From positions 310,001 through 374,000 of the forward strand of contig NZ_JAFLNC010000002.1 of NCBI RefSeq assembly GCF_017313765.1: a stretch of 64,000 nt of DNA, given 5' to 3'. Shown here piece by piece: positions 1 to 64,000 of the stretch. The translations under genes were made by a program, and so were the position numbers. The notes beneath the pieces were generated by a model, which had not been told where the DNA came from, did not search any database, and saw nothing but the letters and a program-made list of their open reading frames with translations. The DNA comes from Sneathiella sedimenti. Its GTDB lineage: Bacteria; Pseudomonadota; Alphaproteobacteria; Sneathiellales; Sneathiellaceae. Positions within the stretch are counted from its first letter, which is position 1. Each line of letters begins with the position of its first letter.

Positions 1-491
1 GAGTCGTCGGCGCAGTTGCCGACCTTGATGTCTATATCGAGCAACCTTGCCTGACTTATGAGGAATCGGTGTCGATCCGCCGGCGCACGGGGCTTCCCTT
101 CGTGCTGGATGAGGTCATTGACGGCCCGGGCATTCTGGTGCGCGGGATTGCCGAGGATGCGATGGATGTCATCAATCTCAAGATTTCAAAAGTAGGCGGG
201 CTGACGCGAGCGCGGCTAATGCGGGACCTTTGCGTTGCGTCCGGCATCCCCATGACGATTGAGGATACATGGGGCGGCGACATTACGACCGCGGCTATTG
301 CCCATCTTGCACGGTCAACACCAGAGGAGTTCTGCTTCTCCGCTACTGACTTCAACTCGTATGGGACTGTGACAATCGCGGAAGGAGCGCCCAAGCGCGT
401 CAATGGCCGGATGACGGCGTCCGATGCGCCGGGTCTCGGGGTTGCTCCCGATTTCGATGTATTGGGAGAGCTAGTTCTTGACATTTCCTGA
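1..491 (+). CDS. Mandelate racemase/muconate lactonizing enzyme family protein, C-terminal part (5' end outside window)
   Basis: The reading frame is open from the window edge (frame starting at base 3) to the stop at 489-491, so only about the last 160 residues are present. Enolase-superfamily barrel motifs are visible: an IEQPC metal-ligand strand, VLDEVI (second/third acidic ligand), [10 protein letters not shown] with the catalytic KxK-type strand region, and an IEDTWGGD strand near the end. The spacing and the [13 protein letters not shown] signature resemble cis-3-hydroxy-L-proline dehydratases and related acid-sugar dehydratases, but the N-terminal specificity cap is missing. I infer a cytosolic dehydratase or racemase; the substrate is not assignable. 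It lies 94 bases before an alpha/beta hydrolase on the same strand. Confidence 0.85.
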
Positions 492-585
492 CGGGAACCC
501 CTTGCAGAGTTCCGCGATAACCGCGTAGAAGTGACGTTATAACCAAGCAGTCGAAGACGCAGACTCAACAGAAAGAAGAGAAGAA

Positions 586-1479
586 ATGTCGAAAATTTCC
601 GCGAATGGGATTGAGATTGAATATGAAACTTGGGGGAATGCCTCGGCAGATCCTATCGTTCTTGTCGGCGGGGTTGGTGTACAGCTCACCTCCTGGAATG
701 AAAGCTTCGTAAGCGCGCTTGTCGATGCGGGATTTTTTGTCATTGCCTATGATAATCGCGATGTCGGCTTGTCTACCAAGTTTTCTGATTGGGGACCGGC
801 GGATATTCCTGCGGCCTTCGCTCAGGCTCGGGCCAAGGAGAAGGTCTCCGCTCCCTACATGTTGGAGGATATGGCCGATGATGCCGCAGAGCTGATTAAG
901 GCGCTCGGGATTGAGAAGGCCCATATCCTCGGAAGTTCCAACGGTGGTGCCATCGCACAGACGCTTGCCTATCGGCGACCGGACTGTGTGAAAACCCTGA
1001 TCTCTGTCATGGCGACGTCCGGACGGCGTGGATTGCCGCGTCCTACAGAAGCCGCCGCCAACTGGCTGAGCCAGCCACGTAACCCCGCCGGAACGCGAGA
1101 AGGGGCAATGGACGAAGCCATCGACACTGCAAAAACAATCGGTAGTCCGGCTTTTCCTGTCGACGATAAGATATTGCGGGAACGTGCCGCGGGCCTTTTT
1201 GATCGCTCCTTTTATCCGGAAGGGCACGGCCGCCATCTTCTCGCGAGCCTGGCCTCGGGCGATAGCCGCGTTGCGCATTTATCCGAGATTGCGGCGCCAA
1301 CCCTTGTCATTCATGGGCGGGAAGACCCGCTCGTCCCGCTTGGCTGCGCGGAAGATGTGAAAAACTCCATCCCCGGCACCGAGATGATCGTGATAGACGG
1401 CATGGGCCACGACATTCCCGATGAAGCTGTACCAATCATGGTTGAGGCGATCGTGAAAAACGCGAAGCGGGCCAGCTAG
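586..1479 (+). CDS. Alpha/beta-fold hydrolase
   Basis: This 297-residue protein has the full alpha/beta-hydrolase layout. The nucleophile elbow is GSSNG (Ser118), the probable acid is in IHGREDPLVP, and the histidine is in MDGMGHD-like sequence near residue 278 (IDGMGHDIPDE). The N-terminal strand VLVGGVGVQLTSW gives the oxyanion-hole region and the YDNRDVGLST motif is typical of a common soluble esterase/epoxide-hydrolase-like group. No signal peptide is seen, so it is probably cytosolic. The start is preceded by a purine-rich GAAGAGAAG stretch. Substrate is unknown. A perfect 10-base-pair hairpin follows 11 bases after the stop, suggesting that transcription or mRNA decay is controlled there. 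Confidence 0.85.
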   Translation: MSKISANGIEIEYETWGNASADPIVLVGGVGVQLTSWNESFVSALVDAGFFVIAYDNRDVGLSTKFSDWGPADIPAAFAQARAKEKVSAPYMLEDMADDAAELIKALGIEKAHILGSSNGGAIAQTLAYRRPDCVKTLISVMATSGRRGLPRPTEAAANWLSQPRNPAGTREGAMDEAIDTAKTIGSPAFPVDDKILRERAAGLFDRSFYPEGHGRHLLASLASGDSRVAHLSEIAAPTLVIHGREDPLVPLGCAEDVKNSIPGTEMIVIDGMGHDIPDEAVPIMVEAIVKNAKRAS

Positions 1480-1490
1480 TGGCAAGTCCT

Positions 1491-1519
1491 CCGGCGGATA
1501 GCGCGTATTTATCCGCCGG
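1491..1519 (+). terminator. Strong hairpin after the alpha/beta hydrolase gene, no U-tract
   Basis: CCGGCGGATA at 1491-1500 is perfectly complementary to TATCCGCCGG at 1510-1519, leaving a 9-base loop. The stem is GC-rich and sits just past the stop codon at 1479. No run of T follows, so it is not a classical intrinsic terminator; it could be a 3'-end-protecting stem, a pause site or a protein site. Confidence 0.5.
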
Positions 1520-1595
1520 GCGCACTGTTGATGTGACAAGCCCGCTTGATTGACGTAAAATCCTCACGAACAGAGACATGAACGGGGAGGAAATT

Positions 1596-3332
1596 ATGTC
1601 AACTGTGCAGGATAAGCACGCCGAAACGGCGCTGCAGGAGCCGTTTCAATCGGTTATCGCGCCGGTCCATAACCGCTCCTATGTCGCCGGGGAAAGATCG
1701 ACTGCGCTCCGTCGCCAGACAATCCCTGACTTGCTGAAAGAGACGGTAGGGAAATTTGGATCGCGTGATGCGCTGATCTTCCCCAAGCAGGAAATGATCC
1801 TGACCTATGCAGAGTTCGATCGAAAAGTGGACAGGCTGGCGGCCGGCCTGCTCGCGTTGGGCCTGGAAAAAGGGGATCGAATAGGAATTTGGTCTCCGAA
1901 CAATATTGAATGGATATTAACTCAATATGCGACCGCCCGGATCGGCCTGATCCTGGTCAATATCAATCCGGCCTACCGTCTCACGGAACTGGAATACGCG
2001 CTCAACAAGTCCGGCTGCAAGGCACTTGTCGCGGCGGACAAGTTCAAGACGTCGGATTACCTGAAGATGATCCGGACGCTGGCGCCGGAGCTGGAGAAAT
2101 CCGAACCCGGACGGTTGAATTCCGCAAAACTGCCCGCCCTGAAAACCGTTATTGGTATTCATGAAAATCCTGGCGCCGGCATCTTTGCATTTTCGGATAT
2201 TTCCGAGATGGGAAATTTGTCGGATCGGGAGCGGTTGGATGACATCACCGCGTCGCTGTCACCGGATGACCCTATCAATATCCAGTTTACCTCGGGAACG
2301 ACCGGGGCCCCCAAAGGAGCGACCCTAACTCATTATAATATTGTCAATAATGCCGCCCATGTCGTTGGCCGCATGAATTTTACCGAGAAGGACAGGCTCT
2401 GTATCCCCGTGCCACTGTATCATTGTTTTGGGATGGTGATGGGGTCCCTAGGCTGCGTCAGTTCCGGGGCGGCAATGGTCTTTCCTGGAGAGGCGTTTGA
2501 TCCGGAAGAAACATTGCGGGCGATTTCGCATGCGCACTGCACCGCGCTTTATGGGGTCCCGACAATGTTTGTTGCCATGGTTGGTCATCCACTGATTGCT
2601 GAGCTTGATCTTTCCAGTTTGCGCACCGGGGTCATGGCGGGCGCGCCCTGCCCAATTGAGGTGATGAAAAAGGTCATAGATCATATGCATATGTCGGAGG
2701 TGACGATTTGCTATGGGATGACGGAAACCTCTCCCGTTTCCTTCCAGAGCAATGTGGATGATCCACTTGAGAAGCGAGTCTCCACCGTGGGCCGTATTCA
2801 TCCGCATGTCGAGGTTCGAATTGTCGATGAAAATGGCATGGATGTGCCCGTCGGCACGCGGGGGGAGCTGTGGACGCGCGGCTATTCCGTCATGCAGGGC
2901 TATTGGGATGATGAGGAGAAAACCCGAGAGGCGATTGTCGACGATGGGTGGATGCGGACCGGTGATCTCGCCGTTCTTGACGACGAAGGATATTGCCAGA
3001 TTGTCGGCCGTCTGAAGGACATGATCATCCGGGGCGGCGAGAATATCTATCCGCGGGAGATTGAAGAATTCCTCTTTACTCATCCTGATATTCAGGAAGT
3101 GCAGGTCTTCGGTGTCCCGGATGAAAAGTTTGGAGAGGAGGTCTGTGCCTGGATCGTTGCCCGCGATGGGGCAACGTTGGATGCGGACGGGGTGAAGGCC
3201 TATTGCAAGGATCAGATCGCCCATTACAAGGTGCCGCGGCATGTGCGGTTCGTCTCTGAACTTCCGATGACGGTCACCGGAAAGCCGCAGAAATTTATTA
3301 TGCGCGACGAAATGATGGCTATACTAAATTAG
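1596..3332 (+). CDS. Fatty-acyl-CoA synthetase (AMP-forming)
   Basis: A 578-residue ANL-superfamily ligase that activates a carboxylic acid to its CoA thioester with ATP. The AMP-binding P-loop reads [13 protein letters not shown] (about residue 230), the adenine motif is [10 protein letters not shown], the hinge region is [13 protein letters not shown], and the C-terminal catalytic lysine is in TVTGKPQK. The length and motifs match medium/long-chain fatty-acyl-CoA synthases of the FadD/AcsA-like type. I chose the ATG at 1596 rather than the in-frame ATG at 1578 because GGGAGG (1583-1588) lies at the right distance from it. The acid substrate cannot be read from the sequence. No partner gene is closely linked. 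Confidence 0.9.
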
Positions 3333-3337
3333 GATTT

Positions 3338-3392
3338 TTAACCGGTTAATTTGTATAAATTGGTATATTATTCTGGGTTAGAAAAACTAACC
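3338..3392. repeat. Two inverted repeats between convergent genes
   Basis: An AT-rich 93-base gap separates the converging acyl-CoA synthetase and saccharopine dehydrogenase genes. It holds a perfect 12-base palindrome TTAACCGGTTAA (3338-3349) and a hairpin GGTTAG/CTAACC (3376-3381 and 3387-3392, five-A loop). Either could act as a weak bidirectional 3' end signal; neither has a clear U-tract. Confidence 0.35.
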
Positions 3393-3425
3393 AATATATT
3401 GTTATTAAAGAATTAAATATAAAAA

Positions 3426-4502
3426 CTAGTCCAGTTCTGATATTTTTTTCTTAAATATATCCTGGGCTCTGCCCCATACCCCGCGCTCTATATTAGAGAG
3501 TGCACGAAGAGACGGGAGAAGTTGTGCGGCATAATCCTCGCTGCTCTCCACCGGGAGCATGGAGGGGAGATTATCGATCGCCATCACATCGAGGGGAGGA
3601 TTCCCGTCACCTGCCCGGATGACCGGATCATCAAAAGAGGTGGCATGATCATAGATCGGGATAGGATTATAGGGACTGCCGGGATCGCAGGATATGTCGG
3701 CAATGACCGAAAGCCGCCGCGGTGATTCCAGGGCCGACTTGGGCACGAAAACCGGCACGCCTTCATTTGCAAGGATACAGTTCACAAATATATCATGCGC
3801 GAGTATTTCCGGGAATGGCCCGCCATGGGCTGTTTCCGCCATATCCCATTTCGTCACCTTGAGGCCGAGTGCTTCAAGACAGTTGCTCGCGCCGGTGCCG
3901 ACACGACCAAGAGCGCCGATCACGATTGCGTCGGGTTTTGAACGACCTGTCTCAAGCGCCTGCGCAAGATTCTCTTTCAGACTGTTGATCAGTTTATCAC
4001 GCCCTGGATAGACATCTACCTTGTGTGGACCCGGCCCCTTGCCGAGTTGTTCCGCCGTCCAGACCATCAGGGCAATAGCGGCGCCTGCAAATCCCGCCCA
4101 ATAGCCGAAGGCGGCGACCCGACGGCCCGTCTCGTCCGTCAGATATTCCAGATCATAGAGTGTGCCGCCTCCCGCCTTGAACCGACTGAGCAGGGCAGGT
4201 CCGTCCGCCTGTCCCTTGAAGGCATGACCGAACATGATATGACGATGCGGAAGCGGCGAGGTTCCCACGGGGAGTTCCTTGAGGCCGAAGATGATGGCAT
4301 CTGCAGGGGCCTTGGGCCAACTTCCTTCTGCTGCTATCTCGCAGCCGGTAGCCCGATAGGCGGCGATAGGGAGGGCACGGCTGCTGCTTTCTTCGACCGT
4401 TACCCGAAATCCGTCGGCCATAAGCGACTGGACGCCTTCAGGTGTGATCCCGACTCGTTGCTCATTTCCGCGTTGTTCCGCGCGCACCCATAGGTGAGTC
4501 AT
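3426..4502 (-). CDS. Saccharopine dehydrogenase (NAD+, L-lysine-forming type)
   Basis: The 358-residue product matches the LYS1-like family, which interconverts lysine plus 2-oxoglutarate with saccharopine. It begins THLWVRAEQRGNEQRVGITPEG, a signature of this family and of alanine dehydrogenase relatives, and carries IIFGLKELP, HRHIMFGHAFKGQ and a Rossmann region VIGALGRVGTGA. A longer in-frame ATG at 4604 lies inside the upstream gene; the ATG at 4502 begins exactly at the conserved N-terminus, so I use it. It lies 14 bases downstream of an ALDH7-like aldehyde dehydrogenase, so the pair probably works in lysine catabolism. Bacteria normally make lysine by the diaminopimelate route, so reverse (lysine-consuming) use is more likely. 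No glutamate-forming saccharopine dehydrogenase is in the window. Confidence 0.85.
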   Translation of the reverse strand: MTHLWVRAEQRGNEQRVGITPEGVQSLMADGFRVTVEESSSRALPIAAYRATGCEIAAEGSWPKAPADAIIFGLKELPVGTSPLPHRHIMFGHAFKGQADGPALLSRFKAGGGTLYDLEYLTDETGRRVAAFGYWAGFAGAAIALMVWTAEQLGKGPGPHKVDVYPGRDKLINSLKENLAQALETGRSKPDAIVIGALGRVGTGASNCLEALGLKVTKWDMAETAHGGPFPEILAHDIFVNCILANEGVPVFVPKSALESPRRLSVIADISCDPGSPYNPIPIYDHATSFDDPVIRAGDGNPPLDVMAIDNLPSMLPVESSEDYAAQLLPSLRALSNIERGVWGRAQDIFKKKISELD

Positions 4503-4516
4503 ATATCTGCTCTTGT

Positions 4517-6025
4517 CTAAATATCGAAAGAGACACCCTGGGCGAGGGGGAGTTCCTTGGAATAGTTGATGGTGTTGGTCGCGCGGCGCATATAGCCCTT
4601 CCACGCGTCCGATCCACTCTCGCGGCCGCCACCGGTTTCCTTCTCGCCACCGAAGGCACCGCCGATTTCTGCACCTGAAGTTGCGATGTTGACATTGGCG
4701 ATGCCGCAGTCAGATCCGGCGGCGCTCAGGAACAGTTCTGCCTCCTGCATATCCAGGGTGAAGATGCAGGACGACAGACCAGCCCCCACCTCGTTATGCC
4801 AGTGAATTGCATCTTCCAGCCAGTCATATTTAACGACATAAAGAATGGGCGCAAAAGTCTCCTGCAGGACAATGCCCTCATGCTTTGGCATTTCCACCAG
4901 AGCCGGCCGGGCATAATAGGCGTTGGGATGCCCGTTCTCCACCCGTTCGCCGCCTGTAACCTCACCCCCGGCGTTCGTTGCGGCAGCAAGGGCCTTTTGC
5001 ATCTGGTCAAAGGCCTGCTTGTCGATCAGGGGCCCGACAAGTGACTCGGTCGTCAGTGGGTTGCCGACGGAAACTGACTGGTAGGCTTTTTGGAGACCTG
5101 GTACCACCTTGTCATAAACGGAGGAATGCACGAACAGGCGCCGTAAAGTGGTGCAACGTTGTCCCGCCGTGCCCATCGCACCAAAGGCGACGGCGCGCAA
5201 TGTCATGTCGATATCCGCGCTGGGGGTCACGATGCCGGCATTGTTTCCGCCGAGTTCCAGAATGACGCGACCAAATCTTTCGGCCACCTTGGGGCCGACA
5301 ATCCGGCCCATCCGGGTTGAGCCAGTCGCGGAAATGAGGGCAACATCGGGGCTCTCGACTAGCGCTGCGCCAATATCTCCTGCGCCGATAATAAGGGAGA
5401 GAAGTCCGTCCGGGGCATCGTCGAAACGTTTCAGCGCGCGAGCCATGATGGCCATGCAGGCAAGGGCGGTCAACGGCGCCTTTTCAGAGGGTTTCCAGAT
5501 CACCGGGTCGCCGCAGACAAGGGCGAGGGCCGTGTTCCAGGACCAGACGGCAACCGGGAAGTTAAAGGCGGAAATCACCCCAACCGGGCCCAGTGGATGC
5601 CATTGTTCCATCATCCGGTGGCCCGGGCGCTCCGTGGCGATCGTCAGGCCGTAAAGCTGCCGGGAAAGGCCGACGGCGAAATCACAGATATCTATCATCT
5701 CCTGAACTTCGCCCTCTCCCTCGGAGGGAATTTTGCCGACTTCGATCGACACGAGCCGGCCAAGATCCTGCTTTGATGTGCGCAATTCCTCGCCGAACAG
5801 CCGGACGAGTTCGCCGCGGTGCGGTGCGGGCACGGATCGCCAGATTGAAAAGGCCGCTTTTGCCTGTTTTATTTTCGCGGCGACATCTGCGGCGCTGTCG
5901 GTGGGGACGGCTGCAATTTGCTGCCCGGTCAGCGGGCTGGTGACGGCGAGATTTCCATTGGTAATGTCAGCATTGCTAACCCCTAGGCGCGCGAGTAGCT
6001 GGGTGGTTTCTTCAGCCATATGCAT
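4517..6025 (-). CDS. ALDH7-type aldehyde dehydrogenase (2-aminoadipate 6-semialdehyde / piperideine-6-carboxylate dehydrogenase)
   Basis: A 502-residue NAD(P)-dependent aldehyde dehydrogenase. The catalytic cysteine is Cys291 in GTAGQRCTTLRR and the general base is Glu257 in VILELGGNNAG. The GTAGQRCTTLRRLFVH context, PLGPVGVISAFNFPVAVWSWN and the EIGGAFGGEKETGGGRESGSDAWK C-terminal region (seen in pieces around residues 455-480) are characteristic of ALDH7/antiquitin and of bacterial L-piperidine-6-carboxylate dehydrogenases. Its neighbour is a lysine-type saccharopine dehydrogenase, which supports oxidation of 2-aminoadipate semialdehyde to 2-aminoadipate. Two closely spaced start codons (6025 and 6019) are equally possible; GAAGGAA precedes both. 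Confidence 0.9.
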   Translation of the reverse strand: MHMAEETTQLLARLGVSNADITNGNLAVTSPLTGQQIAAVPTDSAADVAAKIKQAKAAFSIWRSVPAPHRGELVRLFGEELRTSKQDLGRLVSIEVGKIPSEGEGEVQEMIDICDFAVGLSRQLYGLTIATERPGHRMMEQWHPLGPVGVISAFNFPVAVWSWNTALALVCGDPVIWKPSEKAPLTALACMAIMARALKRFDDAPDGLLSLIIGAGDIGAALVESPDVALISATGSTRMGRIVGPKVAERFGRVILELGGNNAGIVTPSADIDMTLRAVAFGAMGTAGQRCTTLRRLFVHSSVYDKVVPGLQKAYQSVSVGNPLTTESLVGPLIDKQAFDQMQKALAAATNAGGEVTGGERVENGHPNAYYARPALVEMPKHEGIVLQETFAPILYVVKYDWLEDAIHWHNEVGAGLSSCIFTLDMQEAELFLSAAGSDCGIANVNIATSGAEIGGAFGGEKETGGGRESGSDAWKGYMRRATNTINYSKELPLAQGVSFDI

Positions 6026-6159
6026 CGCATGTGTTCCTTCTTCAAAGCTGGACGTCAGGCGACCTTTGCGTCGCTTCCTGAATGTAGTTCTATCGTTTAT
6101 TGGCGAGAGATTAAAGGGCGAGAATGGCTGGCGGCAATTTTTCGGAAATTACCGATGTC

Positions 6160-7170
6160 CTAGAATGGCACGGACAAGCTGATTGCACCAAATTCGTCGC
6201 TGCTGGTTTGGCCTTTGTATTCACGCGACCGAAAGACATGGGTGAAGGCAAGGCGCGCGGACTTGACTGTAAAGGCGACACCTACTTGCGCATCGGCGAC
6301 GAGCGGTTCCTTGTCCACGCTGCGGCTGTCGGCCCATGTGTTGCCGTCCAGGAAGATATTTCTTGCAACCGCCCGCGCATCAAGGCCAGCGAAAAAATAC
6401 AGCCCGAGATCGTTCTGTTGCTCAAAAAAACCGGAGCCGGGGAGGCCGGGCTGGATACGTGGCGGCCCATAATCATTGGGCAGGTTCCAGCCGAAGCGCA
6501 TCGTGGCACCGGCGTTGGCATAGGTGTAGATATTTCCTAGAGCTCCGCCGATATGCGGCGTTGCATCAATGGAAAAGCCGTTGATTTCTGTCGACACGAG
6601 CGCTCGCCAGCTCCGTTGGTAGGTAAGGACCAGTCCGGGCTCATTTTTGAGTTGGGTATTCCAGCCTTGCGGTTCAGGGGAATGAACAATTTCATGAACG
6701 AATTTTTGGGTCTGCTCCGCGAAGGAGGCTGGGCCGACCATACCAAGCTGCAACTGGAGTTGATCGAGCTGCGTCTCGCCTGTTTCGACAACGATACCGA
6801 CCGCGCCATAGAGCCAGCCCGCATAGGGGCGTTCATCCAGGGGCGGATCCTTGTCCGAGATATCATTTGGCGTGTACATATTCTGACCGATGGCATAGCT
6901 CGACCGGATCTTGCCATTCTCCGGGAAAAAGGGAAGAAGCCGCGCGGCCTTGAGGGCCCAAACCGGGGCATAATCCGGCTCAGACATCCAGGCTAACTGA
7001 ATGCCATTCGTATAATCCCTGTCCAGCCCGAAAAACAAATCATTCTCAAGCACGAATGTAAATGTTCCGGAATCTGCTTCTTCTGCCTCGACTACGTCGT
7101 TGGCGACCGCCAGTGTGACTGGCGATGAGAGCAGGACAAGGGCAAATATGACGAGTCGGAGCGATTTCAT
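6160..7170 (-). CDS. Outer-membrane lipid A deacylase-like protein (LpxR/DUF2219 family)
   Basis: The 336-residue product has a clear N-terminal signal peptide (about 23 residues, ending LAVA/ND) and ends in Phe after alternating hydrophobic residues (AISLSVPF), as outer-membrane beta-barrels do. The first strand carries ENDLFF and DRDYTNG, the conserved Asn-Asp and Thr region that holds active-site residues in Salmonella LpxR. A conserved histidine-containing segment, KFVHEIVHSPEPQGW, follows around residue 165. Family members remove the 3'-acyloxyacyl group of lipid A; many environmental members are untested. It is monocistronic in this window, between a lysine-catabolism pair and a divergent enoyl-CoA hydratase. 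Confidence 0.8.
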   Translation of the reverse strand: MKSLRLVIFALVLLSSPVTLAVANDVVEAEEADSGTFTFVLENDLFFGLDRDYTNGIQLAWMSEPDYAPVWALKAARLLPFFPENGKIRSSYAIGQNMYTPNDISDKDPPLDERPYAGWLYGAVGIVVETGETQLDQLQLQLGMVGPASFAEQTQKFVHEIVHSPEPQGWNTQLKNEPGLVLTYQRSWRALVSTEINGFSIDATPHIGGALGNIYTYANAGATMRFGWNLPNDYGPPRIQPGLPGSGFFEQQNDLGLYFFAGLDARAVARNIFLDGNTWADSRSVDKEPLVADAQVGVAFTVKSARLAFTHVFRSREYKGQTSSDEFGAISLSVPF

Positions 7171-7374
7171 ACGCTGGTTTATCTTCAGATAATGGTTAGA
7201 ATTTGTTCATATGGCTTCGCGCTTGTATCGAAGCCCCTTCACTTTGTCACGCAAAGAGATAGTCCGTCGTTATTTTGATCGTTCTGTCGCCGATGATTGG
7301 CCTATACTCCCAAAAAAAGCGCCGCGCGGTGCATGTAATCAAAAAAATAAAGCAAGAAAACGAAAGGACAGGGA

Positions 7375-8199
7375 ATGGCTCAACTTACGATCGACCGACA
7401 GGACAACATCGGCATCATTCGATTCAGCAATCCGCCATATGGATATATGGATGGCGAGACGGAAAGTGAGCTCGATGCGGCTCTGACGGCCGTAGAAGAC
7501 GATCCAGAGATACAGGCGGTTATCATCACCGGCGCCGACAAGGATGTCTTTATCCGTCATTATGACGTCGGGGTCCTTTACCAGCGGAGCAAGGCAATGG
7601 CGGACCGCGGCCTTACCTTTGATCCCGCGCGCCCCGTGCCGGAATCCACGATCCACAAATGCTATCGGCGAATTGAAGCCATGAGAAAGCCCTTTATTGC
7701 GGCGGTTAACGGCACGGCAATGGGCGGCGGTTTCGAGCTCGCGCTTGCCTGTGATATCCGGATTGTAAAGGATGGCCCCTATGATCTGGGATTGCCCGAG
7801 GTCAACCTCGGCATTCTGCCGGGTGCGGGCGGAACCCAGCGATTAACCAGGCTTGTCGGCAGGGCCAAGGCGTTGGAGCTTATGTTGCTGGGGCAAACCC
7901 TGACCCCAAAAGGGGCTTTGGAATTTGGCCTGGCCAGTTTTTGTGTAAAGGGAGATGTAATGAAGAAAGCGCTGGAAGTTGCATCCCTTTTAACTGCCCG
8001 CTCTTCCCGCGCTGTCGGGCATATCAAGGACCTGGTTCAGGGGATTGATAACCGGTCAATAGAAGAGGGCTTCGCAAGAGAGCGGACGCTGTTTTGCGAC
8101 CTGATGGTCGATGCAAGGGGGCTGGAGGAAATGGGTAAAATGGCGACGGGGATACGCGATATTCGCGATCCGGCACTGGCGCATCTTAAAACAAATTGA
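7375..8199 (+). CDS. Enoyl-CoA hydratase/isomerase family protein
   Basis: A 274-residue crotonase. Both catalytic glutamates of the hydratase reaction are in place: Glu121 in MGGGFELALACD and Glu142 in LPEVNLGILPGAGGTQRL. The first oxyanion-hole segment is unusual: VFIRHYDVGVL (about residues 58-68) replaces the common FxAGADIxE, which hints at a specialised substrate. An AAGGACAGGGA ribosome site precedes the ATG. The acyl-CoA synthetase 76 bases downstream on the same strand suggests a small operon that activates and hydrates an unsaturated acid. Isomerase or hydrolase activity is also possible. Confidence 0.88.
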   Translation: MAQLTIDRQDNIGIIRFSNPPYGYMDGETESELDAALTAVEDDPEIQAVIITGADKDVFIRHYDVGVLYQRSKAMADRGLTFDPARPVPESTIHKCYRRIEAMRKPFIAAVNGTAMGGGFELALACDIRIVKDGPYDLGLPEVNLGILPGAGGTQRLTRLVGRAKALELMLLGQTLTPKGALEFGLASFCVKGDVMKKALEVASLLTARSSRAVGHIKDLVQGIDNRSIEEGFARERTLFCDLMVDARGLEEMGKMATGIRDIRDPALAHLKTN

Positions 8200-8275
8200 G
8201 CCGGGATGTGGCAATAAGCTAAGCTATGGCAACAGTACAATAAGAACTAAGGCAACGTCAGTATGGGAGGTGACG

Positions 8276-9910
8276 ATGGATTTGGGACAGTTCAACCGCG
8301 ATTATACATCGGCGGTAAAGGATTATCATCTTGATATTCCAATTGATTTTAATTTCGCATTTGATGTTATCGACAAGAGGGGAGCGGGCAAGGATGGCGT
8401 TGCCGTCATTGCCGTGTCGCGCGACGGGGAAACGATAAAGGAAATTACCTATTCTGACTATGCTGCAGAGTCCGCACGTCTTGCCAATGCATTTCTGTCT
8501 CTGGGTATCACGAAAGGCGACTTCGGCTGCCTGGTAATAGGCCGAATCCCGGAATGGTATACCGTTCTGTTTGCCTGCATGAAAGTCGGGGCTATCTCGA
8601 TGCCGGGGACAAATCTTCTGACTGCCAAGGATATTTCCTATCGGGTGCAGCGATCCAAAGCGCGCTTTGTGATCGTCACGCCGGAACATTGCGAGAAAGT
8701 GGAAGCTGTTCGCAGCGAGTGTCCGACCCTGGAGCATTTTATTGTCGTCGGTGGCACGCATCCGGGATGGCTATCGTTTGATGAATTGGTCGCAAACGCC
8801 TCGCCGATACTGGAACGCAAGGACGCGCCGCCGACCGTTGCCTCCGACATGATGATGGCCTATTTCACTTCCGGCACAACCTCCATGCCGAAAATGGTGC
8901 CGCGGGATTTTGGATATGCGTTGGCGCATGTGGCCACAGCGCTCTTCTGGATGGATCTGCGGGAAGGCGATGTGCACTGGACCTTAACGGATACGGGTTG
9001 GGCGAAGGCTGCATGGGGCCTGTTGTTTCCGCCGCTTCTCGCGGGCGCAAAAGTGGTGCTCTATGATGGGGAAGGGGCATTCGATGTTGATTTTCATCTA
9101 AAGATGATCAAGCGATTGAAGGTTTCCACATTCTGTGCGCCGCCGACTATCTATCGATTGTTCGCGCAACAGGAACTTGATGGATATGATTTGTCGTCGC
9201 TTCGCCGCTCCTTGGGCGCCGGGGAGCCGCTGAACCCCGAAGTCATACGCTACTGGCAGAAACATACCGGCAATGTTATCGCGGACGGCTATGGCCAGAC
9301 TGAAACAATCAATATTGTGGGAAATTTTCCGGGGATGGAAACCCGTTTCGGGTCCATGGGAAAGCCGGTCCCGGGTTTTGATATTGATATCATTGATGAT
9401 GACGGCAACCGCCAGCCCGATGGGGAGGTCGGCCATATCGCGATCCGTGCAACAGAAGGTGACTGGCCGCCCGGCCTGTTCGAGGGTTATTACACCGGCG
9501 GCGAGCCGGATACAGCATCGTTCCGTCATGGCTGGTATTTTACCGGGGATACGGCCCGACGCGATGCGGATGGCTATATCTGGTTTGAAGGGCGGGCGGA
9601 TGACCTGATCAGTTCCGGTGCCTACCGGATCAGCCCGTTCGAGGTGGAGAGTGCCCTTCTGGAACATCCGCAAGTTGTCGAGAGTGCGGTGATAGGTATT
9701 CCGGATGAGACGCGCGGCCAGCTGGTCAAGGCCTATATCATCCTCAAAAACCCGGAGAAGGCGGGGCCCGATCTCGTTGCCGATATCCAGGATTTCTGCA
9801 AGAAGCTGACGGCCCCCTACAAATATCCCCGGCGCATCGAATTCGTGGACAGTTTACCGAAAACCATCTCTGGCAAGATACGCCGGGTTGAGCTTCGCGA
9901 AGAAAATTAA
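8276..9910 (+). CDS. Acyl-CoA synthetase (AMP-forming, medium-chain/ACSM-like)
   Basis: A 544-residue ANL ligase. AMP-binding motifs are FTSGTTSMPKMVP (about residue 200), DGYGQTETIN and the hinge FTGDTARRDADGYIWFEGR, followed by the ISGKIRRVELR C-terminal catalytic-lysine segment. The WTLTDTGWAKAAWG motif is typical of acetyl-CoA synthetase-like and medium-chain acyl-CoA synthetases. A longer open frame exists upstream, but GGGAGG at 8265-8270 places the start at the ATG at 8276, which is also where family homology begins. It follows an enoyl-CoA hydratase and converges on the sulfatase gene. The substrate acid is not known. Confidence 0.9.
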   Translation: MDLGQFNRDYTSAVKDYHLDIPIDFNFAFDVIDKRGAGKDGVAVIAVSRDGETIKEITYSDYAAESARLANAFLSLGITKGDFGCLVIGRIPEWYTVLFACMKVGAISMPGTNLLTAKDISYRVQRSKARFVIVTPEHCEKVEAVRSECPTLEHFIVVGGTHPGWLSFDELVANASPILERKDAPPTVASDMMMAYFTSGTTSMPKMVPRDFGYALAHVATALFWMDLREGDVHWTLTDTGWAKAAWGLLFPPLLAGAKVVLYDGEGAFDVDFHLKMIKRLKVSTFCAPPTIYRLFAQQELDGYDLSSLRRSLGAGEPLNPEVIRYWQKHTGNVIADGYGQTETINIVGNFPGMETRFGSMGKPVPGFDIDIIDDDGNRQPDGEVGHIAIRATEGDWPPGLFEGYYTGGEPDTASFRHGWYFTGDTARRDADGYIWFEGRADDLISSGAYRISPFEVESALLEHPQVVESAVIGIPDETRGQLVKAYIILKNPEKAGPDLVADIQDFCKKLTAPYKYPRRIEFVDSLPKTISGKIRRVELREEN

Positions 9911-9931
9911 ATTAAGTGGAGGTGGCGCAGG

Positions 9932-12169
9932 TTACTCCCGCGCCATTTCCGCCTTGCCCACGCCTTCACCATCGAGGGTTTGTGTTCCCATATGCACCGT
10001 CACCTTACGCAGGAAACCGTCAAACTCGAAGGGGGAGTTATAATCGCCAACCGGATTGCCGCGATCCCGCCCGATATCGAGGCCGGACCAGGAAATCAGC
10101 ATGAAGAAGCCGAGATGGCTCTCGACCGATCCGGCATCCTCACCATCGATGGTGAGGGTATAGCGGCTTCGGCCCATTCCGGTGCCCATGCGCGGCTTTT
10201 CTTCCTTTGTCAGACGATCAACGCGAAGGCCAAGAAGATGCCGTCCTTTAGAGACTTTCCTGTCTGACTGGATTACGACATGTTCGCCGCCAATATTCAG
10301 GTCATGAACAAGATGGCCGTCCTTCATATAAAGACTGTAGCCTGATGTTGTATCGCCATGGGCAATCAGGACGCCGTTGCTCTTTTCATTCAGGATATCG
10401 GCATCCGCCTCGATCCGATAATCGCGACTGCGAAGATCCGGTGCAACGTCAGATGGGATATGACCAACCCCGCGATGGAATATCGCAATGTTTCTATCCC
10501 CCTGAAGGCGTTCTGCATTTTCCGCAAACCGCGGCGCGAAGCGGTCATCCAGCGGGAGGACTTGGTTCTTTTCCGCTTCCTCCCACCAGCTCGCAATCAT
10601 TTTCTCCAACCGTTCTGGCTGTTCCTTGGCCAGGTCCCGGCTTTCGGAGAAATCCTCATCGAGGTTATAAAGTTCCCAAGTGTCGTTTTCGAACGGTGTG
10701 CCCATCGGATGAAATGCAACCGCTTTCCAGCCGTTCTGCCAGATCCCGCGATGACCGAACATCTCAAAATACTGCGGTTTATCACGCGATGGGGCATCCG
10801 GATTGAACAGGCTTTCCTTGAAACTTTGCCCTTCAATCGGTTGCTGTGCGATCCCGTTCACTTCCTTCGGCGGCTCGATATCCAGAAGTTCCAGCAGGGT
10901 GGGCACTACGTCAGAACAATGGGCGAACTGATGACGCAGTTCTCCGCGGGCGGGAATGGCCTTTGGCCAACTGATGATAAGCGGATCGCGAATGCCGCCG
11001 CCATGGGTATTCTGTTTGTATCGTTTAAGCGGGGTATTTGCCGCCATGGCCCAGCCATGTGGAAAATTCGTATGGGTATCGGGGCCACCAATATCCTCGA
11101 TACGGGCGAGTTTTTCCGCCATTGGCTCAGGGCGGAGGTTAAACGGTCCCATTGCATTGATCAGGCCGTTTCGGCCGCCTTCCTGGCTGGCGCCGTTATC
11201 CGAGAGGACAAGGATCAAGGTATTGTCCATCTGGCCGGTTTCCTCCAGGAATTCAACGATCCGCGCAATATGCTGATCTGTATGATCGAGCATACCGGCA
11301 TAGGCCGATTGCAACCGGGTAAAGAGACGGCGCTCCTCAGGTCCGAATTCATCCCAGGCCTTAACCCCGTCATTGCGCGGCGGCATTTCCGTGTTTTCCG
11401 GCACGATCCCGAGTTCTTTCTGGCGCGCGAGACGGCGCGCGCGCTCCTTGTCCCAACCGCCTTCAAACATCGGGTCATAGCTTTTGATAATATCCTTCGG
11501 TGCCTGATGGGGGGCATGACAGGCACCGAAGGCGCACCAGAGAAGCCAGGGGGTTTTCTCCGCACCCGCCTGATGTTCGGCGAGCATGCGGATCGACTGA
11601 TCCACAAGATCCTCCGTGAGGTGATAGCCGCTTTCATAGGTGCCCGGTATATCAATATGGGTGTTATCCCGCACCAATTCCGGGGCGTACTGATCTGTCT
11701 CGGCATCGAGAAATCCGTAAAAGCGATCGAAACCGCGACTAAGCGGCCAGCCATCAAATGGACCTGTCGGTCCGCTTTCATGGAGCGGATTTACATGCCA
11801 TTTTCCGATCATATAGTTGCGATAGCCATTCGGGCGTAGCATCTCGGCGAGTGTCCCCGCGGTCTTGGCGATCTTGCCGCGATATCCGGGATAGCCGCTG
11901 TCGAAATTGGCAAGGCAGCCGACGCCTACCGAATGATGGTTCCGCCCGGTCAGGAGCGCGGCCCGCGTGGTGGAGCACATGGCCGTTGTATGAAAGCCGG
12001 TGTAGCGCACGCCCTTTTCAGCGAGTTTATCAATGGTGGGAGTTTTGATAGGAGAGCCATAGCAGCCGAAATCTGAAAATCCCACATCATCAAAAAGAAT
12101 AACAAGAATATTCGGCGCACCTTCCGGTGCTTTTGGTGGTTCTGGCCAAAAAGGTTTATAGTCTTCCAT
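9932..12169 (-). CDS. Arylsulfatase-like sulfatase with CSTTR active-site motif
   Basis: A 745-residue type I sulfatase, which hydrolyses sulfate esters using a formylglycine made from an active-site cysteine. Metal ligands Asp27-Asp28 (LVILFDDVGFSD), the nucleophile region AMCSTTRAALLTGRNHH (Cys65) and NGWKAVAFHP and NLDEDFSESRDLA in the C-terminal part match arylsulfatases of the AtsA/AtsB type. The canonical motif is CxPxR; here the proline is threonine (CSTTR), a variant shared by some annotated arylsulfatases. No signal peptide is visible, so it should be cytosolic, unlike many sulfatases. It is the last gene of the probable CoA-transferase operon, which suggests desulfation of an imported or internal intermediate. 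A GGGAG site precedes the ATG. Confidence 0.88.
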   Translation of the reverse strand: MEDYKPFWPEPPKAPEGAPNILVILFDDVGFSDFGCYGSPIKTPTIDKLAEKGVRYTGFHTTAMCSTTRAALLTGRNHHSVGVGCLANFDSGYPGYRGKIAKTAGTLAEMLRPNGYRNYMIGKWHVNPLHESGPTGPFDGWPLSRGFDRFYGFLDAETDQYAPELVRDNTHIDIPGTYESGYHLTEDLVDQSIRMLAEHQAGAEKTPWLLWCAFGACHAPHQAPKDIIKSYDPMFEGGWDKERARRLARQKELGIVPENTEMPPRNDGVKAWDEFGPEERRLFTRLQSAYAGMLDHTDQHIARIVEFLEETGQMDNTLILVLSDNGASQEGGRNGLINAMGPFNLRPEPMAEKLARIEDIGGPDTHTNFPHGWAMAANTPLKRYKQNTHGGGIRDPLIISWPKAIPARGELRHQFAHCSDVVPTLLELLDIEPPKEVNGIAQQPIEGQSFKESLFNPDAPSRDKPQYFEMFGHRGIWQNGWKAVAFHPMGTPFENDTWELYNLDEDFSESRDLAKEQPERLEKMIASWWEEAEKNQVLPLDDRFAPRFAENAERLQGDRNIAIFHRGVGHIPSDVAPDLRSRDYRIEADADILNEKSNGVLIAHGDTTSGYSLYMKDGHLVHDLNIGGEHVVIQSDRKVSKGRHLLGLRVDRLTKEEKPRMGTGMGRSRYTLTIDGEDAGSVESHLGFFMLISWSGLDIGRDRGNPVGDYNSPFEFDGFLRKVTVHMGTQTLDGEGVGKAEMARE

Positions 12170-12228
12170 TGATTTACTCCCATTCGCTTTGCGCGTTGTT
12201 TGTTATAGGTCGGGGCGTAAGGCAGGTG

Positions 12229-13404
12229 CTAAATCCGCACTGTTCCTGTCTTGCCAATCTTATCCAATGTCTTCCGGGCAATGTTAAGCTGATGTATCTG
12301 GCTTGTGCCTTCATAGAGACGGAACAGCCGGACATCGCGGTAGAAACGTTCAATGCTGCTGTAATCAGCGACATAGCCCGACCCACCAAATATCTGCACC
12401 GCCCGGTCGGCAATCCGGCCGCACATCTCGGTTGCAAAATATTTGCACATGGAGGCTTCCAGCGTGATATCCAGCCCTTCGTCGCGTTTACGGGCCGTAT
12501 CGAGAATAAGGTTCCGCGCCGCAGCAACATCCACATGACTGTCGGCGATCATTGCCTGGATAAGCTGGAAGTCGCCGATGGGATGCCCGAATTGCTTCCG
12601 TTCAAGCGAGTACTTCGCCGCATCATCCAGCATCCGCATGGCCGGGCCGGTACTCAGGGCGGAAAGGTGAATGCGCTGCTTGTTGAGCGCCTTCATCGCA
12701 GTTTTGAAACCGACGCCCTCTTCACCACCTAAAAGACGATCAGGGGTGATCTCGCAATTCTCGAAATGTACTTCCGAGACGGGAGAACCCGATTGCCCCA
12801 TCATCGTATAGGCGGGTCCAACGGTGAGGCCAGGGGTGGCCTTGTCCACCAGAAAGGCACTGATGCCGCTATGGGTGTCATCACTCGGGTCAGTACGTGC
12901 GAATACCGTGAAGAGGTCGGAGATCGGCGCGTTGGTGATGAAGGCCTTCGAGCCGTTCATGACATAATGATTGCCCTTCTTGACCGCGGTTGTGGTAAGT
13001 GCCGTCGCCTGTGATCCAGCCTCCCGTTCGGTCAATGCGAAACAGCCAACAATCTCGCCCGAGGCCAGCTTTGGAAGATATTTTCTCTTCTGCTCTTCCG
13101 TGCCATCGACAATCAGGGACTCACTGCCGATGCCAGTATTGCTGCCAACCCGCGCGCGATAGGCAACGGAACAGTAGGACAGCTCAAACGCCATCAGGAC
13201 AAGTTCCTCTGTTGTCAGGCCGAGCCCGCCATATTCTTCCGGGATCGCCCAGGAAAAATAGCCGCGGGCCTGCATGTCATCGACCAGGTCCTGCGGTACC
13301 TCGTTGAGTTCCGCGACCCGGTCTTCATTCGGAATGGCGACTTTCTCCACCCAGTCACGAACCTCTAGGCGCTGTTTTTCCAGTTTTTCTTTATCACGAA
13401 TCAT
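12229..13404 (-). CDS. Acyl-CoA dehydrogenase
   Basis: A 391-residue flavoprotein of normal acyl-CoA dehydrogenase length. Visible motifs are GCFALTEREAGSQA (substrate/FAD-binding signature 1), YSLERKQFGHPIGDFQLIQ (FAD-adenine-binding Arg of signature 2), QIFGGSGYV and the catalytic-base loop LYEGTSQIHQLNIARKTL, where the Glu of YEGT is present. All features for a functional homotetrameric enzyme are therefore there. It lies 59 bases upstream of the sulfatase and 42 bases downstream of a nitronate monooxygenase-like gene in the minus-strand operon. It probably performs the alpha,beta-dehydrogenation of the CoA thioester made by the operon's CoA-transferase. Confidence 0.92.
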   Translation of the reverse strand: MIRDKEKLEKQRLEVRDWVEKVAIPNEDRVAELNEVPQDLVDDMQARGYFSWAIPEEYGGLGLTTEELVLMAFELSYCSVAYRARVGSNTGIGSESLIVDGTEEQKRKYLPKLASGEIVGCFALTEREAGSQATALTTTAVKKGNHYVMNGSKAFITNAPISDLFTVFARTDPSDDTHSGISAFLVDKATPGLTVGPAYTMMGQSGSPVSEVHFENCEITPDRLLGGEEGVGFKTAMKALNKQRIHLSALSTGPAMRMLDDAAKYSLERKQFGHPIGDFQLIQAMIADSHVDVAAARNLILDTARKRDEGLDITLEASMCKYFATEMCGRIADRAVQIFGGSGYVADYSSIERFYRDVRLFRLYEGTSQIHQLNIARKTLDKIGKTGTVRI

Positions 13405-13446
13405 GTGCTTGTCTCTTTTGATGGGGAAATAGGTTTGCGGGTCTCA

Positions 13447-14538
13447 TTACCCCGCCAGAAGATTGCTCATATTCTTTAGGGCCGCGTTGCTCTCGGACAC
13501 GAGGCGTTGCATAATTTCTTCGACCGTCATGAGCTCATTGAACCAGGCAATGCTCTGGCCGGTTGCCTCATAGATCAGCGGTTCGACTTCATGCTCGTTT
13601 ATTCCGGCAATGATGTCGGCAGTCAGAACCTGCTGATAGGGCATTTTAAGGGGCTTGGGCGCGTCCGGCCTGTCCCATTCATCTGACCAGGCGGACTTGA
13701 TAAGACGGCAGGACTTGCCGCTATGGCTGAGGGAGATAGTGGTATCGAGACTATCCGCTTTGAGTAACTTGTTCAGCAACGCATCACAAAGTGCATGTTC
13801 TTTCGAGGCAAGCCACGCGGTCCCGAGCCATACCCCTTGCGCACCAAGACCGAAGGAGGCTGCGATATGCCGCCCATGGCCGACACCACCAGCCGCCAGA
13901 ACAGGAATATCACCAGCAACATCAACAACCTGCGGGACGAGGGAAAAGGTACCAATCGGGCCGGTATGGCCCCCTGCGTCATATCCTTGCGCGACGATCA
14001 CATCAACGCCCGCCGCTTTCGCCTTTTCCGCGTGTCGCGGCGCCCCAACAAGGGAGAAGGTAATCTTGCCGTACTTCTTGGCGCGCTTGATCATTTCCGC
14101 GGGCATGCCGACGGCGGAGGCAAAGCTATGGGCATCTGATTCGAGTGTTGCCGCCAGCTGTTCCTCGAACAACTGCTGCGACCGGATTTGCGAGGAAAAG
14201 AAGGTCGGCTTTGTCGCCGGCGGGACTTTGTACTTTTCCGTGAGTTCCTGAACGAACTTCTTATGCTCTTCGGGCAGGTTAGATTTCGTGCCATCGCGAT
14301 CAGTATCGTCACCAACGGTAGTTGGCAGCATCAGGTCAATGCCGAAGGGAAGATCGCCAAGCTCTTCCTTCATGATGCGGGCAATTTCCGCGATTTCGTC
14401 GGGCATGCTGCGTGCCGCGCCGAAAACCGGATATCCACCCGCTTTACCCAGTGCCACCATGACATCAATATCATGAGCCAAACCAAAGATCGGATACCGG
14501 ATTCCCATTTTTTCGCATATCGGTGACGTCAAGGCCAT
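13447..14538 (-). CDS. Nitronate monooxygenase / 2-nitropropane dioxygenase family flavoenzyme
   Basis: A 363-residue FMN-dependent TIM barrel. N-terminal PICEKMGIRYPIFG, the central VIVAQGYDAGGHTGP with the conserved histidine, and LAAGGVGHGRHIAASFGLGAQGVWLGTAWLAS (phosphate-binding region, seen in pieces) identify the family. In acyl-CoA catabolic operons such proteins are often annotated as nitronate monooxygenase, but some are enoyl reductases or act on CoA thioesters. The operon gives no source of nitronates, so I infer a redox step on the operon's substrate. The start has AAGGATG upstream. Confidence 0.85.
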   Translation of the reverse strand: MALTSPICEKMGIRYPIFGLAHDIDVMVALGKAGGYPVFGAARSMPDEIAEIARIMKEELGDLPFGIDLMLPTTVGDDTDRDGTKSNLPEEHKKFVQELTEKYKVPPATKPTFFSSQIRSQQLFEEQLAATLESDAHSFASAVGMPAEMIKRAKKYGKITFSLVGAPRHAEKAKAAGVDVIVAQGYDAGGHTGPIGTFSLVPQVVDVAGDIPVLAAGGVGHGRHIAASFGLGAQGVWLGTAWLASKEHALCDALLNKLLKADSLDTTISLSHSGKSCRLIKSAWSDEWDRPDAPKPLKMPYQQVLTADIIAGINEHEVEPLIYEATGQSIAWFNELMTVEEIMQRLVSESNAALKNMSNLLAG

Positions 14539-14565
14539 GATTTCATCCTTCTTTTTATTGTTGAA

Positions 14566-15399
14566 TCAGGTTCCGAAGATGTTGAACTGACGCAGATTCT
14601 CCGCGACCGCCGCAAGACGCGGCGCGAGGTCATTCTCTATTTCATCCTTGCGCCCACGATAGGCGGGGATACCGCAGGAAATGGTAACGTCAAGTCCATC
14701 CGATGTCCGCCCAACGGGGGCGGACATTGCGTAGATAGTTTCGCGCCATTCCCCGTAAGAGGTACAGAAACCGTATTTTTGGCAATTCTCGATGGCGCTG
14801 TTTATTCTGTCTTTGCAGCGTTCCAGGGCACCGGGGTAGGCGCTTTCAACTTCGAGATATTTTTCAGCCCGTTCTTCGTCCGAGAGCAACGATAATAATG
14901 AGCGGCCTGTCGCCGAATCCGCAACCGGAACAGTCATCCCCATTTCCGGGACATGAGGAAAATTGGTGATATCGCCGATAGTCTGGATATAAACCGCGTC
15001 GGCACCGTTAAAGACCGCCAGAGAGACGTTACCTTTGGAAAAGTCCGCATAATCCTGCATCAGGTTGACGGCTTGTCGTCTCCATTTCATATGGGACAGT
15101 ATGGGATAGGAAAGGGCAAGCAGTCCCGGAGCGAGCTTAAATCCGCCTTGCGGGTCACGCCTGAGGTAGCGCAACGCTATCAATGTCTTGCAAAGCCGTG
15201 ACACCGTTGCCTTGTTAATGCCAATCCGGGTCGCGATTTGCGCGTTCGTGAGCGTTTGTGTCCCGTCGAGAAAACAGGCAAGGATATCCAGTCCCCGAAT
15301 AAGGGTCGTTGAAAGTGAACTATCGCCATCGACCATTTCATCCACAGGAATGTGCCGTCTTTCGACGCGGTCAATCAGGTTAATGTGTTCACGGCTCAT
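14566..15399 (-). CDS. IclR-family transcriptional regulator
   Basis: A 277-residue regulator. The N-terminal winged helix-turn-helix spans roughly residues 28-90 (LIRGLDILACFL, LTNAQIATRIGINKATVSRL, LRYLRRDPQGGFKLAPG) and the C-terminal part is the IclR effector domain, with GMTVPVADSATGRSLLSLLS and SCGIPAYRG. It is translationally coupled to the CoA-transferase gene upstream (ATGA overlap at 15396-15399), so it is made together with the genes it probably controls. The likely operator is the large inverted repeat at 16644-16683 between the divergent operons. The effector is probably the pathway substrate or a CoA ester. Confidence 0.9.
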   Translation of the reverse strand: MSREHINLIDRVERRHIPVDEMVDGDSSLSTTLIRGLDILACFLDGTQTLTNAQIATRIGINKATVSRLCKTLIALRYLRRDPQGGFKLAPGLLALSYPILSHMKWRRQAVNLMQDYADFSKGNVSLAVFNGADAVYIQTIGDITNFPHVPEMGMTVPVADSATGRSLLSLLSDEERAEKYLEVESAYPGALERCKDRINSAIENCQKYGFCTSYGEWRETIYAMSAPVGRTSDGLDVTISCGIPAYRGRKDEIENDLAPRLAAVAENLRQFNIFGT

Positions 15400-16607
15400 A
15401 TAATGCCTCTTTCCCGGTAACTGTTGATTTCCTCTTTAGTCATGCCCAATAGTTTCTTGAAAACTGCGTCATTGTCCGCACCGAGTTCCTTTGCCGTCCA
15501 TTTAACCTTCCCTGGATTCCGGACGAACTTTGGAACGACATTCTGCAGCCGGACGGAACCGAAATCCTCATCGGGAACGCTGGTTATCGCTTCACGCGCC
15601 TGATACTGAGGGTCATTGAATATCTGCTCAACAGAATAGATTGGCGCGATAGTGCCCTTGGCCTTGGAAAACGCATCCAATACTTCTTCGAGGGTATGGG
15701 AAGAGATAAAGCTACCAAATATTTTATCAAGTTCTTTAGCGTTTTGAACGCGCAGGCCGTTGTTGGCATAGCGGGGGTCATCGGCGAGTTCTGGCCGACC
15801 GACCGCAGTTGCATTTCCCTTAAAGGTAGCGTTCGTGCTGCCGGCAAGGGAAACGTATTTTTTGTCGCTCGTCAGATAGACATCCGACGGCGCAGAGTAC
15901 TGATTGCGATTGCCGCTGCGTCCGCGTACGACGCCGAGCTGGTCATACTCAATGGCAAGGAAGTCGAGAAGCCGGAAGGTTGCTTCCGTGAGGGAGAGGT
16001 CAATCTCTTCACCCTTCGCCGATTCATCGCCCTTTATCTTATAAACTGCCGCCAATATGGCCATGGCACCGAACACGCCGCCAAAGGCATCTGAAATAGG
16101 ATAACCGGTATGAACGGGCGGCCGGTCTTCATCCCCTGTAATATGGGTGAGGCCCCCCATCGCTTCAAAGATCCGCGCAAATCCAGGCTGGCCGATATAG
16201 GGGCCTGTCTGGCCAAAAGCGGTAGTCCGCAACACGACGAGTTTCGGATTGGCCTGCCAAAGCGTCTCGATATCAAGACCCCACCGGTCGAGGGTGCCGG
16301 GTTTGAAATTCTCGATCAGAACATCAAACTCAGGCAACATTTTTAGGAGAAGGTCCGCCCCTTCCTTTTTCCGCAAGTCCAGCGTGCCGAACTGCTTGCC
16401 ACGGTTCGCCGCCTTCCACCAGAGAGACTTACCATCCTTGAATGGAGGAAATCCGCGCATGCCGTCGCCTATACCGGGCAGCTCCAACTTGACGACATCT
16501 GCGCCCATATCAGCAAGCAAGGTGCCAGCGAAGGGAGCGGCGATAATCGTCGCAATATCAAGAATACGCAAGCCAGTAAGAGGGCCGGTTGGAATAGTGT
16601 CTGTCAT
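15396..16607 (-). CDS. CaiB/BaiF family (class III) CoA-transferase
   Basis: A 403-residue family III CoA-transferase, which moves CoA between acids through an aspartyl-CoA anhydride. The N-terminal LTGLRILDIATIIAAPFAGTLLADMGADVVKLE is typical (given here in pieces), and the catalytic aspartate is probably Asp173 in GYPISDAFGGVFG. It is the first gene of the minus-strand operon that also encodes IclR, a nitronate monooxygenase-like enzyme, an acyl-CoA dehydrogenase and a sulfatase. This suggests that the pathway starts with CoA transfer to an imported acid rather than ATP-driven ligation. Confidence 0.92.
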   Translation of the reverse strand: MTDTIPTGPLTGLRILDIATIIAAPFAGTLLADMGADVVKLELPGIGDGMRGFPPFKDGKSLWWKAANRGKQFGTLDLRKKEGADLLLKMLPEFDVLIENFKPGTLDRWGLDIETLWQANPKLVVLRTTAFGQTGPYIGQPGFARIFEAMGGLTHITGDEDRPPVHTGYPISDAFGGVFGAMAILAAVYKIKGDESAKGEEIDLSLTEATFRLLDFLAIEYDQLGVVRGRSGNRNQYSAPSDVYLTSDKKYVSLAGSTNATFKGNATAVGRPELADDPRYANNGLRVQNAKELDKIFGSFISSHTLEEVLDAFSKAKGTIAPIYSVEQIFNDPQYQAREAITSVPDEDFGSVRLQNVVPKFVRNPGKVKWTAKELGADNDAVFKKLLGMTKEEINSYRERGII

Positions 16608-16643
16608 GTATGTTTCCGACTTTTGTTTTTATTTTTGTACCTA

Positions 16644-16683
16644 TTGACATCATTTGTTACTATATATAAAACAATGTCGTCAA
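16644..16683. promoter_or_regulatory. Long imperfect inverted repeat with divergent -35-like arms (probable IclR operator/promoters)
   Basis: Between the divergent CoA-transferase and acyl-CoA dehydrogenase genes, TTGACATCATTTGTT (16644-16658) faces AACAATGTCGTCAA (16670-16683), whose reverse complement is TTGACGACATTGTT. The centre is TATATATAA. The two arms therefore present TTGACA on the plus strand and TTGACG on the minus strand, and both share the AT core as a possible -10 (TATAAA at 16665-16670 for the plus strand, with a short 15-base spacer). This fits overlapping divergent promoters controlled by one dimeric or tetrameric regulator; the IclR protein encoded nearby is the obvious candidate. 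Confidence 0.6.
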
Positions 16684-16713
16684 ACATAAAAATAATTAAA
16701 ACGACGGGGACTA

Positions 16714-17958
16714 ATGAATTTTAATTTAAGCCCGGAAGCTGAAGACATCAGGCTGCGCGCAGAGGACTTCTTTTCACAGGAAGTGTTGCCGCGCCACAGG
16801 GAGTGGGTTCAGACTGTTTGTCATGAGCGCAAGCCCGCGCTTTTCATCAAAGAAATTCAAGATAAGGCGAAAGAGCAGGGGCTGTGGAATCTGGCCCTTC
16901 CTCAACTGGCGGAAGACGAGCCGGGAACACGGCTGACCAACCTGGAATTTGCGCCGATTGCGGAGATATTGGGGCGGCTTCCCTGGGGCTCGATGGTGTT
17001 TAACTGCCATGCGCCGGAAGTGCCGAATATGGCGATGCTGCAGGCTCTCGCCACGCCGGAACAGAAAGAAAAATGGCTGTGGCCTTTGCTCAATTCGGAG
17101 ACCCGGTCGTCGTTCGCGATGACGGAACCGGATGTCGCTTCGTCCGATGCAACGAATATTGCGACTGAAATCCGTGAAGAAGGGGATGAGCTTGTTCTGA
17201 ACGGCCGCAAATGGTTTGCGACCGGTGGCGCACATCCCGATTGTTCCTTCCTGATTGTGATGGGGATATCAGATCCTGATGCCGGCCGGACAGGGCAGCA
17301 TAGTATGGTGATCGTGCCTATCGGAACGCCCGGCCTGACGTTGGTGCGTCACTTGCGCTTTATGGGTTGGGAGGATTTCGTCGCGCCGATCGGAGAGTTT
17401 GAACTCAAAAACGTCCGTGTTCCAAAGTCCAACCTGCTTGGTGAGCGGGGGCAAGGCTTCAAGGGGGCGCAAGTCCGGCTCGGTCCGGCACGCATACATC
17501 ATGCCATGCGGTGCATTGGCATGGCGGAGATGGTACTCGCTCAAATGGTGGCGCGCGCCCATGAGCGGAGAACTTTTGGACGGCCGATTATCGAGTATGA
17601 TACGGTCCAGAAATGGATAGCCGAAGCGCGCATTGATATCGATCTAAATCGCTTGTTTATCCATAAGGCGGCCTGGCTGCTGGATACCAGTCCGGACAGT
17701 AAAACCTGGCGAATTGTTTCGCAAGTAAAGGTATCTGTACCGCGCATGCTCCAGAAAGTGACGGATCGCGCGGTCCAGTTGTTTGGCGCCATGGGGGGGA
17801 CGGATGATACCTTAATTCATCATGCCCATTCGTATGCTCGCTGGTTTCGTATCGGTGACGGCCCGGATGAGGTGCATCTGAGACAGATTTTCAAGACTGA
17901 GCCAGTTCCGGAATGGACAATTGCCGACTGCCCCTACATTGCTCCGGGCGGATTTTAG
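16714..17958 (+). CDS. Acyl-CoA dehydrogenase
   Basis: A 414-residue acyl-CoA dehydrogenase of the long ACAD10/11-like group. It has SSFAMTEPDVASSDATNI (signature 1), RRTFGRPIIEYDTVQKWIAE (FAD-binding Arg) and a C-terminal AVQLFGAMGGTDDTLIHHAHSYARWFRIGDGPDEVHLRQI region (seen in pieces), where DGPDEVH replaces the YEGT base loop as is normal for that group. It is the first gene of the plus-strand operon and is followed after 17 bases by a TRAP permease, so it is tied to uptake of the acid it oxidises. It is divergent from the CoA-transferase operon across a shared regulatory site. Confidence 0.92.
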   Translation: MNFNLSPEAEDIRLRAEDFFSQEVLPRHREWVQTVCHERKPALFIKEIQDKAKEQGLWNLALPQLAEDEPGTRLTNLEFAPIAEILGRLPWGSMVFNCHAPEVPNMAMLQALATPEQKEKWLWPLLNSETRSSFAMTEPDVASSDATNIATEIREEGDELVLNGRKWFATGGAHPDCSFLIVMGISDPDAGRTGQHSMVIVPIGTPGLTLVRHLRFMGWEDFVAPIGEFELKNVRVPKSNLLGERGQGFKGAQVRLGPARIHHAMRCIGMAEMVLAQMVARAHERRTFGRPIIEYDTVQKWIAEARIDIDLNRLFIHKAAWLLDTSPDSKTWRIVSQVKVSVPRMLQKVTDRAVQLFGAMGGTDDTLIHHAHSYARWFRIGDGPDEVHLRQIFKTEPVPEWTIADCPYIAPGGF

Positions 17959-17975
17959 GAAAAGAGGAGAGTTTT

Positions 17976-19877
17976 GTGAGCTTGAATTTTAAATCCCTCG
18001 TTTCCTGGGCGGTCGCGCTGATAGGTGTCGTGCTCGCATTACAGGCAATCTATGTCGCGATTTCAGGTGGTTGGGACATTACTTACGGTCGGTCATGGAT
18101 CCTGTGCGGAGCCGTGATTATCGCACTGCTTGGCAACCCGCTGGCGGAGCGAGTAACCCATATGCAAGGGGCGATGAGCCGACTCCCGGCGTGGTTTCTC
18201 TGGGGCATTGATCTGATCCTGATTGCTGTTTTCGTCTACGGGACGACGAAGTTTATTGATATTCAGATCCTCATCGAAGAAACCATATTCGAGTATGAAT
18301 CGATAGATATCTGGGCCGCTTTTGCGGCCGTTGTTGTGCTGTTGGAGGCAACGCGCCGTCTTTTCGGCCTGCCAATCGTCATCATAGCTTCGCTCGGTAT
18401 TCTATATTGTCTTTATGGCCAGTACCTGCCGGGCTTCCTTAATCATTCAGGCTTCAGCCTTAACCGATCCATGCAGACGATCTGGTATAGCTTCCAGGGG
18501 GTCTATGGCCTGCCGATGGGGGTTGTCCTTCAAGTAGTACTGATCTTCGTGGTCTTCGGGGTTATTCTGGAAAGCACGGGCGCGAGCGATGCGCTGATCC
18601 GCGCGTCCGTCGCACTGACCGGAAAAACGCGGGGAGGGCCCGCCCATTCCGCCGTTTTTGCCAGCGCCATCTTCGGCAGTATGTCGGGTAGTGTGACTGC
18701 AAATGTGGTCGGTACCGGATCCTTTACAATCCCCATGATCAAGCGCCGCGGTTTTTCGGCGCCTATGGCAGGTGGTATTGAGGCGGCAGCGTCGACCGGT
18801 GGCCAGATCGTCCCGCCCGTGATGGGCGCGGCCGCGTTCCTGATGGCGGACCTGACCGGAGAGGCCTATACAACGATCTGTATCGCAGCCCTTATTCCGG
18901 CATTGTTCTATTACGGATCACTGTTTGCTTCTATTACCATTCAGGCCGGCGCCGACGGCATCCAACCCTTGCCTGAGTCCGAACGGCCCCCATTGAACCG
19001 CAAAGACCTGCTGGCGTGCCTGATGTTTATCATACCAATTGGCATTATCGTCTTTGTGCTGGTGATGGGACGATCTCCGGCGCTTGCCGGGTTCTGGGCA
19101 ATTGTTGCCGCCGTTATTTTGGGTTCCTTTAACAAGAAAAACCGGGAAAACCCCTCTGTTATCTGGATTGCACTAGTGAAAGCAGGGAGATCCTGCGCCT
19201 GGATTATCGTGGCCGTCGGTTGTATTGGCGTCATTATCGGCGTTTTGAACCTGACCGGGCTTGGTATTTCTTTTGCGTCCGTCGTTGCGGAGTTCAGTGA
19301 ATTCTCATTGATGGCGGCCTTGATAACAACTGCGCTGGCGGCATTGGTTCTCGGGATGGGTATGCCGACCTTGCCGGCGTACCTGATTATTATCCTGGTC
19401 CTCGGGCCGGTCATGCAAAGAATGGGTGCAGAACTTCTGGCGGCGCATATGTTCGTCTTCTATTTCGGCGTACTGTCCGCCATAACACCGCCGGTGGCCA
19501 TTGGTGCCTTTGCGGCGGCACCCATCGCAAACGCCCATCCTTTTACGACGGCTGTCTACGCCGTGCGACTGGCACTTGTTGGTTTCATTATCCCGTTTAT
19601 CTTCATTTATGAACCTTCATTATTGCTGGTCGGCTCATTTGACTTAGTGAGCTTCATAAGGGTTGCCATATGCCTGGCTATTGCGATCTGGCTCATAAAT
19701 ACGGCGTTGATTGGGTATGAACGACAGGAACTGGCGAAGCCGGAAAGAATATTGCGAGGAATCGCGGGGGCCGGATTGCTCATCCAGATACCACCCTTGC
19801 AGATTGTCTTCCTGGTGATTGGCTTGTCGTTGATTACTTTCGGAACCCTCAGATCACGTCGTAAATTGCAAAGCTAG
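17976..19877 (+). CDS. TRAP transporter fused permease (4TM/12TM, TAXI type)
   Basis: A 633-residue integral inner-membrane protein in which the small (DctQ-like) and large (DctM-like) TRAP subunits are one chain. The first ~200 residues hold four to five membrane segments, and the remainder holds about twelve, with the large-subunit signatures GPAHSAVFASAIFGSMSGS and AAASTGGQIVPPVMGAAAFLM. It drives sodium- or proton-coupled uptake with the TAXI binding protein encoded next. I chose the GTG at 17976, preceded by GAGGAGA, rather than an upstream ATG inside the acyl-CoA dehydrogenase gene. Substrates of TAXI systems are mostly untested organic acids. Confidence 0.92.
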   Translation: MSLNFKSLVSWAVALIGVVLALQAIYVAISGGWDITYGRSWILCGAVIIALLGNPLAERVTHMQGAMSRLPAWFLWGIDLILIAVFVYGTTKFIDIQILIEETIFEYESIDIWAAFAAVVVLLEATRRLFGLPIVIIASLGILYCLYGQYLPGFLNHSGFSLNRSMQTIWYSFQGVYGLPMGVVLQVVLIFVVFGVILESTGASDALIRASVALTGKTRGGPAHSAVFASAIFGSMSGSVTANVVGTGSFTIPMIKRRGFSAPMAGGIEAAASTGGQIVPPVMGAAAFLMADLTGEAYTTICIAALIPALFYYGSLFASITIQAGADGIQPLPESERPPLNRKDLLACLMFIIPIGIIVFVLVMGRSPALAGFWAIVAAVILGSFNKKNRENPSVIWIALVKAGRSCAWIIVAVGCIGVIIGVLNLTGLGISFASVVAEFSEFSLMAALITTALAALVLGMGMPTLPAYLIIILVLGPVMQRMGAELLAAHMFVFYFGVLSAITPPVAIGAFAAAPIANAHPFTTAVYAVRLALVGFIIPFIFIYEPSLLLVGSFDLVSFIRVAICLAIAIWLINTALIGYERQELAKPERILRGIAGAGLLIQIPPLQIVFLVIGLSLITFGTLRSRRKLQS

Positions 19878-19920
19878 GAAGTGTTACCGTTTACCTAAAA
19901 GAAAAAAAAGGGAGAGAAGA

Positions 19921-20955
19921 ATGAAAAGAAGAAACTTGCTTAAATCAATGGGGGTAGCCACCCTCGGCCTCGTGGCGACGCTATCGATTTCACATACCGC
20001 CAGCGCCGCGGAATCGTTTAAAATGGCATCACTCGGTGCTGCAAATTCAACGACGACATTCTCCATTGCGGCGATTGAAATTCTGAAAAAGGCCTATGGG
20101 TATAAAATCCAGCTTCAGACAGGTGCACCGGCGACACGTCAGGCTGTGGATGCGGCGAAGAAGGATCTTGATCTGTTCGTGACCGCTGTTTCGATCAACC
20201 ATTTCATGAAAACCGGCACCAGAATGTATGCCAAAATGGAAGACTCGAAAGAGCTTTTCAGCGAACTTCGTGGTCTCCTGAACTATCCGATCGGGCCATA
20301 TCATGCGGTTGTCTGGGCGGATTCCGGTATTAAATCGTTCGCGGATTTAAAGGGAAAGCGCGTCTTTACCGGTCCTCCTTCAGGTGCCGCACGGACTGTT
20401 TCTCAGCAGATTATTAAAGGTTCAACCGGCTATGAACCGAAAAAGGATTATGAGGCTATCAATCTAGACTTTAATTCTGCATTGCAGGCTTTCCAGGATA
20501 GGCAGGTTGACGCATATTTCGTTCCAACTTCTGTTCCGAGCCCGCAGATGGCCCAACTCGCGACAATCGCACCTATCCGGATTCTCGGTATTCCTGACTC
20601 AGCACTCGAGTCTGACGAGATGAAAGCTGCGTCGAGCTTGCCGGGTCGTGAGTTCATTATGTTGCCAAAGGGTTTGTATGAAAACCTCGTCAATGAAACC
20701 GACGTGCGTGTCCTGAACTCGCTGGTTGGTCTTGGTACCAACAAATGGATGAGCGAAGAGGATGCCTATAACATTACCAAGGCAATTCTCACGCATAATG
20801 CAGAATTGACACAGGCAGCTGCCTGGATGAAGGTCATTACTCCAGAAAATGCCTTGAGCCAGATGAATATGCCGCTGCATATCGGTGCATATAAATACTA
20901 CAAAGAAATCGGCATCGATGTTCCGGAAGATATCATTCCGCCGGAAGCAAAGTAA
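19921..20955 (+). CDS. TAXI-family TRAP transporter solute-binding protein
   Basis: A 344-residue periplasmic binding protein. The N-terminus MKRRNLLKSMG followed by a hydrophobic stretch and TASAAES is a signal peptide, with a twin-arginine-like RRNLLK motif, so Tat export is possible. The mature protein carries TAXI features: FKMASLGAANSTTTF, a segment PYHAVVWADSGIKSFADLKGKRV and GPPSGAARTV (around residue 155). It follows the fused permease after 43 bases with a GGGAGAG ribosome site. It should capture the transported acid and deliver it to the permease. A GC-rich hairpin 23 bases past the stop may end this transcript. Confidence 0.92.
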   Translation: MKRRNLLKSMGVATLGLVATLSISHTASAAESFKMASLGAANSTTTFSIAAIEILKKAYGYKIQLQTGAPATRQAVDAAKKDLDLFVTAVSINHFMKTGTRMYAKMEDSKELFSELRGLLNYPIGPYHAVVWADSGIKSFADLKGKRVFTGPPSGAARTVSQQIIKGSTGYEPKKDYEAINLDFNSALQAFQDRQVDAYFVPTSVPSPQMAQLATIAPIRILGIPDSALESDEMKAASSLPGREFIMLPKGLYENLVNETDVRVLNSLVGLGTNKWMSEEDAYNITKAILTHNAELTQAAAWMKVITPENALSQMNMPLHIGAYKYYKEIGIDVPEDIIPPEAK

Positions 20956-20977
20956 GGTTTCTCCCAGGGATTGTGCC

Positions 20978-21002
20978 GTGCCGCTCTTGAGAGCAGCGGC
21001 AC
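20978..21002 (+). terminator. GC-rich hairpin after the TAXI binding protein gene
   Basis: GTGCCGCT (20978-20985) pairs with AGCGGCAC (20995-21002) across a 9-base loop. A short TTTT follows about 10 bases later. It could attenuate transcription between the transporter genes and the oxidoreductase gene. Confidence 0.45.
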
Positions 21003-21048
21003 AATCCGTGCCTTTTCCTATTACCTGACATCCCAAGAAAGACAAATA

Positions 21049-22023
21049 ATGCGTGCGCTAATCTGCTCTGAGTATAACGGACCCACTTCACTCCAGGTTG
21101 CGGAAGCGGATAGGCCGGTTGCCGGCAAAGGCGAAGTACTAATTCAGGTTATCGCCGCGGGGATCAGTTTCGTCGATGTATTGATGAGCAGAAACAAGCA
21201 CCAAAACAAGCATGAACCTCCCTTTTCCACGGGTATGGAAGTGGTCGGTACAGTAGCGGCCCTGGGGCCGGAAGTGACAGGTTTCAGTGTCGGGGACAGG
21301 GTTGCCGCGCTGGTATATGACGGGGGCCACGCGGAATATGTCTGTGCGAAATCATTTGAGATGTTCCCCCTGCCGGAAGGATGCGATCCTGTGCAGGCCG
21401 CCGCGGTTTTGTCAGTAGCTCTGACCTCAGAGCTGGCGCTGGTCGAGAAAGGCCAGATACAGCCGGGAGAGACAGTATTGATTTCTGGCGCGGCCGGCGG
21501 AGTAGGGCTCACGGGTGTGCAGCTTGCGAAATATCACGGGGCCAAGGTGATTGCCGCCGTGAGTGATAGCGCAAAAGCCGATGCCGCGCGGGCGGCGGGC
21601 GCAGATGCCGCACTTATTTATGGTCCGGATTTGCGCGATCGCGTGAAAGAGGCCAATGAGGGACGGGACGTTGATATTGTCCTTGATCCGGTCGGTGGAG
21701 AGTTTGCCGAAACGGCGGCCCATTGTCTCGACTGGGACGGACAGTACCTGATTATTGGTTTCGCAGGCGGGGGAATCCCAACCTTCGCCGCCAACCGGCT
21801 GCTGGTCAAGAATAGATCCGTTCATGGCATGGTGCTTGGTTATTATCGCTGGCACAAGCCCGCCCGCCTCGCCCTTGCGGCAGAGGTTGTTCTTGACGCC
21901 GTCGCAAAAGGCGCCCTTAAAGTACCGACACAACCGCTTGATGATCTGGCGGCTGTCCCGGGCGCGCTCGAACAGATTGAAAATCGGGCGATGATCGGCA
22001 AGGCGGTTGTAAGGCTGTCCTAG
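21049..22023 (+). CDS. NADPH:quinone oxidoreductase-like medium-chain dehydrogenase
   Basis: A 324-residue member of the zinc-free MDR family. It starts MRALICSEYNG, has the N-terminal GroES-like domain (GEVLIQVIAAGISFVDVL) and the NADPH-binding Rossmann motif SGAAGGVGLTGVQLAKYHGAKV around residue 150. The Cys/His zinc ligands of alcohol dehydrogenases are missing. Such enzymes reduce enones, quinones or acryloyl-CoA-like substrates. Although a long frame extends upstream, family homology starts at the ATG at 21049 with a weak purine-rich AAGAAAG upstream. It is last in the plus-strand transporter operon, possibly separated from it by a hairpin. It may reduce an unsaturated intermediate of the pathway. 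Confidence 0.85.
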   Translation: MRALICSEYNGPTSLQVAEADRPVAGKGEVLIQVIAAGISFVDVLMSRNKHQNKHEPPFSTGMEVVGTVAALGPEVTGFSVGDRVAALVYDGGHAEYVCAKSFEMFPLPEGCDPVQAAAVLSVALTSELALVEKGQIQPGETVLISGAAGGVGLTGVQLAKYHGAKVIAAVSDSAKADAARAAGADAALIYGPDLRDRVKEANEGRDVDIVLDPVGGEFAETAAHCLDWDGQYLIIGFAGGGIPTFAANRLLVKNRSVHGMVLGYYRWHKPARLALAAEVVLDAVAKGALKVPTQPLDDLAAVPGALEQIENRAMIGKAVVRLS

Positions 22024-22035
22024 GTCCAGCCTGTA

Positions 22036-23703
22036 TCAGGCGGTCGACTGTAACGGTTTTTCTTCCGGCTTCACCGGTTCGCCCTCAAAATCAATGCCGT
22101 CATATCCTGAAGCCGCCACGGTCCGCAGACGGGCCATATATTTAGGCGCGCCGCCGTTGTAGACGAGATGGCGGATATGCCCGGCTTCATGTCCCACAAC
22201 ATTAGAGTTGTAACCGGTGAACCAGGATTTGGCTTTCCGCATTAGCATGATCTTATACATTTCCACGACTTCCGCAGTCCATTCCTGCTCGGCGGCTTGC
22301 GATGCTTCAGCGCGGACATATCCGTGGTCCCACATATACTGCAAAAAATCCATCAGCCAGTTGACGCCGCATTCAATGCCCCGCGGATAATTGGTCGAGG
22401 CCGAACCGCTTTGCGGCCCATTCGGCATCAGCAGATTGGGAAACCCGTTAATCATCATGCCAAGGAATGTGGATGGTGCTTCAAACCATTTGTCTTTCAA
22501 CTTGGCGCCACCAACTCCTTCGATGTCTATGTGGTCGAACGCGCCGGTCATGGCGTCAAATCCTGTGGAATAGATGATGACATCCAGATCATAGTCGCGG
22601 GCCATCGTACGCAGACCGGTTTCGGTAACCCGCTGGAGGGGGTCTTCCTGAATATCCACCAAATGGACATTCTCCTTGTTATAGGCCTCGAAATAATTTG
22701 TTTCCAGGGGAACGCGCTGTACGCCGAAGCCATGGTCCTTCGGAATCAGCTTATCCGCCGTGACAGGATCTTTCACGCGCTGGCGGATGCGGTCGGCGAT
22801 ATAGTCGGAAAATTCCGCGTTGGCTTTTTCATCCATGAAAATTTCTCGGAAATTGGAAAGCCAAATTCCGAAACCGCGCTCGTCATAGAGCTTGTCCCAG
22901 AGCGCCAGCCGTTCTTCGCGTGATACTTCATAAAAAGAGCGCCGGTCCGGTCGATGCAGAAATCCGCCCGGGGATTCATCGCAGGCCTTGAATATGTCAT
23001 CATAACGGGTCCGGATATCGGCCATTTCCTCCTCGGAAATCTCGTCGTTATTCAACGGTGCACTCCAGTTTGGACGACGCTGGAAGACATGGAGTTCTCC
23101 CGCTTGCTCCGCAATCACCGGAATGATCTGAATGGCCGTTGCGCCGGTCCCGATGATGCCGACTTTCTTGCCGGTCAGGTCGATTCCGTCATGGGGCCAG
23201 TAATAGGTATGAAATGACTCGCCCTTGAAATCATCCTGGCCTTCAAGGTTAGGTAATGTCGGTTGGGAAAGAAGGCCCACCGCCATGATAACGAAGCGGC
23301 AGGAAAGGACGCGGCCGTCACTCACCCGCAATCGCCAGATCGCGTTTTTCTTCTCAAATTTCGCAGCTTCAACCTTGCAATTGAACTGCATATGGTCTCG
23401 CAGCTTGAACTTGTCCGCGACAAAATTGAGGTAGCGTAGGTTTTCGGGCTGACTCGAAAAATGTTCTTTCCAGTGCCATTCCTCCAGTACTTCCTTCGAA
23501 AAGGAATAGCCGTATGTATAGCTTTCTGAATCAAAACGTGCGCCGGGATAGCGATTGTTATACCAGGTTCCGCCGAGATCGCCGCTTCCCTCGAGCACTG
23601 TTGCCTTGACGCCAATATCAATGAGACGCTTAATCTGATATATGCCGGCGACACCTGCGCCGATAACAATGACTTCATAATCCGTTGTGAGGCTCTGGAC
23701 CAT
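22036..23703 (-). CDS. Flavin-containing Baeyer-Villiger-type monooxygenase
   Basis: A 555-residue class B flavoprotein monooxygenase. The FAD Rossmann motif GAGVAG is at residues 15-20 and the NADPH motif GTGATA at 185-190. Between them lies the Baeyer-Villiger fingerprint FxGxxxHxxxWP at residues 159-170. LGGTWYNNRYPGARFDSES after the first motif is typical of cyclohexanone/cyclopentadecanone and steroid monooxygenases. It would insert oxygen next to a ketone to form an ester or lactone using NADPH and O2. I chose the ATG at 23703 over an extended frame because AGGAGC precedes it. It converges with the quinone-oxidoreductase gene and is divergent from a transglutaminase-like gene. The ketone substrate is unknown; neighbouring BadH-like and crotonase genes suggest a ring compound. 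Confidence 0.92.
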   Translation of the reverse strand: MVQSLTTDYEVIVIGAGVAGIYQIKRLIDIGVKATVLEGSGDLGGTWYNNRYPGARFDSESYTYGYSFSKEVLEEWHWKEHFSSQPENLRYLNFVADKFKLRDHMQFNCKVEAAKFEKKNAIWRLRVSDGRVLSCRFVIMAVGLLSQPTLPNLEGQDDFKGESFHTYYWPHDGIDLTGKKVGIIGTGATAIQIIPVIAEQAGELHVFQRRPNWSAPLNNDEISEEEMADIRTRYDDIFKACDESPGGFLHRPDRRSFYEVSREERLALWDKLYDERGFGIWLSNFREIFMDEKANAEFSDYIADRIRQRVKDPVTADKLIPKDHGFGVQRVPLETNYFEAYNKENVHLVDIQEDPLQRVTETGLRTMARDYDLDVIIYSTGFDAMTGAFDHIDIEGVGGAKLKDKWFEAPSTFLGMMINGFPNLLMPNGPQSGSASTNYPRGIECGVNWLMDFLQYMWDHGYVRAEASQAAEQEWTAEVVEMYKIMLMRKAKSWFTGYNSNVVGHEAGHIRHLVYNGGAPKYMARLRTVAASGYDGIDFEGEPVKPEEKPLQSTA

Positions 23704-23783
23704 GTTTTGCTCCTGGTCTTGATTATTATTTTCTGGCCGGATCGCAATCAACGATAAGCAGTTTCTTATATTAAAGATCAATA

Positions 23784-23811
23784 GTTCGATTGTCACAAGT
23801 CACTTTCGAAC
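23784..23811. promoter_or_regulatory. Palindromic site in the divergent promoter region of the monooxygenase
   Basis: GTTCGA (23784-23789) and TCGAAC (23806-23811) flank a 16-base centre containing GTCACAAGTCAC, so the 28-base element is an imperfect dyad with an inner tandem GTCAC. It lies 81 bases upstream of the monooxygenase start and 102 bases upstream of the transglutaminase-like start. The size fits a TetR- or GntR-type dimer; the tandem TetR protein encoded at 26352-27680 is a candidate, but the same sequence is not seen at that gene. Confidence 0.45.
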
Positions 23812-23835
23812 ATTTTCGCGTCCTCGTTGGGTTTA

Positions 23836-23864
23836 TTGACAGTGACATTTGAAGGAAATAATCA
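23836..23864 (+). promoter_or_regulatory. Sigma-70-like promoter for the transglutaminase/crotonase operon
   Basis: TTGACA (23836-23841), a 17-base spacer and TAATCA (23859-23864) lie 48 bases before the ATG at 23913. The -35 is perfect and the spacing ideal; the -10 matches four of six consensus bases. Confidence 0.5.
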
Positions 23865-23912
23865 GATAATGAGATGCTACTTAAAGCTTTGTCGCCGAAA
23901 AAAGGATTAATA

Positions 23913-24611
23913 ATGAAGGCGCAACACAACCCGGTTCCGCCTGGGGCGGAAGAATTTCTTGACCCTGCGGAGTTTGTCGACAGCAATTCGCGCGAAGTAC
24001 ATGACTTTGTCGCGTCAGCGTTAGAAGGCGTGGCCACAACTGCCTCCGACACCGAAAAAGCCGTCCGCCTGTTTGAGGCGGTGCGGGACGGTCTGCGTTA
24101 TGACCCCTATCAGATTTCCCTGGATCCGGATGCCTATCGTGCAAGTCAGATTGCACAAGGAAACTCGGGATACTGCATTCCCAAGGCCGTCCTCTTGACG
24201 GCCTGTTTGCGGGCCGCGGGAATTCCGGCGGCTCTCGGTTTCGCGGATGTTCGCAACCATATAAATACGCCGAAGCTAACCGAATTGATGGGAACGGACC
24301 TGTTCATTTATCACGGCTATGTACAGGTCTGGCTGGACGGAAAAAGCTACAAAATTACTCCGGCCTTCAATATGGAACTTTGCGAGCGCTTCGGCGTGAA
24401 GCCGCTTCATTTTGACGGCAAATCAGATGCGCTTTTTCATGAATTCGATCAGAAGAATCAGCGACATATGGAATATGTGAATGATCGGGGGGTGTTCAAG
24501 GATATGCCGATCGATCAGTTTCTTCGTGATTTCCGCGCAGCCTACCCAAACATGATCACATATATAGAACGGGGCGAAATTCCGACTGCACCGGATGCCT
24601 TCACAGAATAA
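23913..24611 (+). CDS. Transglutaminase-like domain protein
   Basis: A 232-residue protein with a transglutaminase/cysteine-protease-like core. The nucleophile region is GYCIPKAVLLTACLRAAGIPA (Cys88) and the histidine strand is YHGYVQVWLDGKSYK (His134). The usual third residue, Asp, falls at ITPAFN where Thr or Asn is found, so the triad may be incomplete or use another acid. AAGGA precedes the ATG at 23913. The crotonase gene starts 28 bases downstream, forming a pair. Such stand-alone transglutaminase-like proteins occur in bacterial catabolic operons with no assigned reaction; one possibility is an amide or thioester transacylation or hydrolysis. Confidence 0.75.
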   Translation: MKAQHNPVPPGAEEFLDPAEFVDSNSREVHDFVASALEGVATTASDTEKAVRLFEAVRDGLRYDPYQISLDPDAYRASQIAQGNSGYCIPKAVLLTACLRAAGIPAALGFADVRNHINTPKLTELMGTDLFIYHGYVQVWLDGKSYKITPAFNMELCERFGVKPLHFDGKSDALFHEFDQKNQRHMEYVNDRGVFKDMPIDQFLRDFRAAYPNMITYIERGEIPTAPDAFTE

Positions 24612-24639
24612 TATTATTAAAAAAAGAGGAAATATCGGG

Positions 24640-25449
24640 ATGACCGACCGTTACGCCGCCTATCACAAATTGAAGTTTGACTATCCTGCACCACGTGTTC
24701 TCCGGATTACCTTCAACCGTCCCGAAACCTTCAACTCTGTTGATGCAGAAACCCACACCCAGATCACCGATGTCTGGCGGGATATCGATCGTGATCCGGA
24801 TATCAATTCCGTGATTGTGACGGGGGCGGGCAAGGCGTTTTCCGCGGGGGGCGACTTCGACATGATCGAAAATATGACCGGTAATATGGATGCGATCATG
24901 CGGACCTGGAAAGAGGCGAAAGACCTCGTCTATAACATTATCAATTGCAATAAGCCGATCATTTCAGCCATCAATGGCCCGGCGGCGGGGGCAGGGCTTG
25001 TCGTCGGCATTCTTGCCGATATATCCATTGCCGGAAAATCAGCAAAAATTGTCGATGGGCATCCGCGCCTGGGGGTTGCCGCGGGTGATGTGGCGGCGAT
25101 TATCTGGCCGCTCCTCTGTGGCATGGCGAAGTCGAAATATTATCTTTTGACCTGCAAGGCGGTCAGCGGGGAAGAGGCCGACCGGATCGGGCTCGTCTCG
25201 ATGTGTGTGGAAGATGAGGAGTTGCAGGAGACGGCACTCACGATCGCGACGGATCTGGCCAACGGGTCGCAGGCGTCCATTCGCTGGACCAAATACACGC
25301 TGAATAACTGGCTGCGGCAGGCGGGCCCAATTTTCGATGCGTCAACGGCTTTTGAAATGCTGGGTTTCATGAGCGAGGACGTGAAGGAAGGCGTTGCTTC
25401 TCATAGGGAGAAACGAGCGCCTAACTTCCGAAAAGATTGTCCTTTATAG
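24640..25449 (+). CDS. Crotonase-superfamily enoyl-CoA hydratase/isomerase-like protein lacking both hydratase glutamates
   Basis: A 269-residue crotonase fold protein with TFNRPETFNSVD, the oxyanion segment AFSAGGDFDMI and NGPAAGAGLVVGILADISI. At the two positions that hold glutamate in enoyl-CoA hydratases it has Val121 and His141, while Asp150 appears in GVAAGDVAAI. This pattern fits dienoyl-CoA isomerase-like, hydrolase or decarboxylase members rather than a hydratase. AAAGAGGA (24623-24630) supports the ATG at 24640. It is downstream of a transglutaminase-like gene and converges with a BadH-like dehydrogenase gene, so a ring-opening or isomerising role in alicyclic acid breakdown is conceivable. 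Confidence 0.85.
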   Translation: MTDRYAAYHKLKFDYPAPRVLRITFNRPETFNSVDAETHTQITDVWRDIDRDPDINSVIVTGAGKAFSAGGDFDMIENMTGNMDAIMRTWKEAKDLVYNIINCNKPIISAINGPAAGAGLVVGILADISIAGKSAKIVDGHPRLGVAAGDVAAIIWPLLCGMAKSKYYLLTCKAVSGEEADRIGLVSMCVEDEELQETALTIATDLANGSQASIRWTKYTLNNWLRQAGPIFDASTAFEMLGFMSEDVKEGVASHREKRAPNFRKDCPL

Positions 25450-25460
25450 AAGGATTTTGG

Positions 25461-26222
25461 CTAGCCATGCATGGTCAGGCCGCCGGAAACGGAAATTGTC
25501 TGGCCCGTGATAAAGCCGGCATCATCAGAAGCGAGGAAACAGACGATCCCCGGAAAGTCTGATGGGTCGGCCAGACGGCGCATGGGGATGGCTCGCTTCA
25601 AGCCTTCCGCAATTTTTGCTCCCGTGTCGCCAACGGCAACGGCGGCGAAAAGCGGTGTATCTGTTGGGCCGGGGCAAACCACATTCACCTGAACGCCCGC
25701 CCGCGCAAGCTCGCGGGCGACGGTCTTGCTGAAGGAGATGATCCCGCCCTTGCAGGCGGAATAGACCGCCTCTCCGGAGGATCCGACACGTCCCGCGTCC
25801 GAACTGATATTGATGATCCGGCCGCCGCCATTTTTCACCATGCCCGGCAGAACGGCATGGTGCATATGTAGTGGGCCATAGAGATTGATATCGATGACTT
25901 TTTTCCAGAAGTCGACGTCAGTTTCCAGGAAGGTTACCATCCGGTCCCAACCGGCATTATTCACCAGAATGTCGACCGGACCGCCTTTTTCAAACGCGGC
26001 AACGGCCGTATCGATTTGCGCGCGATCTGAAATATCGACCTTGTACGCGGTGGCCTTGCCCTTCGCGTCCTTGATCATTTGGATGGTTTCCTCGCCGCCG
26101 TCTAGGTCCAGATCGAAGATCGCGACGTCCGCCCCTTCCTCCGCGAAACGAAGGGCGATGCTGCGCCCAATTCCGCTGCCGCCTCCGGTTAAGATGACAC
26201 GCTTTCCTGAAAGTCCTCGCAT
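25461..26222 (-). CDS. SDR dehydrogenase resembling 2-hydroxycyclohexanecarboxyl-CoA dehydrogenase (BadH-like)
   Basis: A 253-residue classical short-chain dehydrogenase: TGGGSGIG cofactor motif (residues 12-19), NNAG, catalytic Ser in NISSDAG and YSACKGG with the Tyr-x3-Lys pair. Segments such as INLYGPLHMHHAVLPGMV, GSSGEAVYSACKGG, VVCPGPTDT and SVSGGLTMHG recall BadH of Rhodopseudomonas palustris, which oxidises the ring hydroxyl to a ketone in cyclohexanecarboxylate degradation. I infer oxidation of a 3-hydroxyacyl-CoA, perhaps cyclic. It converges with the crotonase gene and is divergent from the tandem TetR regulator, which may control it. Confidence 0.85.
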   Translation of the reverse strand: MRGLSGKRVILTGGGSGIGRSIALRFAEEGADVAIFDLDLDGGEETIQMIKDAKGKATAYKVDISDRAQIDTAVAAFEKGGPVDILVNNAGWDRMVTFLETDVDFWKKVIDINLYGPLHMHHAVLPGMVKNGGGRIINISSDAGRVGSSGEAVYSACKGGIISFSKTVARELARAGVQVNVVCPGPTDTPLFAAVAVGDTGAKIAEGLKRAIPMRRLADPSDFPGIVCFLASDDAGFITGQTISVSGGLTMHG

Positions 26223-26288
26223 TATTCTAGTTCCCTATTTTCACATAAGTTTTTTGTTATTCTTGATTGCACTTAGCGTCATGGCGAC

Positions 26289-26298
26289 ATAACGTTAT
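26289..26298. promoter_or_regulatory. Ten-base palindrome between the BadH-like gene and the tandem TetR gene
   Basis: ATAACGTTAT is a perfect palindrome in the 129-base divergent gap (26223-26351). Its place, 54 bases before the regulator's start, is that of a possible autoregulatory operator. At 10 bases it could also be chance. Confidence 0.3.
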
Positions 26299-26351
26299 CG
26301 TACTGGCTGGCAGACTGTCCAGTGTTCTCACTAACGTGGTATATTCAATCG

Positions 26352-27680
26352 ATGAACTTGAAGGTGGAGGGCGGAAATGGCAGGAAGCGTGGCGGCCGGA
26401 AAGCAAATGGCACGCGCACAACCATTCTTGCAACCGCGGCGCGACATTTTTGCGAAAAAGGCTATGCCCATACCACGCTCAAGGAGATCGCAGCTGACGC
26501 GGGATTAGAGGCCAGCAGCATTTACTATCATTTCTCCTCAAAAGAAGACTTGCTTGATGATGTGTTTGATCTCGGCTGTCGTCAGGTCATTGATGTGGTG
26601 TCTTCGGTGTATAATGAGCATGAAGCGCGCGGTGCGAATTTCCGTGAGACATTTGCGGCCATGGTATATGCCCATCTGGACCAGGTCTTAGGTGGCAGTG
26701 AATTCACTGCCGCCATCATGCGCAACTTTTCAATGTTGTCCGCAGAAGCGCAGGTTCGGCACCGGCGTGTTTTCGGGAGTTACGGAAATCTCTGGACGAA
26801 GGCGTTTTCTAACGCTCAGAAAAACCACGAAATCAGGTCGGACGTGAGTGTCATGACGCTTCAGCAATTGATTGTCGGGGCCCTTAACTGGACGACGGAA
26901 TGGTTCGACCGGAAGCGGTTTTCGGTTCGGGCATTCGCCAATAATACGGTTATCTTGCTTCTTGACGGTATTCTTGACCAGCGCTCTAAATGGAACGGGC
27001 GCATGATGGATGGCATGTCGATTGAGCCTATGTCGCCAAAAGTGGCCGGGCGGTCAAAAGCAGCGCAGACCCGGCTGCTTATACTGCTCTCCACGACGCA
27101 GGCGCTTCGCAAGAAAGGGTATGATGGTGTTACCTTGCGGCATATTGCTGATGTGGCGGGAATTGAGGCCGGTAGCATCTATTACCATTTTTCGTCAAAA
27201 GAGGAGATCATTGATGATGTCCTGTCGCGTGGGTTGAACGAAATCGTCGAAGGCGTCACTTACATTCTTGAAAACGAAACAGCGTTTCCTGACTATGTGG
27301 GACGGATCGCTGCCGCCATTCGAACGCATATGCTGTATCTGTTTGTGCGCAATGATTTTGTCGCCATGAATATACGCATCTATGGTCAGTTGCCCCAAGA
27401 TGTAAGGGAAAAACATCGACCGATCAGACAACAATACACCTCCAGCTGGAGCAGGACCTTGGCGCGGGCGCAGGAACTTGGGGAAGTCCGTAAGGATGTT
27501 GACGTTGTCCAGATGCGACAGCTCATGCTGGGAGCCTTGAATTGGAGCGCTAACTGGTTTCATCCAAATTGGGATGACGAGGAGGACAAATCCCTGGATG
27601 ATCTAATCAGGAATGTTTCGACGATTTTCCTCGACGGTATTGCATCAGATGTACAGGAAAGAAATTCATGCGAAAGTTGA
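26352..27680 (+). CDS. Tandem (fused double) TetR-family transcriptional regulator
   Basis: The 442-residue protein is about twice the usual TetR length and contains two complete TetR units. The first helix-turn-helix covers about residues 20-66 and the second about 238-285; compare LEASSIYYHFSSKED (52-66) with IEAGSIYYHFSSKEE (271-285). The ligand domains also match, with VGALNWTTEWF (about 175-185) and LGALNWSANWF near the end. The protein thus mimics a covalent dimer, with two DNA-binding heads that could differ. I use the ATG at 26352; a GTG at 26322 and one at 26364 are alternatives, and no start has a strong ribosome site. It is divergent from the BadH-like gene and probably represses local catabolic genes in response to an acyl-CoA or ring compound. 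Confidence 0.88.
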   Translation: MNLKVEGGNGRKRGGRKANGTRTTILATAARHFCEKGYAHTTLKEIAADAGLEASSIYYHFSSKEDLLDDVFDLGCRQVIDVVSSVYNEHEARGANFRETFAAMVYAHLDQVLGGSEFTAAIMRNFSMLSAEAQVRHRRVFGSYGNLWTKAFSNAQKNHEIRSDVSVMTLQQLIVGALNWTTEWFDRKRFSVRAFANNTVILLLDGILDQRSKWNGRMMDGMSIEPMSPKVAGRSKAAQTRLLILLSTTQALRKKGYDGVTLRHIADVAGIEAGSIYYHFSSKEEIIDDVLSRGLNEIVEGVTYILENETAFPDYVGRIAAAIRTHMLYLFVRNDFVAMNIRIYGQLPQDVREKHRPIRQQYTSSWSRTLARAQELGEVRKDVDVVQMRQLMLGALNWSANWFHPNWDDEEDKSLDDLIRNVSTIFLDGIASDVQERNSCES

Positions 27681-27702
27681 ACAGGCACTAGAAACTCTTG
27701 TC

Positions 27703-28335
27703 CTAGTTTCGAAAATCATAGCCGTTTGGATAGCTGTATTTCCAGACAGTTGCAGGCGGCAGGTTCCGGAATACCATCGCAGTTCGTTCTCCCCTTACGC
27801 CGAATCTGTTCGCCAGGGAGGGTGATATTGGCGCCTTCGCCGAATAGGTATACTGGACTAGAATGCCCCGCTGATCGAGTGTTGAGAAAATCTGTTCGAG
27901 AATTCTAATCTTATCCACCTCCTTCACGTTGAGGAGTGGAAGGCTGGAAATAACAATATCGAAGCAAGCACTGGCTTGCGGCTTGAGCACGTCGGCAATC
28001 GACCGCGCATCTCCATTGATCACCCGGACATCCGGGAATTTCGCCGTGAGATAGGCCGCCAGCTTGTCATCGCGCTCCAGAAGACAAAGCTGTTCGCGTG
28101 ACGCACCTTCAGCTAGCAGAGCATTGGTGATAGCTCCGGTTCCAGGGCCGATTTCCAGAATTCTCTTGCCGGTCGGGGCCGCAGCAGATGCCATTGCCCG
28201 GGCCAGCGACTGCCCGCTTGGCACGACAGCGCCTATTTGCCGGGGATTGCGCAGCAGGGCCAGAACAAAGGGTTGGTTCACGTAACCGGGCCCTCCTACT
28301 GACCTGGTTGTTGTAAGGTTTACTCGCTTTCTCAA
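27703..28335 (-). CDS. PmtA-like phospholipid N-methyltransferase (class I SAM methyltransferase)
   Basis: A 210-residue SAM-dependent methyltransferase. The SAM-binding motif is ILEIGPGTGAITNALL (around residue 60), followed by the acidic strand LLERDDKLA and by INGDARSI and VISSLPLLNV. The N-terminal FVLALLRNPRQIGAVVPSGQSLARAMA and the C-terminal VFRNLPPATVWKY match the Rhodobacter/Sinorhizobium PmtA family, which methylates phosphatidylethanolamine towards phosphatidylcholine; relatives include rRNA adenine dimethylases. It would act at the inner face of the cytoplasmic membrane. It converges with the tandem TetR gene and is divergent from an SDR gene; neither seems functionally linked. 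Confidence 0.75.
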   Translation of the reverse strand: MRKRVNLTTTRSVGGPGYVNQPFVLALLRNPRQIGAVVPSGQSLARAMASAAAPTGKRILEIGPGTGAITNALLAEGASREQLCLLERDDKLAAYLTAKFPDVRVINGDARSIADVLKPQASACFDIVISSLPLLNVKEVDKIRILEQIFSTLDQRGILVQYTYSAKAPISPSLANRFGVRGERTAMVFRNLPPATVWKYSYPNGYDFRN

Positions 28336-28412
28336 AGACTGTTTTAGATTAGATCATAAAGCTCTAATTTGTGAAAGGGGGTGTTAACATCTGCCATTTG
28401 AAGATTTGTTAC

Positions 28413-28461
28413 GATTTTTCGGGGATTTATGGACTTTCATGTCATAGTAAACCGAAAAATC
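28413..28461 (+). promoter_or_regulatory. Ten-base-pair inverted repeat just upstream of the SDR ribosome binding site
   Basis: GATTTTTCGG (28413-28422) is perfectly complementary to CCGAAAAATC (28452-28461), with a 29-base loop. The second arm ends two bases before the AAGGGGG-containing ribosome site (28464-28468) of the gene at 28475. It could be a leader hairpin that gates translation, or a split operator. Confidence 0.45.
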
Positions 28462-28474
28462 AAGGGGGATTACG

Positions 28475-29260
28475 ATGGATCTTGGTCTTAACGGCAAGCA
28501 GGCGATTGTTACTGGTGGCTCCAAAGGGATAGGAGGCGCAGTGGCGCGTGCCCTGGCCGCAGAAGGATGCGCAGTGCATCTGGTGGCGCGGAGCAAGGAC
28601 GTGCTTGCCACAACCGCATCGGAGATCGCGCGTGAGAGCGGAGCCCAGGTCACTTATTCTGCCCTGGACCTGAGCGACAGTAAGAGCATCGAGGCATTGA
28701 TGGCAGCAACATCGCTCCCCGACATACTTGTTAACAACGCAGGCGCCATTCCGGCAGGAGATATTCTCTCCATTGATGAGGCGCGCTGGCGAGAGGCCTG
28801 GGATCTGAAAGTTTTCGGCTATATTAACCTTTGCCGCGCCTATTATGGGGCGATGCGGAGCCGCGGGTCCGGCGTAATCATTAATGTGACGGGTCTTGCT
28901 GCCGATCGCTTTGATGCTGGTTATGTCGCTGGGACGACGGGCAATGCGGGGCTTAATGCCTTCAGCCGGGCCGTGGGCGGACGTAGCCTCAATGATGGCA
29001 TTAGGGTCTTGGCAGTCAGCCCCGGCGCGGTTGCGACGGAAAGAATCGAAACATTGATGCGGACCCGCGCACAAAATGAATTTGGCGATTCCGACAGATG
29101 GCAAAGCTATCTCGGCAATCTTCCCGCTGGCCGTGCCGCAAAGACGGAGGAAGTCGCCGATGTGGTAACATTTCTTGCCTCAGATCGCGCCGCCTTTGTC
29201 AGCGGCACCGTTATCAATGTCGATGGCGGCCACGGCGGTAATTTGGGAATTATTTCCTGA
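28475..29260 (+). CDS. SDR-family protein with Tyr-x3-Thr in place of Tyr-x3-Lys
   Basis: A 261-residue short-chain dehydrogenase fold: TGGSKGIG (residues 13-20), the NNAG motif at 87-90 and the C-terminal SGTVINVDGGHGG. The active-site segment reads INVTGLAADRFDAGYVAGTTGNAGLNAF (in pieces): Tyr150 is kept, but position 154, normally the catalytic Lys, is Thr, and the Ser is replaced near Thr139. A recognisable branch of SDRs has this YxxGxxGNA pattern, so it is probably intact rather than decayed, but its chemistry must differ from a standard dehydrogenase. It is divergent from the PmtA-like gene and converges with the amidohydrolase gene. Confidence 0.82.
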   Translation: MDLGLNGKQAIVTGGSKGIGGAVARALAAEGCAVHLVARSKDVLATTASEIARESGAQVTYSALDLSDSKSIEALMAATSLPDILVNNAGAIPAGDILSIDEARWREAWDLKVFGYINLCRAYYGAMRSRGSGVIINVTGLAADRFDAGYVAGTTGNAGLNAFSRAVGGRSLNDGIRVLAVSPGAVATERIETLMRTRAQNEFGDSDRWQSYLGNLPAGRAAKTEEVADVVTFLASDRAAFVSGTVINVDGGHGGNLGIIS

Positions 29261-29272
29261 AACCCTGTGCGT

Positions 29273-30958
29273 TCAGGCGGCAACTCCGTTTCTTAACAAT
29301 TTTCCGGGTAGGGCGTCCATGTTTACTGTTGTTTCATTCTGTTCAATCAGCATTTCACCATTCACGATCACCGCACGAATGCCGCTCGCGGGGGAAATTA
29401 ACCGATCGGCGCCTGTCGGCAGGTCATGAACACGCTCCAGCCCGCCGGCCGCAATGGTGTTAGGGTCAAAAATCACCACATCAGCCATTGCGCCTTCGGC
29501 GAGAAGGCCACGATCTTTAATCCCGAATAGCTCCGCCGGTTTCTGCGTGAGCATATGGATGGCCTGTTCAAGTTTGAGCGTCCCCTTGTCGCGGACCCAG
29601 TAACCCAGAAGGTGGGTTGAGTAGCAGGCATCGCACAGCTGGCTTGCATGTGCACCCGCATCGGAAAGTCCGAGAATGAGATTGTCATCCTGCAGAAGTT
29701 CGGCGACTTCCTCCTCGTCATAGTTGACGATGGGGAAGCGGAAGCGGGCGACGAAATCCGTTTCCAGCGAGAGATCAAGCGCAAAATCAATCGGGTCTTT
29801 GCCGAGGCTTACCGCAACTTCCCGAAGCGGCTTTTCCTCCCATTCAGGGTTGTCGGGCGCCATGGAAATAACACAGCGCTCTATCCAGCCCGCAACAGCA
29901 TTGCGCGCGTCGATTGCCGTATCTTCCCGGAACGCGGCTCGGAAGGTGGGATCGCGATAGATCGCCTTGCGACCCTCGCTGTCGGCCTCCATGATTTGTT
30001 TGAAGAGGGGGCGCATCTCGAACGGGAAGGGTTCGTTAAATTCGAAATCAAAGTTGATCGGACGACAGGCGACCTGCGGATGGATTTTTACCCCTTTTGC
30101 TCGGAGCTGGCGTGTCGTCTCCTGATGGCGGCGATGTGACCCGGGGCCGGACATGCCGGACAAAAGGGCCGTCCAGGTAACCGGAATATCATGCTTTTGT
30201 GAGAGCAGCGCGAGTTGATCGTGGAACAGGGTCGGTCCGACAGTTGCCTGTACGATTTTTGCGCCGCCTAGCCGCGCAGCAGCAACCAGACTGTCCATCT
30301 CGATCATATCTGCGAGACGGCTTGGGACTGGTTTGCCGCCATAGCCATGATGTGTCGTTGCCTGGGAGGTGGAAAAGCCGATAGCGCCCGCTTCCATAGC
30401 CTCGCGCACAATGTCTGCCATGCTGGATACTTCCGTATCGTCAGCGGTGCGTTCAACCGCGTCGGTACCCATGACGTAAGTGCGGATCGGGGTATGCCCG
30501 GCAAGGACCGCCAGATTGATGGCGCTGCCCCGGGTTTCAATTGCGTCCATGTAATCGGCGAAGGTCTCGAACGGCCAGTCACCTCCGAGGCCGTCGGCGA
30601 GCGCGTCATAGGACATTCCCTCAACTTTTTCCAGGGTCCGCATGATGCTGGTGCGATGCTCGGGCCGGGTTGGTGCGACACCAAAGCCGCAGTTGCCAAT
30701 TACCGCCGTGGTCACTCCATGCCAGGGCGAGATGGAGAGCATCCGGTCCCAGATGACCTGTGCATCGTAATGGGTGTGAATATCAACAAATCCGGGGGAG
30801 ATCACCAGCCCGGTTGCATCGATTTCGCGGGTTGCTTCCCCGTCGACCTGGCCGACAGAGACAATCCGGCCATCCTTAATGCCGACATCGCCAATATAAC
30901 CGGGTGATCCGGTGCCGTCGATGATGGTGCCGTTTGTTAATTTCAGATCGAGTGACAT
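29273..30958 (-). CDS. D-aminoacylase/N-acyl-D-amino-acid deacylase-like amidohydrolase
   Basis: A 561-residue amidohydrolase. The metal-binding motif PGFVDIHTHYDAQVIWD is near residue 60, then GVTTAVIGNCGFGVAP, typical of the AAA/D-aminoacylase subfamily, and a C-terminal GLSDAGAHASQLCDACYSTHLL with the catalytic Asp. It hydrolyses an amide bond, perhaps of an N-acyl amino acid or a cyclic amide. Two adjacent ATGs (30961, 30958) follow GGGAGA; the second has better spacing. It is the third gene after two acyl-CoA dehydrogenase subunits (80-base gap), which suggests release or processing of an acyl chain oxidised by that enzyme. Confidence 0.88.
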   Translation of the reverse strand: MSLDLKLTNGTIIDGTGSPGYIGDVGIKDGRIVSVGQVDGEATREIDATGLVISPGFVDIHTHYDAQVIWDRMLSISPWHGVTTAVIGNCGFGVAPTRPEHRTSIMRTLEKVEGMSYDALADGLGGDWPFETFADYMDAIETRGSAINLAVLAGHTPIRTYVMGTDAVERTADDTEVSSMADIVREAMEAGAIGFSTSQATTHHGYGGKPVPSRLADMIEMDSLVAAARLGGAKIVQATVGPTLFHDQLALLSQKHDIPVTWTALLSGMSGPGSHRRHQETTRQLRAKGVKIHPQVACRPINFDFEFNEPFPFEMRPLFKQIMEADSEGRKAIYRDPTFRAAFREDTAIDARNAVAGWIERCVISMAPDNPEWEEKPLREVAVSLGKDPIDFALDLSLETDFVARFRFPIVNYDEEEVAELLQDDNLILGLSDAGAHASQLCDACYSTHLLGYWVRDKGTLKLEQAIHMLTQKPAELFGIKDRGLLAEGAMADVVIFDPNTIAAGGLERVHDLPTGADRLISPASGIRAVIVNGEMLIEQNETTVNMDALPGKLLRNGVAA

Positions 30959-31038
30959 CATTTTTCTCCCTGTTGCGGCAGGGCATCTGCGTGCCCTTAA
31001 CCGCTCATGTGTCGCGTATCCCGCGGCTTTCTTGATTA

Positions 31039-32094
31039 TTATGTCGGTCGGGTAGTCAGCCAGGGCCAAAGATCATCGGCCTCTAGTTCTAGTATATGTC
31101 CGCCAATCCAGTCCGCCCAATAGCTGTCTGAGCCGAACTCATCACGCCACGACCAAAGACGCCGTGTCCGGAAATGCAGGTCATGCTCGTAGGTGAAGCC
31201 GATGGCACCGTGGATCTGATGGGCATGGGACGTCACAACACCCGCTGTTTCGCTAATCCGTGTTTTTGCGGCAGCGATTTCGAAGGTGCTGTCGATATCT
31301 CCTTCTTCCGCCAAGTCAGCCGCCTGAAACGCGCCGAGCGCCGCTGCACCGGCGGCGGCCGCATGTCCGGCCATCTCAGCCATATTCTGCTGGATGGCCT
31401 GAAACTTGCCGAGCGGGCGTCCGAACTGTACCCGGTCATTGGCATATTGGACGCTCGCCTCCAGTATCCATTCGATGGCGCCTGTCATTTGAGACGCACG
31501 CATCATGGCACCGAGCGCGAAGATAGAATGAACAGTCATTCCTGAGGGAAGGTTGCCACTCGCCAAGGACTTCGTCCCTTTGAATTCGAGGGTATCGCGC
31601 GGTTCTGCCGCGATATTCTGGTTTTCGGTGAGGGAATAATCCTCTGCCTTGACCAGTGCAATTCCCTCTTCGGTGACCACGGCAACATGATCCGCCTTGC
31701 GTCCCCATGGAACCCGAGTCGCCGTTCCGGTGACAACCCCATCCTTCAGATGGACGGTTTCATTTTCCCGGACAGGGGCAAAGACGGTGATTCCGTCGGG
31801 CGGTGTAATCCCTGCGCCTGCAAGAAGATAGTTTGCAATAATCTGCTCGACAATGGGGAGTGGTACCGCATGGCGTCCAACGGCGCGGGCGATAACTTCC
31901 GCGTCAGCGAACTGGCCGCTGACACCGCCCATATTTTCCGGCACCAGTACATGCAAGAGACCGTTTTCAGCGATCGCCTGCGACAGTTTTTCCGGAAAGA
32001 CGGCCGCTTCCGCCTGTTCCTTTAAGTTTTTTGTGACCTGATCGGAGAACAGCTTCTCGACCGTATCGGCCATAATCTGACGAAGTTCATTCAT
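31039..32094 (-). CDS. Acyl-CoA dehydrogenase, small subunit-like
   Basis: A 351-residue acyl-CoA dehydrogenase homologue. It keeps the FAD-adenine-binding NDRVQFGRPLGKFQAIQQNMA segment and HAHQIHGAIGFTYEHDLHFRTRR near the end, but lacks the MSEPDSGSD-type signature 1 in the middle domain, where the sequence is degenerate. The neighbour gene shows the opposite pattern. Its start overlaps the stop of that gene by four bases (ATGA, 32091-32094), so the two are translationally coupled. I infer a heteromeric enzyme like the alpha2beta2 FadE pairs of steroid and side-chain degradation in actinobacteria, in which one active site is built from both chains. Confidence 0.85.
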   Translation of the reverse strand: MNELRQIMADTVEKLFSDQVTKNLKEQAEAAVFPEKLSQAIAENGLLHVLVPENMGGVSGQFADAEVIARAVGRHAVPLPIVEQIIANYLLAGAGITPPDGITVFAPVRENETVHLKDGVVTGTATRVPWGRKADHVAVVTEEGIALVKAEDYSLTENQNIAAEPRDTLEFKGTKSLASGNLPSGMTVHSIFALGAMMRASQMTGAIEWILEASVQYANDRVQFGRPLGKFQAIQQNMAEMAGHAAAAGAAALGAFQAADLAEEGDIDSTFEIAAAKTRISETAGVVTSHAHQIHGAIGFTYEHDLHFRTRRLWSWRDEFGSDSYWADWIGGHILELEADDLWPWLTTRPT

Positions 32095-33242
32095 CGTAAG
32101 CCGAGCCCCCTTGCAATAATACCCCGTAAAATTTCCCGGGTTCCCCCGCGCAGCGAGAAGGAAACCGCGGCCTGAGTGATATAGGCGCGCACCTGTTCAA
32201 AATCGGTTGCAGCGGTCATGCTGGCCTCTGTTCGGGCAAATCGATGGGCGATCTCCGGCATTTCCTGTTCGTAGATAGCGCCGAGGTCCTTGACGACCGA
32301 CGCTTCCAACGCCGGGTTAGAATGACTTTCAAGTTTTCCGGCAACGGAAATCGACATCCGCCGCAAGGTCGCGAGATGCGCAATCAAGCGGCCGATTTGT
32401 TCCTGGGCCTTCTTGCTGGGGTCGAGTTTCGCCTCGCGGATCAACTCGATCAACAGCTGGATAGAGGACATATAGCGTTCCGGGCCGGACCTTTCGAAGG
32501 CAAGTTCCGCAGTTACCTGCTGCCAACCGTCACCCTCTGCACCAATACGGTCTTCCTCAGGTACGAAGAAGTCCTCGAACACCACCATGTTAAAATGCTT
32601 TTCGCCCGCAAGATTCTGGATCGGGTCGATGGTGAGCCCCTTGGTCTGTTTCAGGTTGATCAGAAACTGGCTCATGCCGGCATGACGGTTTTCCGACGGG
32701 GGGCTTGTCCGGACGAGGGCAATCATCCAGTCACAATGATGGGCGCCAGTAGTCCAGACCTTGGTGCCGTTGATAAGATATCCGCCGTCAACCTTGTCCG
32801 CCTTGGTGCGAATGGAGGCGAGGTCGGATCCGCTGTCAGGTTCACTCATGCCGATGCAGAAGAAGGATTCTCCCTTGATGATACCGGGCAGAATGCGATG
32901 GCATTGCTCTTCAGTCCCGAAGCGAAGGATAGTTGGGCCACTTTGGCGATCTGCAATCCAGTGGCTGCCAACAGGAGCGCCATATGCAAGGAGTTCTTCC
33001 AGCAGGGCATAGCGCTCAAAAAAGGAGCGTTCACCGCCGCCGTATTTTTTCGGCCATGTCAGCCCGATCCATCCTTTTTCACCCATTTTGCGGGAGAAAT
33101 CAGGGTCAAGGCCGGCCCAGGACCTGGACCGCAACACGGCCGGGTAGTCGGCCAATTCTTTGTGCAGGAACTCGCGCACTTCCTGTCGCAGCTCTTCCGC
33201 TTCCGGCGGCAGGCTGTAAGGGTCGAAATTAAAATACTGCAT
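32091..33242 (-). CDS. Acyl-CoA dehydrogenase, large subunit-like
   Basis: A 383-residue acyl-CoA dehydrogenase homologue with ESFFCIGMSEPDSGSDLAS (signature 1), GTKVWTTGAHHCDWMIALVRT and a C-terminal SFSLRGGTREILRGIIARGLG. The RxxFGxPixxfQ FAD-binding segment is missing and is replaced by AKLDPSKKAQEQIGRLIAHLATLRRM. It is the first gene of a three-gene minus-strand unit and is coupled by an ATGA overlap to the partner that has the missing segment. The complementary losses argue for one shared flavin site per heterodimer. Confidence 0.88.
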   Translation of the reverse strand: MQYFNFDPYSLPPEAEELRQEVREFLHKELADYPAVLRSRSWAGLDPDFSRKMGEKGWIGLTWPKKYGGGERSFFERYALLEELLAYGAPVGSHWIADRQSGPTILRFGTEEQCHRILPGIIKGESFFCIGMSEPDSGSDLASIRTKADKVDGGYLINGTKVWTTGAHHCDWMIALVRTSPPSENRHAGMSQFLINLKQTKGLTIDPIQNLAGEKHFNMVVFEDFFVPEEDRIGAEGDGWQQVTAELAFERSGPERYMSSIQLLIELIREAKLDPSKKAQEQIGRLIAHLATLRRMSISVAGKLESHSNPALEASVVKDLGAIYEQEMPEIAHRFARTEASMTAATDFEQVRAYITQAAVSFSLRGGTREILRGIIARGLGLR

Positions 33243-33340
33243 AGGAAATCTTTATCCCTTATCGATAGCCTTCATTCACTTGGCTATTTTCTTATTCTTG
33301 TTCGGGCCATTGTGGCCATATTTGCTATTTGTGGCAATGG

Positions 33341-34876
33341 CTATTCTGCCAAGGCCAGTTCCGTGGATTGCATCTTTTTGGGTTTTTTCAATAGCAGCAA
33401 CAGAGGGGCCGCCGCAAGCATCACCCACATCATCAGTGTAAAATTGTTGAGAAAGGCAATTGTGGATGCCTGTCGCGTCACCTCATTATCCAATGCAGAG
33501 ACGCCAGACGCCATATGCCAGTTCCAGGCATTTGGTAGCCACGGGGCATTCATCGCGTCACGAAATGGGGTCATTTGATCGGCAATGGCCGCATGATTGA
33601 TCTGAGTATTGCGGCTCAACATTGTAAACACGATTGAAATCCCGATGCTGCTGCCAATGTTGCGCATCAGGCTGAACATGGCGGTGCCCTCATTTCGAAA
33701 ATGTGCCGCGAGCGTCGAGAAGGTGAGGGTACTCAAGGGGATAAAGATAAACCCAAGACCCACACCTTGAACTATTCCCGTCCAGACAAGGGTTGCAACG
33801 GATACATCTGTCGTGAAGGCAGACATTTCCCACAGGGAGAAGGCAGTCAGGCTGATCCCGAAAAAAATCAGCAGGCGATTATCGATCTTGCCGATCAGTC
33901 GGCCGACAAAAACCATCGCCAGCATGGTGCCTATGCCGCGCGGTGCCAGCACATAGCCTGTCACCAGAACGGGAAAGCCCATGAGATGCTGCAGAAATGG
34001 AGGTAGCAGCGCCATGGTGGCGAGCAGAATGATGCCGACCATGAAAATCAGGAGAAGGCCAACGCTAAAATTGCGATCCTTGAACAGGCCCGGCTCGATA
34101 AAAGGCATCTTCGCGGTGAACATATGCACGAGGAACATATAAAAGCAGAGCCCGGCGACGACGGCTTCGATAATGATCTCGGTCGAGGCGAACCAGTCCT
34201 GCGATTCTCCGCGATCAAGCATCATCTGAAGGGCGCCGATGGCGAGGCTTAATAAGGCGAACCCGAAATAGTCAAAGTTACGGGCGCGCTCTTTTGCCGT
34301 CTCGGGCACGAAGGCGAGGATGCCGAGTAGCGCAAGAATGCCAAAAGGCAGGTTAATGAAGAAAACCCAGCGCCAGTTATAGGTTTCAGTCAGAAAACCG
34401 CCGAGAGTAGGGCCCAGGATCGGCCCGACCATCACCCCCATGCCCCACATGGCCATGGCTGATCCGTGTTTTTCCGTTGGATAGGTATCCAGCAGGACAG
34501 CCTGTGACAACGGGACCAATCCTGCACCGAAGGCGCCCTGAAGCAACCGGTAGAGCACGATCTCATCCAGTGTCGTCGCCGTTCCGCATAACATCGATGT
34601 AATGGTAAAACCGGTCACCATGACAATGAACAGCCGCTTGCGACCCAGGCGGGACGCGAGAAAGCCCGTAGGTGGCGTCATGATTGCGGCGGCGACAATA
34701 TAAGACGTGAGAACCCAGGAAATCTGGTCCTGTGTTGCGGACATGGCCCCCTGCATATGGGGCAGGGCAACATTGGCAATGGTCATGTCCAGCGCCTGCA
34801 TAATTGTAGCCAGCATAATGGAGACAGTGATCAGGCCGCGTTCAAGGGGAGTGCTAGGGGTGGCGGCTGCACTCAT
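33341..34876 (-). CDS. EmrB/QacA-type (DHA2) multidrug efflux transporter
   Basis: A 511-residue inner-membrane major facilitator with about 14 hydrophobic segments, as in the DHA2 family. Motifs include MQALDMTIANVALPHM (motif D1 region), WVLTSYIVAAAIMTPPTGFLASRLGRKR (motif A) and LGPTLGGFLTETYNWRWVFFINLPFG (motif C). It exports toxic hydrophobic compounds using proton influx, together with the membrane-fusion protein encoded just upstream, with which it overlaps by four bases (ATGA at 34873-34876). The MarR gene at the head of the operon probably represses it. No outer-membrane partner is in the window. Confidence 0.92.
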   Translation of the reverse strand: MSAAATPSTPLERGLITVSIMLATIMQALDMTIANVALPHMQGAMSATQDQISWVLTSYIVAAAIMTPPTGFLASRLGRKRLFIVMVTGFTITSMLCGTATTLDEIVLYRLLQGAFGAGLVPLSQAVLLDTYPTEKHGSAMAMWGMGVMVGPILGPTLGGFLTETYNWRWVFFINLPFGILALLGILAFVPETAKERARNFDYFGFALLSLAIGALQMMLDRGESQDWFASTEIIIEAVVAGLCFYMFLVHMFTAKMPFIEPGLFKDRNFSVGLLLIFMVGIILLATMALLPPFLQHLMGFPVLVTGYVLAPRGIGTMLAMVFVGRLIGKIDNRLLIFFGISLTAFSLWEMSAFTTDVSVATLVWTGIVQGVGLGFIFIPLSTLTFSTLAAHFRNEGTAMFSLMRNIGSSIGISIVFTMLSRNTQINHAAIADQMTPFRDAMNAPWLPNAWNWHMASGVSALDNEVTRQASTIAFLNNFTLMMWVMLAAAPLLLLLKKPKKMQSTELALAE

Positions 34877-36087
34877 TTACCGTCGGCCGCCTCATTGGCT
34901 CTGGCGGAGGCAGGTATCCCGCCCAGCCAACTGAGCGCTGTATGCACAATCTCCGGCATCGGCCTGCTTTGCTCGGTATCTATTTCAACTGTCGTACTCA
35001 TCCCGGCACGGAGCTGCGGGTCATCGTCCTTCCGGATCACCTTTATCCGGACGGGGATTCGCTGTACCACCTTCACCCAGTTCCCCGTGGCATTCTGTGG
35101 CGGAATAACCGAGAATTCTGCCCCCGTTGCCTGGCTGAGGCTATCAACGGTTCCCTGCCATTCCCGGTCCGGGTAGGTATCCACATGGATGGTTACCTTC
35201 TGGCCCGGCATGACATGGGTAAGGTCGGTTTCCTTAAAGTTGGCCTCAATCCAGATATCCTTGTTGGCGATCAGGCTCATGACCGGGCTGCTGAAAGCGC
35301 CGTTGCCGATGACCTGCTGGCCGATTTGCGGTGTGTTGCTGGCGATCCCGTCAAACGGCGCGTGCACAGTGGCTCGCTCCAGATTGAGTGTCGCCCGTTC
35401 CTTTGCCGCCAGAGCCGCCAGATAAAGGGCATGTTTTTCAACCGGAATATCCGGATTGCCGCCCAGTTGTGCGCTGATCTCCGCCAGTTCCTGATTGATA
35501 ACAAGAACCTCCTGTTTCGCGATATCAAGATCATGACGCGTCGAATCGAGCTTGCTGCGAGAGACGGCACTGCTGGCAATCAGTTTTGTTTGTCGGTCAT
35601 GTTCTTTCTGGGCAAAGGCAATATTCGTGCGTGCCAGCGCAAGCTCGCCCAATTTCTGGCGGTACGTGGCCTTAAGGCTGGCGATTTTGTCCCTGGCATT
35701 AGAAAGCCCGGCCTCTGCCTCCGCGATGGCAATTCGATAGGGTCGATCATCAATCTGGAACAGGATATCGCCTTTCGTGACCCGCTGGTTCTCCTTGACG
35801 GGAACAGCGGAGACAAGTCCCGATACTTCGGCGGCGATCATCACTTTAACCGCCTTGACATAGGCATTCTCCGTATCGACAAACCGGCCACCGGTAAAAT
35901 AGATATAGGCGCCGGCCAATAGTACGAGAATGGGACCCAGGAGGAGGAGGGAAGTCCGAATCCAGCGGTGCCGACGTACTGGTTTCCTTGGGGAGGTAGA
36001 GGTAACGCTCAAAATGGCCGGAGCCTCTGCTTGCTTCGGATCGGATGTAGCCGGATTGCCAGAGGTTTCAGACTCTTTTTGCGACAT
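34873..36087 (-). CDS. EmrA/HlyD-type membrane fusion protein
   Basis: A 404-residue periplasmic adaptor with one N-terminal membrane anchor (LLLLGPILVLLAGAYIYF, about residues 45-62). The biotinyl-lipoyl halves are marked by AEVSGLVSAVPVKENQRVTKGD and HAPFDGIASNTPQIGQQV, and a coiled-coil hairpin lies between them (about residues 110-215). It links the EmrB-like pump to an outer-membrane channel. An upstream in-frame ATG at 36123 exists, but I prefer 36087; either overlaps the end of the MarR gene. The last four bases are shared with the transporter start. Confidence 0.9.
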   Translation of the reverse strand: MSQKESETSGNPATSDPKQAEAPAILSVTSTSPRKPVRRHRWIRTSLLLLGPILVLLAGAYIYFTGGRFVDTENAYVKAVKVMIAAEVSGLVSAVPVKENQRVTKGDILFQIDDRPYRIAIAEAEAGLSNARDKIASLKATYRQKLGELALARTNIAFAQKEHDRQTKLIASSAVSRSKLDSTRHDLDIAKQEVLVINQELAEISAQLGGNPDIPVEKHALYLAALAAKERATLNLERATVHAPFDGIASNTPQIGQQVIGNGAFSSPVMSLIANKDIWIEANFKETDLTHVMPGQKVTIHVDTYPDREWQGTVDSLSQATGAEFSVIPPQNATGNWVKVVQRIPVRIKVIRKDDDPQLRAGMSTTVEIDTEQSRPMPEIVHTALSWLGGIPASARANEAADGK

Positions 36088-36562
36088 TTTCGTTTCTTTC
36101 GATTTCCTCGACATCGCCGTCACATAGGCGATCCTCGGCGGACAGCAGGCTTTGTTTGGTCTGCTGCAGGGCCCTGATCAATTGATCCCGCGCAACCTCG
36201 GAAAGATCGGCCATCGCATCCTCATGTGTTTTCGTGGCGAGTTCCCACATTTGGTCCAGCAGTGGCTGGGCATGGGGCGTCAGGTAAAGCCGGATTGCCC
36301 GCCTGTCGTCAGGATCCGGGCGCCGCGCAACAAGTCCCGCTTCTTCCAGTCGATCGATGAGGCGGGCCAGCGTAATTGCCTGGATTTCGAGTGAATCAGC
36401 CAGCGTCACTTGTTTGACCCCTTCCTGCCGCGCAAGGAAAGCCAATGCGCGCCACTGGCCTAATGAAAGGCCCAGCCCCTGCGCGCGTCGATTGAAGTTT
36501 CGCCGCATCAGGCGAGCCACATCAGTAACCAGAAAACCAAGGCTTTCTTCCGGGAGTTTCAT
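36068..36562 (-). CDS. MarR-family transcriptional regulator
   Basis: A 164-residue winged-helix repressor. The DNA-binding region reads VKQVTLADSLEIQAITLARLIDRLEEAGLVARRPDPDDRRAIRLYLT (in pieces, about residues 50-100), with the conserved DxRxxR-type wing. Ribosome site GGAGG sits 7 bases before the ATG at 36562; the longer frame upstream has no support. It heads the efflux operon and overlaps the EmrA-like gene. A 17-base dyad, 20 bases upstream, is the likely operator, so the expected behaviour is autorepression released by hydrophobic compounds. Confidence 0.92.
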   Translation of the reverse strand: MKLPEESLGFLVTDVARLMRRNFNRRAQGLGLSLGQWRALAFLARQEGVKQVTLADSLEIQAITLARLIDRLEEAGLVARRPDPDDRRAIRLYLTPHAQPLLDQMWELATKTHEDAMADLSEVARDQLIRALQQTKQSLLSAEDRLCDGDVEEIERNENVAKRV

Positions 36563-36581
36563 ACCGCCTCCTTTGCTAGGG

Positions 36582-36598
36582 TACTTATATAATAAGTA
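36582..36598. promoter_or_regulatory. MarR operator candidate upstream of the efflux operon
   Basis: TACTTAT-ATA-ATAAGTA is a perfect dyad with 7-base arms and a 3-base centre, typical in size for MarR dimers. It lies 20 bases upstream of the MarR start codon, and its TATAAT-like core (36586-36591 region) could be the -10 itself, so binding would block transcription. Confidence 0.6.
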
Positions 36599-36632
36599 AA
36601 GTATAGTAAATATCAATAGGCGTTGAGCGCAC

Positions 36633-36669
36633 AAAAATAGCCCGCCGGAAGAGTTTCTCCTGACGGGCT
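36633..36669 (-). terminator. Intrinsic terminator after the ketopantoate-reductase-like gene
   Basis: On the minus strand, AGCCCG (36669-36664) pairs with CGGGCT (36644-36639), with further GGA/TCC pairing inside, and is followed by ATTTTT (36638-36633). It lies 45 bases past the stop of the gene at 36714, ending the three-gene ligase operon. Confidence 0.7.
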
Positions 36670-36713
36670 TTAATTTATTATAAATCAAATAGTTATGTGG
36701 ATTACATGTCTGC

Positions 36714-37697
36714 CTAGTTAAGGCATCCGAGCAATCGTGCCTTTTGCCGGACAAGGGAGGCAACCGTATCGATGGTGGGCGTTTCATGGCCGGTAATAGC
36801 GCCGAGTTCCTGCACAGCCGTCACCAAGGCATCAATCTCCATCGGGCGCCGGCTTTCCATATCGACCAGCATGGAAGTCTTGTGCGGGCCAACTTTCGAC
36901 GACCCTTCAATGCGCTTGTCGACATCGATGGGATAATTGACCCCGAGGGATTCACCGATGGCTTGCGCTTCCAGCATCATTTTTCGGGCGACAGCACGGG
37001 TGTCCGGATCTCCGGTTATCTTGTCCAGCGTTTCGCCGGTCAAAGCGGAGATGGGATTGAAACTGAGATTGCCCCAGAGCTTGACCCAGATATCGGAACG
37101 GATATCGGTACGGACTGGCGCCTTGAGTCCGGCCCCGATCAGCAGCTTGGACAGGGTGGTGACTCGTTCAGTCCGTTCCCCTGTCGGTTCTCCAACTGGG
37201 AAGCGATCGCCGGCCATTTGGGCAATAACGCCGGGTTCCGTGACTTCCGCCGCCTGATATATAACCGCGCCAATGGCCCGTTCCGGGCCGATCCCGTCCC
37301 AGATTTTACCGTCCGGATCGACAGCCTTGACCCGCTGGTTTTCATTGTCACCCTTGATCCCGTAGAAATACCACCAGGGAACGCCGTTTTGCGCGGTGAC
37401 GACTGCGGTATCGGGCCCGAGCAGCGGTTGCAACTTGTCCACTATGCCACCGATTGAATGAGCTTTCAGCGCAATGATGACATAGTCCTGCGGGCCGAGG
37501 TCCGCAGGATCATCCGTTGCCGTTATATTTTCGATGGTGAAACTTTCGTCCGGCCCGTTGATAGTCAGCCCTTTTTCGCGAATGGCCGCCAAATGCGGGC
37601 CGCGCGCGATGAGGGAGACGTCCGCATCACCTTTCCGTGCAAGCAAGGCACCGACCAGTCCACCAATTGCGCCTGCGCCATAGATACAAATTTTCAT
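36714..37697 (-). CDS. Ketopantoate reductase-like (ApbA/PanE family) dehydrogenase
   Basis: A 327-residue NADPH-dependent reductase of the PanE fold. The N-terminal ICIYGAGAIGGLVGALLARKGD is the GxGxxG motif, VIIALKAHSI and VVTAQNGVPWW follow as in ketopantoate reductases, and KLWGNLSFNPISALTG carries the catalytic Lys. Family members reduce 2-oxo acids; this one is not near pantothenate genes. Instead it is translationally coupled (TAATG, 37695-37699) to an oxalate-CoA-ligase-like gene, so I infer a 2-oxoacid reductase in a short catabolic operon rather than a panE. Confidence 0.85.
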   Translation of the reverse strand: MKICIYGAGAIGGLVGALLARKGDADVSLIARGPHLAAIREKGLTINGPDESFTIENITATDDPADLGPQDYVIIALKAHSIGGIVDKLQPLLGPDTAVVTAQNGVPWWYFYGIKGDNENQRVKAVDPDGKIWDGIGPERAIGAVIYQAAEVTEPGVIAQMAGDRFPVGEPTGERTERVTTLSKLLIGAGLKAPVRTDIRSDIWVKLWGNLSFNPISALTGETLDKITGDPDTRAVARKMMLEAQAIGESLGVNYPIDVDKRIEGSSKVGPHKTSMLVDMESRRPMEIDALVTAVQELGAITGHETPTIDTVASLVRQKARLLGCLN

Positions 37698-39217
37698 TAC
37701 GCTAATCCTAGTTTTTCGGCCAGGCCGATCCGTTGAAGTTTTCCTGTTGCGCCTTTCGGAATTTCATCCAGCAGCGTGATGCTGCGTGGCACCTTGAAGG
37801 CGGCAAGGCTTTTTGCGGCGAAGTCCCGGAGTTCTGCTTCCGTCGCCTGTTGTCCGTCCCGTAATACGATGGCTGCGGCAACTTCCTCCCCGAGCTTTTC
37901 ATGAGGAAGCGCGAAGGTCACGACCTGTTCCACCGCCGGATGGTTCATCAATACTTCATCAACTTCGCGCGGGGAAATTTTTTCGCCCCCGCGATTGATG
38001 ATCTCCTTCAACCGGCCGGTGAGGGAGAGATATCCGTCCGCGGACATGATGCCCTGATCGCCGGTCCGGAACCAGCCATTGGTAAAGGCTTCCGCGTTGG
38101 CCTTCGGATTATTTTCATAACCCGTTGTAACATTCTCTCCGCGAATAACGATCTCCCCGGTTTCGCCAGCTTTTAGGAGAAGGCCATCTTCCGACATAAT
38201 GGCAACCTCTGGTCCTGATGCGATACCGACACTTCCGGGGATGCGCCGGGCAGGGGGCAGCGGGTTGGCCGCCATCTGGTGCGAGGCTTCTGTCATGCCA
38301 TAGGCCTCGATCACCGGGCAGTGCCACATTTCCTCCAGGGCCGCCATCACCTGCGGCGGCAGCGAGGCCGAGGAAGAGCGGATAAAGCGAAGCTTGGCAG
38401 CCTTGACGATTGCTTCATTGCGGGCCCCGCGCGCTAAGATAGCCTGATGCATGGTTGGAACCGCCGTGTACCAGCTCGGCTTTTCCTCATCAATCCATCC
38501 AAAAACCTTCAACGCGTTGAACCCCGGCGTACAGGTCACGCTTGCGCCGGCTTTCAGGGAGGAAAGTACCGCCGCAATGAGCCCGTGAATATGAAATAGC
38601 GGCATGATGTTGAGGCATTTATCCGTTGGCGTAAGGGCCAGCGAGTGGGCAATGTTCCGCGCAGATGCAGTAACATTCCGGTGGCTGAGCGGCACGATTT
38701 TGGGCCGCGACGTCGTGCCGGAAGTATGCAGGATGAGCGCAATATCTTCGGCCTCCGCTTTACCCGGCGAGCCAGCGTCCCCAACCGGGGCTCCTACCAG
38801 CTCAATAAGACCTGCGGGAGCATTTTCCGGCACAGTGAGCTCAATCAGGCTCACCCCGAGCTTTTTGGCGACATCAACCGCCGGGCTTTTGCTGCCTTTT
38901 TCGACGATCAGGGCCTTGGCTTTCAAATCTTCAAGGTAGAATTCAAACTCCTCGGCCTTGTAGTCGGGATTTAGCGGGGCCGTGGTCGCGGCGCAGGCGA
39001 CCGTCACAAAGGCGCTGGCCATTTCCGGACCGTTTGGCAGGACAATCGCAACGCGATCACCGCGACCGATCCCAAGACTATTCAGTGTTTCTATAACATT
39101 GGCGCTCAGCTCCCGAAGGGCGGCATAGCTAAGCGCGTTTCGCTCGGGCGCACCGATGGCGGCGTCTTCGCCAGCACCGGCATTGATAAGATCGAGCATC
39201 GTCGTCGCATCTGTCAT
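37697..39217 (-). CDS. Acyl-CoA ligase resembling oxalate-CoA ligase (AAE3/Pcs60 type)
   Basis: A 506-residue ANL ligase. LHTSGTTSRPKIVPLSHRN is the ATP-binding loop, and PLFHIHGLIAAVLSSL, RFIRSSSASLPPQVM and IEAYGMTEASHQMAANPLPP recall plant AAE3 and yeast Pcs60, which activate oxalate. The C-terminal lysine motif is KGATGKLQRIGLAEKLGL. It sits between a CaiC-like ligase and a ketopantoate-reductase-like gene in one operon. Oxalate or another short dicarboxylate is my inferred substrate; no oxalyl-CoA decarboxylase gene is present here, so the assignment is tentative. Confidence 0.88.
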   Translation of the reverse strand: MTDATTMLDLINAGAGEDAAIGAPERNALSYAALRELSANVIETLNSLGIGRGDRVAIVLPNGPEMASAFVTVACAATTAPLNPDYKAEEFEFYLEDLKAKALIVEKGSKSPAVDVAKKLGVSLIELTVPENAPAGLIELVGAPVGDAGSPGKAEAEDIALILHTSGTTSRPKIVPLSHRNVTASARNIAHSLALTPTDKCLNIMPLFHIHGLIAAVLSSLKAGASVTCTPGFNALKVFGWIDEEKPSWYTAVPTMHQAILARGARNEAIVKAAKLRFIRSSSASLPPQVMAALEEMWHCPVIEAYGMTEASHQMAANPLPPARRIPGSVGIASGPEVAIMSEDGLLLKAGETGEIVIRGENVTTGYENNPKANAEAFTNGWFRTGDQGIMSADGYLSLTGRLKEIINRGGEKISPREVDEVLMNHPAVEQVVTFALPHEKLGEEVAAAIVLRDGQQATEAELRDFAAKSLAAFKVPRSITLLDEIPKGATGKLQRIGLAEKLGLA

Positions 39218-39236
39218 CCGTCTTCTTCTTTCCGGG

Positions 39237-40841
39237 TTAACCAGCTTTGGTTTCCGCGTCTATTGCTGGCAGTCTCTCCCTAAGTTCATTTTTGGCAATC
39301 TTCTCGAGAGTTGATCGCGGAAATTCATCAAGAACAATAACATCGCGGACAACCTTGAAGTCGGCAAGGTTCTTCTTGCAGGCACCGATAATTGCGTCCT
39401 TCAGATCGTCCGGCGCTCCCGGTTTCGGAATGACAAAGACAACCGGGACTTCGTCCAGCATGTAATGCTTTTGCCCGACAACCGCGCATTCTGCGATCCA
39501 GCCGGTTTCCATGACCACGGTTTCGATTTCCGATGCGGCAACATTCTCGGCACCGATCTTCAGCATGTCTTTCTCGCGATCCCCGAAAAACAGGTCGCCA
39601 TTTTCATCCATGCGGACATAGTCGCCTGTTTCGAACCAGCCATCCGCATCGTAGGACTTCGCATTGGCGTCAGGATTACGGAAATATTCCTTGAACATGC
39701 TGACACCACGCACCCCGCGGATATAGAGCAAGCCCCGTTCGCCCGGCTTGACATGACGGCCCTCGGGATCGCGAATATCAATATTAAATCCGGGCGAGAC
39801 ACGTCCGATACCCACGGCAGGCCCTGCATGATCCATGTCACTGACGATGCCTTGCGTAATGGTCTCCGTCATGCCCCACCAGCCCAGGGTCTTTATCCCG
39901 TAGGTCTCTTCGACCTGTGGAATGCGGATGCCGGCTCCCCAGAACCGGAAATTATGGTCCGATGGCGGATCCTTTGCGAGCAGGGCACTCACACAAAAAC
40001 GGATGATCGAGGCCCAGGTGCATTTGTTGCGCCGGGCCACATCCCAGAACCGGGAGGCCGAGAATTTCGGTTGAATAACGATGGTGCCGCCGATCCACAG
40101 GGTGCTCAGCATCGAGTAGGACTGGGCGTTCGTATGGAAGAGGGGGAGGAAAGCCATGCAGATATCCTCATGACGAAGCCGCATATGCGCGACATTCATC
40201 TGTGCCCCCCAAATCGCGTTGGCATGGGTCCAAAGGACGGCTTTCGGTCTTGACGTGGTGCCGGAGGTGAATTGCACACCGAGATCAGCAAACGGGTCCG
40301 CGGCACGGGCCGGGCAGGGGGCTGTCTCGGCGAGCAGGTCGGTGTAAGGAATATGGGGAATATCTGCGGGAACATCCGCGGGCGCGCCGGAATCGTTGTC
40401 GGTAACCGCCAGAAATTTGATGCCGGGCGCGGACTCATGCACGAGAGCGGCGAAGGAGGGCTGAGTAATTGCCGCGACTATCTCGGCGTGATCGGCGAAA
40501 TAGGTCATGTCCCTGGCCACAGATCGGGTGTTGGTGGACACAGCTACCGCGCCAACGCGGGCACAGGCGAACCAGGAAATCAAAAATTCCGGGCTGTTGT
40601 CCAAGTGCAGCATGACCTTATCGCCAAATGCGACGCCATTTTTATGCAAAGCCGCGGCCACGCGTTCCACCTGCGCGCCAAATTCGCCGTAGGTGAAGGT
40701 TTGAGAATTTCCGTCAAATGGCTCCCAGATGATAAACGGCTTTTCCGGGCAGCGTTCGACCCATTGGCGCAACAACCAGGGAATATCACGACCTTCGATC
40801 ATGGATTTATGGGATTGCGCGATGGTATCTATTAGCCTCAT
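39237..40841 (-). CDS. Acyl-CoA ligase (CaiC-like, AMP-forming)
   Basis: A 534-residue ANL ligase. Motifs are GVQFTSGTTSRPKAVLWTHAN (P-loop), WWGMTETITQG, the hinge DGWFETGDYVRMDENGDLFFGDREKDMLKIGAENV (in pieces) and a C-terminal PRSTLEKIAKNELRE in which the usual TGK is TLEK. It resembles crotonobetaine/carnitine-CoA ligases and related fatty-acid ligases. AGGTGAG precedes the ATG. It is the first gene of the three-gene minus-strand operon that ends at the terminator near 36650, and is divergent from the stress-regulated DUF6134 operon. Confidence 0.9.
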   Translation of the reverse strand: MRLIDTIAQSHKSMIEGRDIPWLLRQWVERCPEKPFIIWEPFDGNSQTFTYGEFGAQVERVAAALHKNGVAFGDKVMLHLDNSPEFLISWFACARVGAVAVSTNTRSVARDMTYFADHAEIVAAITQPSFAALVHESAPGIKFLAVTDNDSGAPADVPADIPHIPYTDLLAETAPCPARAADPFADLGVQFTSGTTSRPKAVLWTHANAIWGAQMNVAHMRLRHEDICMAFLPLFHTNAQSYSMLSTLWIGGTIVIQPKFSASRFWDVARRNKCTWASIIRFCVSALLAKDPPSDHNFRFWGAGIRIPQVEETYGIKTLGWWGMTETITQGIVSDMDHAGPAVGIGRVSPGFNIDIRDPEGRHVKPGERGLLYIRGVRGVSMFKEYFRNPDANAKSYDADGWFETGDYVRMDENGDLFFGDREKDMLKIGAENVAASEIETVVMETGWIAECAVVGQKHYMLDEVPVVFVIPKPGAPDDLKDAIIGACKKNLADFKVVRDVIVLDEFPRSTLEKIAKNELRERLPAIDAETKAG

Positions 40842-40938
40842 TACTCACCTGTCTTTTTTTATTTTCAAAATCATAAAAAGGAAACGCGACGAACGCCAGC
40901 GTCTCGTATCCGTTCGTCACCTTTTCCGCATTATGAAA

Positions 40939-40968
40939 TGATCCAAACAGGCGCTTTCCTCGTATCAA
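40939..40968 (+). promoter_or_regulatory. ECF sigma (RpoE/ChrR-type) promoter for the DUF6134-SDR-SnoaL operon
   Basis: TGATCC (40939-40944), exactly 18 bases, then TATCAA (40963-40968). The gene start (GTG 40999) is 30 bases downstream with a GGGGG ribosome site between. The same TGATCC-N18-TA form occurs at the two divergent promoters near 48168-48245 and matches the known pattern for Rhodobacter sphaeroides RpoE (TGATCC -35). Confidence 0.72.
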
Positions 40969-40998
40969 GGGAAATATCTTGCGAAAAGGGGGCGTCGT

Positions 40999-41730
40999 GT
41001 GACCGGATATAAGTACTTCAGACATCTTTATTCAGGCTCCATTGGGTTGCAGGTTCTTTTTCTATTCTCAATGGCTGTTCTCACCAAGGACGTAGTGGCT
41101 TCACCAGAGGTGGCGGGAGACCCGCTTGGACTTTACGGACAAAGTCATGAATTCTCTGTACTCCGTGACGGTATCCCGGTCGGCCGGCACCTGTTGCTTT
41201 TTGAGCGCGAAGGTGACGCAGTTCGTGTGCAGAATGTTTTCAATATCGAGGTCAGTTTCCTTGGCATCTCGCTTTACCGGTTCGACTACCGGAGCAGGGC
41301 CCTTTGGGCGGCGGACGGGCTGCAGGCCATTGACATCACGATTAATGACGATGGCACCAACTCGGAGATAAGCGGGCGGCGTGAGACTACTGCCTTCAGG
41401 ATAAGCGGCGAGAACATGGCAACCGTGGAAGGCACCGAAATCTACCCGACCAACCACTGGAACAGCGGTGCCCTGAGTCAGTCCCGGCTGTTCAATACCC
41501 TGACGGGGAAAATGAACAATGTCACCATTATCAATGCGGGAGAGGAGACCGTTGCTGTGCGCGGTGGCACCGTCCGTGCGACCCGCTATGTCTATGACGG
41601 GGAACTGAAGCTGGATTCCTGGTACGACAGGCGGGGACGCTGGGTCAAAATGGCTTTCAAGGCAAAGGATAATTCGGATATGGTCTATTTTTGCGAAACC
41701 TGTCCTGTGGAGGTCGGATCAAGCGAATGA
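40999..41730 (+). CDS. DUF6134-family exported protein
   Basis: A 243-residue protein with an N-terminal hydrophobic export signal (about residues 12-34, GLQVLFLFSMAVLTKDVVAS). The mature part is beta-rich: LYGQSHEFSVLRDGIPVGRH, then RFDYRSRALWAADGL, the family-typical YPTNHWNSG and LFNTLTGKM, and a terminal YDGELKLDSWYDRRGRWVKM. It begins with GTG after GGGGG. It overlaps the following SDR gene (ATGA, 41727-41730). Its ECF-type promoter ties it to the ChrR sigma system; I infer a periplasmic or envelope role under oxidative stress. No enzymatic motif is evident. Confidence 0.8.
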   Translation: MTGYKYFRHLYSGSIGLQVLFLFSMAVLTKDVVASPEVAGDPLGLYGQSHEFSVLRDGIPVGRHLLLFEREGDAVRVQNVFNIEVSFLGISLYRFDYRSRALWAADGLQAIDITINDDGTNSEISGRRETTAFRISGENMATVEGTEIYPTNHWNSGALSQSRLFNTLTGKMNNVTIINAGEETVAVRGGTVRATRYVYDGELKLDSWYDRRGRWVKMAFKAKDNSDMVYFCETCPVEVGSSE

Positions 41731-42476
41731 CAAACGACGCTATATGGATTGTCGGTGGGAGCAGCGGGATCGGCCGGGAAGTCGCCCTGCAATATGTGGA
41801 CAAAGGCGTGAAAGTGATCATCAGCGCCCGCAGCGAGGAAAAGCTCGCAGAAATTGTCGCGCTCAACCCCGATATGATCGAATCATTGCCACTTGATGTC
41901 ACTGATGAGTCCTCCGTCAAGCTGGCGACCTATAAGCTCTATGCCAATGGAAACGGACCCAGGACCGTTATTCTGAACGCCGGAACCTACGCGCCAATGT
42001 CCTTCGATCATTTCTCCGCTGAAAAAGCGATGCGGGTAATGGAAGTGAATTATTTTGGCGTAGTTCGGGTGATAGAGCGTATCCTGCCGCACTTAATTGT
42101 CGGTCAGGCGGGCAAAATCGTTGTCGTTGCATCCGTAGCCGGATATCAGGGACTACCGCTTTCGCTTGCCTACGGACCCTCCAAGGCGGCGCTGATTAAT
42201 CTCTGTGAAGGTTTGCGGGTGGAACTGATGGGGAAGGGTGTGACGGTTCAGCTCGTGAGTCCGGGTTTCGTCAAGACACCGCTCACTGCAGGAAATAAAT
42301 TCCCGATGCCCTTCCTGATGGAGGTGAAGGACGCGGCGGCCCGCATGATCCGCGGTATAGAGGGTGACGCATTTGAAGTCACCTTTCCGCGACGCTTCGC
42401 CTTTATCCTGAAATTCATCCGGATGCTCCCATACGCGATTTCCCTGCCGCTTATCCGGAAAGGAACAGGTGGATGA
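41727..42476 (+). CDS. Short-chain dehydrogenase/reductase
   Basis: A 249-residue classical SDR: IVGGSSGIG cofactor motif, VILNAGTY, catalytic Ser in VVASVAGYQG and YGPSKAAL with the Tyr-x3-Lys pair. The fold branch resembles the dehydrogenases found in ECF/ChrR-controlled clusters of alphaproteobacteria. It overlaps the DUF6134 gene before it and the SnoaL-like gene after it (both ATGA), so the three are translated as a unit. A C-terminal hydrophobic stretch (about residues 228-246, FILKFIRMLPYAISLPLI) may tether it to the membrane, fitting a lipid substrate. Confidence 0.9.
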   Translation: MTNDAIWIVGGSSGIGREVALQYVDKGVKVIISARSEEKLAEIVALNPDMIESLPLDVTDESSVKLATYKLYANGNGPRTVILNAGTYAPMSFDHFSAEKAMRVMEVNYFGVVRVIERILPHLIVGQAGKIVVVASVAGYQGLPLSLAYGPSKAALINLCEGLRVELMGKGVTVQLVSPGFVKTPLTAGNKFPMPFLMEVKDAAARMIRGIEGDAFEVTFPRRFAFILKFIRMLPYAISLPLIRKGTGG

Positions 42477-42919
42477 CTGCCGCGAACACCAATCAAGCTG
42501 TACTTGACGCCTATATCCGTTATTTCGAGACCTTGAAGCCGGATACTGTCGATGATCTGGATAAATTGGCTTGCGAAGAGTTATATTTTGAAGATCCCTT
42601 TAACCAACTCGCCAACCGACGAGACGTGAAACGCCTGTTCCGTCAGATGTTTGTAGATATGGACGATCCTGCCTTCAAGATCAGCGCCAGTTTCTGGAGT
42701 GAAAATGGACAATCGGCTATTTTGAAATGGCGGTTTGCCGGAAACGCGCAGAAGATCGGCAGGCTCGACTTTGTAGGGGTATCGGAGATTCACTTTGACG
42801 AAAACGGCTTGATTGACAGCCATGTAGATTACTGGGATGCCGCGTCACGTTTCTATGAAAAGATTCCACTGATCGGTGCAGTCCTGCGGGTAGTCAGGAG
42901 GAAGCTTCGTCTTTCATGA
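42473..42919 (+). CDS. SnoaL-like/NTF2-fold protein
   Basis: A 148-residue protein with an NTF2-like cone fold pattern: an N-terminal helix VLDAYIRYFETLKPDTVDDL, EELYFEDPFNQL, a second helix, AILKWRFAGNAQ and GVSEIHFDENGLIDSHVDYWDAASRFYEKIP. Proteins of this type include steroid isomerases and small cyclases or dehydratases. It is the last gene of the ECF-promoted plus-strand operon and its final 26 bases overlap the end of the convergent DUF3833 gene, so the two operons are in antisense contact. Confidence 0.85.
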   Translation: MTAANTNQAVLDAYIRYFETLKPDTVDDLDKLACEELYFEDPFNQLANRRDVKRLFRQMFVDMDDPAFKISASFWSENGQSAILKWRFAGNAQKIGRLDFVGVSEIHFDENGLIDSHVDYWDAASRFYEKIPLIGAVLRVVRRKLRLS

Positions 42920-43430
42920 AGAAGAGGGTTACCGTGCCAATGGTGAAGCCCCAACGCGTAACTGTCGCGCGATTGATGATTACGTCGCCAGGCTGGCGGA
43001 ACAACCAGTCATCAAATGCCACTCGCCAGACGCTCTCACCTACCTTTAGATCCATGTCATAGCGCCAGTTGAGCGCATTTCCATAGCGAACGCCCTTTGC
43101 GGTGCCAACAACGTCGCCTGCCGTGCCTGAGTAGTGATGCTCTTTCTCTCGCTGGATGGTCCAGACACGCCTGTCAGTTTCGCCGTCCCGATAGACGAAA
43201 TACTCATCCAGCGTCAGGGTCTCGCCCTCAACGGTGCCATTAATGGTTACTTCAAACTGGCGGCGGAGATTGCCGAAGCGGTCCTCGAAGATGCCCCAGG
43301 CCTTGGTCTCACCCTCAAAATAGTCGAAAAGCTCGAGAGGTGGGGTCGTTTCCGCAAATTGTTCCGCCTTCATCCCGCCGCATCCTGCTAAAATTACCAA
43401 GGTGATTGTTACCACTGCGCTTCTGATCAT
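42894..43430 (-). CDS. DUF3833-family lipoprotein
   Basis: A 178-residue protein with a lipoprotein signal peptide: the lipobox LAGC falls at residues 14-17 (ILAGCGGMKA). The mature part has LFDYFEGETKAWGIFEDRFGNLRRQF, GTAKGVRYGNALNWRYDMDL and FDDWLFRQPGDVIINRATVTRWGF, which match DUF3833. It lies at the end of the five-gene minus-strand operon with the GPH transporter, CFA synthase, DUF1365 and flavin oxidoreductase, a set known to travel together. The role is probably in membrane-lipid modification, function unknown. Confidence 0.85.
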   Translation of the reverse strand: MIRSAVVTITLVILAGCGGMKAEQFAETTPPLELFDYFEGETKAWGIFEDRFGNLRRQFEVTINGTVEGETLTLDEYFVYRDGETDRRVWTIQREKEHHYSGTAGDVVGTAKGVRYGNALNWRYDMDLKVGESVWRVAFDDWLFRQPGDVIINRATVTRWGFTIGTVTLFFMKDEASS

Positions 43431-43446
43431 GCTGCCCTCTCCGGGT

Positions 43447-44781
43447 TCAACTGAGCGGCCGGTTGCGCCGCTGGAGCCGTCTATTTATTGCCTGCTGTTG
43501 ACGGGCCGTCAGGGGGTACCCCCACATCAGCGCCACTGCCGTTATCTTTAATACGGCAGGAAGCCAGCCATAGATCACCGCGAGACGAAAAGGGTCGATT
43601 TCGGCATCCCCGGAAGGCTGTCCCAGGTCGCCCTGACCCAGGATTACGAAGGCACCGGCAACGCCAAGACCGAGAGAAAGTTTTGTTGCCATGCTCCAAA
43701 GTGCAAACAGGAAGGAGGAGCTGTCGCGGCGGTTAAGATAGTTGTCCCAGTCCGCGACATCGGATTGCATGGCTGGCGGCAAGGCGAGATCGGCACCGAG
43801 GGAAAACCCTGTAATCAGGCAGATGACGCCAAAAAACATAAGGTCACCAGCACCGATCAACGGCACGGTCAGAAAGGCAAGGCAGGCGATAACCATGGCA
43901 ATGCCCCAGCTTCGATGCTTGCCGAGACGGCCGCTGAGCCAGATCCAGAGCGGAATTCCGAGGATACCGGACAGGAAATAGATAAACAGGAGGTATGAAT
44001 TATACGCTTCCGGCAGTACGAGAACATGGGTGATGAAGAGCGGGAAGCACGCTGTGGCAATGCCAATGGAAAGCCCGCTGAGAAACCAGGCACTCAAGAG
44101 CCGGAAAAAGAGCCGGTTTCCGGATAGCCCGGAGAGGGATTTCAACAGTTTAAGCGGTGGCTGGTGAAGGCGGCCCGTCGGCAGGCTGAGCAGCAGCGGA
44201 AAAACAATGACACCGCAACCGACAACGAAAACGGCCGCATAGGCAAGCTGTTGTCGCGCACCGTAGTCGGCCGTAATAACAAGAAAAATACTCAGGGCCA
44301 GAATGCCGACAAGCCCCGAAAGCTCCCGCGTGGCGTTGAGGCTGACCCGCGCGTGATAGTCACTGGTAAGTTCCACTGTCCAGGCGAGATACGGGATCTG
44401 CACGATCGTCCAGCCAAGAAGCAACAGCCCATACCAGACAAAAAGATAGAGATCACCTGCCGACTCGGACGGTGTAAAAAGGGCGTAAAGCGCTGAGCCG
44501 CAAATGATCGCGCCAATGGCAATTTGAATCTTCTTCCCTAGCCGCCAGCGACGGAGATAATCGGAGAGCAAGCCAACAATAGGATCGCTGATGACATCGC
44601 TGATCCTGACGAGTAGCAGGATAAGTCCCGTCCGGACGAGACCGAGGCCAACCGTTTCCGCATAGAACGCCGGAAGGAGGACAAACGCCGGGATCAGCGG
44701 CATCGCCATAACGGCACCGGGCAGGGCATAACGCAATATTGCCTGGCGTGGGAACTCAGCGGAGTTCAAAGATGACGACAT
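43447..44781 (-). CDS. GPH-family (MelB-like) MFS transporter
   Basis: A 444-residue inner-membrane transporter with about 12 hydrophobic segments. LLVRISDVISDPIVGLLSDYLRRWRLGKK is the family-typical loop after segment 2 with its basic end. It looks like a glycoside-pentoside-hexuronide symporter, but the member in this conserved cluster travels with lipid-modifying genes, so a lipid or stress-metabolite substrate is as likely as a sugar. A long upstream frame exists; the ATG at 44781 overlaps the end of the cfa gene by 26 bases, which implies coupled translation. Confidence 0.85.
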   Translation of the reverse strand: MSSSLNSAEFPRQAILRYALPGAVMAMPLIPAFVLLPAFYAETVGLGLVRTGLILLLVRISDVISDPIVGLLSDYLRRWRLGKKIQIAIGAIICGSALYALFTPSESAGDLYLFVWYGLLLLGWTIVQIPYLAWTVELTSDYHARVSLNATRELSGLVGILALSIFLVITADYGARQQLAYAAVFVVGCGVIVFPLLLSLPTGRLHQPPLKLLKSLSGLSGNRLFFRLLSAWFLSGLSIGIATACFPLFITHVLVLPEAYNSYLLFIYFLSGILGIPLWIWLSGRLGKHRSWGIAMVIACLAFLTVPLIGAGDLMFFGVICLITGFSLGADLALPPAMQSDVADWDNYLNRRDSSSFLFALWSMATKLSLGLGVAGAFVILGQGDLGQPSGDAEIDPFRLAVIYGWLPAVLKITAVALMWGYPLTARQQQAINRRLQRRNRPLS

Positions 44782-46000
44782 CAATAGATTTCTGGCGAAA
44801 GCCTGCTTCGCAATATTGCAGGTAAAATTCCCACATGCGCTTAAACCGCTGATCAAATCCCAGCGGTTCGATGTCACTCCACTTGGCGAGGAATTTCTCT
44901 TTCCATAGTTTTAGCGTGGTTGCGTAGTCGCCGCCAAATTCCTCCCGGATGCGTGCCGTCAATCCATTCCGAGCCGCCGCATTGATAAAAGCTGCTTTCG
45001 ACGGGAGCTGCCCGCCTGGAAAAATATAGCGCTGAATAAAATCCGCAGATTTCCGGTAGTGGTTGTACCGCTTTTCATCAATGGTGATGACCTGGATCGC
45101 TGCGCGCCCGCCGGCCTTCAGGTTACGCTTGATGGCCGCGAAATAGCTGTCCCAGTTTTCCTGACCCACGGCTTCGAACATCTCAATGGAGACGATGCCA
45201 TCGAAACGGCCCTCCTGGTCCCGGTAGTCCCGGAAGTGGAAATTCGTCTGATCCTGAAGCCCAGACTGTTTGGCCGTCGTTGTTGCGTAGGCGAGCTGTT
45301 CTTCAGAAAGCGTAATTCCGTCGACAGTTGCACCATATTCCTGCGCGGCGAGACGGGCAAAACCGCCCCAGCCACAGCCGATTTCAAGAATCTTCATGTT
45401 TTTTGAAACACCGGCAATTTCCGCGATGCGACGGTATTTCTCCTGCTGGGCGTCGGCGAGGGATTGATCGTCCTTGGTGAACAGGGCCGCTGAATAGGTC
45501 ATGGTTTCATCCAGCCAGTGGCGATAAAAATCATTCCCGAGATCATAGTGATAGGCAATATTCCGCTGGCTGCCGGTCCGGCTGTTTCGGGCGCGTAAAT
45601 GCCGGAGAAAATTCACGAAACCGGAGAGCCATTTACCGACCATCGCGGATTTGAGATTGTTTTCGTTGCACAAGGCAAGCTCTATCAACTCGGTAATGTC
45701 CGGGCTTGACCAGTCGCCATCCATATAGCTTTCGCCAAGGCCGATATCGCCGGATTTCAGGATGCGCCTGGCCGCCCGTTCATGATGCAGGCTGACTGTT
45801 GCAACGGGTTCTCCGGGGCGCGCCGGGCCAAATTCAAGTCTTTCCCCGGTCGGTAGAAAAACAGTCAACTGACCGACTGCCATCCGGGAAAGGCTGAGCG
45901 TCAGGGCTCTGAGCCAGGGGTCTGTAAGCTTCGGAAATGCCGCAATGAGATCCTTGGGATCACTGGCAATCAAGTCAGTTTGCGGGGTGACGTCCGTCAT
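44756..46000 (-). CDS. cfa: Cyclopropane-fatty-acyl-phospholipid synthase
   Basis: A 414-residue enzyme that transfers a methylene from SAM to cis double bonds of membrane phospholipids. The SAM-binding GCGWGGFARLAA motif lies near residue 200, preceded by the family-typical YHYDLGNDFYRHWLDETMTYSAALF (in pieces). The N-terminal lipid-binding domain is present (about residues 1-130), so the protein is full length. It directly abuts the DUF1365 gene (no gap) and overlaps the transporter gene. Cyclopropanation or related methylation protects unsaturated lipids from oxidation; a place in an ECF/ChrR regulon supports that. Confidence 0.92.
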   Translation of the reverse strand: MTDVTPQTDLIASDPKDLIAAFPKLTDPWLRALTLSLSRMAVGQLTVFLPTGERLEFGPARPGEPVATVSLHHERAARRILKSGDIGLGESYMDGDWSSPDITELIELALCNENNLKSAMVGKWLSGFVNFLRHLRARNSRTGSQRNIAYHYDLGNDFYRHWLDETMTYSAALFTKDDQSLADAQQEKYRRIAEIAGVSKNMKILEIGCGWGGFARLAAQEYGATVDGITLSEEQLAYATTTAKQSGLQDQTNFHFRDYRDQEGRFDGIVSIEMFEAVGQENWDSYFAAIKRNLKAGGRAAIQVITIDEKRYNHYRKSADFIQRYIFPGGQLPSKAAFINAAARNGLTARIREEFGGDYATTLKLWKEKFLAKWSDIEPLGFDQRFKRMWEFYLQYCEAGFRQKSIDVVIFELR

Positions 46001-46801
46001 CTATTTCTCCTGATATTTTTCGATCATGGGCGGGGTGGTCGGCGCTGTGTTTCTTGCATTTGCATCTGGCCGCGGCACAAGTTTCATGCCTTTCAGCCAA
46101 AGTTTCAGCGCCTCCCAATGGATTCCGGCAATAACCTTTAGACTGTTGAACGGGAATTTCAGTATCGCCAGGCCGAGTGTGCGGCGGTTTAGAGGACTGA
46201 GTTGGCCAATAAAGGAGGCGTTCATTATTGGTTTATCGTCATGGAACTGGCGTATGGAAAGCGCGATGGATTCACCCGGCGGCAGAATAGAAAATTCATA
46301 ACGGCAATCCATCGGCATAAACGGGGAAACGTACAATTCCTTGGGACAGGCATGTTTCATCAATCCTTTTGAATTGGCCGAACCTGCAGGGAGGATGTAG
46401 CTATGTCTTTCACCAAATGTATTGCTGACCTCATAGACCAAGGCGATCAGAGTGTCCTCGGCGTCATAACAATAGTAAGTGCTGAGCGGATTGAAGGCAT
46501 ACCCGAATATGCGCGGAATACAGAGCAATCGCACCGAGGCGATCTCTTCATCTATCCCCTGTTGTTTTAGCTGCGCAAGGACGCGTGCTTTTAAGTCTGT
46601 GGACGTGCCGTTCCCGAAGTCTTTCGTGAAAAAAGAAACAATATTGCGTTTATTGACCGATAGAAAAGGAATACGCCGTCCAAGGTCCGCCAGTTCATCA
46701 AGATCAATGAGCAGATAAAAAATCCGGTAGTCGAGATGGTGTCCGACGGGATTTAGTCGCCGGTGAGTAACCACTCCATTATATAAGGCGCTTTTTCGCA
46801 T
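46001..46801 (-). CDS. DUF1365-family protein
   Basis: A 266-residue protein matching DUF1365: SALYNGVVTHRRLNPVGHHLDYRIFYLLIDLDEL, FNPLSTYYCYDAEDTLIALVYEVSNTFGERHSY and KELYVSPFMPMDCRYEFSILPPGE (each in pieces). The family is almost always encoded between an FAD amine-oxidase-like protein and a CFA synthase, as here, and is thought to help modify acyl chains; its reaction is not settled. It begins 5 bases after the flavoprotein stop and ends exactly at the start of cfa, so translation is coupled. Confidence 0.9.
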   Translation of the reverse strand: MRKSALYNGVVTHRRLNPVGHHLDYRIFYLLIDLDELADLGRRIPFLSVNKRNIVSFFTKDFGNGTSTDLKARVLAQLKQQGIDEEIASVRLLCIPRIFGYAFNPLSTYYCYDAEDTLIALVYEVSNTFGERHSYILPAGSANSKGLMKHACPKELYVSPFMPMDCRYEFSILPPGESIALSIRQFHDDKPIMNASFIGQLSPLNRRTLGLAILKFPFNSLKVIAGIHWEALKLWLKGMKLVPRPDANARNTAPTTPPMIEKYQEK

Positions 46802-46806
46802 CAGCG

Positions 46807-48135
46807 TTAGGCAACCTCTGCAAAGGGCAAACCAGTTGCATCCTTCTGCAGGTAAATGCGTGATCGTGACGGGTCGACGTGCCAGGGGCGCGACTGACCA
46901 CCCAACGCCTCCGCAACTGCAAGGCCGGATTGAATGCCGTCTTCATGAAAACCGTATCCGAAATAGCTACCACAAAACCAGAGGTTTTTTTGTCCCTGCA
47001 GGTTCCAGAGCATCTTTTGCGCCGCAATCGCCGAATTGTCGAACAACGGATGGTCATAGGGAAAGCTTCTTATAACCGCGCCCCGTTCAGGTTCGATTGC
47101 GGGGTTAAGGGACACGAAGTAGTCCTTGTTCGTATTCAGGTCCTGAAGCCGGTTCATCCAATAGGTAACGGAAAGCTCCTGTTGAGAGGTGGTTTCATGG
47201 TTGCCGGCAATATAGTTCCAACTCGCCCAGGCCTTACGTCGCTTCGGCATGATGGCTGGATCGGTGTGTAGAATTGCAAGATTTCTCTCGTATTTGAAGG
47301 CGCCCAGCAATTTTCTCTGAGCCGATGTCGGTTCCGCAATCAGGGAAAGCGCCTGATCAGCGTGGGTCGCTATGACAACATCGTCGAACTGTTGTACATG
47401 TCCGTCTCTGCACTCAACCAGTGTGCCGGATTTCTCGGTATGAATTTTGGCAACGGCGCTGTTAAGGCGAATGCGACCGGCAAGAACCTCTGCGATCTTG
47501 TTGACATACTGGCGACTGCCACCGGTCACTGTCCGCCACTCCGGTCGGTCCGATATCTGCAAGAGACCGTGGTTTTGGCAAAACCGTATGAACGCCGCGG
47601 CGGGGTAGTCGAGCATGTCTTCGGCAGGGGTTGACCATATGGCGGCACCCATAGGCAGCAGATGATGGTCGATAAAGCTCCGCCCATAACTGCCATAATC
47701 AAGCAGTTCGCGCAAAGTCCAATGTTCTGTCTCCGCGCGTTCCATAAATGTTGGCGCTTCACGATAAAATTTGAAGATATCACGGATCATTACCCAGAAG
47801 GCGGGCCGGAACAGATTTGATTTCTGAGCGAAAAGCGCCGCCAGAGACGTTCCCGCATACTCGATCTTGCCACTACCGACGGATACGCCGAAAGACATCT
47901 CGGTAGACTGGCTGGCAATGTTCAGATGCTCGAAAAATGCGACCAGATTGGGGTAGTTTACCTTGTTATAGACGATGAACCCGGTGTCGATAAATTGGCC
48001 GTCGACTTCAACAGTGTTGCTATGGCCGCCGAGGCGGTCATCCTTCTCGAATAGAGTCACTTCGTGATTCTGCGACAATAACCAAGCCGCTGACAACCCC
48101 GAAATACCGCTCCCGACTACAGCAATTTTTTTCAT
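46807..48135 (-). CDS. FAD-dependent amine-oxidase-like oxidoreductase (COG2907 type)
   Basis: A 442-residue flavoprotein. KKIAVVGSGISGLSAAWLLS is the dinucleotide-binding start and FEKDDRLGGHSNTVEVDG the following acidic strand. IDTGFIVYN and the C-terminal NLWFCGSYFGYGFHEDGIQSG are typical of this group, found with DUF1365 and CFA synthases, where a role in acyl-chain desaturation or oxidation is suspected. It is the first gene of the five-gene operon and has its own TGATCC-N18-TATCTC promoter. Starts at 48147 and 48135 are both possible; I use the one directly before the Rossmann motif. Confidence 0.9.
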   Translation of the reverse strand: MKKIAVVGSGISGLSAAWLLSQNHEVTLFEKDDRLGGHSNTVEVDGQFIDTGFIVYNKVNYPNLVAFFEHLNIASQSTEMSFGVSVGSGKIEYAGTSLAALFAQKSNLFRPAFWVMIRDIFKFYREAPTFMERAETEHWTLRELLDYGSYGRSFIDHHLLPMGAAIWSTPAEDMLDYPAAAFIRFCQNHGLLQISDRPEWRTVTGGSRQYVNKIAEVLAGRIRLNSAVAKIHTEKSGTLVECRDGHVQQFDDVVIATHADQALSLIAEPTSAQRKLLGAFKYERNLAILHTDPAIMPKRRKAWASWNYIAGNHETTSQQELSVTYWMNRLQDLNTNKDYFVSLNPAIEPERGAVIRSFPYDHPLFDNSAIAAQKMLWNLQGQKNLWFCGSYFGYGFHEDGIQSGLAVAEALGGQSRPWHVDPSRSRIYLQKDATGLPFAEVA

Positions 48136-48167
48136 TCGTTCATCCATAGTTTTCCATCGAATATCCT

Positions 48168-48197
48168 GAGATACGAAGCGAAAACCGGGATGGATCA
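48168..48197 (-). promoter_or_regulatory. ECF sigma promoter for the flavoprotein-DUF1365-cfa operon
   Basis: On the minus strand TGATCC (48197-48192), exactly 18 bases, then TATCTC (48173-48168). The first start codons are 21 and 33 bases downstream, giving a very short leader. The element is the divergent twin of the sigma-gene promoter at 48216. Confidence 0.72.
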
Positions 48198-48215
48198 CAA
48201 AAATCGGATCCGGAA

Positions 48216-48245
48216 TGATCCAGTTACCAATATTCACCGTAATAG
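48216..48245 (+). promoter_or_regulatory. ECF sigma autoregulatory promoter
   Basis: TGATCC (48216-48221), exactly 18 bases, then TAATAG (48240-48245), 52 bases before the sigma-factor ATG. This is the form expected for self-activation of an RpoE/ChrR operon. Confidence 0.75.
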
Positions 48246-48296
48246 GTTAGACTAACGTGAGACACATTGTGGTTGTAACGATTTTTAAAGGCAAGC

Positions 48297-48887
48297 ATGA
48301 CCTCACCGGGCGGTATCAGGCAGGACAAAACGGGCGCGCGTGCGCTCCCGGACGATCTGGACAGGGATCTGACGGCTGTTGGGCTCGATCAGGATGCGAC
48401 TGCGTTCCGGCGGTTGTTCGCAAACCTCGCGCCGCGGCTGAAATTTTTCCTGATCAAGGGCGGCATGATTGAAAGCGCCGCCGAGGACGTCATGCAGGAA
48501 ACGATGATGAAAGTGTGGCGCAAGGCGGAGATGTACGACAGTTCCAAAGCTTCGGCTTCCACCTGGATCTACTCGATTGCGCGAAATGTGAAGATTGACC
48601 GGCTGCGTAAGGAGCATCGACCTGAACCTGATCCCGAAGATCCGTGCTTTGTTGCGGAAGATCCGGAAACCGGTGAGCAGGCAGTCAGCCGAAAACAGGA
48701 CAGAGAACGCATACAGAAGGCTATGGCACTGCTGCCACCGGAACAGATGACAATTATTAAGATGTCCTTTTTTGAAGAAAGGTCGCACGGCGAAATTGCC
48801 GAGATGCTGGAAATTCCTCTTGGGACTGTAAAGTCCAGGATACGGTTGGCATTCGGAAAAATCCGTGCGGAATTGGAGGATTTGTAA
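48297..48887 (+). CDS. rpoE: ECF RNA polymerase sigma factor (RpoE/ChrR-partner type)
   Basis: A 196-residue ECF sigma factor. Region 2 contains AAEDVMQETMMKVWRKAEMYD and STWIYSIARNVKIDRLRKE, and region 4 holds LPPEQMTIIKMSFFEERSHGEIAEMLEIPLGTVKSRIRLAFGKIR (each in pieces). The next gene, overlapping by one base (TAATG), encodes a ChrR-type anti-sigma. In Rhodobacter sphaeroides the homologous pair responds to singlet oxygen. The TGATCC-N18-TA motif found before this operon and two others in the window fits that sigma's known -35. The likely role is to activate lipid-protection genes when the anti-sigma is removed. Confidence 0.92.
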   Translation: MTSPGGIRQDKTGARALPDDLDRDLTAVGLDQDATAFRRLFANLAPRLKFFLIKGGMIESAAEDVMQETMMKVWRKAEMYDSSKASASTWIYSIARNVKIDRLRKEHRPEPDPEDPCFVAEDPETGEQAVSRKQDRERIQKAMALLPPEQMTIIKMSFFEERSHGEIAEMLEIPLGTVKSRIRLAFGKIRAELEDL

Positions 48888-49561
48888 TGAGTATTCGACA
48901 TCATATTGGCGATGATACGCTGATGGCATATGTCAATGGAACGCTCGTTGAACCACTATCAGTGGTTGTTGCTACCCATCTGGCAATTTGTCCCAGATGC
49001 CGCAAAAGCGCAGCGTTGATGGAGGATTTGGCCGGATTGTTGTTAATGGAAGCGGAAACAGCACCTCTTTCCCCGGCCGAAGAGGCAATGGCTGACATAA
49101 TTCCAAGCAGCGCCTCTCCTGACGCTGGTAACGACGACCAGCCTCTGATAAAACCGGATTATTCAAATACCGGGGTGCCGATGCCGCTTGCCGAGCGCAT
49201 GCCGGCGACGCTCGATGATATTCCCTGGCGGACGTTAATTCCCGGTATCAGCCATTATCCGTTACCGAAATCCGGTTCACAGAAGAACAAAGGTACGCTT
49301 CGTCTGCTGAAGATTGCGCCGGGCAAGACCATGCCAGAACATAGCCATACGGGGCAGGAGCTTACCCTGATCCTTCGTGGTTCCTATATCGATGACCTTG
49401 GTCGCTTTCAGACGGGCGATATCGCCGATCTGGATAGTGAAACCCTGCATCAGCCTGTCGCTGATACGGCGGAGGACTGCATCTGCCTGATCGCGACCGA
49501 TGCCCCCCTCAAATTCTCCGGCTTTTTCAGCCGCCTGTTGCAGCCAGTTTTTGGAATTTAG
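48887..49561 (+). CDS. chrR: ChrR-type zinc anti-sigma factor with cupin domain
   Basis: A 224-residue anti-sigma. The N-terminal zinc domain has His6, His31, Cys35 and Cys38 (HLAICPRC), at exactly the same positions as the zinc ligands reported for R. sphaeroides ChrR. The C-terminal cupin has His152, His154 and Glu158 (PEHSHTGQE) and His188 (TLHQP), with the same 2-4-30 spacing as the ChrR cupin metal ligands. The N domain sequesters the sigma factor; the cupin is needed for the singlet-oxygen response. It starts on the TAATG overlap with rpoE, so the two are made in a fixed ratio. Confidence 0.93.
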   Translation: MSIRHHIGDDTLMAYVNGTLVEPLSVVVATHLAICPRCRKSAALMEDLAGLLLMEAETAPLSPAEEAMADIIPSSASPDAGNDDQPLIKPDYSNTGVPMPLAERMPATLDDIPWRTLIPGISHYPLPKSGSQKNKGTLRLLKIAPGKTMPEHSHTGQELTLILRGSYIDDLGRFQTGDIADLDSETLHQPVADTAEDCICLIATDAPLKFSGFFSRLLQPVFGI

Positions 49562-49744
49562 CGTCGTTTTACCGGGCCTGTAGTTGACGACAGCATCATC
49601 AAGAAAGATGCTTTCCGGTTTAGTCTGTATAAAGCCATTAAAAGCGGCGATTATCCTGATAATTAAAGCTTTTACTTGCATTGGCCGGAATACGGATCGC
49701 GCGACAGGCAAGTCAGAAAGGTAGTTTTTTCTGACAAAGGCGGG

Positions 49745-49787
49745 TTAAGGATGTATAAGGAACACCTTAAGGTTAATGCCTTACCTT
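49745..49787. repeat. Cluster of TAAGG/CCTTA inverted repeats upstream of the radical SAM gene
   Basis: Within the 250-base gap between chrR and the radical SAM gene, TTAAGG (49745-49750), TAAGG (49756-49760), the palindrome CCTTAAGG (49765-49772), CCTT (49779-49782) and CCTT (49784-49787) are packed together. TAAGG-AACA-CCTTA and AAGG-TTAATG-CCTT are both exact dyads. It may be a multi-site operator or alternative mRNA hairpins just before the start at 49812. The rest of the gap holds only a weak AGCATC/GATGCT hairpin (49592-49612). Confidence 0.4.
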
Positions 49788-49811
49788 CAATACCGGTATA
49801 CTGCAGGACTA

Positions 49812-51833
49812 ATGGCAAACATTCGTATTTATCTCGCCGATCTGACCCACAACGGTCTGGTGCTCTCTTCCAACGTTTTTCCTCTTTCGATCGGTTTAGT
49901 GGCCGCCTATTTGCTGGAGAAAAAGCCAGACGGGGTCGATGTCGAACTTTTTAAATATCCCGAAGACCTGAGCGCTGCCCTGGACAAGGCTGTTCCGGAT
50001 GTTATCGGTTTTGCCAACTATTCGTGGAACATGGATATCTCCCGTCAGTATGCCCGGGTGATCAAAAAACTTTGGCCAGAGACCGTCGTGGTTTTTGGCG
50101 GACCTAATTATGGTCTGTCGGATGGCGAAGTTTCGGAATTCTGGCGTAATAACCCGAATATCGATTTCCATGTCGTTCAAGAAGGCGAGGAAGCATTCGT
50201 TCGGCTGTTGGATACCCTCATTGACGCAGATTTCGACGTCGATGCCATCAAGGCTGAACGCCGCGAAATAGGCAATGTGCATTACAAGGTAGGTGATGAG
50301 GTGGTCAAGGGGGCTCCGCTCCCGAGACTCGATCTTGAGGATGTCCCGTCGCCCTATCTAATGGGCTTGATGGACAAATTCTTTGACGAGAATCTAGGTC
50401 CGATGATCCATACGACGCGCGGTTGCCCGTTCAAATGCGCCTTCTGCACGGAGGGGAGTAAATACTACAACCTTGTCAGTCAGCGCGAAGGGCAGCTTGA
50501 GCGGGAGATGCATTATATTTCCGCACGCGTGCGCGGCCCCCGTGACCTATACATTTCCGACGCTAATTTCGGCATGTTCAAGCAGGACTATGAAAAAGCG
50601 CGTATAATTGCCGATTGTCAGGAAAAGTATAACTATCCGAAATATGTCCATGTTTCGACCGGAAAGAACCAGAAGGAACGGGTGGTTGATATTGTCAAGA
50701 GACTGAACGGGGCGGTCAGCATGGCGGCGTCCCTGCAGTCGACGGACCCGACAGTTCTGGCCAATGTTGCGCGATCCAATATTTCTGTCGAGAAATTATC
50801 CGAAGCCGGAAAAATGGCGAACACCACTAATACTGGCACCTATTCCGAATTGATTTTAGGCCTTCCGGGAGATTCCTTGAAGGCGCATACGCAGTCTTTG
50901 CGTGATACCGTTGAAATGGGCTTTGATAATATCCGGATGTATCAGCTCATTATGCTGCCGCAGACAGCGCTCAACACGCCGGAGAACCGTCAGAAATATA
51001 ACATGAAGACCAAATACCGGATCATGCCGCGGTCTTTTGGACGCTATGAGGTTGCCGGTGAGAGCTTTACGGCCGTTGAATCGGAGGAAATCCTGGTCTC
51101 CAACGAGACGCTGCCTTTCGATGACTATATTGCCTGCCGGGAACTGGACCTGACGATCGAGATCCTGCATAACGGCAAGGTGTTTGCTGAAATTCAGGGG
51201 CTTTGTAAGGCGCTCGGGCTGTCCTGGTTTGATTTCATCCTGCGCTTCTATGAAAACCGCCGAAATTTCTCCGATGCCATTACGGCCATGTATGATGATT
51301 TCAAATCCGGCACGTCGGAACGGCTTTGGGACAACGTGGATAGCCTTGCCGAACACGTTCACAGCAATATTGAAGAAATGCTCAACGATGAGCGCGGAAC
51401 CAATGAAATGTCGACGGGGAAGGCGACCTCGTTCTTCCTGCTGCTGGACGACATGAACCGGGTCTTGTTCGCGCTCCTGAAAGACTGGCTTGAGGAACTG
51501 GATCGTCTTGATGATCTGATGATTGCCTATATCGCCGATCTGGAACGTTTCAGCTTGTTGCGCAAGCATCGTCTGCTGACATTGTTGGAGGATGAAAGCG
51601 ATCATTTCTCCTTCGATCTGGTGGCGGCAGAGAAAGAATCGTTTCAGGTTTTGCCTGACCAGATAAAGGTCACGGACAAGGGACGATTTATCATGGCCCA
51701 TCAGCCACATCAGCGTGAAATGATAGAAAACTACGCCGATGAATTCGGAGACAGCTTTGACGGGCTCGGCAAAATGCTGATGCGGTATCCGCATATACAT
51801 CGATTATTCCGAAAACCCGTCGCGGTCCAGTAA
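49812..51833 (+). CDS. B12-binding-domain radical SAM protein
   Basis: A 673-residue protein with an N-terminal cobalamin-binding-like Rossmann domain (about residues 1-150) and a radical SAM core. The iron-sulfur motif is CPFKCAFC (Cys205, Cys209, Cys212), preceded by MIHTTRG and followed by YISDANFG and LILGLPGDS. No DxHxxG motif is visible, so cobalamin, if bound, would be base-off without that histidine. A 270-residue C-terminal part has no recognisable motif. The start at 49812 has AGGA a short distance upstream and begins at the family's usual N-terminus. The gene is followed by two SDRs and sits at the edge of a polysaccharide-type locus. Methylation, rearrangement or C-C bond chemistry on a sugar or lipid is possible. 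Confidence 0.88.
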   Translation: MANIRIYLADLTHNGLVLSSNVFPLSIGLVAAYLLEKKPDGVDVELFKYPEDLSAALDKAVPDVIGFANYSWNMDISRQYARVIKKLWPETVVVFGGPNYGLSDGEVSEFWRNNPNIDFHVVQEGEEAFVRLLDTLIDADFDVDAIKAERREIGNVHYKVGDEVVKGAPLPRLDLEDVPSPYLMGLMDKFFDENLGPMIHTTRGCPFKCAFCTEGSKYYNLVSQREGQLEREMHYISARVRGPRDLYISDANFGMFKQDYEKARIIADCQEKYNYPKYVHVSTGKNQKERVVDIVKRLNGAVSMAASLQSTDPTVLANVARSNISVEKLSEAGKMANTTNTGTYSELILGLPGDSLKAHTQSLRDTVEMGFDNIRMYQLIMLPQTALNTPENRQKYNMKTKYRIMPRSFGRYEVAGESFTAVESEEILVSNETLPFDDYIACRELDLTIEILHNGKVFAEIQGLCKALGLSWFDFILRFYENRRNFSDAITAMYDDFKSGTSERLWDNVDSLAEHVHSNIEEMLNDERGTNEMSTGKATSFFLLLDDMNRVLFALLKDWLEELDRLDDLMIAYIADLERFSLLRKHRLLTLLEDESDHFSFDLVAAEKESFQVLPDQIKVTDKGRFIMAHQPHQREMIENYADEFGDSFDGLGKMLMRYPHIHRLFRKPVAVQ

Positions 51834-51842
51834 AGCGGGCCC

Positions 51843-52568
51843 ATGTCGACTACTGGGGAATATTTCAAAAGCAGGGTCCTGATTACAGGGGGGACAGCCG
51901 GGATCGGTCTCGCGACGGCAAAGCGCTTGCTCCTCGATGGCCATCAGGTGTTTATCTGTGGTCGAAGCGCGGAGAAACTGGCAGCCGCGCAAACTGAACT
52001 GGCGGGTATGGACGTGGCATCGTCGATAGAAGGCACGGTTTGTGATGTCCGTGATTCTGATGCTGTTTCGCGCATGGTGGATCAGGCCGCGAGTGTGATG
52101 GGTGGTCTCGATGCGCTGGTCAATAATGCGGGCGTCGGTCGTATCGCCGATGTAGAAGCGATGTCCGTCGAGTACTGGCGCGATATGATCGACATTAATC
52201 TGAACGGCGTGTTTTACTGCTGCAAGGCGGCGATCCCCTATCTTAAAAGCTCACCAAAAGGAAATATCATCAATATTGGAAGCCGGGCGGGGCGCTACGC
52301 ATTTCCGGGTGGCACTGCCTATAACGCGACTAAATTCGGCCTTCAGGGTTTTTCCGAGGCGCTATTTCTCGATTTAAGCAAATACGGGATCGGTGTGAGC
52401 CTTGTCGCCCCCGGTGCGGTGGCAACGGGATTTGCGGGGGTTGAGGATGAGGATTGGCATTTGCAGCCGGATGACATTGCAAAGGTTATTGGTGATCTGC
52501 TGCGCAATGATCAGAGGGCTAATGTCAACTGGATCGAGATCCGCCCGGGTTTACGCGATCTTAGGTGA
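51843..52568 (+). CDS. Short-chain dehydrogenase/reductase
   Basis: A 241-residue classical SDR: ITGGTAGIG, VNNAGVGR, catalytic Ser in NIGSRAGRY and Tyr-x3-Lys in YNATKFG. It begins 10 bases after the radical SAM stop and is followed immediately by a second SDR, so it is part of the same operon. Its substrate is probably an intermediate from the radical SAM or sugar pathway. Nothing odd is seen in length or motifs. Confidence 0.9.
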   Translation: MSTTGEYFKSRVLITGGTAGIGLATAKRLLLDGHQVFICGRSAEKLAAAQTELAGMDVASSIEGTVCDVRDSDAVSRMVDQAASVMGGLDALVNNAGVGRIADVEAMSVEYWRDMIDINLNGVFYCCKAAIPYLKSSPKGNIINIGSRAGRYAFPGGTAYNATKFGLQGFSEALFLDLSKYGIGVSLVAPGAVATGFAGVEDEDWHLQPDDIAKVIGDLLRNDQRANVNWIEIRPGLRDLR

Positions 52569-52576
52569 GGAACGGG

Positions 52577-53383
52577 ATGAACGCTAAACGGCATCAGGAC
52601 AAAGTCGCCTTGGTCACCGGTGGTGCACAGGGTATCGGCGCGGGTATAGTCAAGGTTCTGGTCAAGCGCGGCGCGCGAGTCGCCATTGTTGATAAAAATG
52701 CTGAGACAGCCGCCGCCTATGCCGCGACACTTTCCAACTCAGATCAGCATGTCGTCAGTATCCAGGCTGATATATCCACGGAAGAGGGGTGTCGTTCAGC
52801 CGTAAATGACGTGATTGCCAGCTTCGGTGCGCTGGATATGCTTGTCAATAATGCGGCGCCCGGTCGGAACAAGGCGCATATTGGGCGGCTTGACGGCCCG
52901 GACTGGCAAGCGCATGCCGAGGTTGTCCTACAGGGGGCTGCGAGGCTGGCTGAAGCATCTTTGCCGCATCTTCGCAAGGCGTCGATGCCCGCCATTGTTA
53001 ATATCTCCTCTGTCACGGCTGCCGCAGTTGCCCCTGAGCAATGCAGTTGGCCCTATCATGTCTCGAAGGCAGGATTGGAGCAGATGACACGCTATCTCGC
53101 AAGCCAGTTCGGCGGTGATAATATTCGCGTGAATGCAGTTGCGCCCGGTCTCGTCGATCGCGAGGGCGGCATGAAAATAAGTGATAATCCAGAGAACAGG
53201 AAAATCATTGAGGCAATCGTCCCGCTGAAACGGGCGGCGACGGCAGAGGAAATTGGCGCCATTGTTTCCTTCCTCTGTTCCGAAGACGCTTCCTATATCA
53301 CCGGTCAGGTTCTGGTCGCCGATGGGGGAATGGGCATTCGGGAAAATTTCGGCGCCAGCCTGCTTGCTCGCCAAGCGGATTAG
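52577..53383 (+). CDS. Short-chain dehydrogenase/reductase
   Basis: A 268-residue classical SDR: VTGGAQGIG, VNNAAPGRN, Ser in NISSVTAAAV and Tyr-x3-Lys in YHVSKAG, with C-terminal ITGQVLVADGGMG. A GAGG ribosome site points to the ATG at 52577, rather than an in-frame GTG at 52565 that overlaps the previous gene. Together with the preceding SDR and the radical SAM gene it forms a three-gene unit, and it converges with the membrane protein gene at 53401. Confidence 0.9.
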   Translation: MNAKRHQDKVALVTGGAQGIGAGIVKVLVKRGARVAIVDKNAETAAAYAATLSNSDQHVVSIQADISTEEGCRSAVNDVIASFGALDMLVNNAAPGRNKAHIGRLDGPDWQAHAEVVLQGAARLAEASLPHLRKASMPAIVNISSVTAAAVAPEQCSWPYHVSKAGLEQMTRYLASQFGGDNIRVNAVAPGLVDREGGMKISDNPENRKIIEAIVPLKRAATAEEIGAIVSFLCSEDASYITGQVLVADGGMGIRENFGASLLARQAD

Positions 53384-53400
53384 GGCCAGTCGCGCGGCCT

Positions 53401-55446
53401 TTAGTCGCCCTTCCTTGCGTAGAGCCAGAAATCCGATTTTCCTGTGATCCGGTAGCCCGCTTCTTCCACCAGCCGTTTTTGCCAGTCGCCGACGGCCGCC
53501 GGAATACCAAGAGGGTTCAGTATATCAACCCGGTCGATCAGGATGAGGTCGGGTGCCTTCGCCGTGATTTCATCCCGTAGTGCCCGTTGAAAAGTGGATG
53601 TGCGCGCATAGGCAAAGGGATCGGCCCGACTTAAGGATGGCGCGATACCCGATAGCGTCGCTATTGTGAGAGGCGTGGCGCTGATCCAGATTGTATCGCC
53701 ATTTTGGCTGCGGCTTCTTAATTCCGTAGCTTGTCCCTCTGCATAATCGCAGACTTCCTTCGGCGCGGTGAAGCCATTCAGGCAAGTCTCCGACGGCTGC
53801 AAGGTCCATGTCCGCTTGATGTTCTTCACGAATAATGTTGATTGCTCAAGATGTGACGGGGCAAGAACGCCGATGACAAACAACAACAGAAGCGCTTTTC
53901 CCAGAAAGGATTTGTCAGTCAACATCGGCAGGATAAGCAGCAGGTATAGCAGATACGGGACCCACATATTCTGCACATAGAAGCGATTGGTGACATAGGG
54001 CATGAACGCAATAATCATGCCGACGATGGCTATGGATTGAAAATCGGTTCCGGTAAAAACTCGTCCCTCTCGGGAACGGCGCAGCCAATCAAAAAAGAGG
54101 TAGAAAACATGCGCCATGATAATAAAGAAAGGCGCATACCAGTAAAATTCCTTGCCGCCATATCCCGCCGCGAAAAGATTGAGCAGGGAAGACATATCGG
54201 CGAGATCAAACTGACCGTTCACAGCCGATACTATTGCGAGGTAAGCCGTGCCGAGAAACGCGACAATAAAGAGTGCACCGCCGACAATAACGGTAAGGTA
54301 GCCCTTACCCATAGACCGGATAAAGAGGGCAAAACCAAGCCCAAGCATAACGACAAGCCCGGTTTCCAGGTTATAGGCCGCGGCGACGGCACCTAAAATC
54401 CCGGCGGCGACCCACCAGATAATCACCGGACCTCGCGCCATCAGAGGCACGAACATAAGGGCGACGGGAATGAAGATAAAGCGTAGCGTTGCCTGGTTTG
54501 GAACTTTCAAAGTGGAGGAGGCGGACGACAGCGTCGGCGCCATAATAAAAATAACAAGTAGAAAGGAGAGGATTGCGAGCGGCATATGCCGGGTGCCAAA
54601 TCGCTGCGTCAGGATGATCAGCAGTAACAAAGCGAAGAGGATATTGACCGCTTGCAAAAATTTCATCATGCCGCCAAAGCCAGCAAAAAGCGTTATGCCG
54701 CTGACGGCGGAAACGAGCTTGTTCAGGTAAATCCCGTATTCGGGCAAGACCGGAGCCGAAACAGTCGGGAAAATATTTGCCAGCAACCCGTTGCCGATAA
54801 CACCTGTCCAGTGATGATCAAGTCCCCAGAGATAGTCTTTCTGAACGACCAGTGTTGCTTTCAGGGGTAGCAGAAAAAAGAGGCAGAAAACGACCAGTGT
54901 GAAAATGGCGAGAATCCATATTCCCCTTGTCGATGTCGTACATCGCAGCAGAAAAGCGAATAACAACAGGCTCCCCAAAACGGCCCAGAAGGCACGCTTT
55001 TCCGTAATGCTTCCCAGATAGTTGTAGACTAGGGGGACAGCGAGGAGGAGGATCATCACCGCAACAAGGGTCTGGATGAGTAGCTGGTGTTCTTCACGAA
55101 AGCCCGAAAAATAATTGAAGGACGGATCCCAGCGGAAAATGGCTCCGACAAGTGCGGTGATAAAAAGAACGAACGCGTAGAGCATGTAGATGCGACGCTG
55201 GAAAGCCGTGTCGTCGAAGTCATAGAGCATCGCGTGCTCTATGGTGTAGACCGGTAGCGGGCCCGAAAACAGACTGGATGCCCATGCAACCAAGGCACAA
55301 CCGAACAGCGCGTAAAACATGAAGAAGATGCGGCGTTGGTCGAGTGATTCAGTAAGACGCAACGGCAAATAGAAAACCGGCTGCACGACAATCAGGAAGA
55401 AAGCCGAGGTCTCGTAACCCTTGAATAAACGCCTGATCCTGTCCAT
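53401..55446 (-). CDS. Large polytopic membrane protein, function unknown
   Basis: A 681-residue protein with about 12 to 14 hydrophobic segments between residues 10 and 525 (for example FFLIVVQPVFYLPL, FYALFGCALVAWASSLF and MIIAFMPYVTNRFYV), then a soluble C-terminal tail of about 150 residues rich in polar residues. I do not recognise a family. The layout resembles GT-C-type membrane glycosyltransferases or O-antigen polymerase-like proteins, with a periplasmic tail, but no catalytic motif is evident. It is the last gene downstream of the glycosyltransferase, isomerase and epimerase genes on the same strand, so a role in glycan assembly or export is likely. Confidence 0.75.
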   Translation of the reverse strand: MDRIRRLFKGYETSAFFLIVVQPVFYLPLRLTESLDQRRIFFMFYALFGCALVAWASSLFSGPLPVYTIEHAMLYDFDDTAFQRRIYMLYAFVLFITALVGAIFRWDPSFNYFSGFREEHQLLIQTLVAVMILLLAVPLVYNYLGSITEKRAFWAVLGSLLLFAFLLRCTTSTRGIWILAIFTLVVFCLFFLLPLKATLVVQKDYLWGLDHHWTGVIGNGLLANIFPTVSAPVLPEYGIYLNKLVSAVSGITLFAGFGGMMKFLQAVNILFALLLLIILTQRFGTRHMPLAILSFLLVIFIMAPTLSSASSTLKVPNQATLRFIFIPVALMFVPLMARGPVIIWWVAAGILGAVAAAYNLETGLVVMLGLGFALFIRSMGKGYLTVIVGGALFIVAFLGTAYLAIVSAVNGQFDLADMSSLLNLFAAGYGGKEFYWYAPFFIIMAHVFYLFFDWLRRSREGRVFTGTDFQSIAIVGMIIAFMPYVTNRFYVQNMWVPYLLYLLLILPMLTDKSFLGKALLLLFVIGVLAPSHLEQSTLFVKNIKRTWTLQPSETCLNGFTAPKEVCDYAEGQATELRSRSQNGDTIWISATPLTIATLSGIAPSLSRADPFAYARTSTFQRALRDEITAKAPDLILIDRVDILNPLGIPAAVGDWQKRLVEEAGYRITGKSDFWLYARKGD

Positions 55447-55467
55447 GCTCGCCCCTTCGCCGACAGC

Positions 55468-56208
55468 CTATCGGCCGAAGTTGATTTTTGCCCGGTTAAG
55501 CGGTTGTTTTTCCGGCCGGTCAGGCTTCAGATTCAGTTCGACGACTAACATCAAAAAGACTTTCACGACCTCAACCAGATTGCGCAGCGTAACCGTCCCT
55601 CGTTTGGGTTCGTCCGCTTGCAGGTAAATAGGCACTTCAGCAAACTCGACCCCCTTGGTCAAAAGCTTGACATTCATTTCGGAGATAATTGAGAAGCGGT
55701 TGGAGATAAGCTTGAGCTCTTTAACCCTCGCAGTCGGCCAGACACCGGGTCCGTTCAGGTAACTCACTGATGTGCCAAAGAAAATATTATGCAATATTTG
55801 ATAGGTGGCGGAGATGATCTGCCTCAGATTAGGCCGGGCTTCTTTATTAATCGGGACCGTCAGCACCATTTCCGCAGCGTCTTTGAAATGCAACATCAGG
55901 CTGAGTGAGGACGTGCTGATATCATTGTCACCGGGAACAATGATGAACTGCGGCATGCGGGCCTTGTGGATGCCATCGACAATAGAGCGGCCAAGTCCCA
56001 TATTGACGGGGTGATAGATCGGCTCAATCCGAGGATCTTCGGTGGCAAGTGAGTTGAGGATGTCCTTGGAGTCGTCGGTACTGCCATCATCAATGGCAAT
56101 AATTTCATAGTCATCGATATCATGCAGGCGGGTGACACTGCGGATGGTCTCGACCGTATCCGCAATAGCGCTGCCCTCATTAAAAGCCGGAACAATAAAA
56201 CTGATCAT
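55468..56208 (-). CDS. Family 2 glycosyltransferase (DPM1-like)
   Basis: A 246-residue GT-A glycosyltransferase: FIVPAFNEGSAIADTVETI, IIAIDDGSTDDSKDIL (nucleotide-binding Asp) and IIVPGDNDI, where the DxD-like metal motif lies. VPIYLQADEPKRGTVT follows, as in polyprenyl-phosphate sugar transferases. No membrane anchor follows the catalytic domain except a short hydrophobic FLMLVVEL near the end. It probably transfers a sugar to a lipid carrier in the surface-glycan pathway. It is 21 bases upstream of the large membrane protein gene. Confidence 0.9.
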   Translation of the reverse strand: MISFIVPAFNEGSAIADTVETIRSVTRLHDIDDYEIIAIDDGSTDDSKDILNSLATEDPRIEPIYHPVNMGLGRSIVDGIHKARMPQFIIVPGDNDISTSSLSLMLHFKDAAEMVLTVPINKEARPNLRQIISATYQILHNIFFGTSVSYLNGPGVWPTARVKELKLISNRFSIISEMNVKLLTKGVEFAEVPIYLQADEPKRGTVTLRNLVEVVKVFLMLVVELNLKPDRPEKQPLNRAKINFGR

Positions 56209-56242
56209 TTTTCTTTCATTTTCAGTTAGTTATCCCGCCTTT

Positions 56243-56815
56243 TCACGCGTTTACATCACGGGCATGCCCGGCGAGCCATTGCATCGCATAATGCATGACA
56301 ACCAGTTGACTGTCTTCGGAAACCTGCATGTCATCCAGTGCAAAATGAATGGGATAATCCGCGAGGTCCTTGGCTTTGCCGCCGTCATAGCCGAGGATTG
56401 CAAAGCTGGTTAACCCGTTGTCTTTCGCATATTCGAGTGCGCGAAGAATATTCGGCGAATTACCGCTGCCTGAAAGAACAACCAGTGTATCGCCGGCGTT
56501 GGCATAGACAGCCAGCTGTTTGGCAAAAATCTCTGCATAACCTTCATCATTGGCGAGGCAGGTCAGGATTGCCGTATTTGCCGGGAGGGCGTGGGCGCGT
56601 AACCCCTTGCCCGTTTTCCGATCAATCCCGTAGATCATGTCATTGGCAATATGGACGGCGTTGCCCGCACTACCGCCATTGCCGCAAAGAAAGAGCTGCC
56701 GTTTCTCCTTCCAGGCCGCGAGAAGGTGATCGCAAAGTGTGTTGATGTTTTCAGGATTTGCAGCGAGCAAAGCGCTGCTTAAGCGTGTGCTGTAATCGGA
56801 GAAGGAAAGGCTCAT
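56243..56815 (-). CDS. SIS-domain phosphoheptose isomerase-like protein (GmhA-like)
   Basis: A 190-residue SIS protein. FLCGNGGSAGNAVHIANDM and VVLSGSGNSPNILRAL are the sugar-phosphate-binding loops (in typical GmhA: GNGGSA and TSGNSPNV), and VSEDSQLVVMHYAMQWL closes the domain as in GmhA. GmhA converts sedoheptulose 7-phosphate to heptose 7-phosphate. Its position between a glycosyltransferase and a sugar-nucleotide epimerase gene fits heptose or deoxyheptose precursor synthesis. Confidence 0.88.
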   Translation of the reverse strand: MSLSFSDYSTRLSSALLAANPENINTLCDHLLAAWKEKRQLFLCGNGGSAGNAVHIANDMIYGIDRKTGKGLRAHALPANTAILTCLANDEGYAEIFAKQLAVYANAGDTLVVLSGSGNSPNILRALEYAKDNGLTSFAILGYDGGKAKDLADYPIHFALDDMQVSEDSQLVVMHYAMQWLAGHARDVNA

Positions 56816-56839
56816 GAAATCCGTTCTTTTACTGAGGCG

Positions 56840-57781
56840 CTAGGCGCTTTTAGCCATATTCTCCATCCAGCGGAGATTGTACCAGCGATCTTCATCGCGC
56901 AGGTCCCGGCGCTGATAGGAGGCGATAACCTCTGTAATGGCGTCATTGACTGTCTTTTCCGGCGTGAATCCCGCAGCCAGGATGCGGTCTGAGTTCACCC
57001 GGTAGGACCGGGGATCATTCGACGGCGTCACTTCAATCTCGCACGGGATCTTCGCCGCGATCCGCTCTGCTATCTCGATGATTTTCAGATTTTCAAACCC
57101 GGCGTTATAAACGCCAGTGACTTCCGGATGATCAAGGAGGAAAATATAGAGCCGGGCAATATCGTCGATATGGATATTTGGGCGGACCTGCTCCCCGCCA
57201 AAGACCGTGATCTTGCCGTTAACCAGTGCCTGCATTGTCAGCATGTTGACGGAGACGTCGAGGCGCATCCGGGGGGACACCCCACAGACGGTCGCAGGAC
57301 GGACAATCTGTACGCACATCTGGTCAGCGTAGCTCAGCACTACGCGCTCAGCGACCATCTTGGTTTTGTTGTACTCGGATATCGGCAGCAAGGTGAGGTC
57401 TTCCGTCACCTGTTCTTCCTCTTTCACGCCATAGACGCTTCCCGAAGAGGCATAGATAAAGCGCTTGATCCCGGCGCGGGCTGCGTTATCCGCAAGCTGC
57501 ATGGTGGCGAGAGCGCTGATTTCCCAGGTTAATTTTGGGTCGAGATCACCGCAGGGGTCATTGGCAACTGACGCAAGGTGAATGATAGCATCGATACCGT
57601 CAAGCAGCGCCGTATCGAAGAAGCGGACATCCCCCTGAACAACGGTGAGGGCCTCATGCGCGGGCAGGAAACTGCCAAACCACTGGATATCGTAAGCCAC
57701 TACTTCATGGCCTTCCGCAAGAAGTTTCGGAACCAGTACCGATCCCTTGTATCCGCAGGCCCCCGTTACCAATAGACGCAT
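56840..57781 (-). CDS. NAD-dependent sugar-nucleotide epimerase/dehydratase
   Basis: A 313-residue extended SDR. MRLLVTGACGYKGSVLV is the GxxGxxG start; YASSGSVYG and EYNKTKMVAERVV carry the active-site Ser/Thr and the Tyr-x3-Lys pair. A longer frame upstream is not supported; homology starts at the ATG at 57781. It is the first gene of a minus-strand four-gene group (epimerase, SIS, GT2, membrane protein). It is divergent from the SDR-ThDP-FkbM plus-strand group across a 207-base gap in which I see only a weak TTGTCA-N16-TAACAC promoter-like pair (57850-57877). Confidence 0.9.
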   Translation of the reverse strand: MRLLVTGACGYKGSVLVPKLLAEGHEVVAYDIQWFGSFLPAHEALTVVQGDVRFFDTALLDGIDAIIHLASVANDPCGDLDPKLTWEISALATMQLADNAARAGIKRFIYASSGSVYGVKEEEQVTEDLTLLPISEYNKTKMVAERVVLSYADQMCVQIVRPATVCGVSPRMRLDVSVNMLTMQALVNGKITVFGGEQVRPNIHIDDIARLYIFLLDHPEVTGVYNAGFENLKIIEIAERIAAKIPCEIEVTPSNDPRSYRVNSDRILAAGFTPEKTVNDAITEVIASYQRRDLRDEDRWYNLRWMENMAKSA

Positions 57782-57988
57782 AAATCTAACCCTTCGAAGA
57801 TCCTGACATGGCAGCAATAATTGCCGTTGTCGGTCTTTCTTTCCCCTACTTGTCAAAAGTTTCAAACTGTGTAACACAGGTCATAGTTAATGCAAATCGG
57901 AATGTCGGTTCCCCGTTGGAGCAGAGTGGCTGGCGGAGGGTTCTGGCCTGTCAGGGATCCGGTTCGCGATGCAGATAGGCTTGTTGGT

Positions 57989-58810
57989 GTGACGACTCCG
58001 AAAACAGTATTTATTGCGGCAATTTCAAGTGACATCGGCAGGGAATTGGCGACGCTCTATCTTGCGGCGGGATACCAGGTGATCGGTACATACCGCCAGC
58101 CCGAACATCTTGGCGAACTGGCTGATCGAGACGATGTTTTTCTGATCACCTGCGACATCGCGAAGGAGAAAGAAGTCCTTGATGTAGTGGCCTTTCTCGC
58201 GGAGCGGGGCCTTTTTTGGGATGAGTATATCTCCGCTGTAGGCTTGTTGGAGCCAATCGGTCATTTCGTCGACCTCCCGGCGAGCAGCTGGCGTCAATCC
58301 ATCATGATCAATTCATTGCACCAGTTGGAATTGCTCCACCATCTGTATCCTTATCGTCGACCGACGGCGTCAGGCAAGGTTGCGTTTCTGGTGGGCGGTG
58401 CCATTAATCGCGCCTTTGCAAATTATTCGGCCTATTCCCTGGGGAAGGTGATGCTGGTGAAGTTCTGTGAACTTATCAGTGATGAAACGCCGGACCTCCA
58501 TTGCGTTGCAATCGGTACGGGTTGGGTTGCCAGCAAGATACATGAGCAGACGCTTGCGGCCGGTGATGCGGCCGGCGATAATCTGGCGGCAACCCGGTCC
58601 TTCGTCGCGGCGCAGGAGCGGGGGACACCCATTTCCGATATATTTGACCTGATCCAATGGTGTTTTGTTCGGCCAGAGACGGCCGGGCGAAACTTTTCCG
58701 TCGTCCATGATGATTGGCGAAACGGCGGCGAAAAGCTTGCTAGTTCGCTTCAGCAGGATCAAGACATGTTCCGGTTGCGGCGCTCCGGCAATCAGCATAA
58801 AAGCGAATGA
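57989..58810 (+). CDS. SDR-like protein with degenerate cofactor motif
   Basis: About 273 residues from the GTG at 57989 (an in-frame ATG at 57890 adds 33 unlikely residues). The N-terminus KTVFIAAISSDIGRELATLYLAAGYQV is an SDR start with SSDIG where TGxxxGIG is usual; ISAVGLLEP replaces NNAG; Tyr-x3-Lys is kept in AYSLGKVML. It therefore probably binds a nucleotide cofactor and can act, but the motif is atypical. It is followed 18 bases later by a ThDP-enzyme gene, which suggests work on the product of that enzyme. Start choice is uncertain. Confidence 0.75.
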   Translation: MTTPKTVFIAAISSDIGRELATLYLAAGYQVIGTYRQPEHLGELADRDDVFLITCDIAKEKEVLDVVAFLAERGLFWDEYISAVGLLEPIGHFVDLPASSWRQSIMINSLHQLELLHHLYPYRRPTASGKVAFLVGGAINRAFANYSAYSLGKVMLVKFCELISDETPDLHCVAIGTGWVASKIHEQTLAAGDAAGDNLAATRSFVAAQERGTPISDIFDLIQWCFVRPETAGRNFSVVHDDWRNGGEKLASSLQQDQDMFRLRRSGNQHKSE

Positions 58811-58828
58811 AAAGTTGAGACAGGTTCG

Positions 58829-60595
58829 ATGAAACTATCTTCTTATGTCATAGATTTTCTTGCCAGCAAGGGCGTCACCCAGGTTTTCGGCATGTCCGGC
58901 GGGGCGGCCGTGCATCTGTTGGATTCCGTCTCAAAACACCCGAACATAGATTTCACCTGTTCCCAGCATGAGCAGAGCGCCGCGATATCCGCCGATGGTT
59001 ACGCACGGCGGACCGGAAAGCTGGGAGTTGCAATTACAACAAGCGGGCCTGGCGCCACGAATCTCCTGACCGGAACCTGTTGTTCCTTCTATGACAGCGT
59101 ACCAACCCTGATGTTGACGGGACAGGTGGCCTCGCACCGCTTAAAGGGTGATCTTGATATTCGTCAGCGTGGATTTCAGGAAACGGATGTCGTCTCCATT
59201 TTCGAGACAGTGACTAAATATGCGGTGCAAATCAAGAAGCCAGAGGAAATCCGCTATTGCCTCGAAAAAGCCTATTATATGGCGTTTGAGGGGCGACCGG
59301 GCACGGTTCTGATTGATATCCCGGATGATTTTCAGCGCGCCGAGATTGACCCCGGTACACTCGCGGGATTTACACCGGAAGCTTTACCTGCACCGGACAT
59401 TGAAGCGCCCCTTCATAGCGTCATGGAGAGGTTTTTCGCGGCCGAACGCCCGGCGGTTATTCTGGGCGGTGGTTTGAAAACCCCTGAATGCGGCCATGAT
59501 CTTGCGGCTTTATGCGACAGGCTTGGCGCGCCAGTTCTTTCAAGTTGGGCTGCCGTTGATCTTCTGCCCCATAACCACCCCCTTAAAATCGGCAGTTTTG
59601 GAGTCTATGCGCCGCGCATCGGGAATTATGTCGTGCAGAACGCAGACTTTTTGCTGTGCCTGGGTTCGCGCCTTTCCCAGAATTTGACGGGCGGGATCCT
59701 GCCGTCTTTCGCACGCGCCGCCGAAATTGCCATGGTAGATGTCAGCGTCGGCGAAATGGACAAGTTTGATGGATTTGGCATTGCGGTCTCCCACCGGGTT
59801 GCCGCCCGCATGGAGGATGCCCTGCCGATTATCGACGAATATGCAACGCATAAATCACCGGCATTTACCGGATGGCACAGCCAGATCGCTCAGTGGAAAG
59901 ATCGTTTTGGCGGTGAGAATTATGATCCGGAACCAAAGCCGGGAAGTGTCAATGCCTACCAGTTTATTGATGCATTGTCCGGGTTCGTGCCCGCAGGCGA
60001 GACGATTTTTGCCGATACGGGGGGCAACCTGACCTGGACCTGTAATGCCTTCCAGTTCAAGCACGGCCAGCGTCTTCACAGCGCCTGGAACAATACGCCC
60101 ATGGGATATTCCCTACCTGCGGCCATTGGTGCGGCGGCGGCGGAGCCTGATGAGGCGTTCACTTGCCTGATCGGAGATGGGGGACTGATGATCTGCCTGC
60201 CCGAGCTGGCAACGGTCGTCAAACATCAGATGAAACTCCGGATATTCCTTTTTAATAATCATGGGCACGGGATCCAGAAACAGACGCTGGAGACGTGGCT
60301 CGGCGCCAATTACGTCGGCGTGCATGGACCGTCCGGCCTTGCCTTTACCGATTTCCCTGCCGTTGCCAGCTCCATGGGGCTGAAGACCGTCACCATTGAC
60401 GATCCGGCGCAAATGCAGTCGCAGCTTCGGCAGGTATATGCGGAAACGGGTCCCGTTTTTGTCAATGTCGAGATCAATCCGGACCAGCGGCTTTATCCGG
60501 TATTGAAATTCGGCGCGGCCCTTGAAGATCAGCTTCCGGCCCTGGATGAAAAAGTTCTGGAAGAAGAGATGGTCATCCCGAGATATTCCGGATAA
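58829..60595 (+). CDS. Acetolactate synthase-like thiamine diphosphate enzyme
   Basis: A 588-residue ThDP-dependent protein with the three domains of the acetolactate synthase family. The activating glutamate is in SQHEQSAAISADGYAR (about residue 50), and the ThDP-metal motif runs from GDGGLMICLPELA to FLFNNHGHG (GDG...NN). RPGTVLIDIPDD is in the first domain. Nothing nearby is an amino-acid biosynthesis gene. Because it lies among sugar-nucleotide genes, a carboligase that adds a two-carbon unit to a keto-sugar (as YerE does in yersiniose synthesis) is a reasonable inference; oxalyl- or pyruvate-decarboxylase-like activity is the alternative. Confidence 0.88.
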   Translation: MKLSSYVIDFLASKGVTQVFGMSGGAAVHLLDSVSKHPNIDFTCSQHEQSAAISADGYARRTGKLGVAITTSGPGATNLLTGTCCSFYDSVPTLMLTGQVASHRLKGDLDIRQRGFQETDVVSIFETVTKYAVQIKKPEEIRYCLEKAYYMAFEGRPGTVLIDIPDDFQRAEIDPGTLAGFTPEALPAPDIEAPLHSVMERFFAAERPAVILGGGLKTPECGHDLAALCDRLGAPVLSSWAAVDLLPHNHPLKIGSFGVYAPRIGNYVVQNADFLLCLGSRLSQNLTGGILPSFARAAEIAMVDVSVGEMDKFDGFGIAVSHRVAARMEDALPIIDEYATHKSPAFTGWHSQIAQWKDRFGGENYDPEPKPGSVNAYQFIDALSGFVPAGETIFADTGGNLTWTCNAFQFKHGQRLHSAWNNTPMGYSLPAAIGAAAAEPDEAFTCLIGDGGLMICLPELATVVKHQMKLRIFLFNNHGHGIQKQTLETWLGANYVGVHGPSGLAFTDFPAVASSMGLKTVTIDDPAQMQSQLRQVYAETGPVFVNVEINPDQRLYPVLKFGAALEDQLPALDEKVLEEEMVIPRYSG

Positions 60596-60637
60596 AGATG
60601 GCACCCTCCGATAATTCGTTAAACGGGAAAGCATGCG

Positions 60638-61498
60638 ATGAACCTAGCGGAAAATAATCTATTCGAAGCCTTGCAGACTACCTCCGCTCTGCATGCACGG
60701 ACCAGCCCTCTCTATAAGCTGCTGGATGCCTGTTGCCTTGATTTTATCAAGAATTCCGCCTTTACGTCAGCAGACGGAGAGCCGGTCCCGTTCGGGCCAT
60801 TCGGGAATCTGATGATGCCTTATCAGAAAATGGGTGCAATCGACTCCCTTGATCTCTTCGGGCTGGACGAGCTGATTTTGTTCAGCTTCTATCATGCAAA
60901 TAAGGATCGCTATAAAACGACCGTTGATATCGGTGCAAATCTGGGTTTGCATTCGATCCTTATGGCGAAGCTTGGCTTCGCGGTCACGAGCTATGAGCCG
61001 GACGACAGGCATTTTGACTGGTTGAAAGGCCGGCTGGAAGTAAATGGGGTTACCGGGAACGTGACTCCGGTCAAGGCGGCTGTTTCCGATACCAACGGGC
61101 AGGCGGAGTTTATCCGGGTTGAGGGCAATACAACAGGTAGCCACCTGGCGGGTGCAAAGAGCAATCCCTATGGCGATCTCACGAAATATATGGTCGAGGT
61201 CAAAGCCGCTTCAGATGTTTTCAAGGGGGCGGAATTTGCGAAAATCGATGCGGAAGGCCATGAAACGGTTATCCTGAAAGCCATTCCGGCAGATTACTGG
61301 CAGGCTCTTGATGCTATTGTCGAGGTCGGTACACCAGAAAATGCCGTTGAGATATATGAGTATTTCAGCGGTCTTGGGGTGAATCTCTTCTCCCAGAAGA
61401 AGGGATGGCAGAAAGCGGACGGTCTGGAAGACATTCCGACGTCCTATAAGGAAGGCAGCCTCTTTATCTCCAGCAAATCACGCATGTTCTGGGGATAG
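60638..61498 (+). CDS. FkbM-family methyltransferase
   Basis: A 286-residue SAM-dependent methyltransferase. The motif I sequence is TVDIGANLGLHSILMA (around residue 95), then VTSYEPDD, and the C-terminal AKIDAEGHETVILKAI is the family-typical segment. FkbM proteins O-methylate sugars and polyketides and are common in capsule and LPS loci. It follows the ThDP-enzyme gene on the same strand after 42 bases, and converges with a small membrane-protein gene. The likely target is a hydroxyl of the modified sugar. Confidence 0.9.
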   Translation: MNLAENNLFEALQTTSALHARTSPLYKLLDACCLDFIKNSAFTSADGEPVPFGPFGNLMMPYQKMGAIDSLDLFGLDELILFSFYHANKDRYKTTVDIGANLGLHSILMAKLGFAVTSYEPDDRHFDWLKGRLEVNGVTGNVTPVKAAVSDTNGQAEFIRVEGNTTGSHLAGAKSNPYGDLTKYMVEVKAASDVFKGAEFAKIDAEGHETVILKAIPADYWQALDAIVEVGTPENAVEIYEYFSGLGVNLFSQKKGWQKADGLEDIPTSYKEGSLFISSKSRMFWG

Positions 61499-61514
61499 GC
61501 TGGAATGCCCCAAA

Positions 61515-62012
61515 TTATACGTCAAACTGGCTTCGCCGGTTTAACAGGAGCCGCTTGAGGGCCGTAAAGAAATGTGCGGCTTTCTCCAACTTTCCGGAAT
61601 TGAGATGATGCCGCCCGTCTTTCAGGCGCACGGCGCCGCCATCTTCAAGACGTTTGAGGCGAATGCGGATCAGGCGATCGTCATTGTAGATTAATTTGAG
61701 CTTATCGATGTCGACTGAGCCTCCCTCGGCGTCTATTTCCCGAAGCATGCGGATGCGCAGGGAAGACTCCACTGCCTGCGCCAGATTGAGATAGATGAAC
61801 CACCACATCAGGGCGATCCCGAGTGCGACGACGATCGCATAAATATCAACGGGTGAGATGACTGAGGCGAGGACCAGGGGAAGCCCGATCAGCGTGATCA
61901 GAAAGCTAGCCATATAGCCGAGCAGCCGTTTGCCGCTCAAACGGGCGATCAGTAGATCACATATAGCCGCGATGATGAGAATGATGACTATAGCCATAAA
62001 AATTGTCATCAT
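61515..62012 (-). CDS. Small membrane protein with winged-helix-like C-terminus
   Basis: A 165-residue protein with three hydrophobic segments in its first ~85 residues and a soluble, charged C-terminal region. That region (LKLIYNDDRLIRIRLKRLEDGGAVRLKDGRHHL) looks like a winged-helix-type fold with a RLxxLexxGaV core. I do not know the family. It resembles the protein encoded just upstream in both layout and the C-terminal pattern. It lies three bases from that gene, in a unit that begins with the E1-beta-like gene. Confidence 0.7.
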   Translation of the reverse strand: MMTIFMAIVIILIIAAICDLLIARLSGKRLLGYMASFLITLIGLPLVLASVISPVDIYAIVVALGIALMWWFIYLNLAQAVESSLRIRMLREIDAEGGSVDIDKLKLIYNDDRLIRIRLKRLEDGGAVRLKDGRHHLNSGKLEKAAHFFTALKRLLLNRRSQFDV

Positions 62013-62015
62013 GAC

Positions 62016-62519
62016 CTAACCCCTTTCACGGTCGATACGCAAAAGCCGGGTATAGACGGAGAGGATCCGGACTATCCATTGGGATCGGGTTGTCAGGGAA
62101 ATAACTCCCTCCCGTACGACAACATCACCGGTGGTTTGCAGCGCCTCCAGCCGTGCTCCAACAAACGGATGGGCCTTGATAAAGCTATCCAACTCCTGAT
62201 CAGACAGCCCTTTCGGGCCAGCCGCCATCAGGGCCTTCACAATGGCGAGGGTAGGGGAGTCATGCACGACACCGATCAGGATCAGGCAATAGACCGCGAC
62301 AAAGCTTTCGATGAACACCACCGCGATAACGAGATGCTCAAAAGTGAGGTCGATGCCGGTCAAAAGAAACAGGCAGGTCATCGTGAAAAGGCTGCCATTC
62401 AGCAGCAGAATGGCCATTTGATAGATGCCTTTACCATGGCGTCGCCGACTGGAAAAGACATGCAGACACAGCCCGGTCACAATCGACAAGATCAGCAGGA
62501 AAAAGACATTCTGGTACAT
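62016..62519 (-). CDS. Small membrane protein, probable relative of the downstream protein
   Basis: A 167-residue protein with three to four hydrophobic segments up to about residue 90, then a soluble tail with HPFVGARLEALQTTGDVVVREGVISLTTRS, a RLexLxxxGdV pattern like that of the downstream protein. Both end in basic, hydrophobic helices. I infer two paralogous membrane-anchored proteins, possibly a complex or sensors. It starts two bases before the flippase-like gene stop and is part of the same operon. Confidence 0.7.
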   Translation of the reverse strand: MYQNVFFLLILSIVTGLCLHVFSSRRRHGKGIYQMAILLLNGSLFTMTCLFLLTGIDLTFEHLVIAVVFIESFVAVYCLILIGVVHDSPTLAIVKALMAAGPKGLSDQELDSFIKAHPFVGARLEALQTTGDVVVREGVISLTTRSQWIVRILSVYTRLLRIDRERG

Positions 62520-62521
62520 GG

Positions 62522-63511
62522 TTAGGCGCCGCCCTGCTGTAGTTTATCCTTCTCGCGGGTAACGGCATTTACCGCATCGCGATAGAGAAGGAAGGGGATA
62601 ACGCCGAATACGGCCGTGAGCAGAGTCAATGTTCGCATCAGCAGGAAGACGGAGCTATAGGCCGTGTTTGTGGCTTGATCCTCCAGCAGATGGGCGATCT
62701 GACCAAATGCAGCCTCGCCGATGCCCAGGCCGCCGGGGGAAATGGGAATGGCGTTGGCGAACAGGCCGGCGACACCGGATACAATATAGCCGATCCAGGA
62801 AAGACCCGTGATGTCCATAGCGCCGCCCAGCAAATGCAAGGATTCGAGGACCAGTACATACTGGAAGACGGAGAGTGCGACCGCCGCAACAAGATCCATT
62901 TTGCGGTTCCAGTATTTTTCAAGCGCACCAACGACAGTTTTGAAAATCCGCATCAGAATCCGTTCCACCGGCCCCGGCATGAGGCGTATCAGGGAAATAA
63001 ATATTCCCTGGAATTTTACGGCGGCAACCAGGCCAAAAAAAGCGAGGGCCAGACCGGTAACGACAATAACCCCGATCCAGAACTGAAATTGTGATGGGAT
63101 CAGCGCCAGTACCGCGAGTGAAATGACGAGGAGGCCGACAAGGCCGGTCAAGCGATCGACAAGGCTGCTCATCATGATCGCACCGAGCTTGTCCTTGTGC
63201 AGACGATAGGCGAGGCCACCGCGCACGAAATCCCCGCCATAGGCCCCGGGCAGGAAGACGTTAAAAAACTGGCCAATAAAAGTGAAGTTCAGGGATTGCA
63301 GATAGCCGATTTCGGCGTGCAGGGCGCGCATCAGGATCTGCCACCTAAGCGCGCCGATAAAGACAGTAATAAGCAGGCAGGCAAACGCGAAGAGAACCAC
63401 CCCAGGTGCAGAGAGCGCGTTGGCTAGCAGACTAAAATCGATAAAATCGAAATGGATCAGGGCGATAATGCAGCCAATTCCAATGACGACTTTGAGAATT
63501 GTAAAAATCAA
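62522..63511 (-). CDS. Lysylphosphatidylglycerol synthase transmembrane/flippase-like protein
   Basis: A 329-residue integral membrane protein with about eight hydrophobic segments. LLITVFIGALRWQILMRAL, FTFIGQFFNVFLPGAYGGDFVRG and IPISPGGLGIGEAAFGQI are characteristic of the UPF0104/AglD family, which includes the flippase domain of MprF. It likely moves a lipid-linked sugar or lipid across the inner membrane. Its placement with glycan genes agrees. It is downstream of the E1-beta-like gene and upstream of the two small membrane proteins. Confidence 0.85.
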   Translation of the reverse strand: MIFTILKVVIGIGCIIALIHFDFIDFSLLANALSAPGVVLFAFACLLITVFIGALRWQILMRALHAEIGYLQSLNFTFIGQFFNVFLPGAYGGDFVRGGLAYRLHKDKLGAIMMSSLVDRLTGLVGLLVISLAVLALIPSQFQFWIGVIVVTGLALAFFGLVAAVKFQGIFISLIRLMPGPVERILMRIFKTVVGALEKYWNRKMDLVAAVALSVFQYVLVLESLHLLGGAMDITGLSWIGYIVSGVAGLFANAIPISPGGLGIGEAAFGQIAHLLEDQATNTAYSSVFLLMRTLTLLTAVFGVIPFLLYRDAVNAVTREKDKLQQGGA

Positions 63512-63544
63512 TCTGCCCGTTTCCTTTCCCGCCTATGCGAGCCC

Positions 63545-64000
63545 TTAAAACGGGCCGGTAAACCAGTTTCCCGGTACGTCGTGGGCGGCCCCCCGGGCAT
63601 TTAAAATCGGCTCGATCGACACATCCCGATCCGTCATGTCCCCAATTCTGGCCGCGATATGCTCGGCCCGTATATGGTAGTCTTTTGTCAGCGCCGGACT
63701 GGTCGACTCCGAATAATCCGGTGCCGTTAAGCGAGCAGGGGGGAGCGTCAGGTCCCTGAAGCAGGTCTCCGTGATATGCGCCATGATTTCGGCCGCAATG
63801 CCGAAGCTCTTGAAACCCGTGTCCAGCACCAACAGCTTACCTGTCTTCTTCACTGATTTCTCGATCTTCGGCCAATCGATGGGCGAAATGCTTCTCAGGT
63901 CAATCAGGTCGCAGGAAATGCCTTGCTCTTTCAAGACATCGACGGCATGCAGCGCCTCAATCGTCATGTAGGAGACGGAGACAACGGTCACAGCGTCTCC
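63545..64000 (-). CDS. Transketolase/2-oxoacid dehydrogenase E1-beta-like subunit, C-terminal part (5' end outside window)
   Basis: The frame is open to base 64000, giving about 150 residues of the C-terminal (transketolase_C) domain. DLIDLRSISPIDWPKIEKSVKKTGKLLVLDTG and GIAAEIMAHITE (in pieces) match E1-beta of pyruvate or branched-chain 2-oxoacid dehydrogenases. The ThDP-binding part lies outside the window. It is the first visible gene of the minus-strand unit that continues into the flippase-like and small membrane proteins. With the ThDP enzyme at 58829, it is the second thiamine-type enzyme in the locus, which supports acyl or two-carbon transfer to a sugar. Confidence 0.85.
   Translation of the reverse strand, partial: GDAVTVVSVSYMTIEALHAVDVLKEQGISCDLIDLRSISPIDWPKIEKSVKKTGKLLVLDTGFKSFGIAAEIMAHITETCFRDLTLPPARLTAPDYSESTSPALTKDYHIRAEHIAARIGDMTDRDVSIEPILNARGAAHDVPGNWFTGPF

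Follow-up and report, generated by a model that had tools for sequence, protein, structure and literature searches.

The locus in Sneathiella sedimenti is a compact ECF11 (RpoE-ChrR) regulon, in which three operons share one promoter type. It lies within a window of 64,000 nucleotides, the whole stretch of DNA that was analysed. The first operon encodes the sigma factor and ChrR, the second runs from a FAD gene through DUF1365, CFA-like, MFS and DUF3833 genes, and the third, convergent operon comprises DUF6134, SDR and SnoaL genes. The original prediction had spoken of nine genes, and the count is ten across the three operons:

40939..40964, + strand: ECF11 promoter TGATCC-N16-CGTA of the DUF6134-SDR-SnoaL operon (motif scan, conserved in relatives)
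40999..41730, + strand: DUF6134 protein, 243 aa, GTG start (Pfam PF19630, E 1.7e-44)
41727..42476, + strand: SDR, short-chain dehydrogenase/reductase (adh_short, E 2.4e-41)
42473..42919, + strand: SnoaL/NTF2-like protein (SnoaL_2, E 3.4e-9)
42894..43430, - strand: DUF3833 lipoprotein-like protein (Pfam, E 1.5e-63)
43447..44796, - strand: MFS_2 (GPH/MelB-type) transporter (MFS_2, E 1.1e-57)
44756..46000, - strand: CFA/CMAS-type lipid methyltransferase, UfaM candidate (CMAS, E 2.2e-87)
46001..46801, - strand: DUF1365 protein, UfaO type, furan ring oxygenation (DUF1365, E 4.8e-77)
46807..48135, - strand: FAD/NAD amine-oxidase-like protein, UfaD type, acyl desaturase (Amino_oxidase, E 6.5e-30)
48172..48197, - strand: ECF11 promoter TGATCC-N16-CGTA of the furan-fatty-acid operon (motif scan)
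48216..48241, + strand: ECF11 promoter TGATCC-N16-CGTA of rpoE-chrR (motif scan)
48297..48887, + strand: RpoE-type ECF11 sigma factor (match to 2q1z_A)
48887..49561, + strand: ChrR anti-sigma factor, zinc ASD plus cupin (TIGR02451 and match to 2z2s_B)

By these coordinates the 3' end of the SnoaL gene overlaps the convergent DUF3833 gene, and the -35 elements of the two divergent promoters, of rpoE-chrR and of the furan-fatty-acid operon, stand back to back. The best solved match of the sigma factor is RpoE of Rhodobacter sphaeroides (2q1z_A, E 1.9e-38; the next at 4.7e-15). ChrR scores 181 bits on TIGR02451 (cut-off 124.5) and matches R. sphaeroides ChrR (2z2s_B) at E 4.9e-44, in an alignment that keeps the H/H/C/C and H/H/E/H positions, which we take to be the zinc ligands.

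The three promoter sites originally placed at 40939 (+), 48197 (-) and 48216 (+) are all present, and their claimed proper distance from a start codon holds: counted from the start of the -35 element, the start codon follows at 60 nt for DUF6134 (GTG), 62 nt for the FAD gene (ATG at 48135) and 81 nt for the sigma gene. A GTG start of the FAD gene at 48237 would place the promoter inside the gene, and the ATG at 48135 was preferred because it is consistent with the family match. The loose form TGATCC-N18-TA, for which a genome scan had been proposed, is weakly special: five matches occur in the window where 1.72 are expected (2 of 100 shuffles reach five), and the 3.58-Mb genome has 126, where the reversed pattern gives 15. 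All three operon sites satisfy the ECF11 consensus TGATCC-N16-CGTA printed in Table 3 of PMC5507510, while the other two loose matches in the window fail it. This sharper form occurs exactly three times in the window, once per operon (0.13 expected; none of 100 shuffles reaches three), and 13 times in the genome (reversed pattern 0), with six sites lying within genes and seven preceding genes. An exact site outside the window (C3:22087-22112) sits 47 nt upstream of phrB. No rpoH gene follows any of the seven exact pre-gene sites, which differs from R. sphaeroides.

The likeness to the RpoE-ChrR system of R. sphaeroides extends over the sigma factor and ChrR homologs, the promoter form, a furan-fatty-acid operon beside rpoE-chrR, and phrB elsewhere under an ECF11 promoter. 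The core genes published for that regulon are rpoE, chrR, RSP1087, 1088, 1090, 1091, phrB and cfaS (PMC5507510); seven of these gene types stand under ECF11 promoters in the window and the eighth, phrB, does so elsewhere, a correspondence of family types rather than proven orthology. RSP1088 would be the DUF3833 protein, judging from its description as a lipoprotein and its size. The arrangement differs, as the UfaM candidate lies within the operon here while RSP2144 stands apart in R. sphaeroides, and the SDR gene belongs to the third, convergent operon, with DUF6134 at its head and SnoaL last. The conservation of RSP_1089-1087 is called restricted to Rhodobacteraceae in the available text of PMC3818230, whereas SDR, DUF3833 and MFS genes were found here beside chrR far more widely. 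The gene arrangement recurs in many alphaproteobacteria and is thus not peculiar to the Sneathiella genome; a plasmid of Azospirillum thermophilum carries the same ten gene types, and each of its three head genes is preceded by one of exactly three sites. The same TGATCC/CGTA promoter serves RpoE2-ChrR of Shewanella oneidensis and PSPTO_1043/1042 of Pseudomonas syringae, where cfa, phrB and SDR genes are among the targets or orthologs, and DUF6134 is not named in the available portions of the accounts of these two regulons.

The genes had been described only generally as lipid-related, and the assignment can be carried further for three of them: the DUF1365 and FAD proteins correspond to the ufaO and ufaD types, and the CFA-like protein is a candidate for the ufaM type, by published family descriptions, in which UfaO carries DUF1365 and UfaD is a FAD/NAD enzyme (PMC7380195). 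The UfaO-type and UfaD-type genes adjoin, and all three family types are joined in one operon, as in RPA2569-2571 of Rhodopseudomonas palustris. Here the operon also includes MFS_2 and DUF3833, and a UfaM-UfaD-UfaO pathway is predicted from the gene types. On two CFA-synthase models the CFA-like protein of the cluster scores 295 (cut-off 600) and 286 (cut-off 400). For a second CFA-like protein, encoded elsewhere in the genome, the scores are 570 and 322, also under both cut-offs, which places it closer to CFA synthase than the UfaM candidate. In chrR-deleted R. sphaeroides, further deletion of RSP1087, RSP1088 or RSP1089 left the fatty-acid profile unchanged (PMC7380195), so that these accessory genes are dispensable for furan synthesis.

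The inclusion of the convergent operon in the regulon, as originally claimed, is supported by a promoter whose elements recur in relatives with a spacer that varies. Allowing one -35 mismatch, the site is found among Sneathiella relatives in 14 of 15 cases before each of the three kinds of gene, third-operon heads, FAD genes and sigma genes; two of the chrR loci examined (G022 and G001) showed no third-operon head. Across 79 regions upstream of DUF6134 genes the exact site occurs in 47 (shuffles 0.05) and a site with at most one mismatch in 59 (shuffles 0.20), against none for the reversed pattern and at most one for other spacings of 12 to 20. Spacer identity among the conserved sites is 30%, and spacer column 7, left free in the search, has an information content of 0.91 bits and is mostly A or G. 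Eight DUF6134-SDR-SnoaL operons with no other cluster genes on the 10-21 kb examined keep the exact site as well, and all eight genomes encode a ChrR over the cut-off elsewhere. Alternatively, the site at 40939 could be a chance match, with the operon under another sigma factor and a neighbour by gene order alone. Regulation is predicted here from sequence, the loose motif has many matches across the genome, nearly half of the sharp sites (6/13) fall within genes, and 20 of the 79 DUF6134 regions, including 4 of 12 stand-alone loci, have no site at up to one mismatch. Against such a coincidence, which we regard as very improbable, stand the retention of the site with free spacers at 59 loci, stand-alone operons included, and its presence before the third-operon head in nearly all close relatives.

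The original interpretation is supported in part: an RpoE-ChrR regulon that includes the convergent operon is borne out by the sequence, with the gene count amended. The description of that operon as little described holds for DUF6134, which no paper found in our literature search names and which, as its lead protein, seems unstudied, but not for the SDR, as the window gene is of the same type as RSP_1087, which PMC5507510 already counts among the eight genes of the core regulon.

Among 385 alphaproteobacteria, in raw genome counts that ignore kinship, 103 encode both DUF6134 and ChrR, 48 DUF6134 only, 32 ChrR only and 202 neither, so that DUF6134 is present in 103 of 135 ChrR genomes versus 48 of 250 genomes without ChrR. 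In 11 genomes DUF6134 lies directly behind chrR on the same strand, with 54-320 nt between the profile matches and, in some cases, overlapping reading frames. The tie is not universal, as in 48 of 151 genomes with DUF6134 no ChrR exceeds the cut-off and one Paracoccus plasmid carries DUF6134 with no ChrR annotated within 12 kb. None of 14 control genomes has DUF6134, and these include Caulobacter, which has ChrR. Of 25 close relatives, the same nine encode both clade-A DUF6134 and the MFS transporter, and these are nested within the ten that have DUF3833; the relative G011 pairs DUF3833 with a neighbouring MFS gene of 29% identity and has neither clade-A DUF6134 nor ChrR. DUF6134, DUF3833 and the MFS_2 transporter are thus a unit of inheritance in the Sneathiella group.

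The DUF6134 protein (Pfam score 152.5 bits, cut-off 27.9) has an N-terminal hydrophobic segment, from which export is inferred, and DUF3833 has a nearly invariant Cys at position 17. In the structure models (pLDDT 87 and 92, respectively), DUF6134 is predicted to fold like LolA/EipB and DUF3833 to form a lipocalin/nitrobindin-like 10-strand barrel. The solved folds nearest to the DUF6134 model include Brucella EipB (DUF1849) and the LolA/LmcA/RseB types, with EipB at Z 13.8 (rmsd 3.7 over 189 residues), although DUF6134 shows no sequence-family match to any of these and has other gene neighbours. Further matches of this model are an axoneme chain (Z 13.8), a protein of the DUF1089 family (10.5) and the enzyme VioE (9.3), and Foldseek alone gave three rows at E <=0.001 with no lipid carrier among them. 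Together with MFS_2, the two proteins may form an envelope lipid-handling module, in which the fold match does not imply a ligand.

Perhaps DUF6134 belongs instead to the signal path, as an RseB-like envelope sensor of oxidised or furan lipids that gates ChrR proteolysis by DegS/RseP-type proteases rather than acting as an effector. Its predicted fold is also that of RseB (Z 8.3, rmsd 5.7 over 142 residues) and MucB (Z 7.7), and its position behind chrR in 11 genomes would fit such a role. LolA, LmcA and EipB, however, match as well as RseB or better, a Z of about 8 can reflect a common arrangement, and the Pfam scan at E 0.001 returned DUF6134 alone, with no match to the RseB/MucB or DUF1849 families. 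Moreover, 32 of the 135 ChrR genomes lack DUF6134, as does Caulobacter, and contact of ChrR with an exported protein would need an explanation. ChrR is usually held to be cytoplasmic. PMC3818230 argues for its membrane association. In favour of the sensor reading, the same paper reports that in R. sphaeroides the breakdown of ChrR is helped by homologs of DegS and RseP, and states that its authors found no RseB homolog there. On balance a sensor role appears unlikely.

DUF6134 could also act by thiol redox chemistry, repairing or quenching envelope proteins or lipids that have been oxidised, another doubtful alternative to which we give about the same weight. The only two cysteines of the window protein form a C-terminal CxxC, and the clade-A alignment keeps the first in 39/39 and the second in 36/39, the other three matches ending earlier. 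Yet the CxxC is missing in 17 of 20 chrR-linked DUF6134 loci, thioredoxins are not among the fold matches listed, and the cysteine pair may be structural.

The joint reading of an ECF11 regulon with three promoters, furan-fatty-acid feedback and lipid handling by DUF6134, DUF3833 and MFS_2 is one that we consider probable. By analogy with R. sphaeroides, zinc-bound ChrR would hold the sigma factor until singlet oxygen leads to ChrR turnover, and the freed sigma factor would fire the promoters of rpoE-chrR, the furan-fatty-acid operon and DUF6134-SDR-SnoaL. The UfaM/UfaD/UfaO-type enzymes would then convert membrane acyl chains to furan fatty acids, as they do in that organism. Singlet-oxygen-driven ChrR turnover requires the furan-fatty-acid gene products or pathway in R. 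sphaeroides, according to the available text of two studies (PMC6852236; PMC3818230), and a positive feedback could result. The apparently exported DUF6134, DUF3833 and MFS_2 may bind and move modified or damaged envelope lipids, while the SDR and SnoaL proteins are proposed to process reactive lipid products.

Here the known bacterial ECF11 alarm system against singlet oxygen produced by light gains a third, conserved operon headed by DUF6134, which often occurs with ChrR in related bacteria. The furan-fatty-acid enzymes RSP_1090 and RSP_1091 and the DegS/RseP homologs all take part in ChrR turnover, and the link between them is, in the available text of PMC3818230, still to be found. Should DUF6134 supply the envelope partner that the ChrR alarm has been missing, as an RseB-like protein that binds lipids, senses whether those of the membrane are oxidised or of the furan kind, and regulates ChrR proteolysis by way of DegS/RseP-type proteases, which we think improbable, ChrR systems would have a lipid-sensing branch analogous to RseA-RseB. 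Because it is conserved, apparently exported, of a lipid-carrier-type predicted fold, under the same promoter and sometimes directly behind chrR, DUF6134 is a concrete candidate for handling or sensing such lipids, and three little-studied families, DUF6134, DUF3833 and this MFS_2 member, are now testable as one unit.

All three promoters that the original prediction placed at the cluster were found in the sequence, in a 3.58-Mb genome (G000) in which the window occupies C2:310001-374000. The cluster consists of three operons with ten genes, DUF6134-SDR-SnoaL (+) being convergent with FAD-DUF1365-CFA-like-MFS-DUF3833 (-), and sigma-chrR forming the third transcription unit (+). The loose form proposed for these promoters, TGATCC-N18-TA, proved too common to serve as evidence (5 in the window vs 1.72 expected), and the suggested genome scan returned 126 matches vs 15 for the reversed pattern; taken alone, this form is weak evidence. 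The stricter TGATCC-N16-CGTA, printed as the consensus for Pseudomonas syringae (PMC5507510) and reported for Shewanella as well (PMC4336711), occurs three times in the window vs 0.13 expected, a number reached by none of 100 shuffles. All three cluster promoters fit it and they are its sole matches in the window. Genome-wide there are 13 such sites and none for the reversed pattern; when the flanks were read, seven had a same-strand gene downstream and the other six lay inside genes. The seven precede the three cluster operons and genes for a phrB photolyase, a catalase, a FecR-domain protein and a LysR regulator.

Sites of the form TGATCC-N16-CGTA ahead of genes in the genome (the first three in window coordinates, the others as stretches of loci elsewhere in the same genome)
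40939-40964, plus strand, ahead of DUF6134-SDR-SnoaL
48197-48172, minus strand, ahead of FAD-DUF1365-CFA-like-MFS-DUF3833
48216-48241, plus strand, ahead of sigma-chrR
L065 2698-4293, catalase
L009 1501-2246, FecR-domain protein
L020 1501-2511, LysR regulator
L064 5571-7113, phrB

The sigma factor and ChrR of the cluster are homologs of the solved RpoE-ChrR pair of R. sphaeroides. The core regulon of Dufour 2008, taken here via PMC5507510 and PMC6852236, is given as rpoE, chrR, RSP1087 (SDR), RSP1088 (lipoprotein), RSP1090, RSP1091, phrB and cfaS (PMC5507510). Gene types corresponding to all eight are present in the genome: the cluster supplies seven, and phrB lies elsewhere, preceded by a site of its own. 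RSP1091 (UfaD), RSP1090 (UfaO) and RSP2144 (UfaM) are described as acting in furan-fatty-acid synthesis (PMC7380195), and ChrR turnover by singlet oxygen is reported to need genes for furan fatty acids (PMC6852236). The CFA-like protein of the cluster is a candidate UfaM, because it scores far below the CFA-synthase cut-offs while a second CFA-type protein of the genome (C5:80505-81620) nearly reaches one (570 vs 600). For Vibrio, just a blue-light-induced gene of CFA type was seen in PMC5241685.

The promoters are conserved in close relatives, as judged from 25 genomes of the same order, 24 of them from a single genus and one from another, which yielded 15 ChrR loci above the TIGR02451 family threshold together with loci of clade A, the DUF6134 branch that contains the window protein. 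Counting up to one mismatch in the -35 box, and measuring promoter distances from gene or match starts, a site precedes 14/15 third-operon heads (10 exact), 14/15 FAD genes (9 exact) and 14/15 sigma genes (13 exact). Where DUF6134 is absent, the SDR gene comes first in the operon and has a site of its own; two genomes (G022 and G001) had no third-operon head within the locus DNA examined. The two divergent promoters at 48172-48241 have their -35 boxes back to back, 18 bp apart. Of the 12 relatives with both sites, 10 have a gap of 13-20 bp and two have wider ones of 36 and 54 bp. Because of this arrangement and its short gap, kept in relatives, two polymerases may compete there.

A broader set, the best 80 of 142 loci retrieved with one peptide pattern, represents clade A only and shows the same association. 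DUF6134 is followed on the same strand by SDR in 73/80 of these loci, and by SnoaL as well in 64/80, and sigma and ChrR are present on 50/80. Upstream of DUF6134, 47/79 regions had an exact site, 59/79 had one when a single mismatch was allowed and 20/79 had none (L099 was left out for having too little upstream DNA), compared with shuffle means over 40 rounds of 0.05 (exact) and 0.20 (at most one mismatch), 0 for the reversed pattern and at most 1 for other spacings. Thalassospira contributes 19 of the 80 loci, with a site of at most one mismatch in 18/19 vs 41/60 of the others (counted by eye). The spacers between the site halves are near random at 30% identity; their column 7 is conserved although the search did not impose it. 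At twelve of the loci no further gene of the cluster is present; eight of these keep the exact site and four have no site. Of 13 genomes checked, 12 encode a ChrR above the cut-off, among them all eight with a stand-alone exact-site operon; the thirteenth genome is 2.3 Mb. Taken as sequence evidence, these patterns indicate that the DUF6134-SDR-SnoaL operon belongs to the RpoE-ChrR regulon. In the paper collection searched, the name DUF6134 was absent and no report of its coupling to ChrR was found; Dufour 2008 (PMC2579311) lay outside that search and may mention such a gene under another name. PMC9040609 contains both names, ChrR and SnoaL, and has nothing about the operon in its main text. 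A second DUF6134 copy (C2:396590-397120) was not counted in the regulon, since its 9-kb stretch has no exact or one-mismatch TGATCC-N16-CGTA and its identity is 26%.

Going by the public annotation, Azospirillum thermophilum has all ten gene types on a 406-kb plasmid (L192 11851-22678). A thiamine-enzyme gene separates the FAD gene from the sigma gene there, the methyltransferase is annotated short, and exactly three sites are present, one ahead of each head gene. The cluster can therefore move as a unit.

The ends and neighbours of the cluster have features of their own. The 3' ends of the SnoaL and DUF3833 genes share 26 bp (42894-42919), overlaps or near-contacts recur in relatives, and no intrinsic terminator was found between the convergent operons in 42700-43200; the convergent transcripts, if co-induced, should overlap. 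Two AMP-ligase-like genes adjoin the cluster (37697-40841), and five relatives (L049, L051, L053, L055 and L060) have similar genes at its side. After chrR, 49776-52568 holds a radical-SAM-like and a second SDR-like protein (named by eye from the sequence), the former 95% identical over 430 aa to that of Sneathiella sp. HT1-7 (L055).

Profile matches in 385 genomes sampled throughout the Alphaproteobacteria placed DUF6134 in 151 and ChrR above the cut-off in 135 (both 103, DUF6134 only 48, ChrR only 32, neither 202), an odds ratio of 13.5 uncorrected for relatedness. DUF6134 is thus no strict partner of ChrR, as 48 of its 151 genomes have no ChrR above the cut-off. The two lie at most 15 kb apart in at least 35 genomes, and in at least 11 DUF6134 stands directly behind chrR on the same strand, at a distance of 54-320 nt as measured between profile matches rather than genes. 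At nine of these 11 loci (L159-L164, L166-L168; chrR-DUF6134-SDR) the locus DNA examined showed no sigma gene next to chrR; chrR is preceded by an exact TGATCC-N16-CGTA in seven, a one-mismatch site in one and none in one. The nearest RpoE homologs of these nine genomes are encoded elsewhere. No TGATC[C/T] site was seen around them in six; in one of these six (L179), a ChrR-family gene above the cut-off stands beside the RpoE homolog, with an N-terminus lacking the usual zinc Cys/His pattern. In a seventh genome (G376) a ChrR above the cut-off lies 21 nt from the RpoE homolog. On a Paracoccus plasmid (L193 8263-12501), DUF6134 comes last in a run of genes that are annotated as hemolysin, AMP-binding, SDR and TauD, and the annotation shows no ChrR for 12 kb around.

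In the close relatives, DUF6134 also travels with the transporter and the lipoprotein-like DUF3833. Among the 25 close genomes, clade-A DUF6134 occurs in 9, the cluster-type MFS in 9 (E below 1e-50) and DUF3833 in 10, and they coincide except in G011, where DUF3833 lies beside a 29% identical MFS gene with neither DUF6134 nor ChrR. Two genomes (L052 and L058) have an additional locus that groups the three without SDR and SnoaL, behind a site of its own (exact and one mismatch, respectively). In other genera the three are less tightly linked, since stand-alone operons have no MFS and DUF3833 nearby. A CxxC motif was rejected as a family-wide DUF6134 trait, as it marks clade A.

Fold matches of the DUF6134 model (39-row alignment, pLDDT 87, pTM 0.78) include an axoneme chain from bovine sperm and DUF1849/EipB of Brucella (both Z 13.8), a DUF1089 protein (10.5), LmcA (10.0), VioE (9.3), LolA and RseB (8.3) and MucB (7.7); by Foldseek alone, just the axoneme chain and VioE reach E 0.001. 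EipB is described as a barrel protein of the periplasm that is similar to LolA and LolB, with no assigned role (PMC10787603). A bolder reading, in which DUF6134 would be an RseB-like sensor, could draw on this fold class, on adjacency to chrR and on the part played by DegS and RseP homologs (PMC3818230); we consider it improbable, as DUF6134 does not match the RseB sequence family and some ChrR systems lack it. The DUF3833 model (pLDDT 92) is a ten-strand barrel whose top-scoring match is a designed barrel (15.7), with nitrobindin at Z 14 and fatty-acid-binding proteins at Z 9-10. The transporter is of the MFS_2 family, a member of which, human MFSD2A, is a lysolipid carrier. MelB is also placed among MFS_2 transporters (PMC8329300). 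Two predicted binders of greasy ligands together with an MFS_2 transporter suggest lipid handling by DUF6134, DUF3833 and MFS.

In chrR-deleted R. sphaeroides, deleting RSP1087, 1088 or 1089 is reported to leave the fatty-acid profile unaltered (PMC7380195), which counts against a role of the accessory genes in furan synthesis itself. The gene identities, the promoters, their conservation and the co-inheritance of the genes can be read directly from the genomes. By analogy with R. sphaeroides, RpoE-ChrR would sense singlet oxygen in Sneathiella and its regulon would provide the furan chemistry and feedback, while DUF6134, DUF3833 and MFS may traffic lipids and SDR and SnoaL may perform clean-up.
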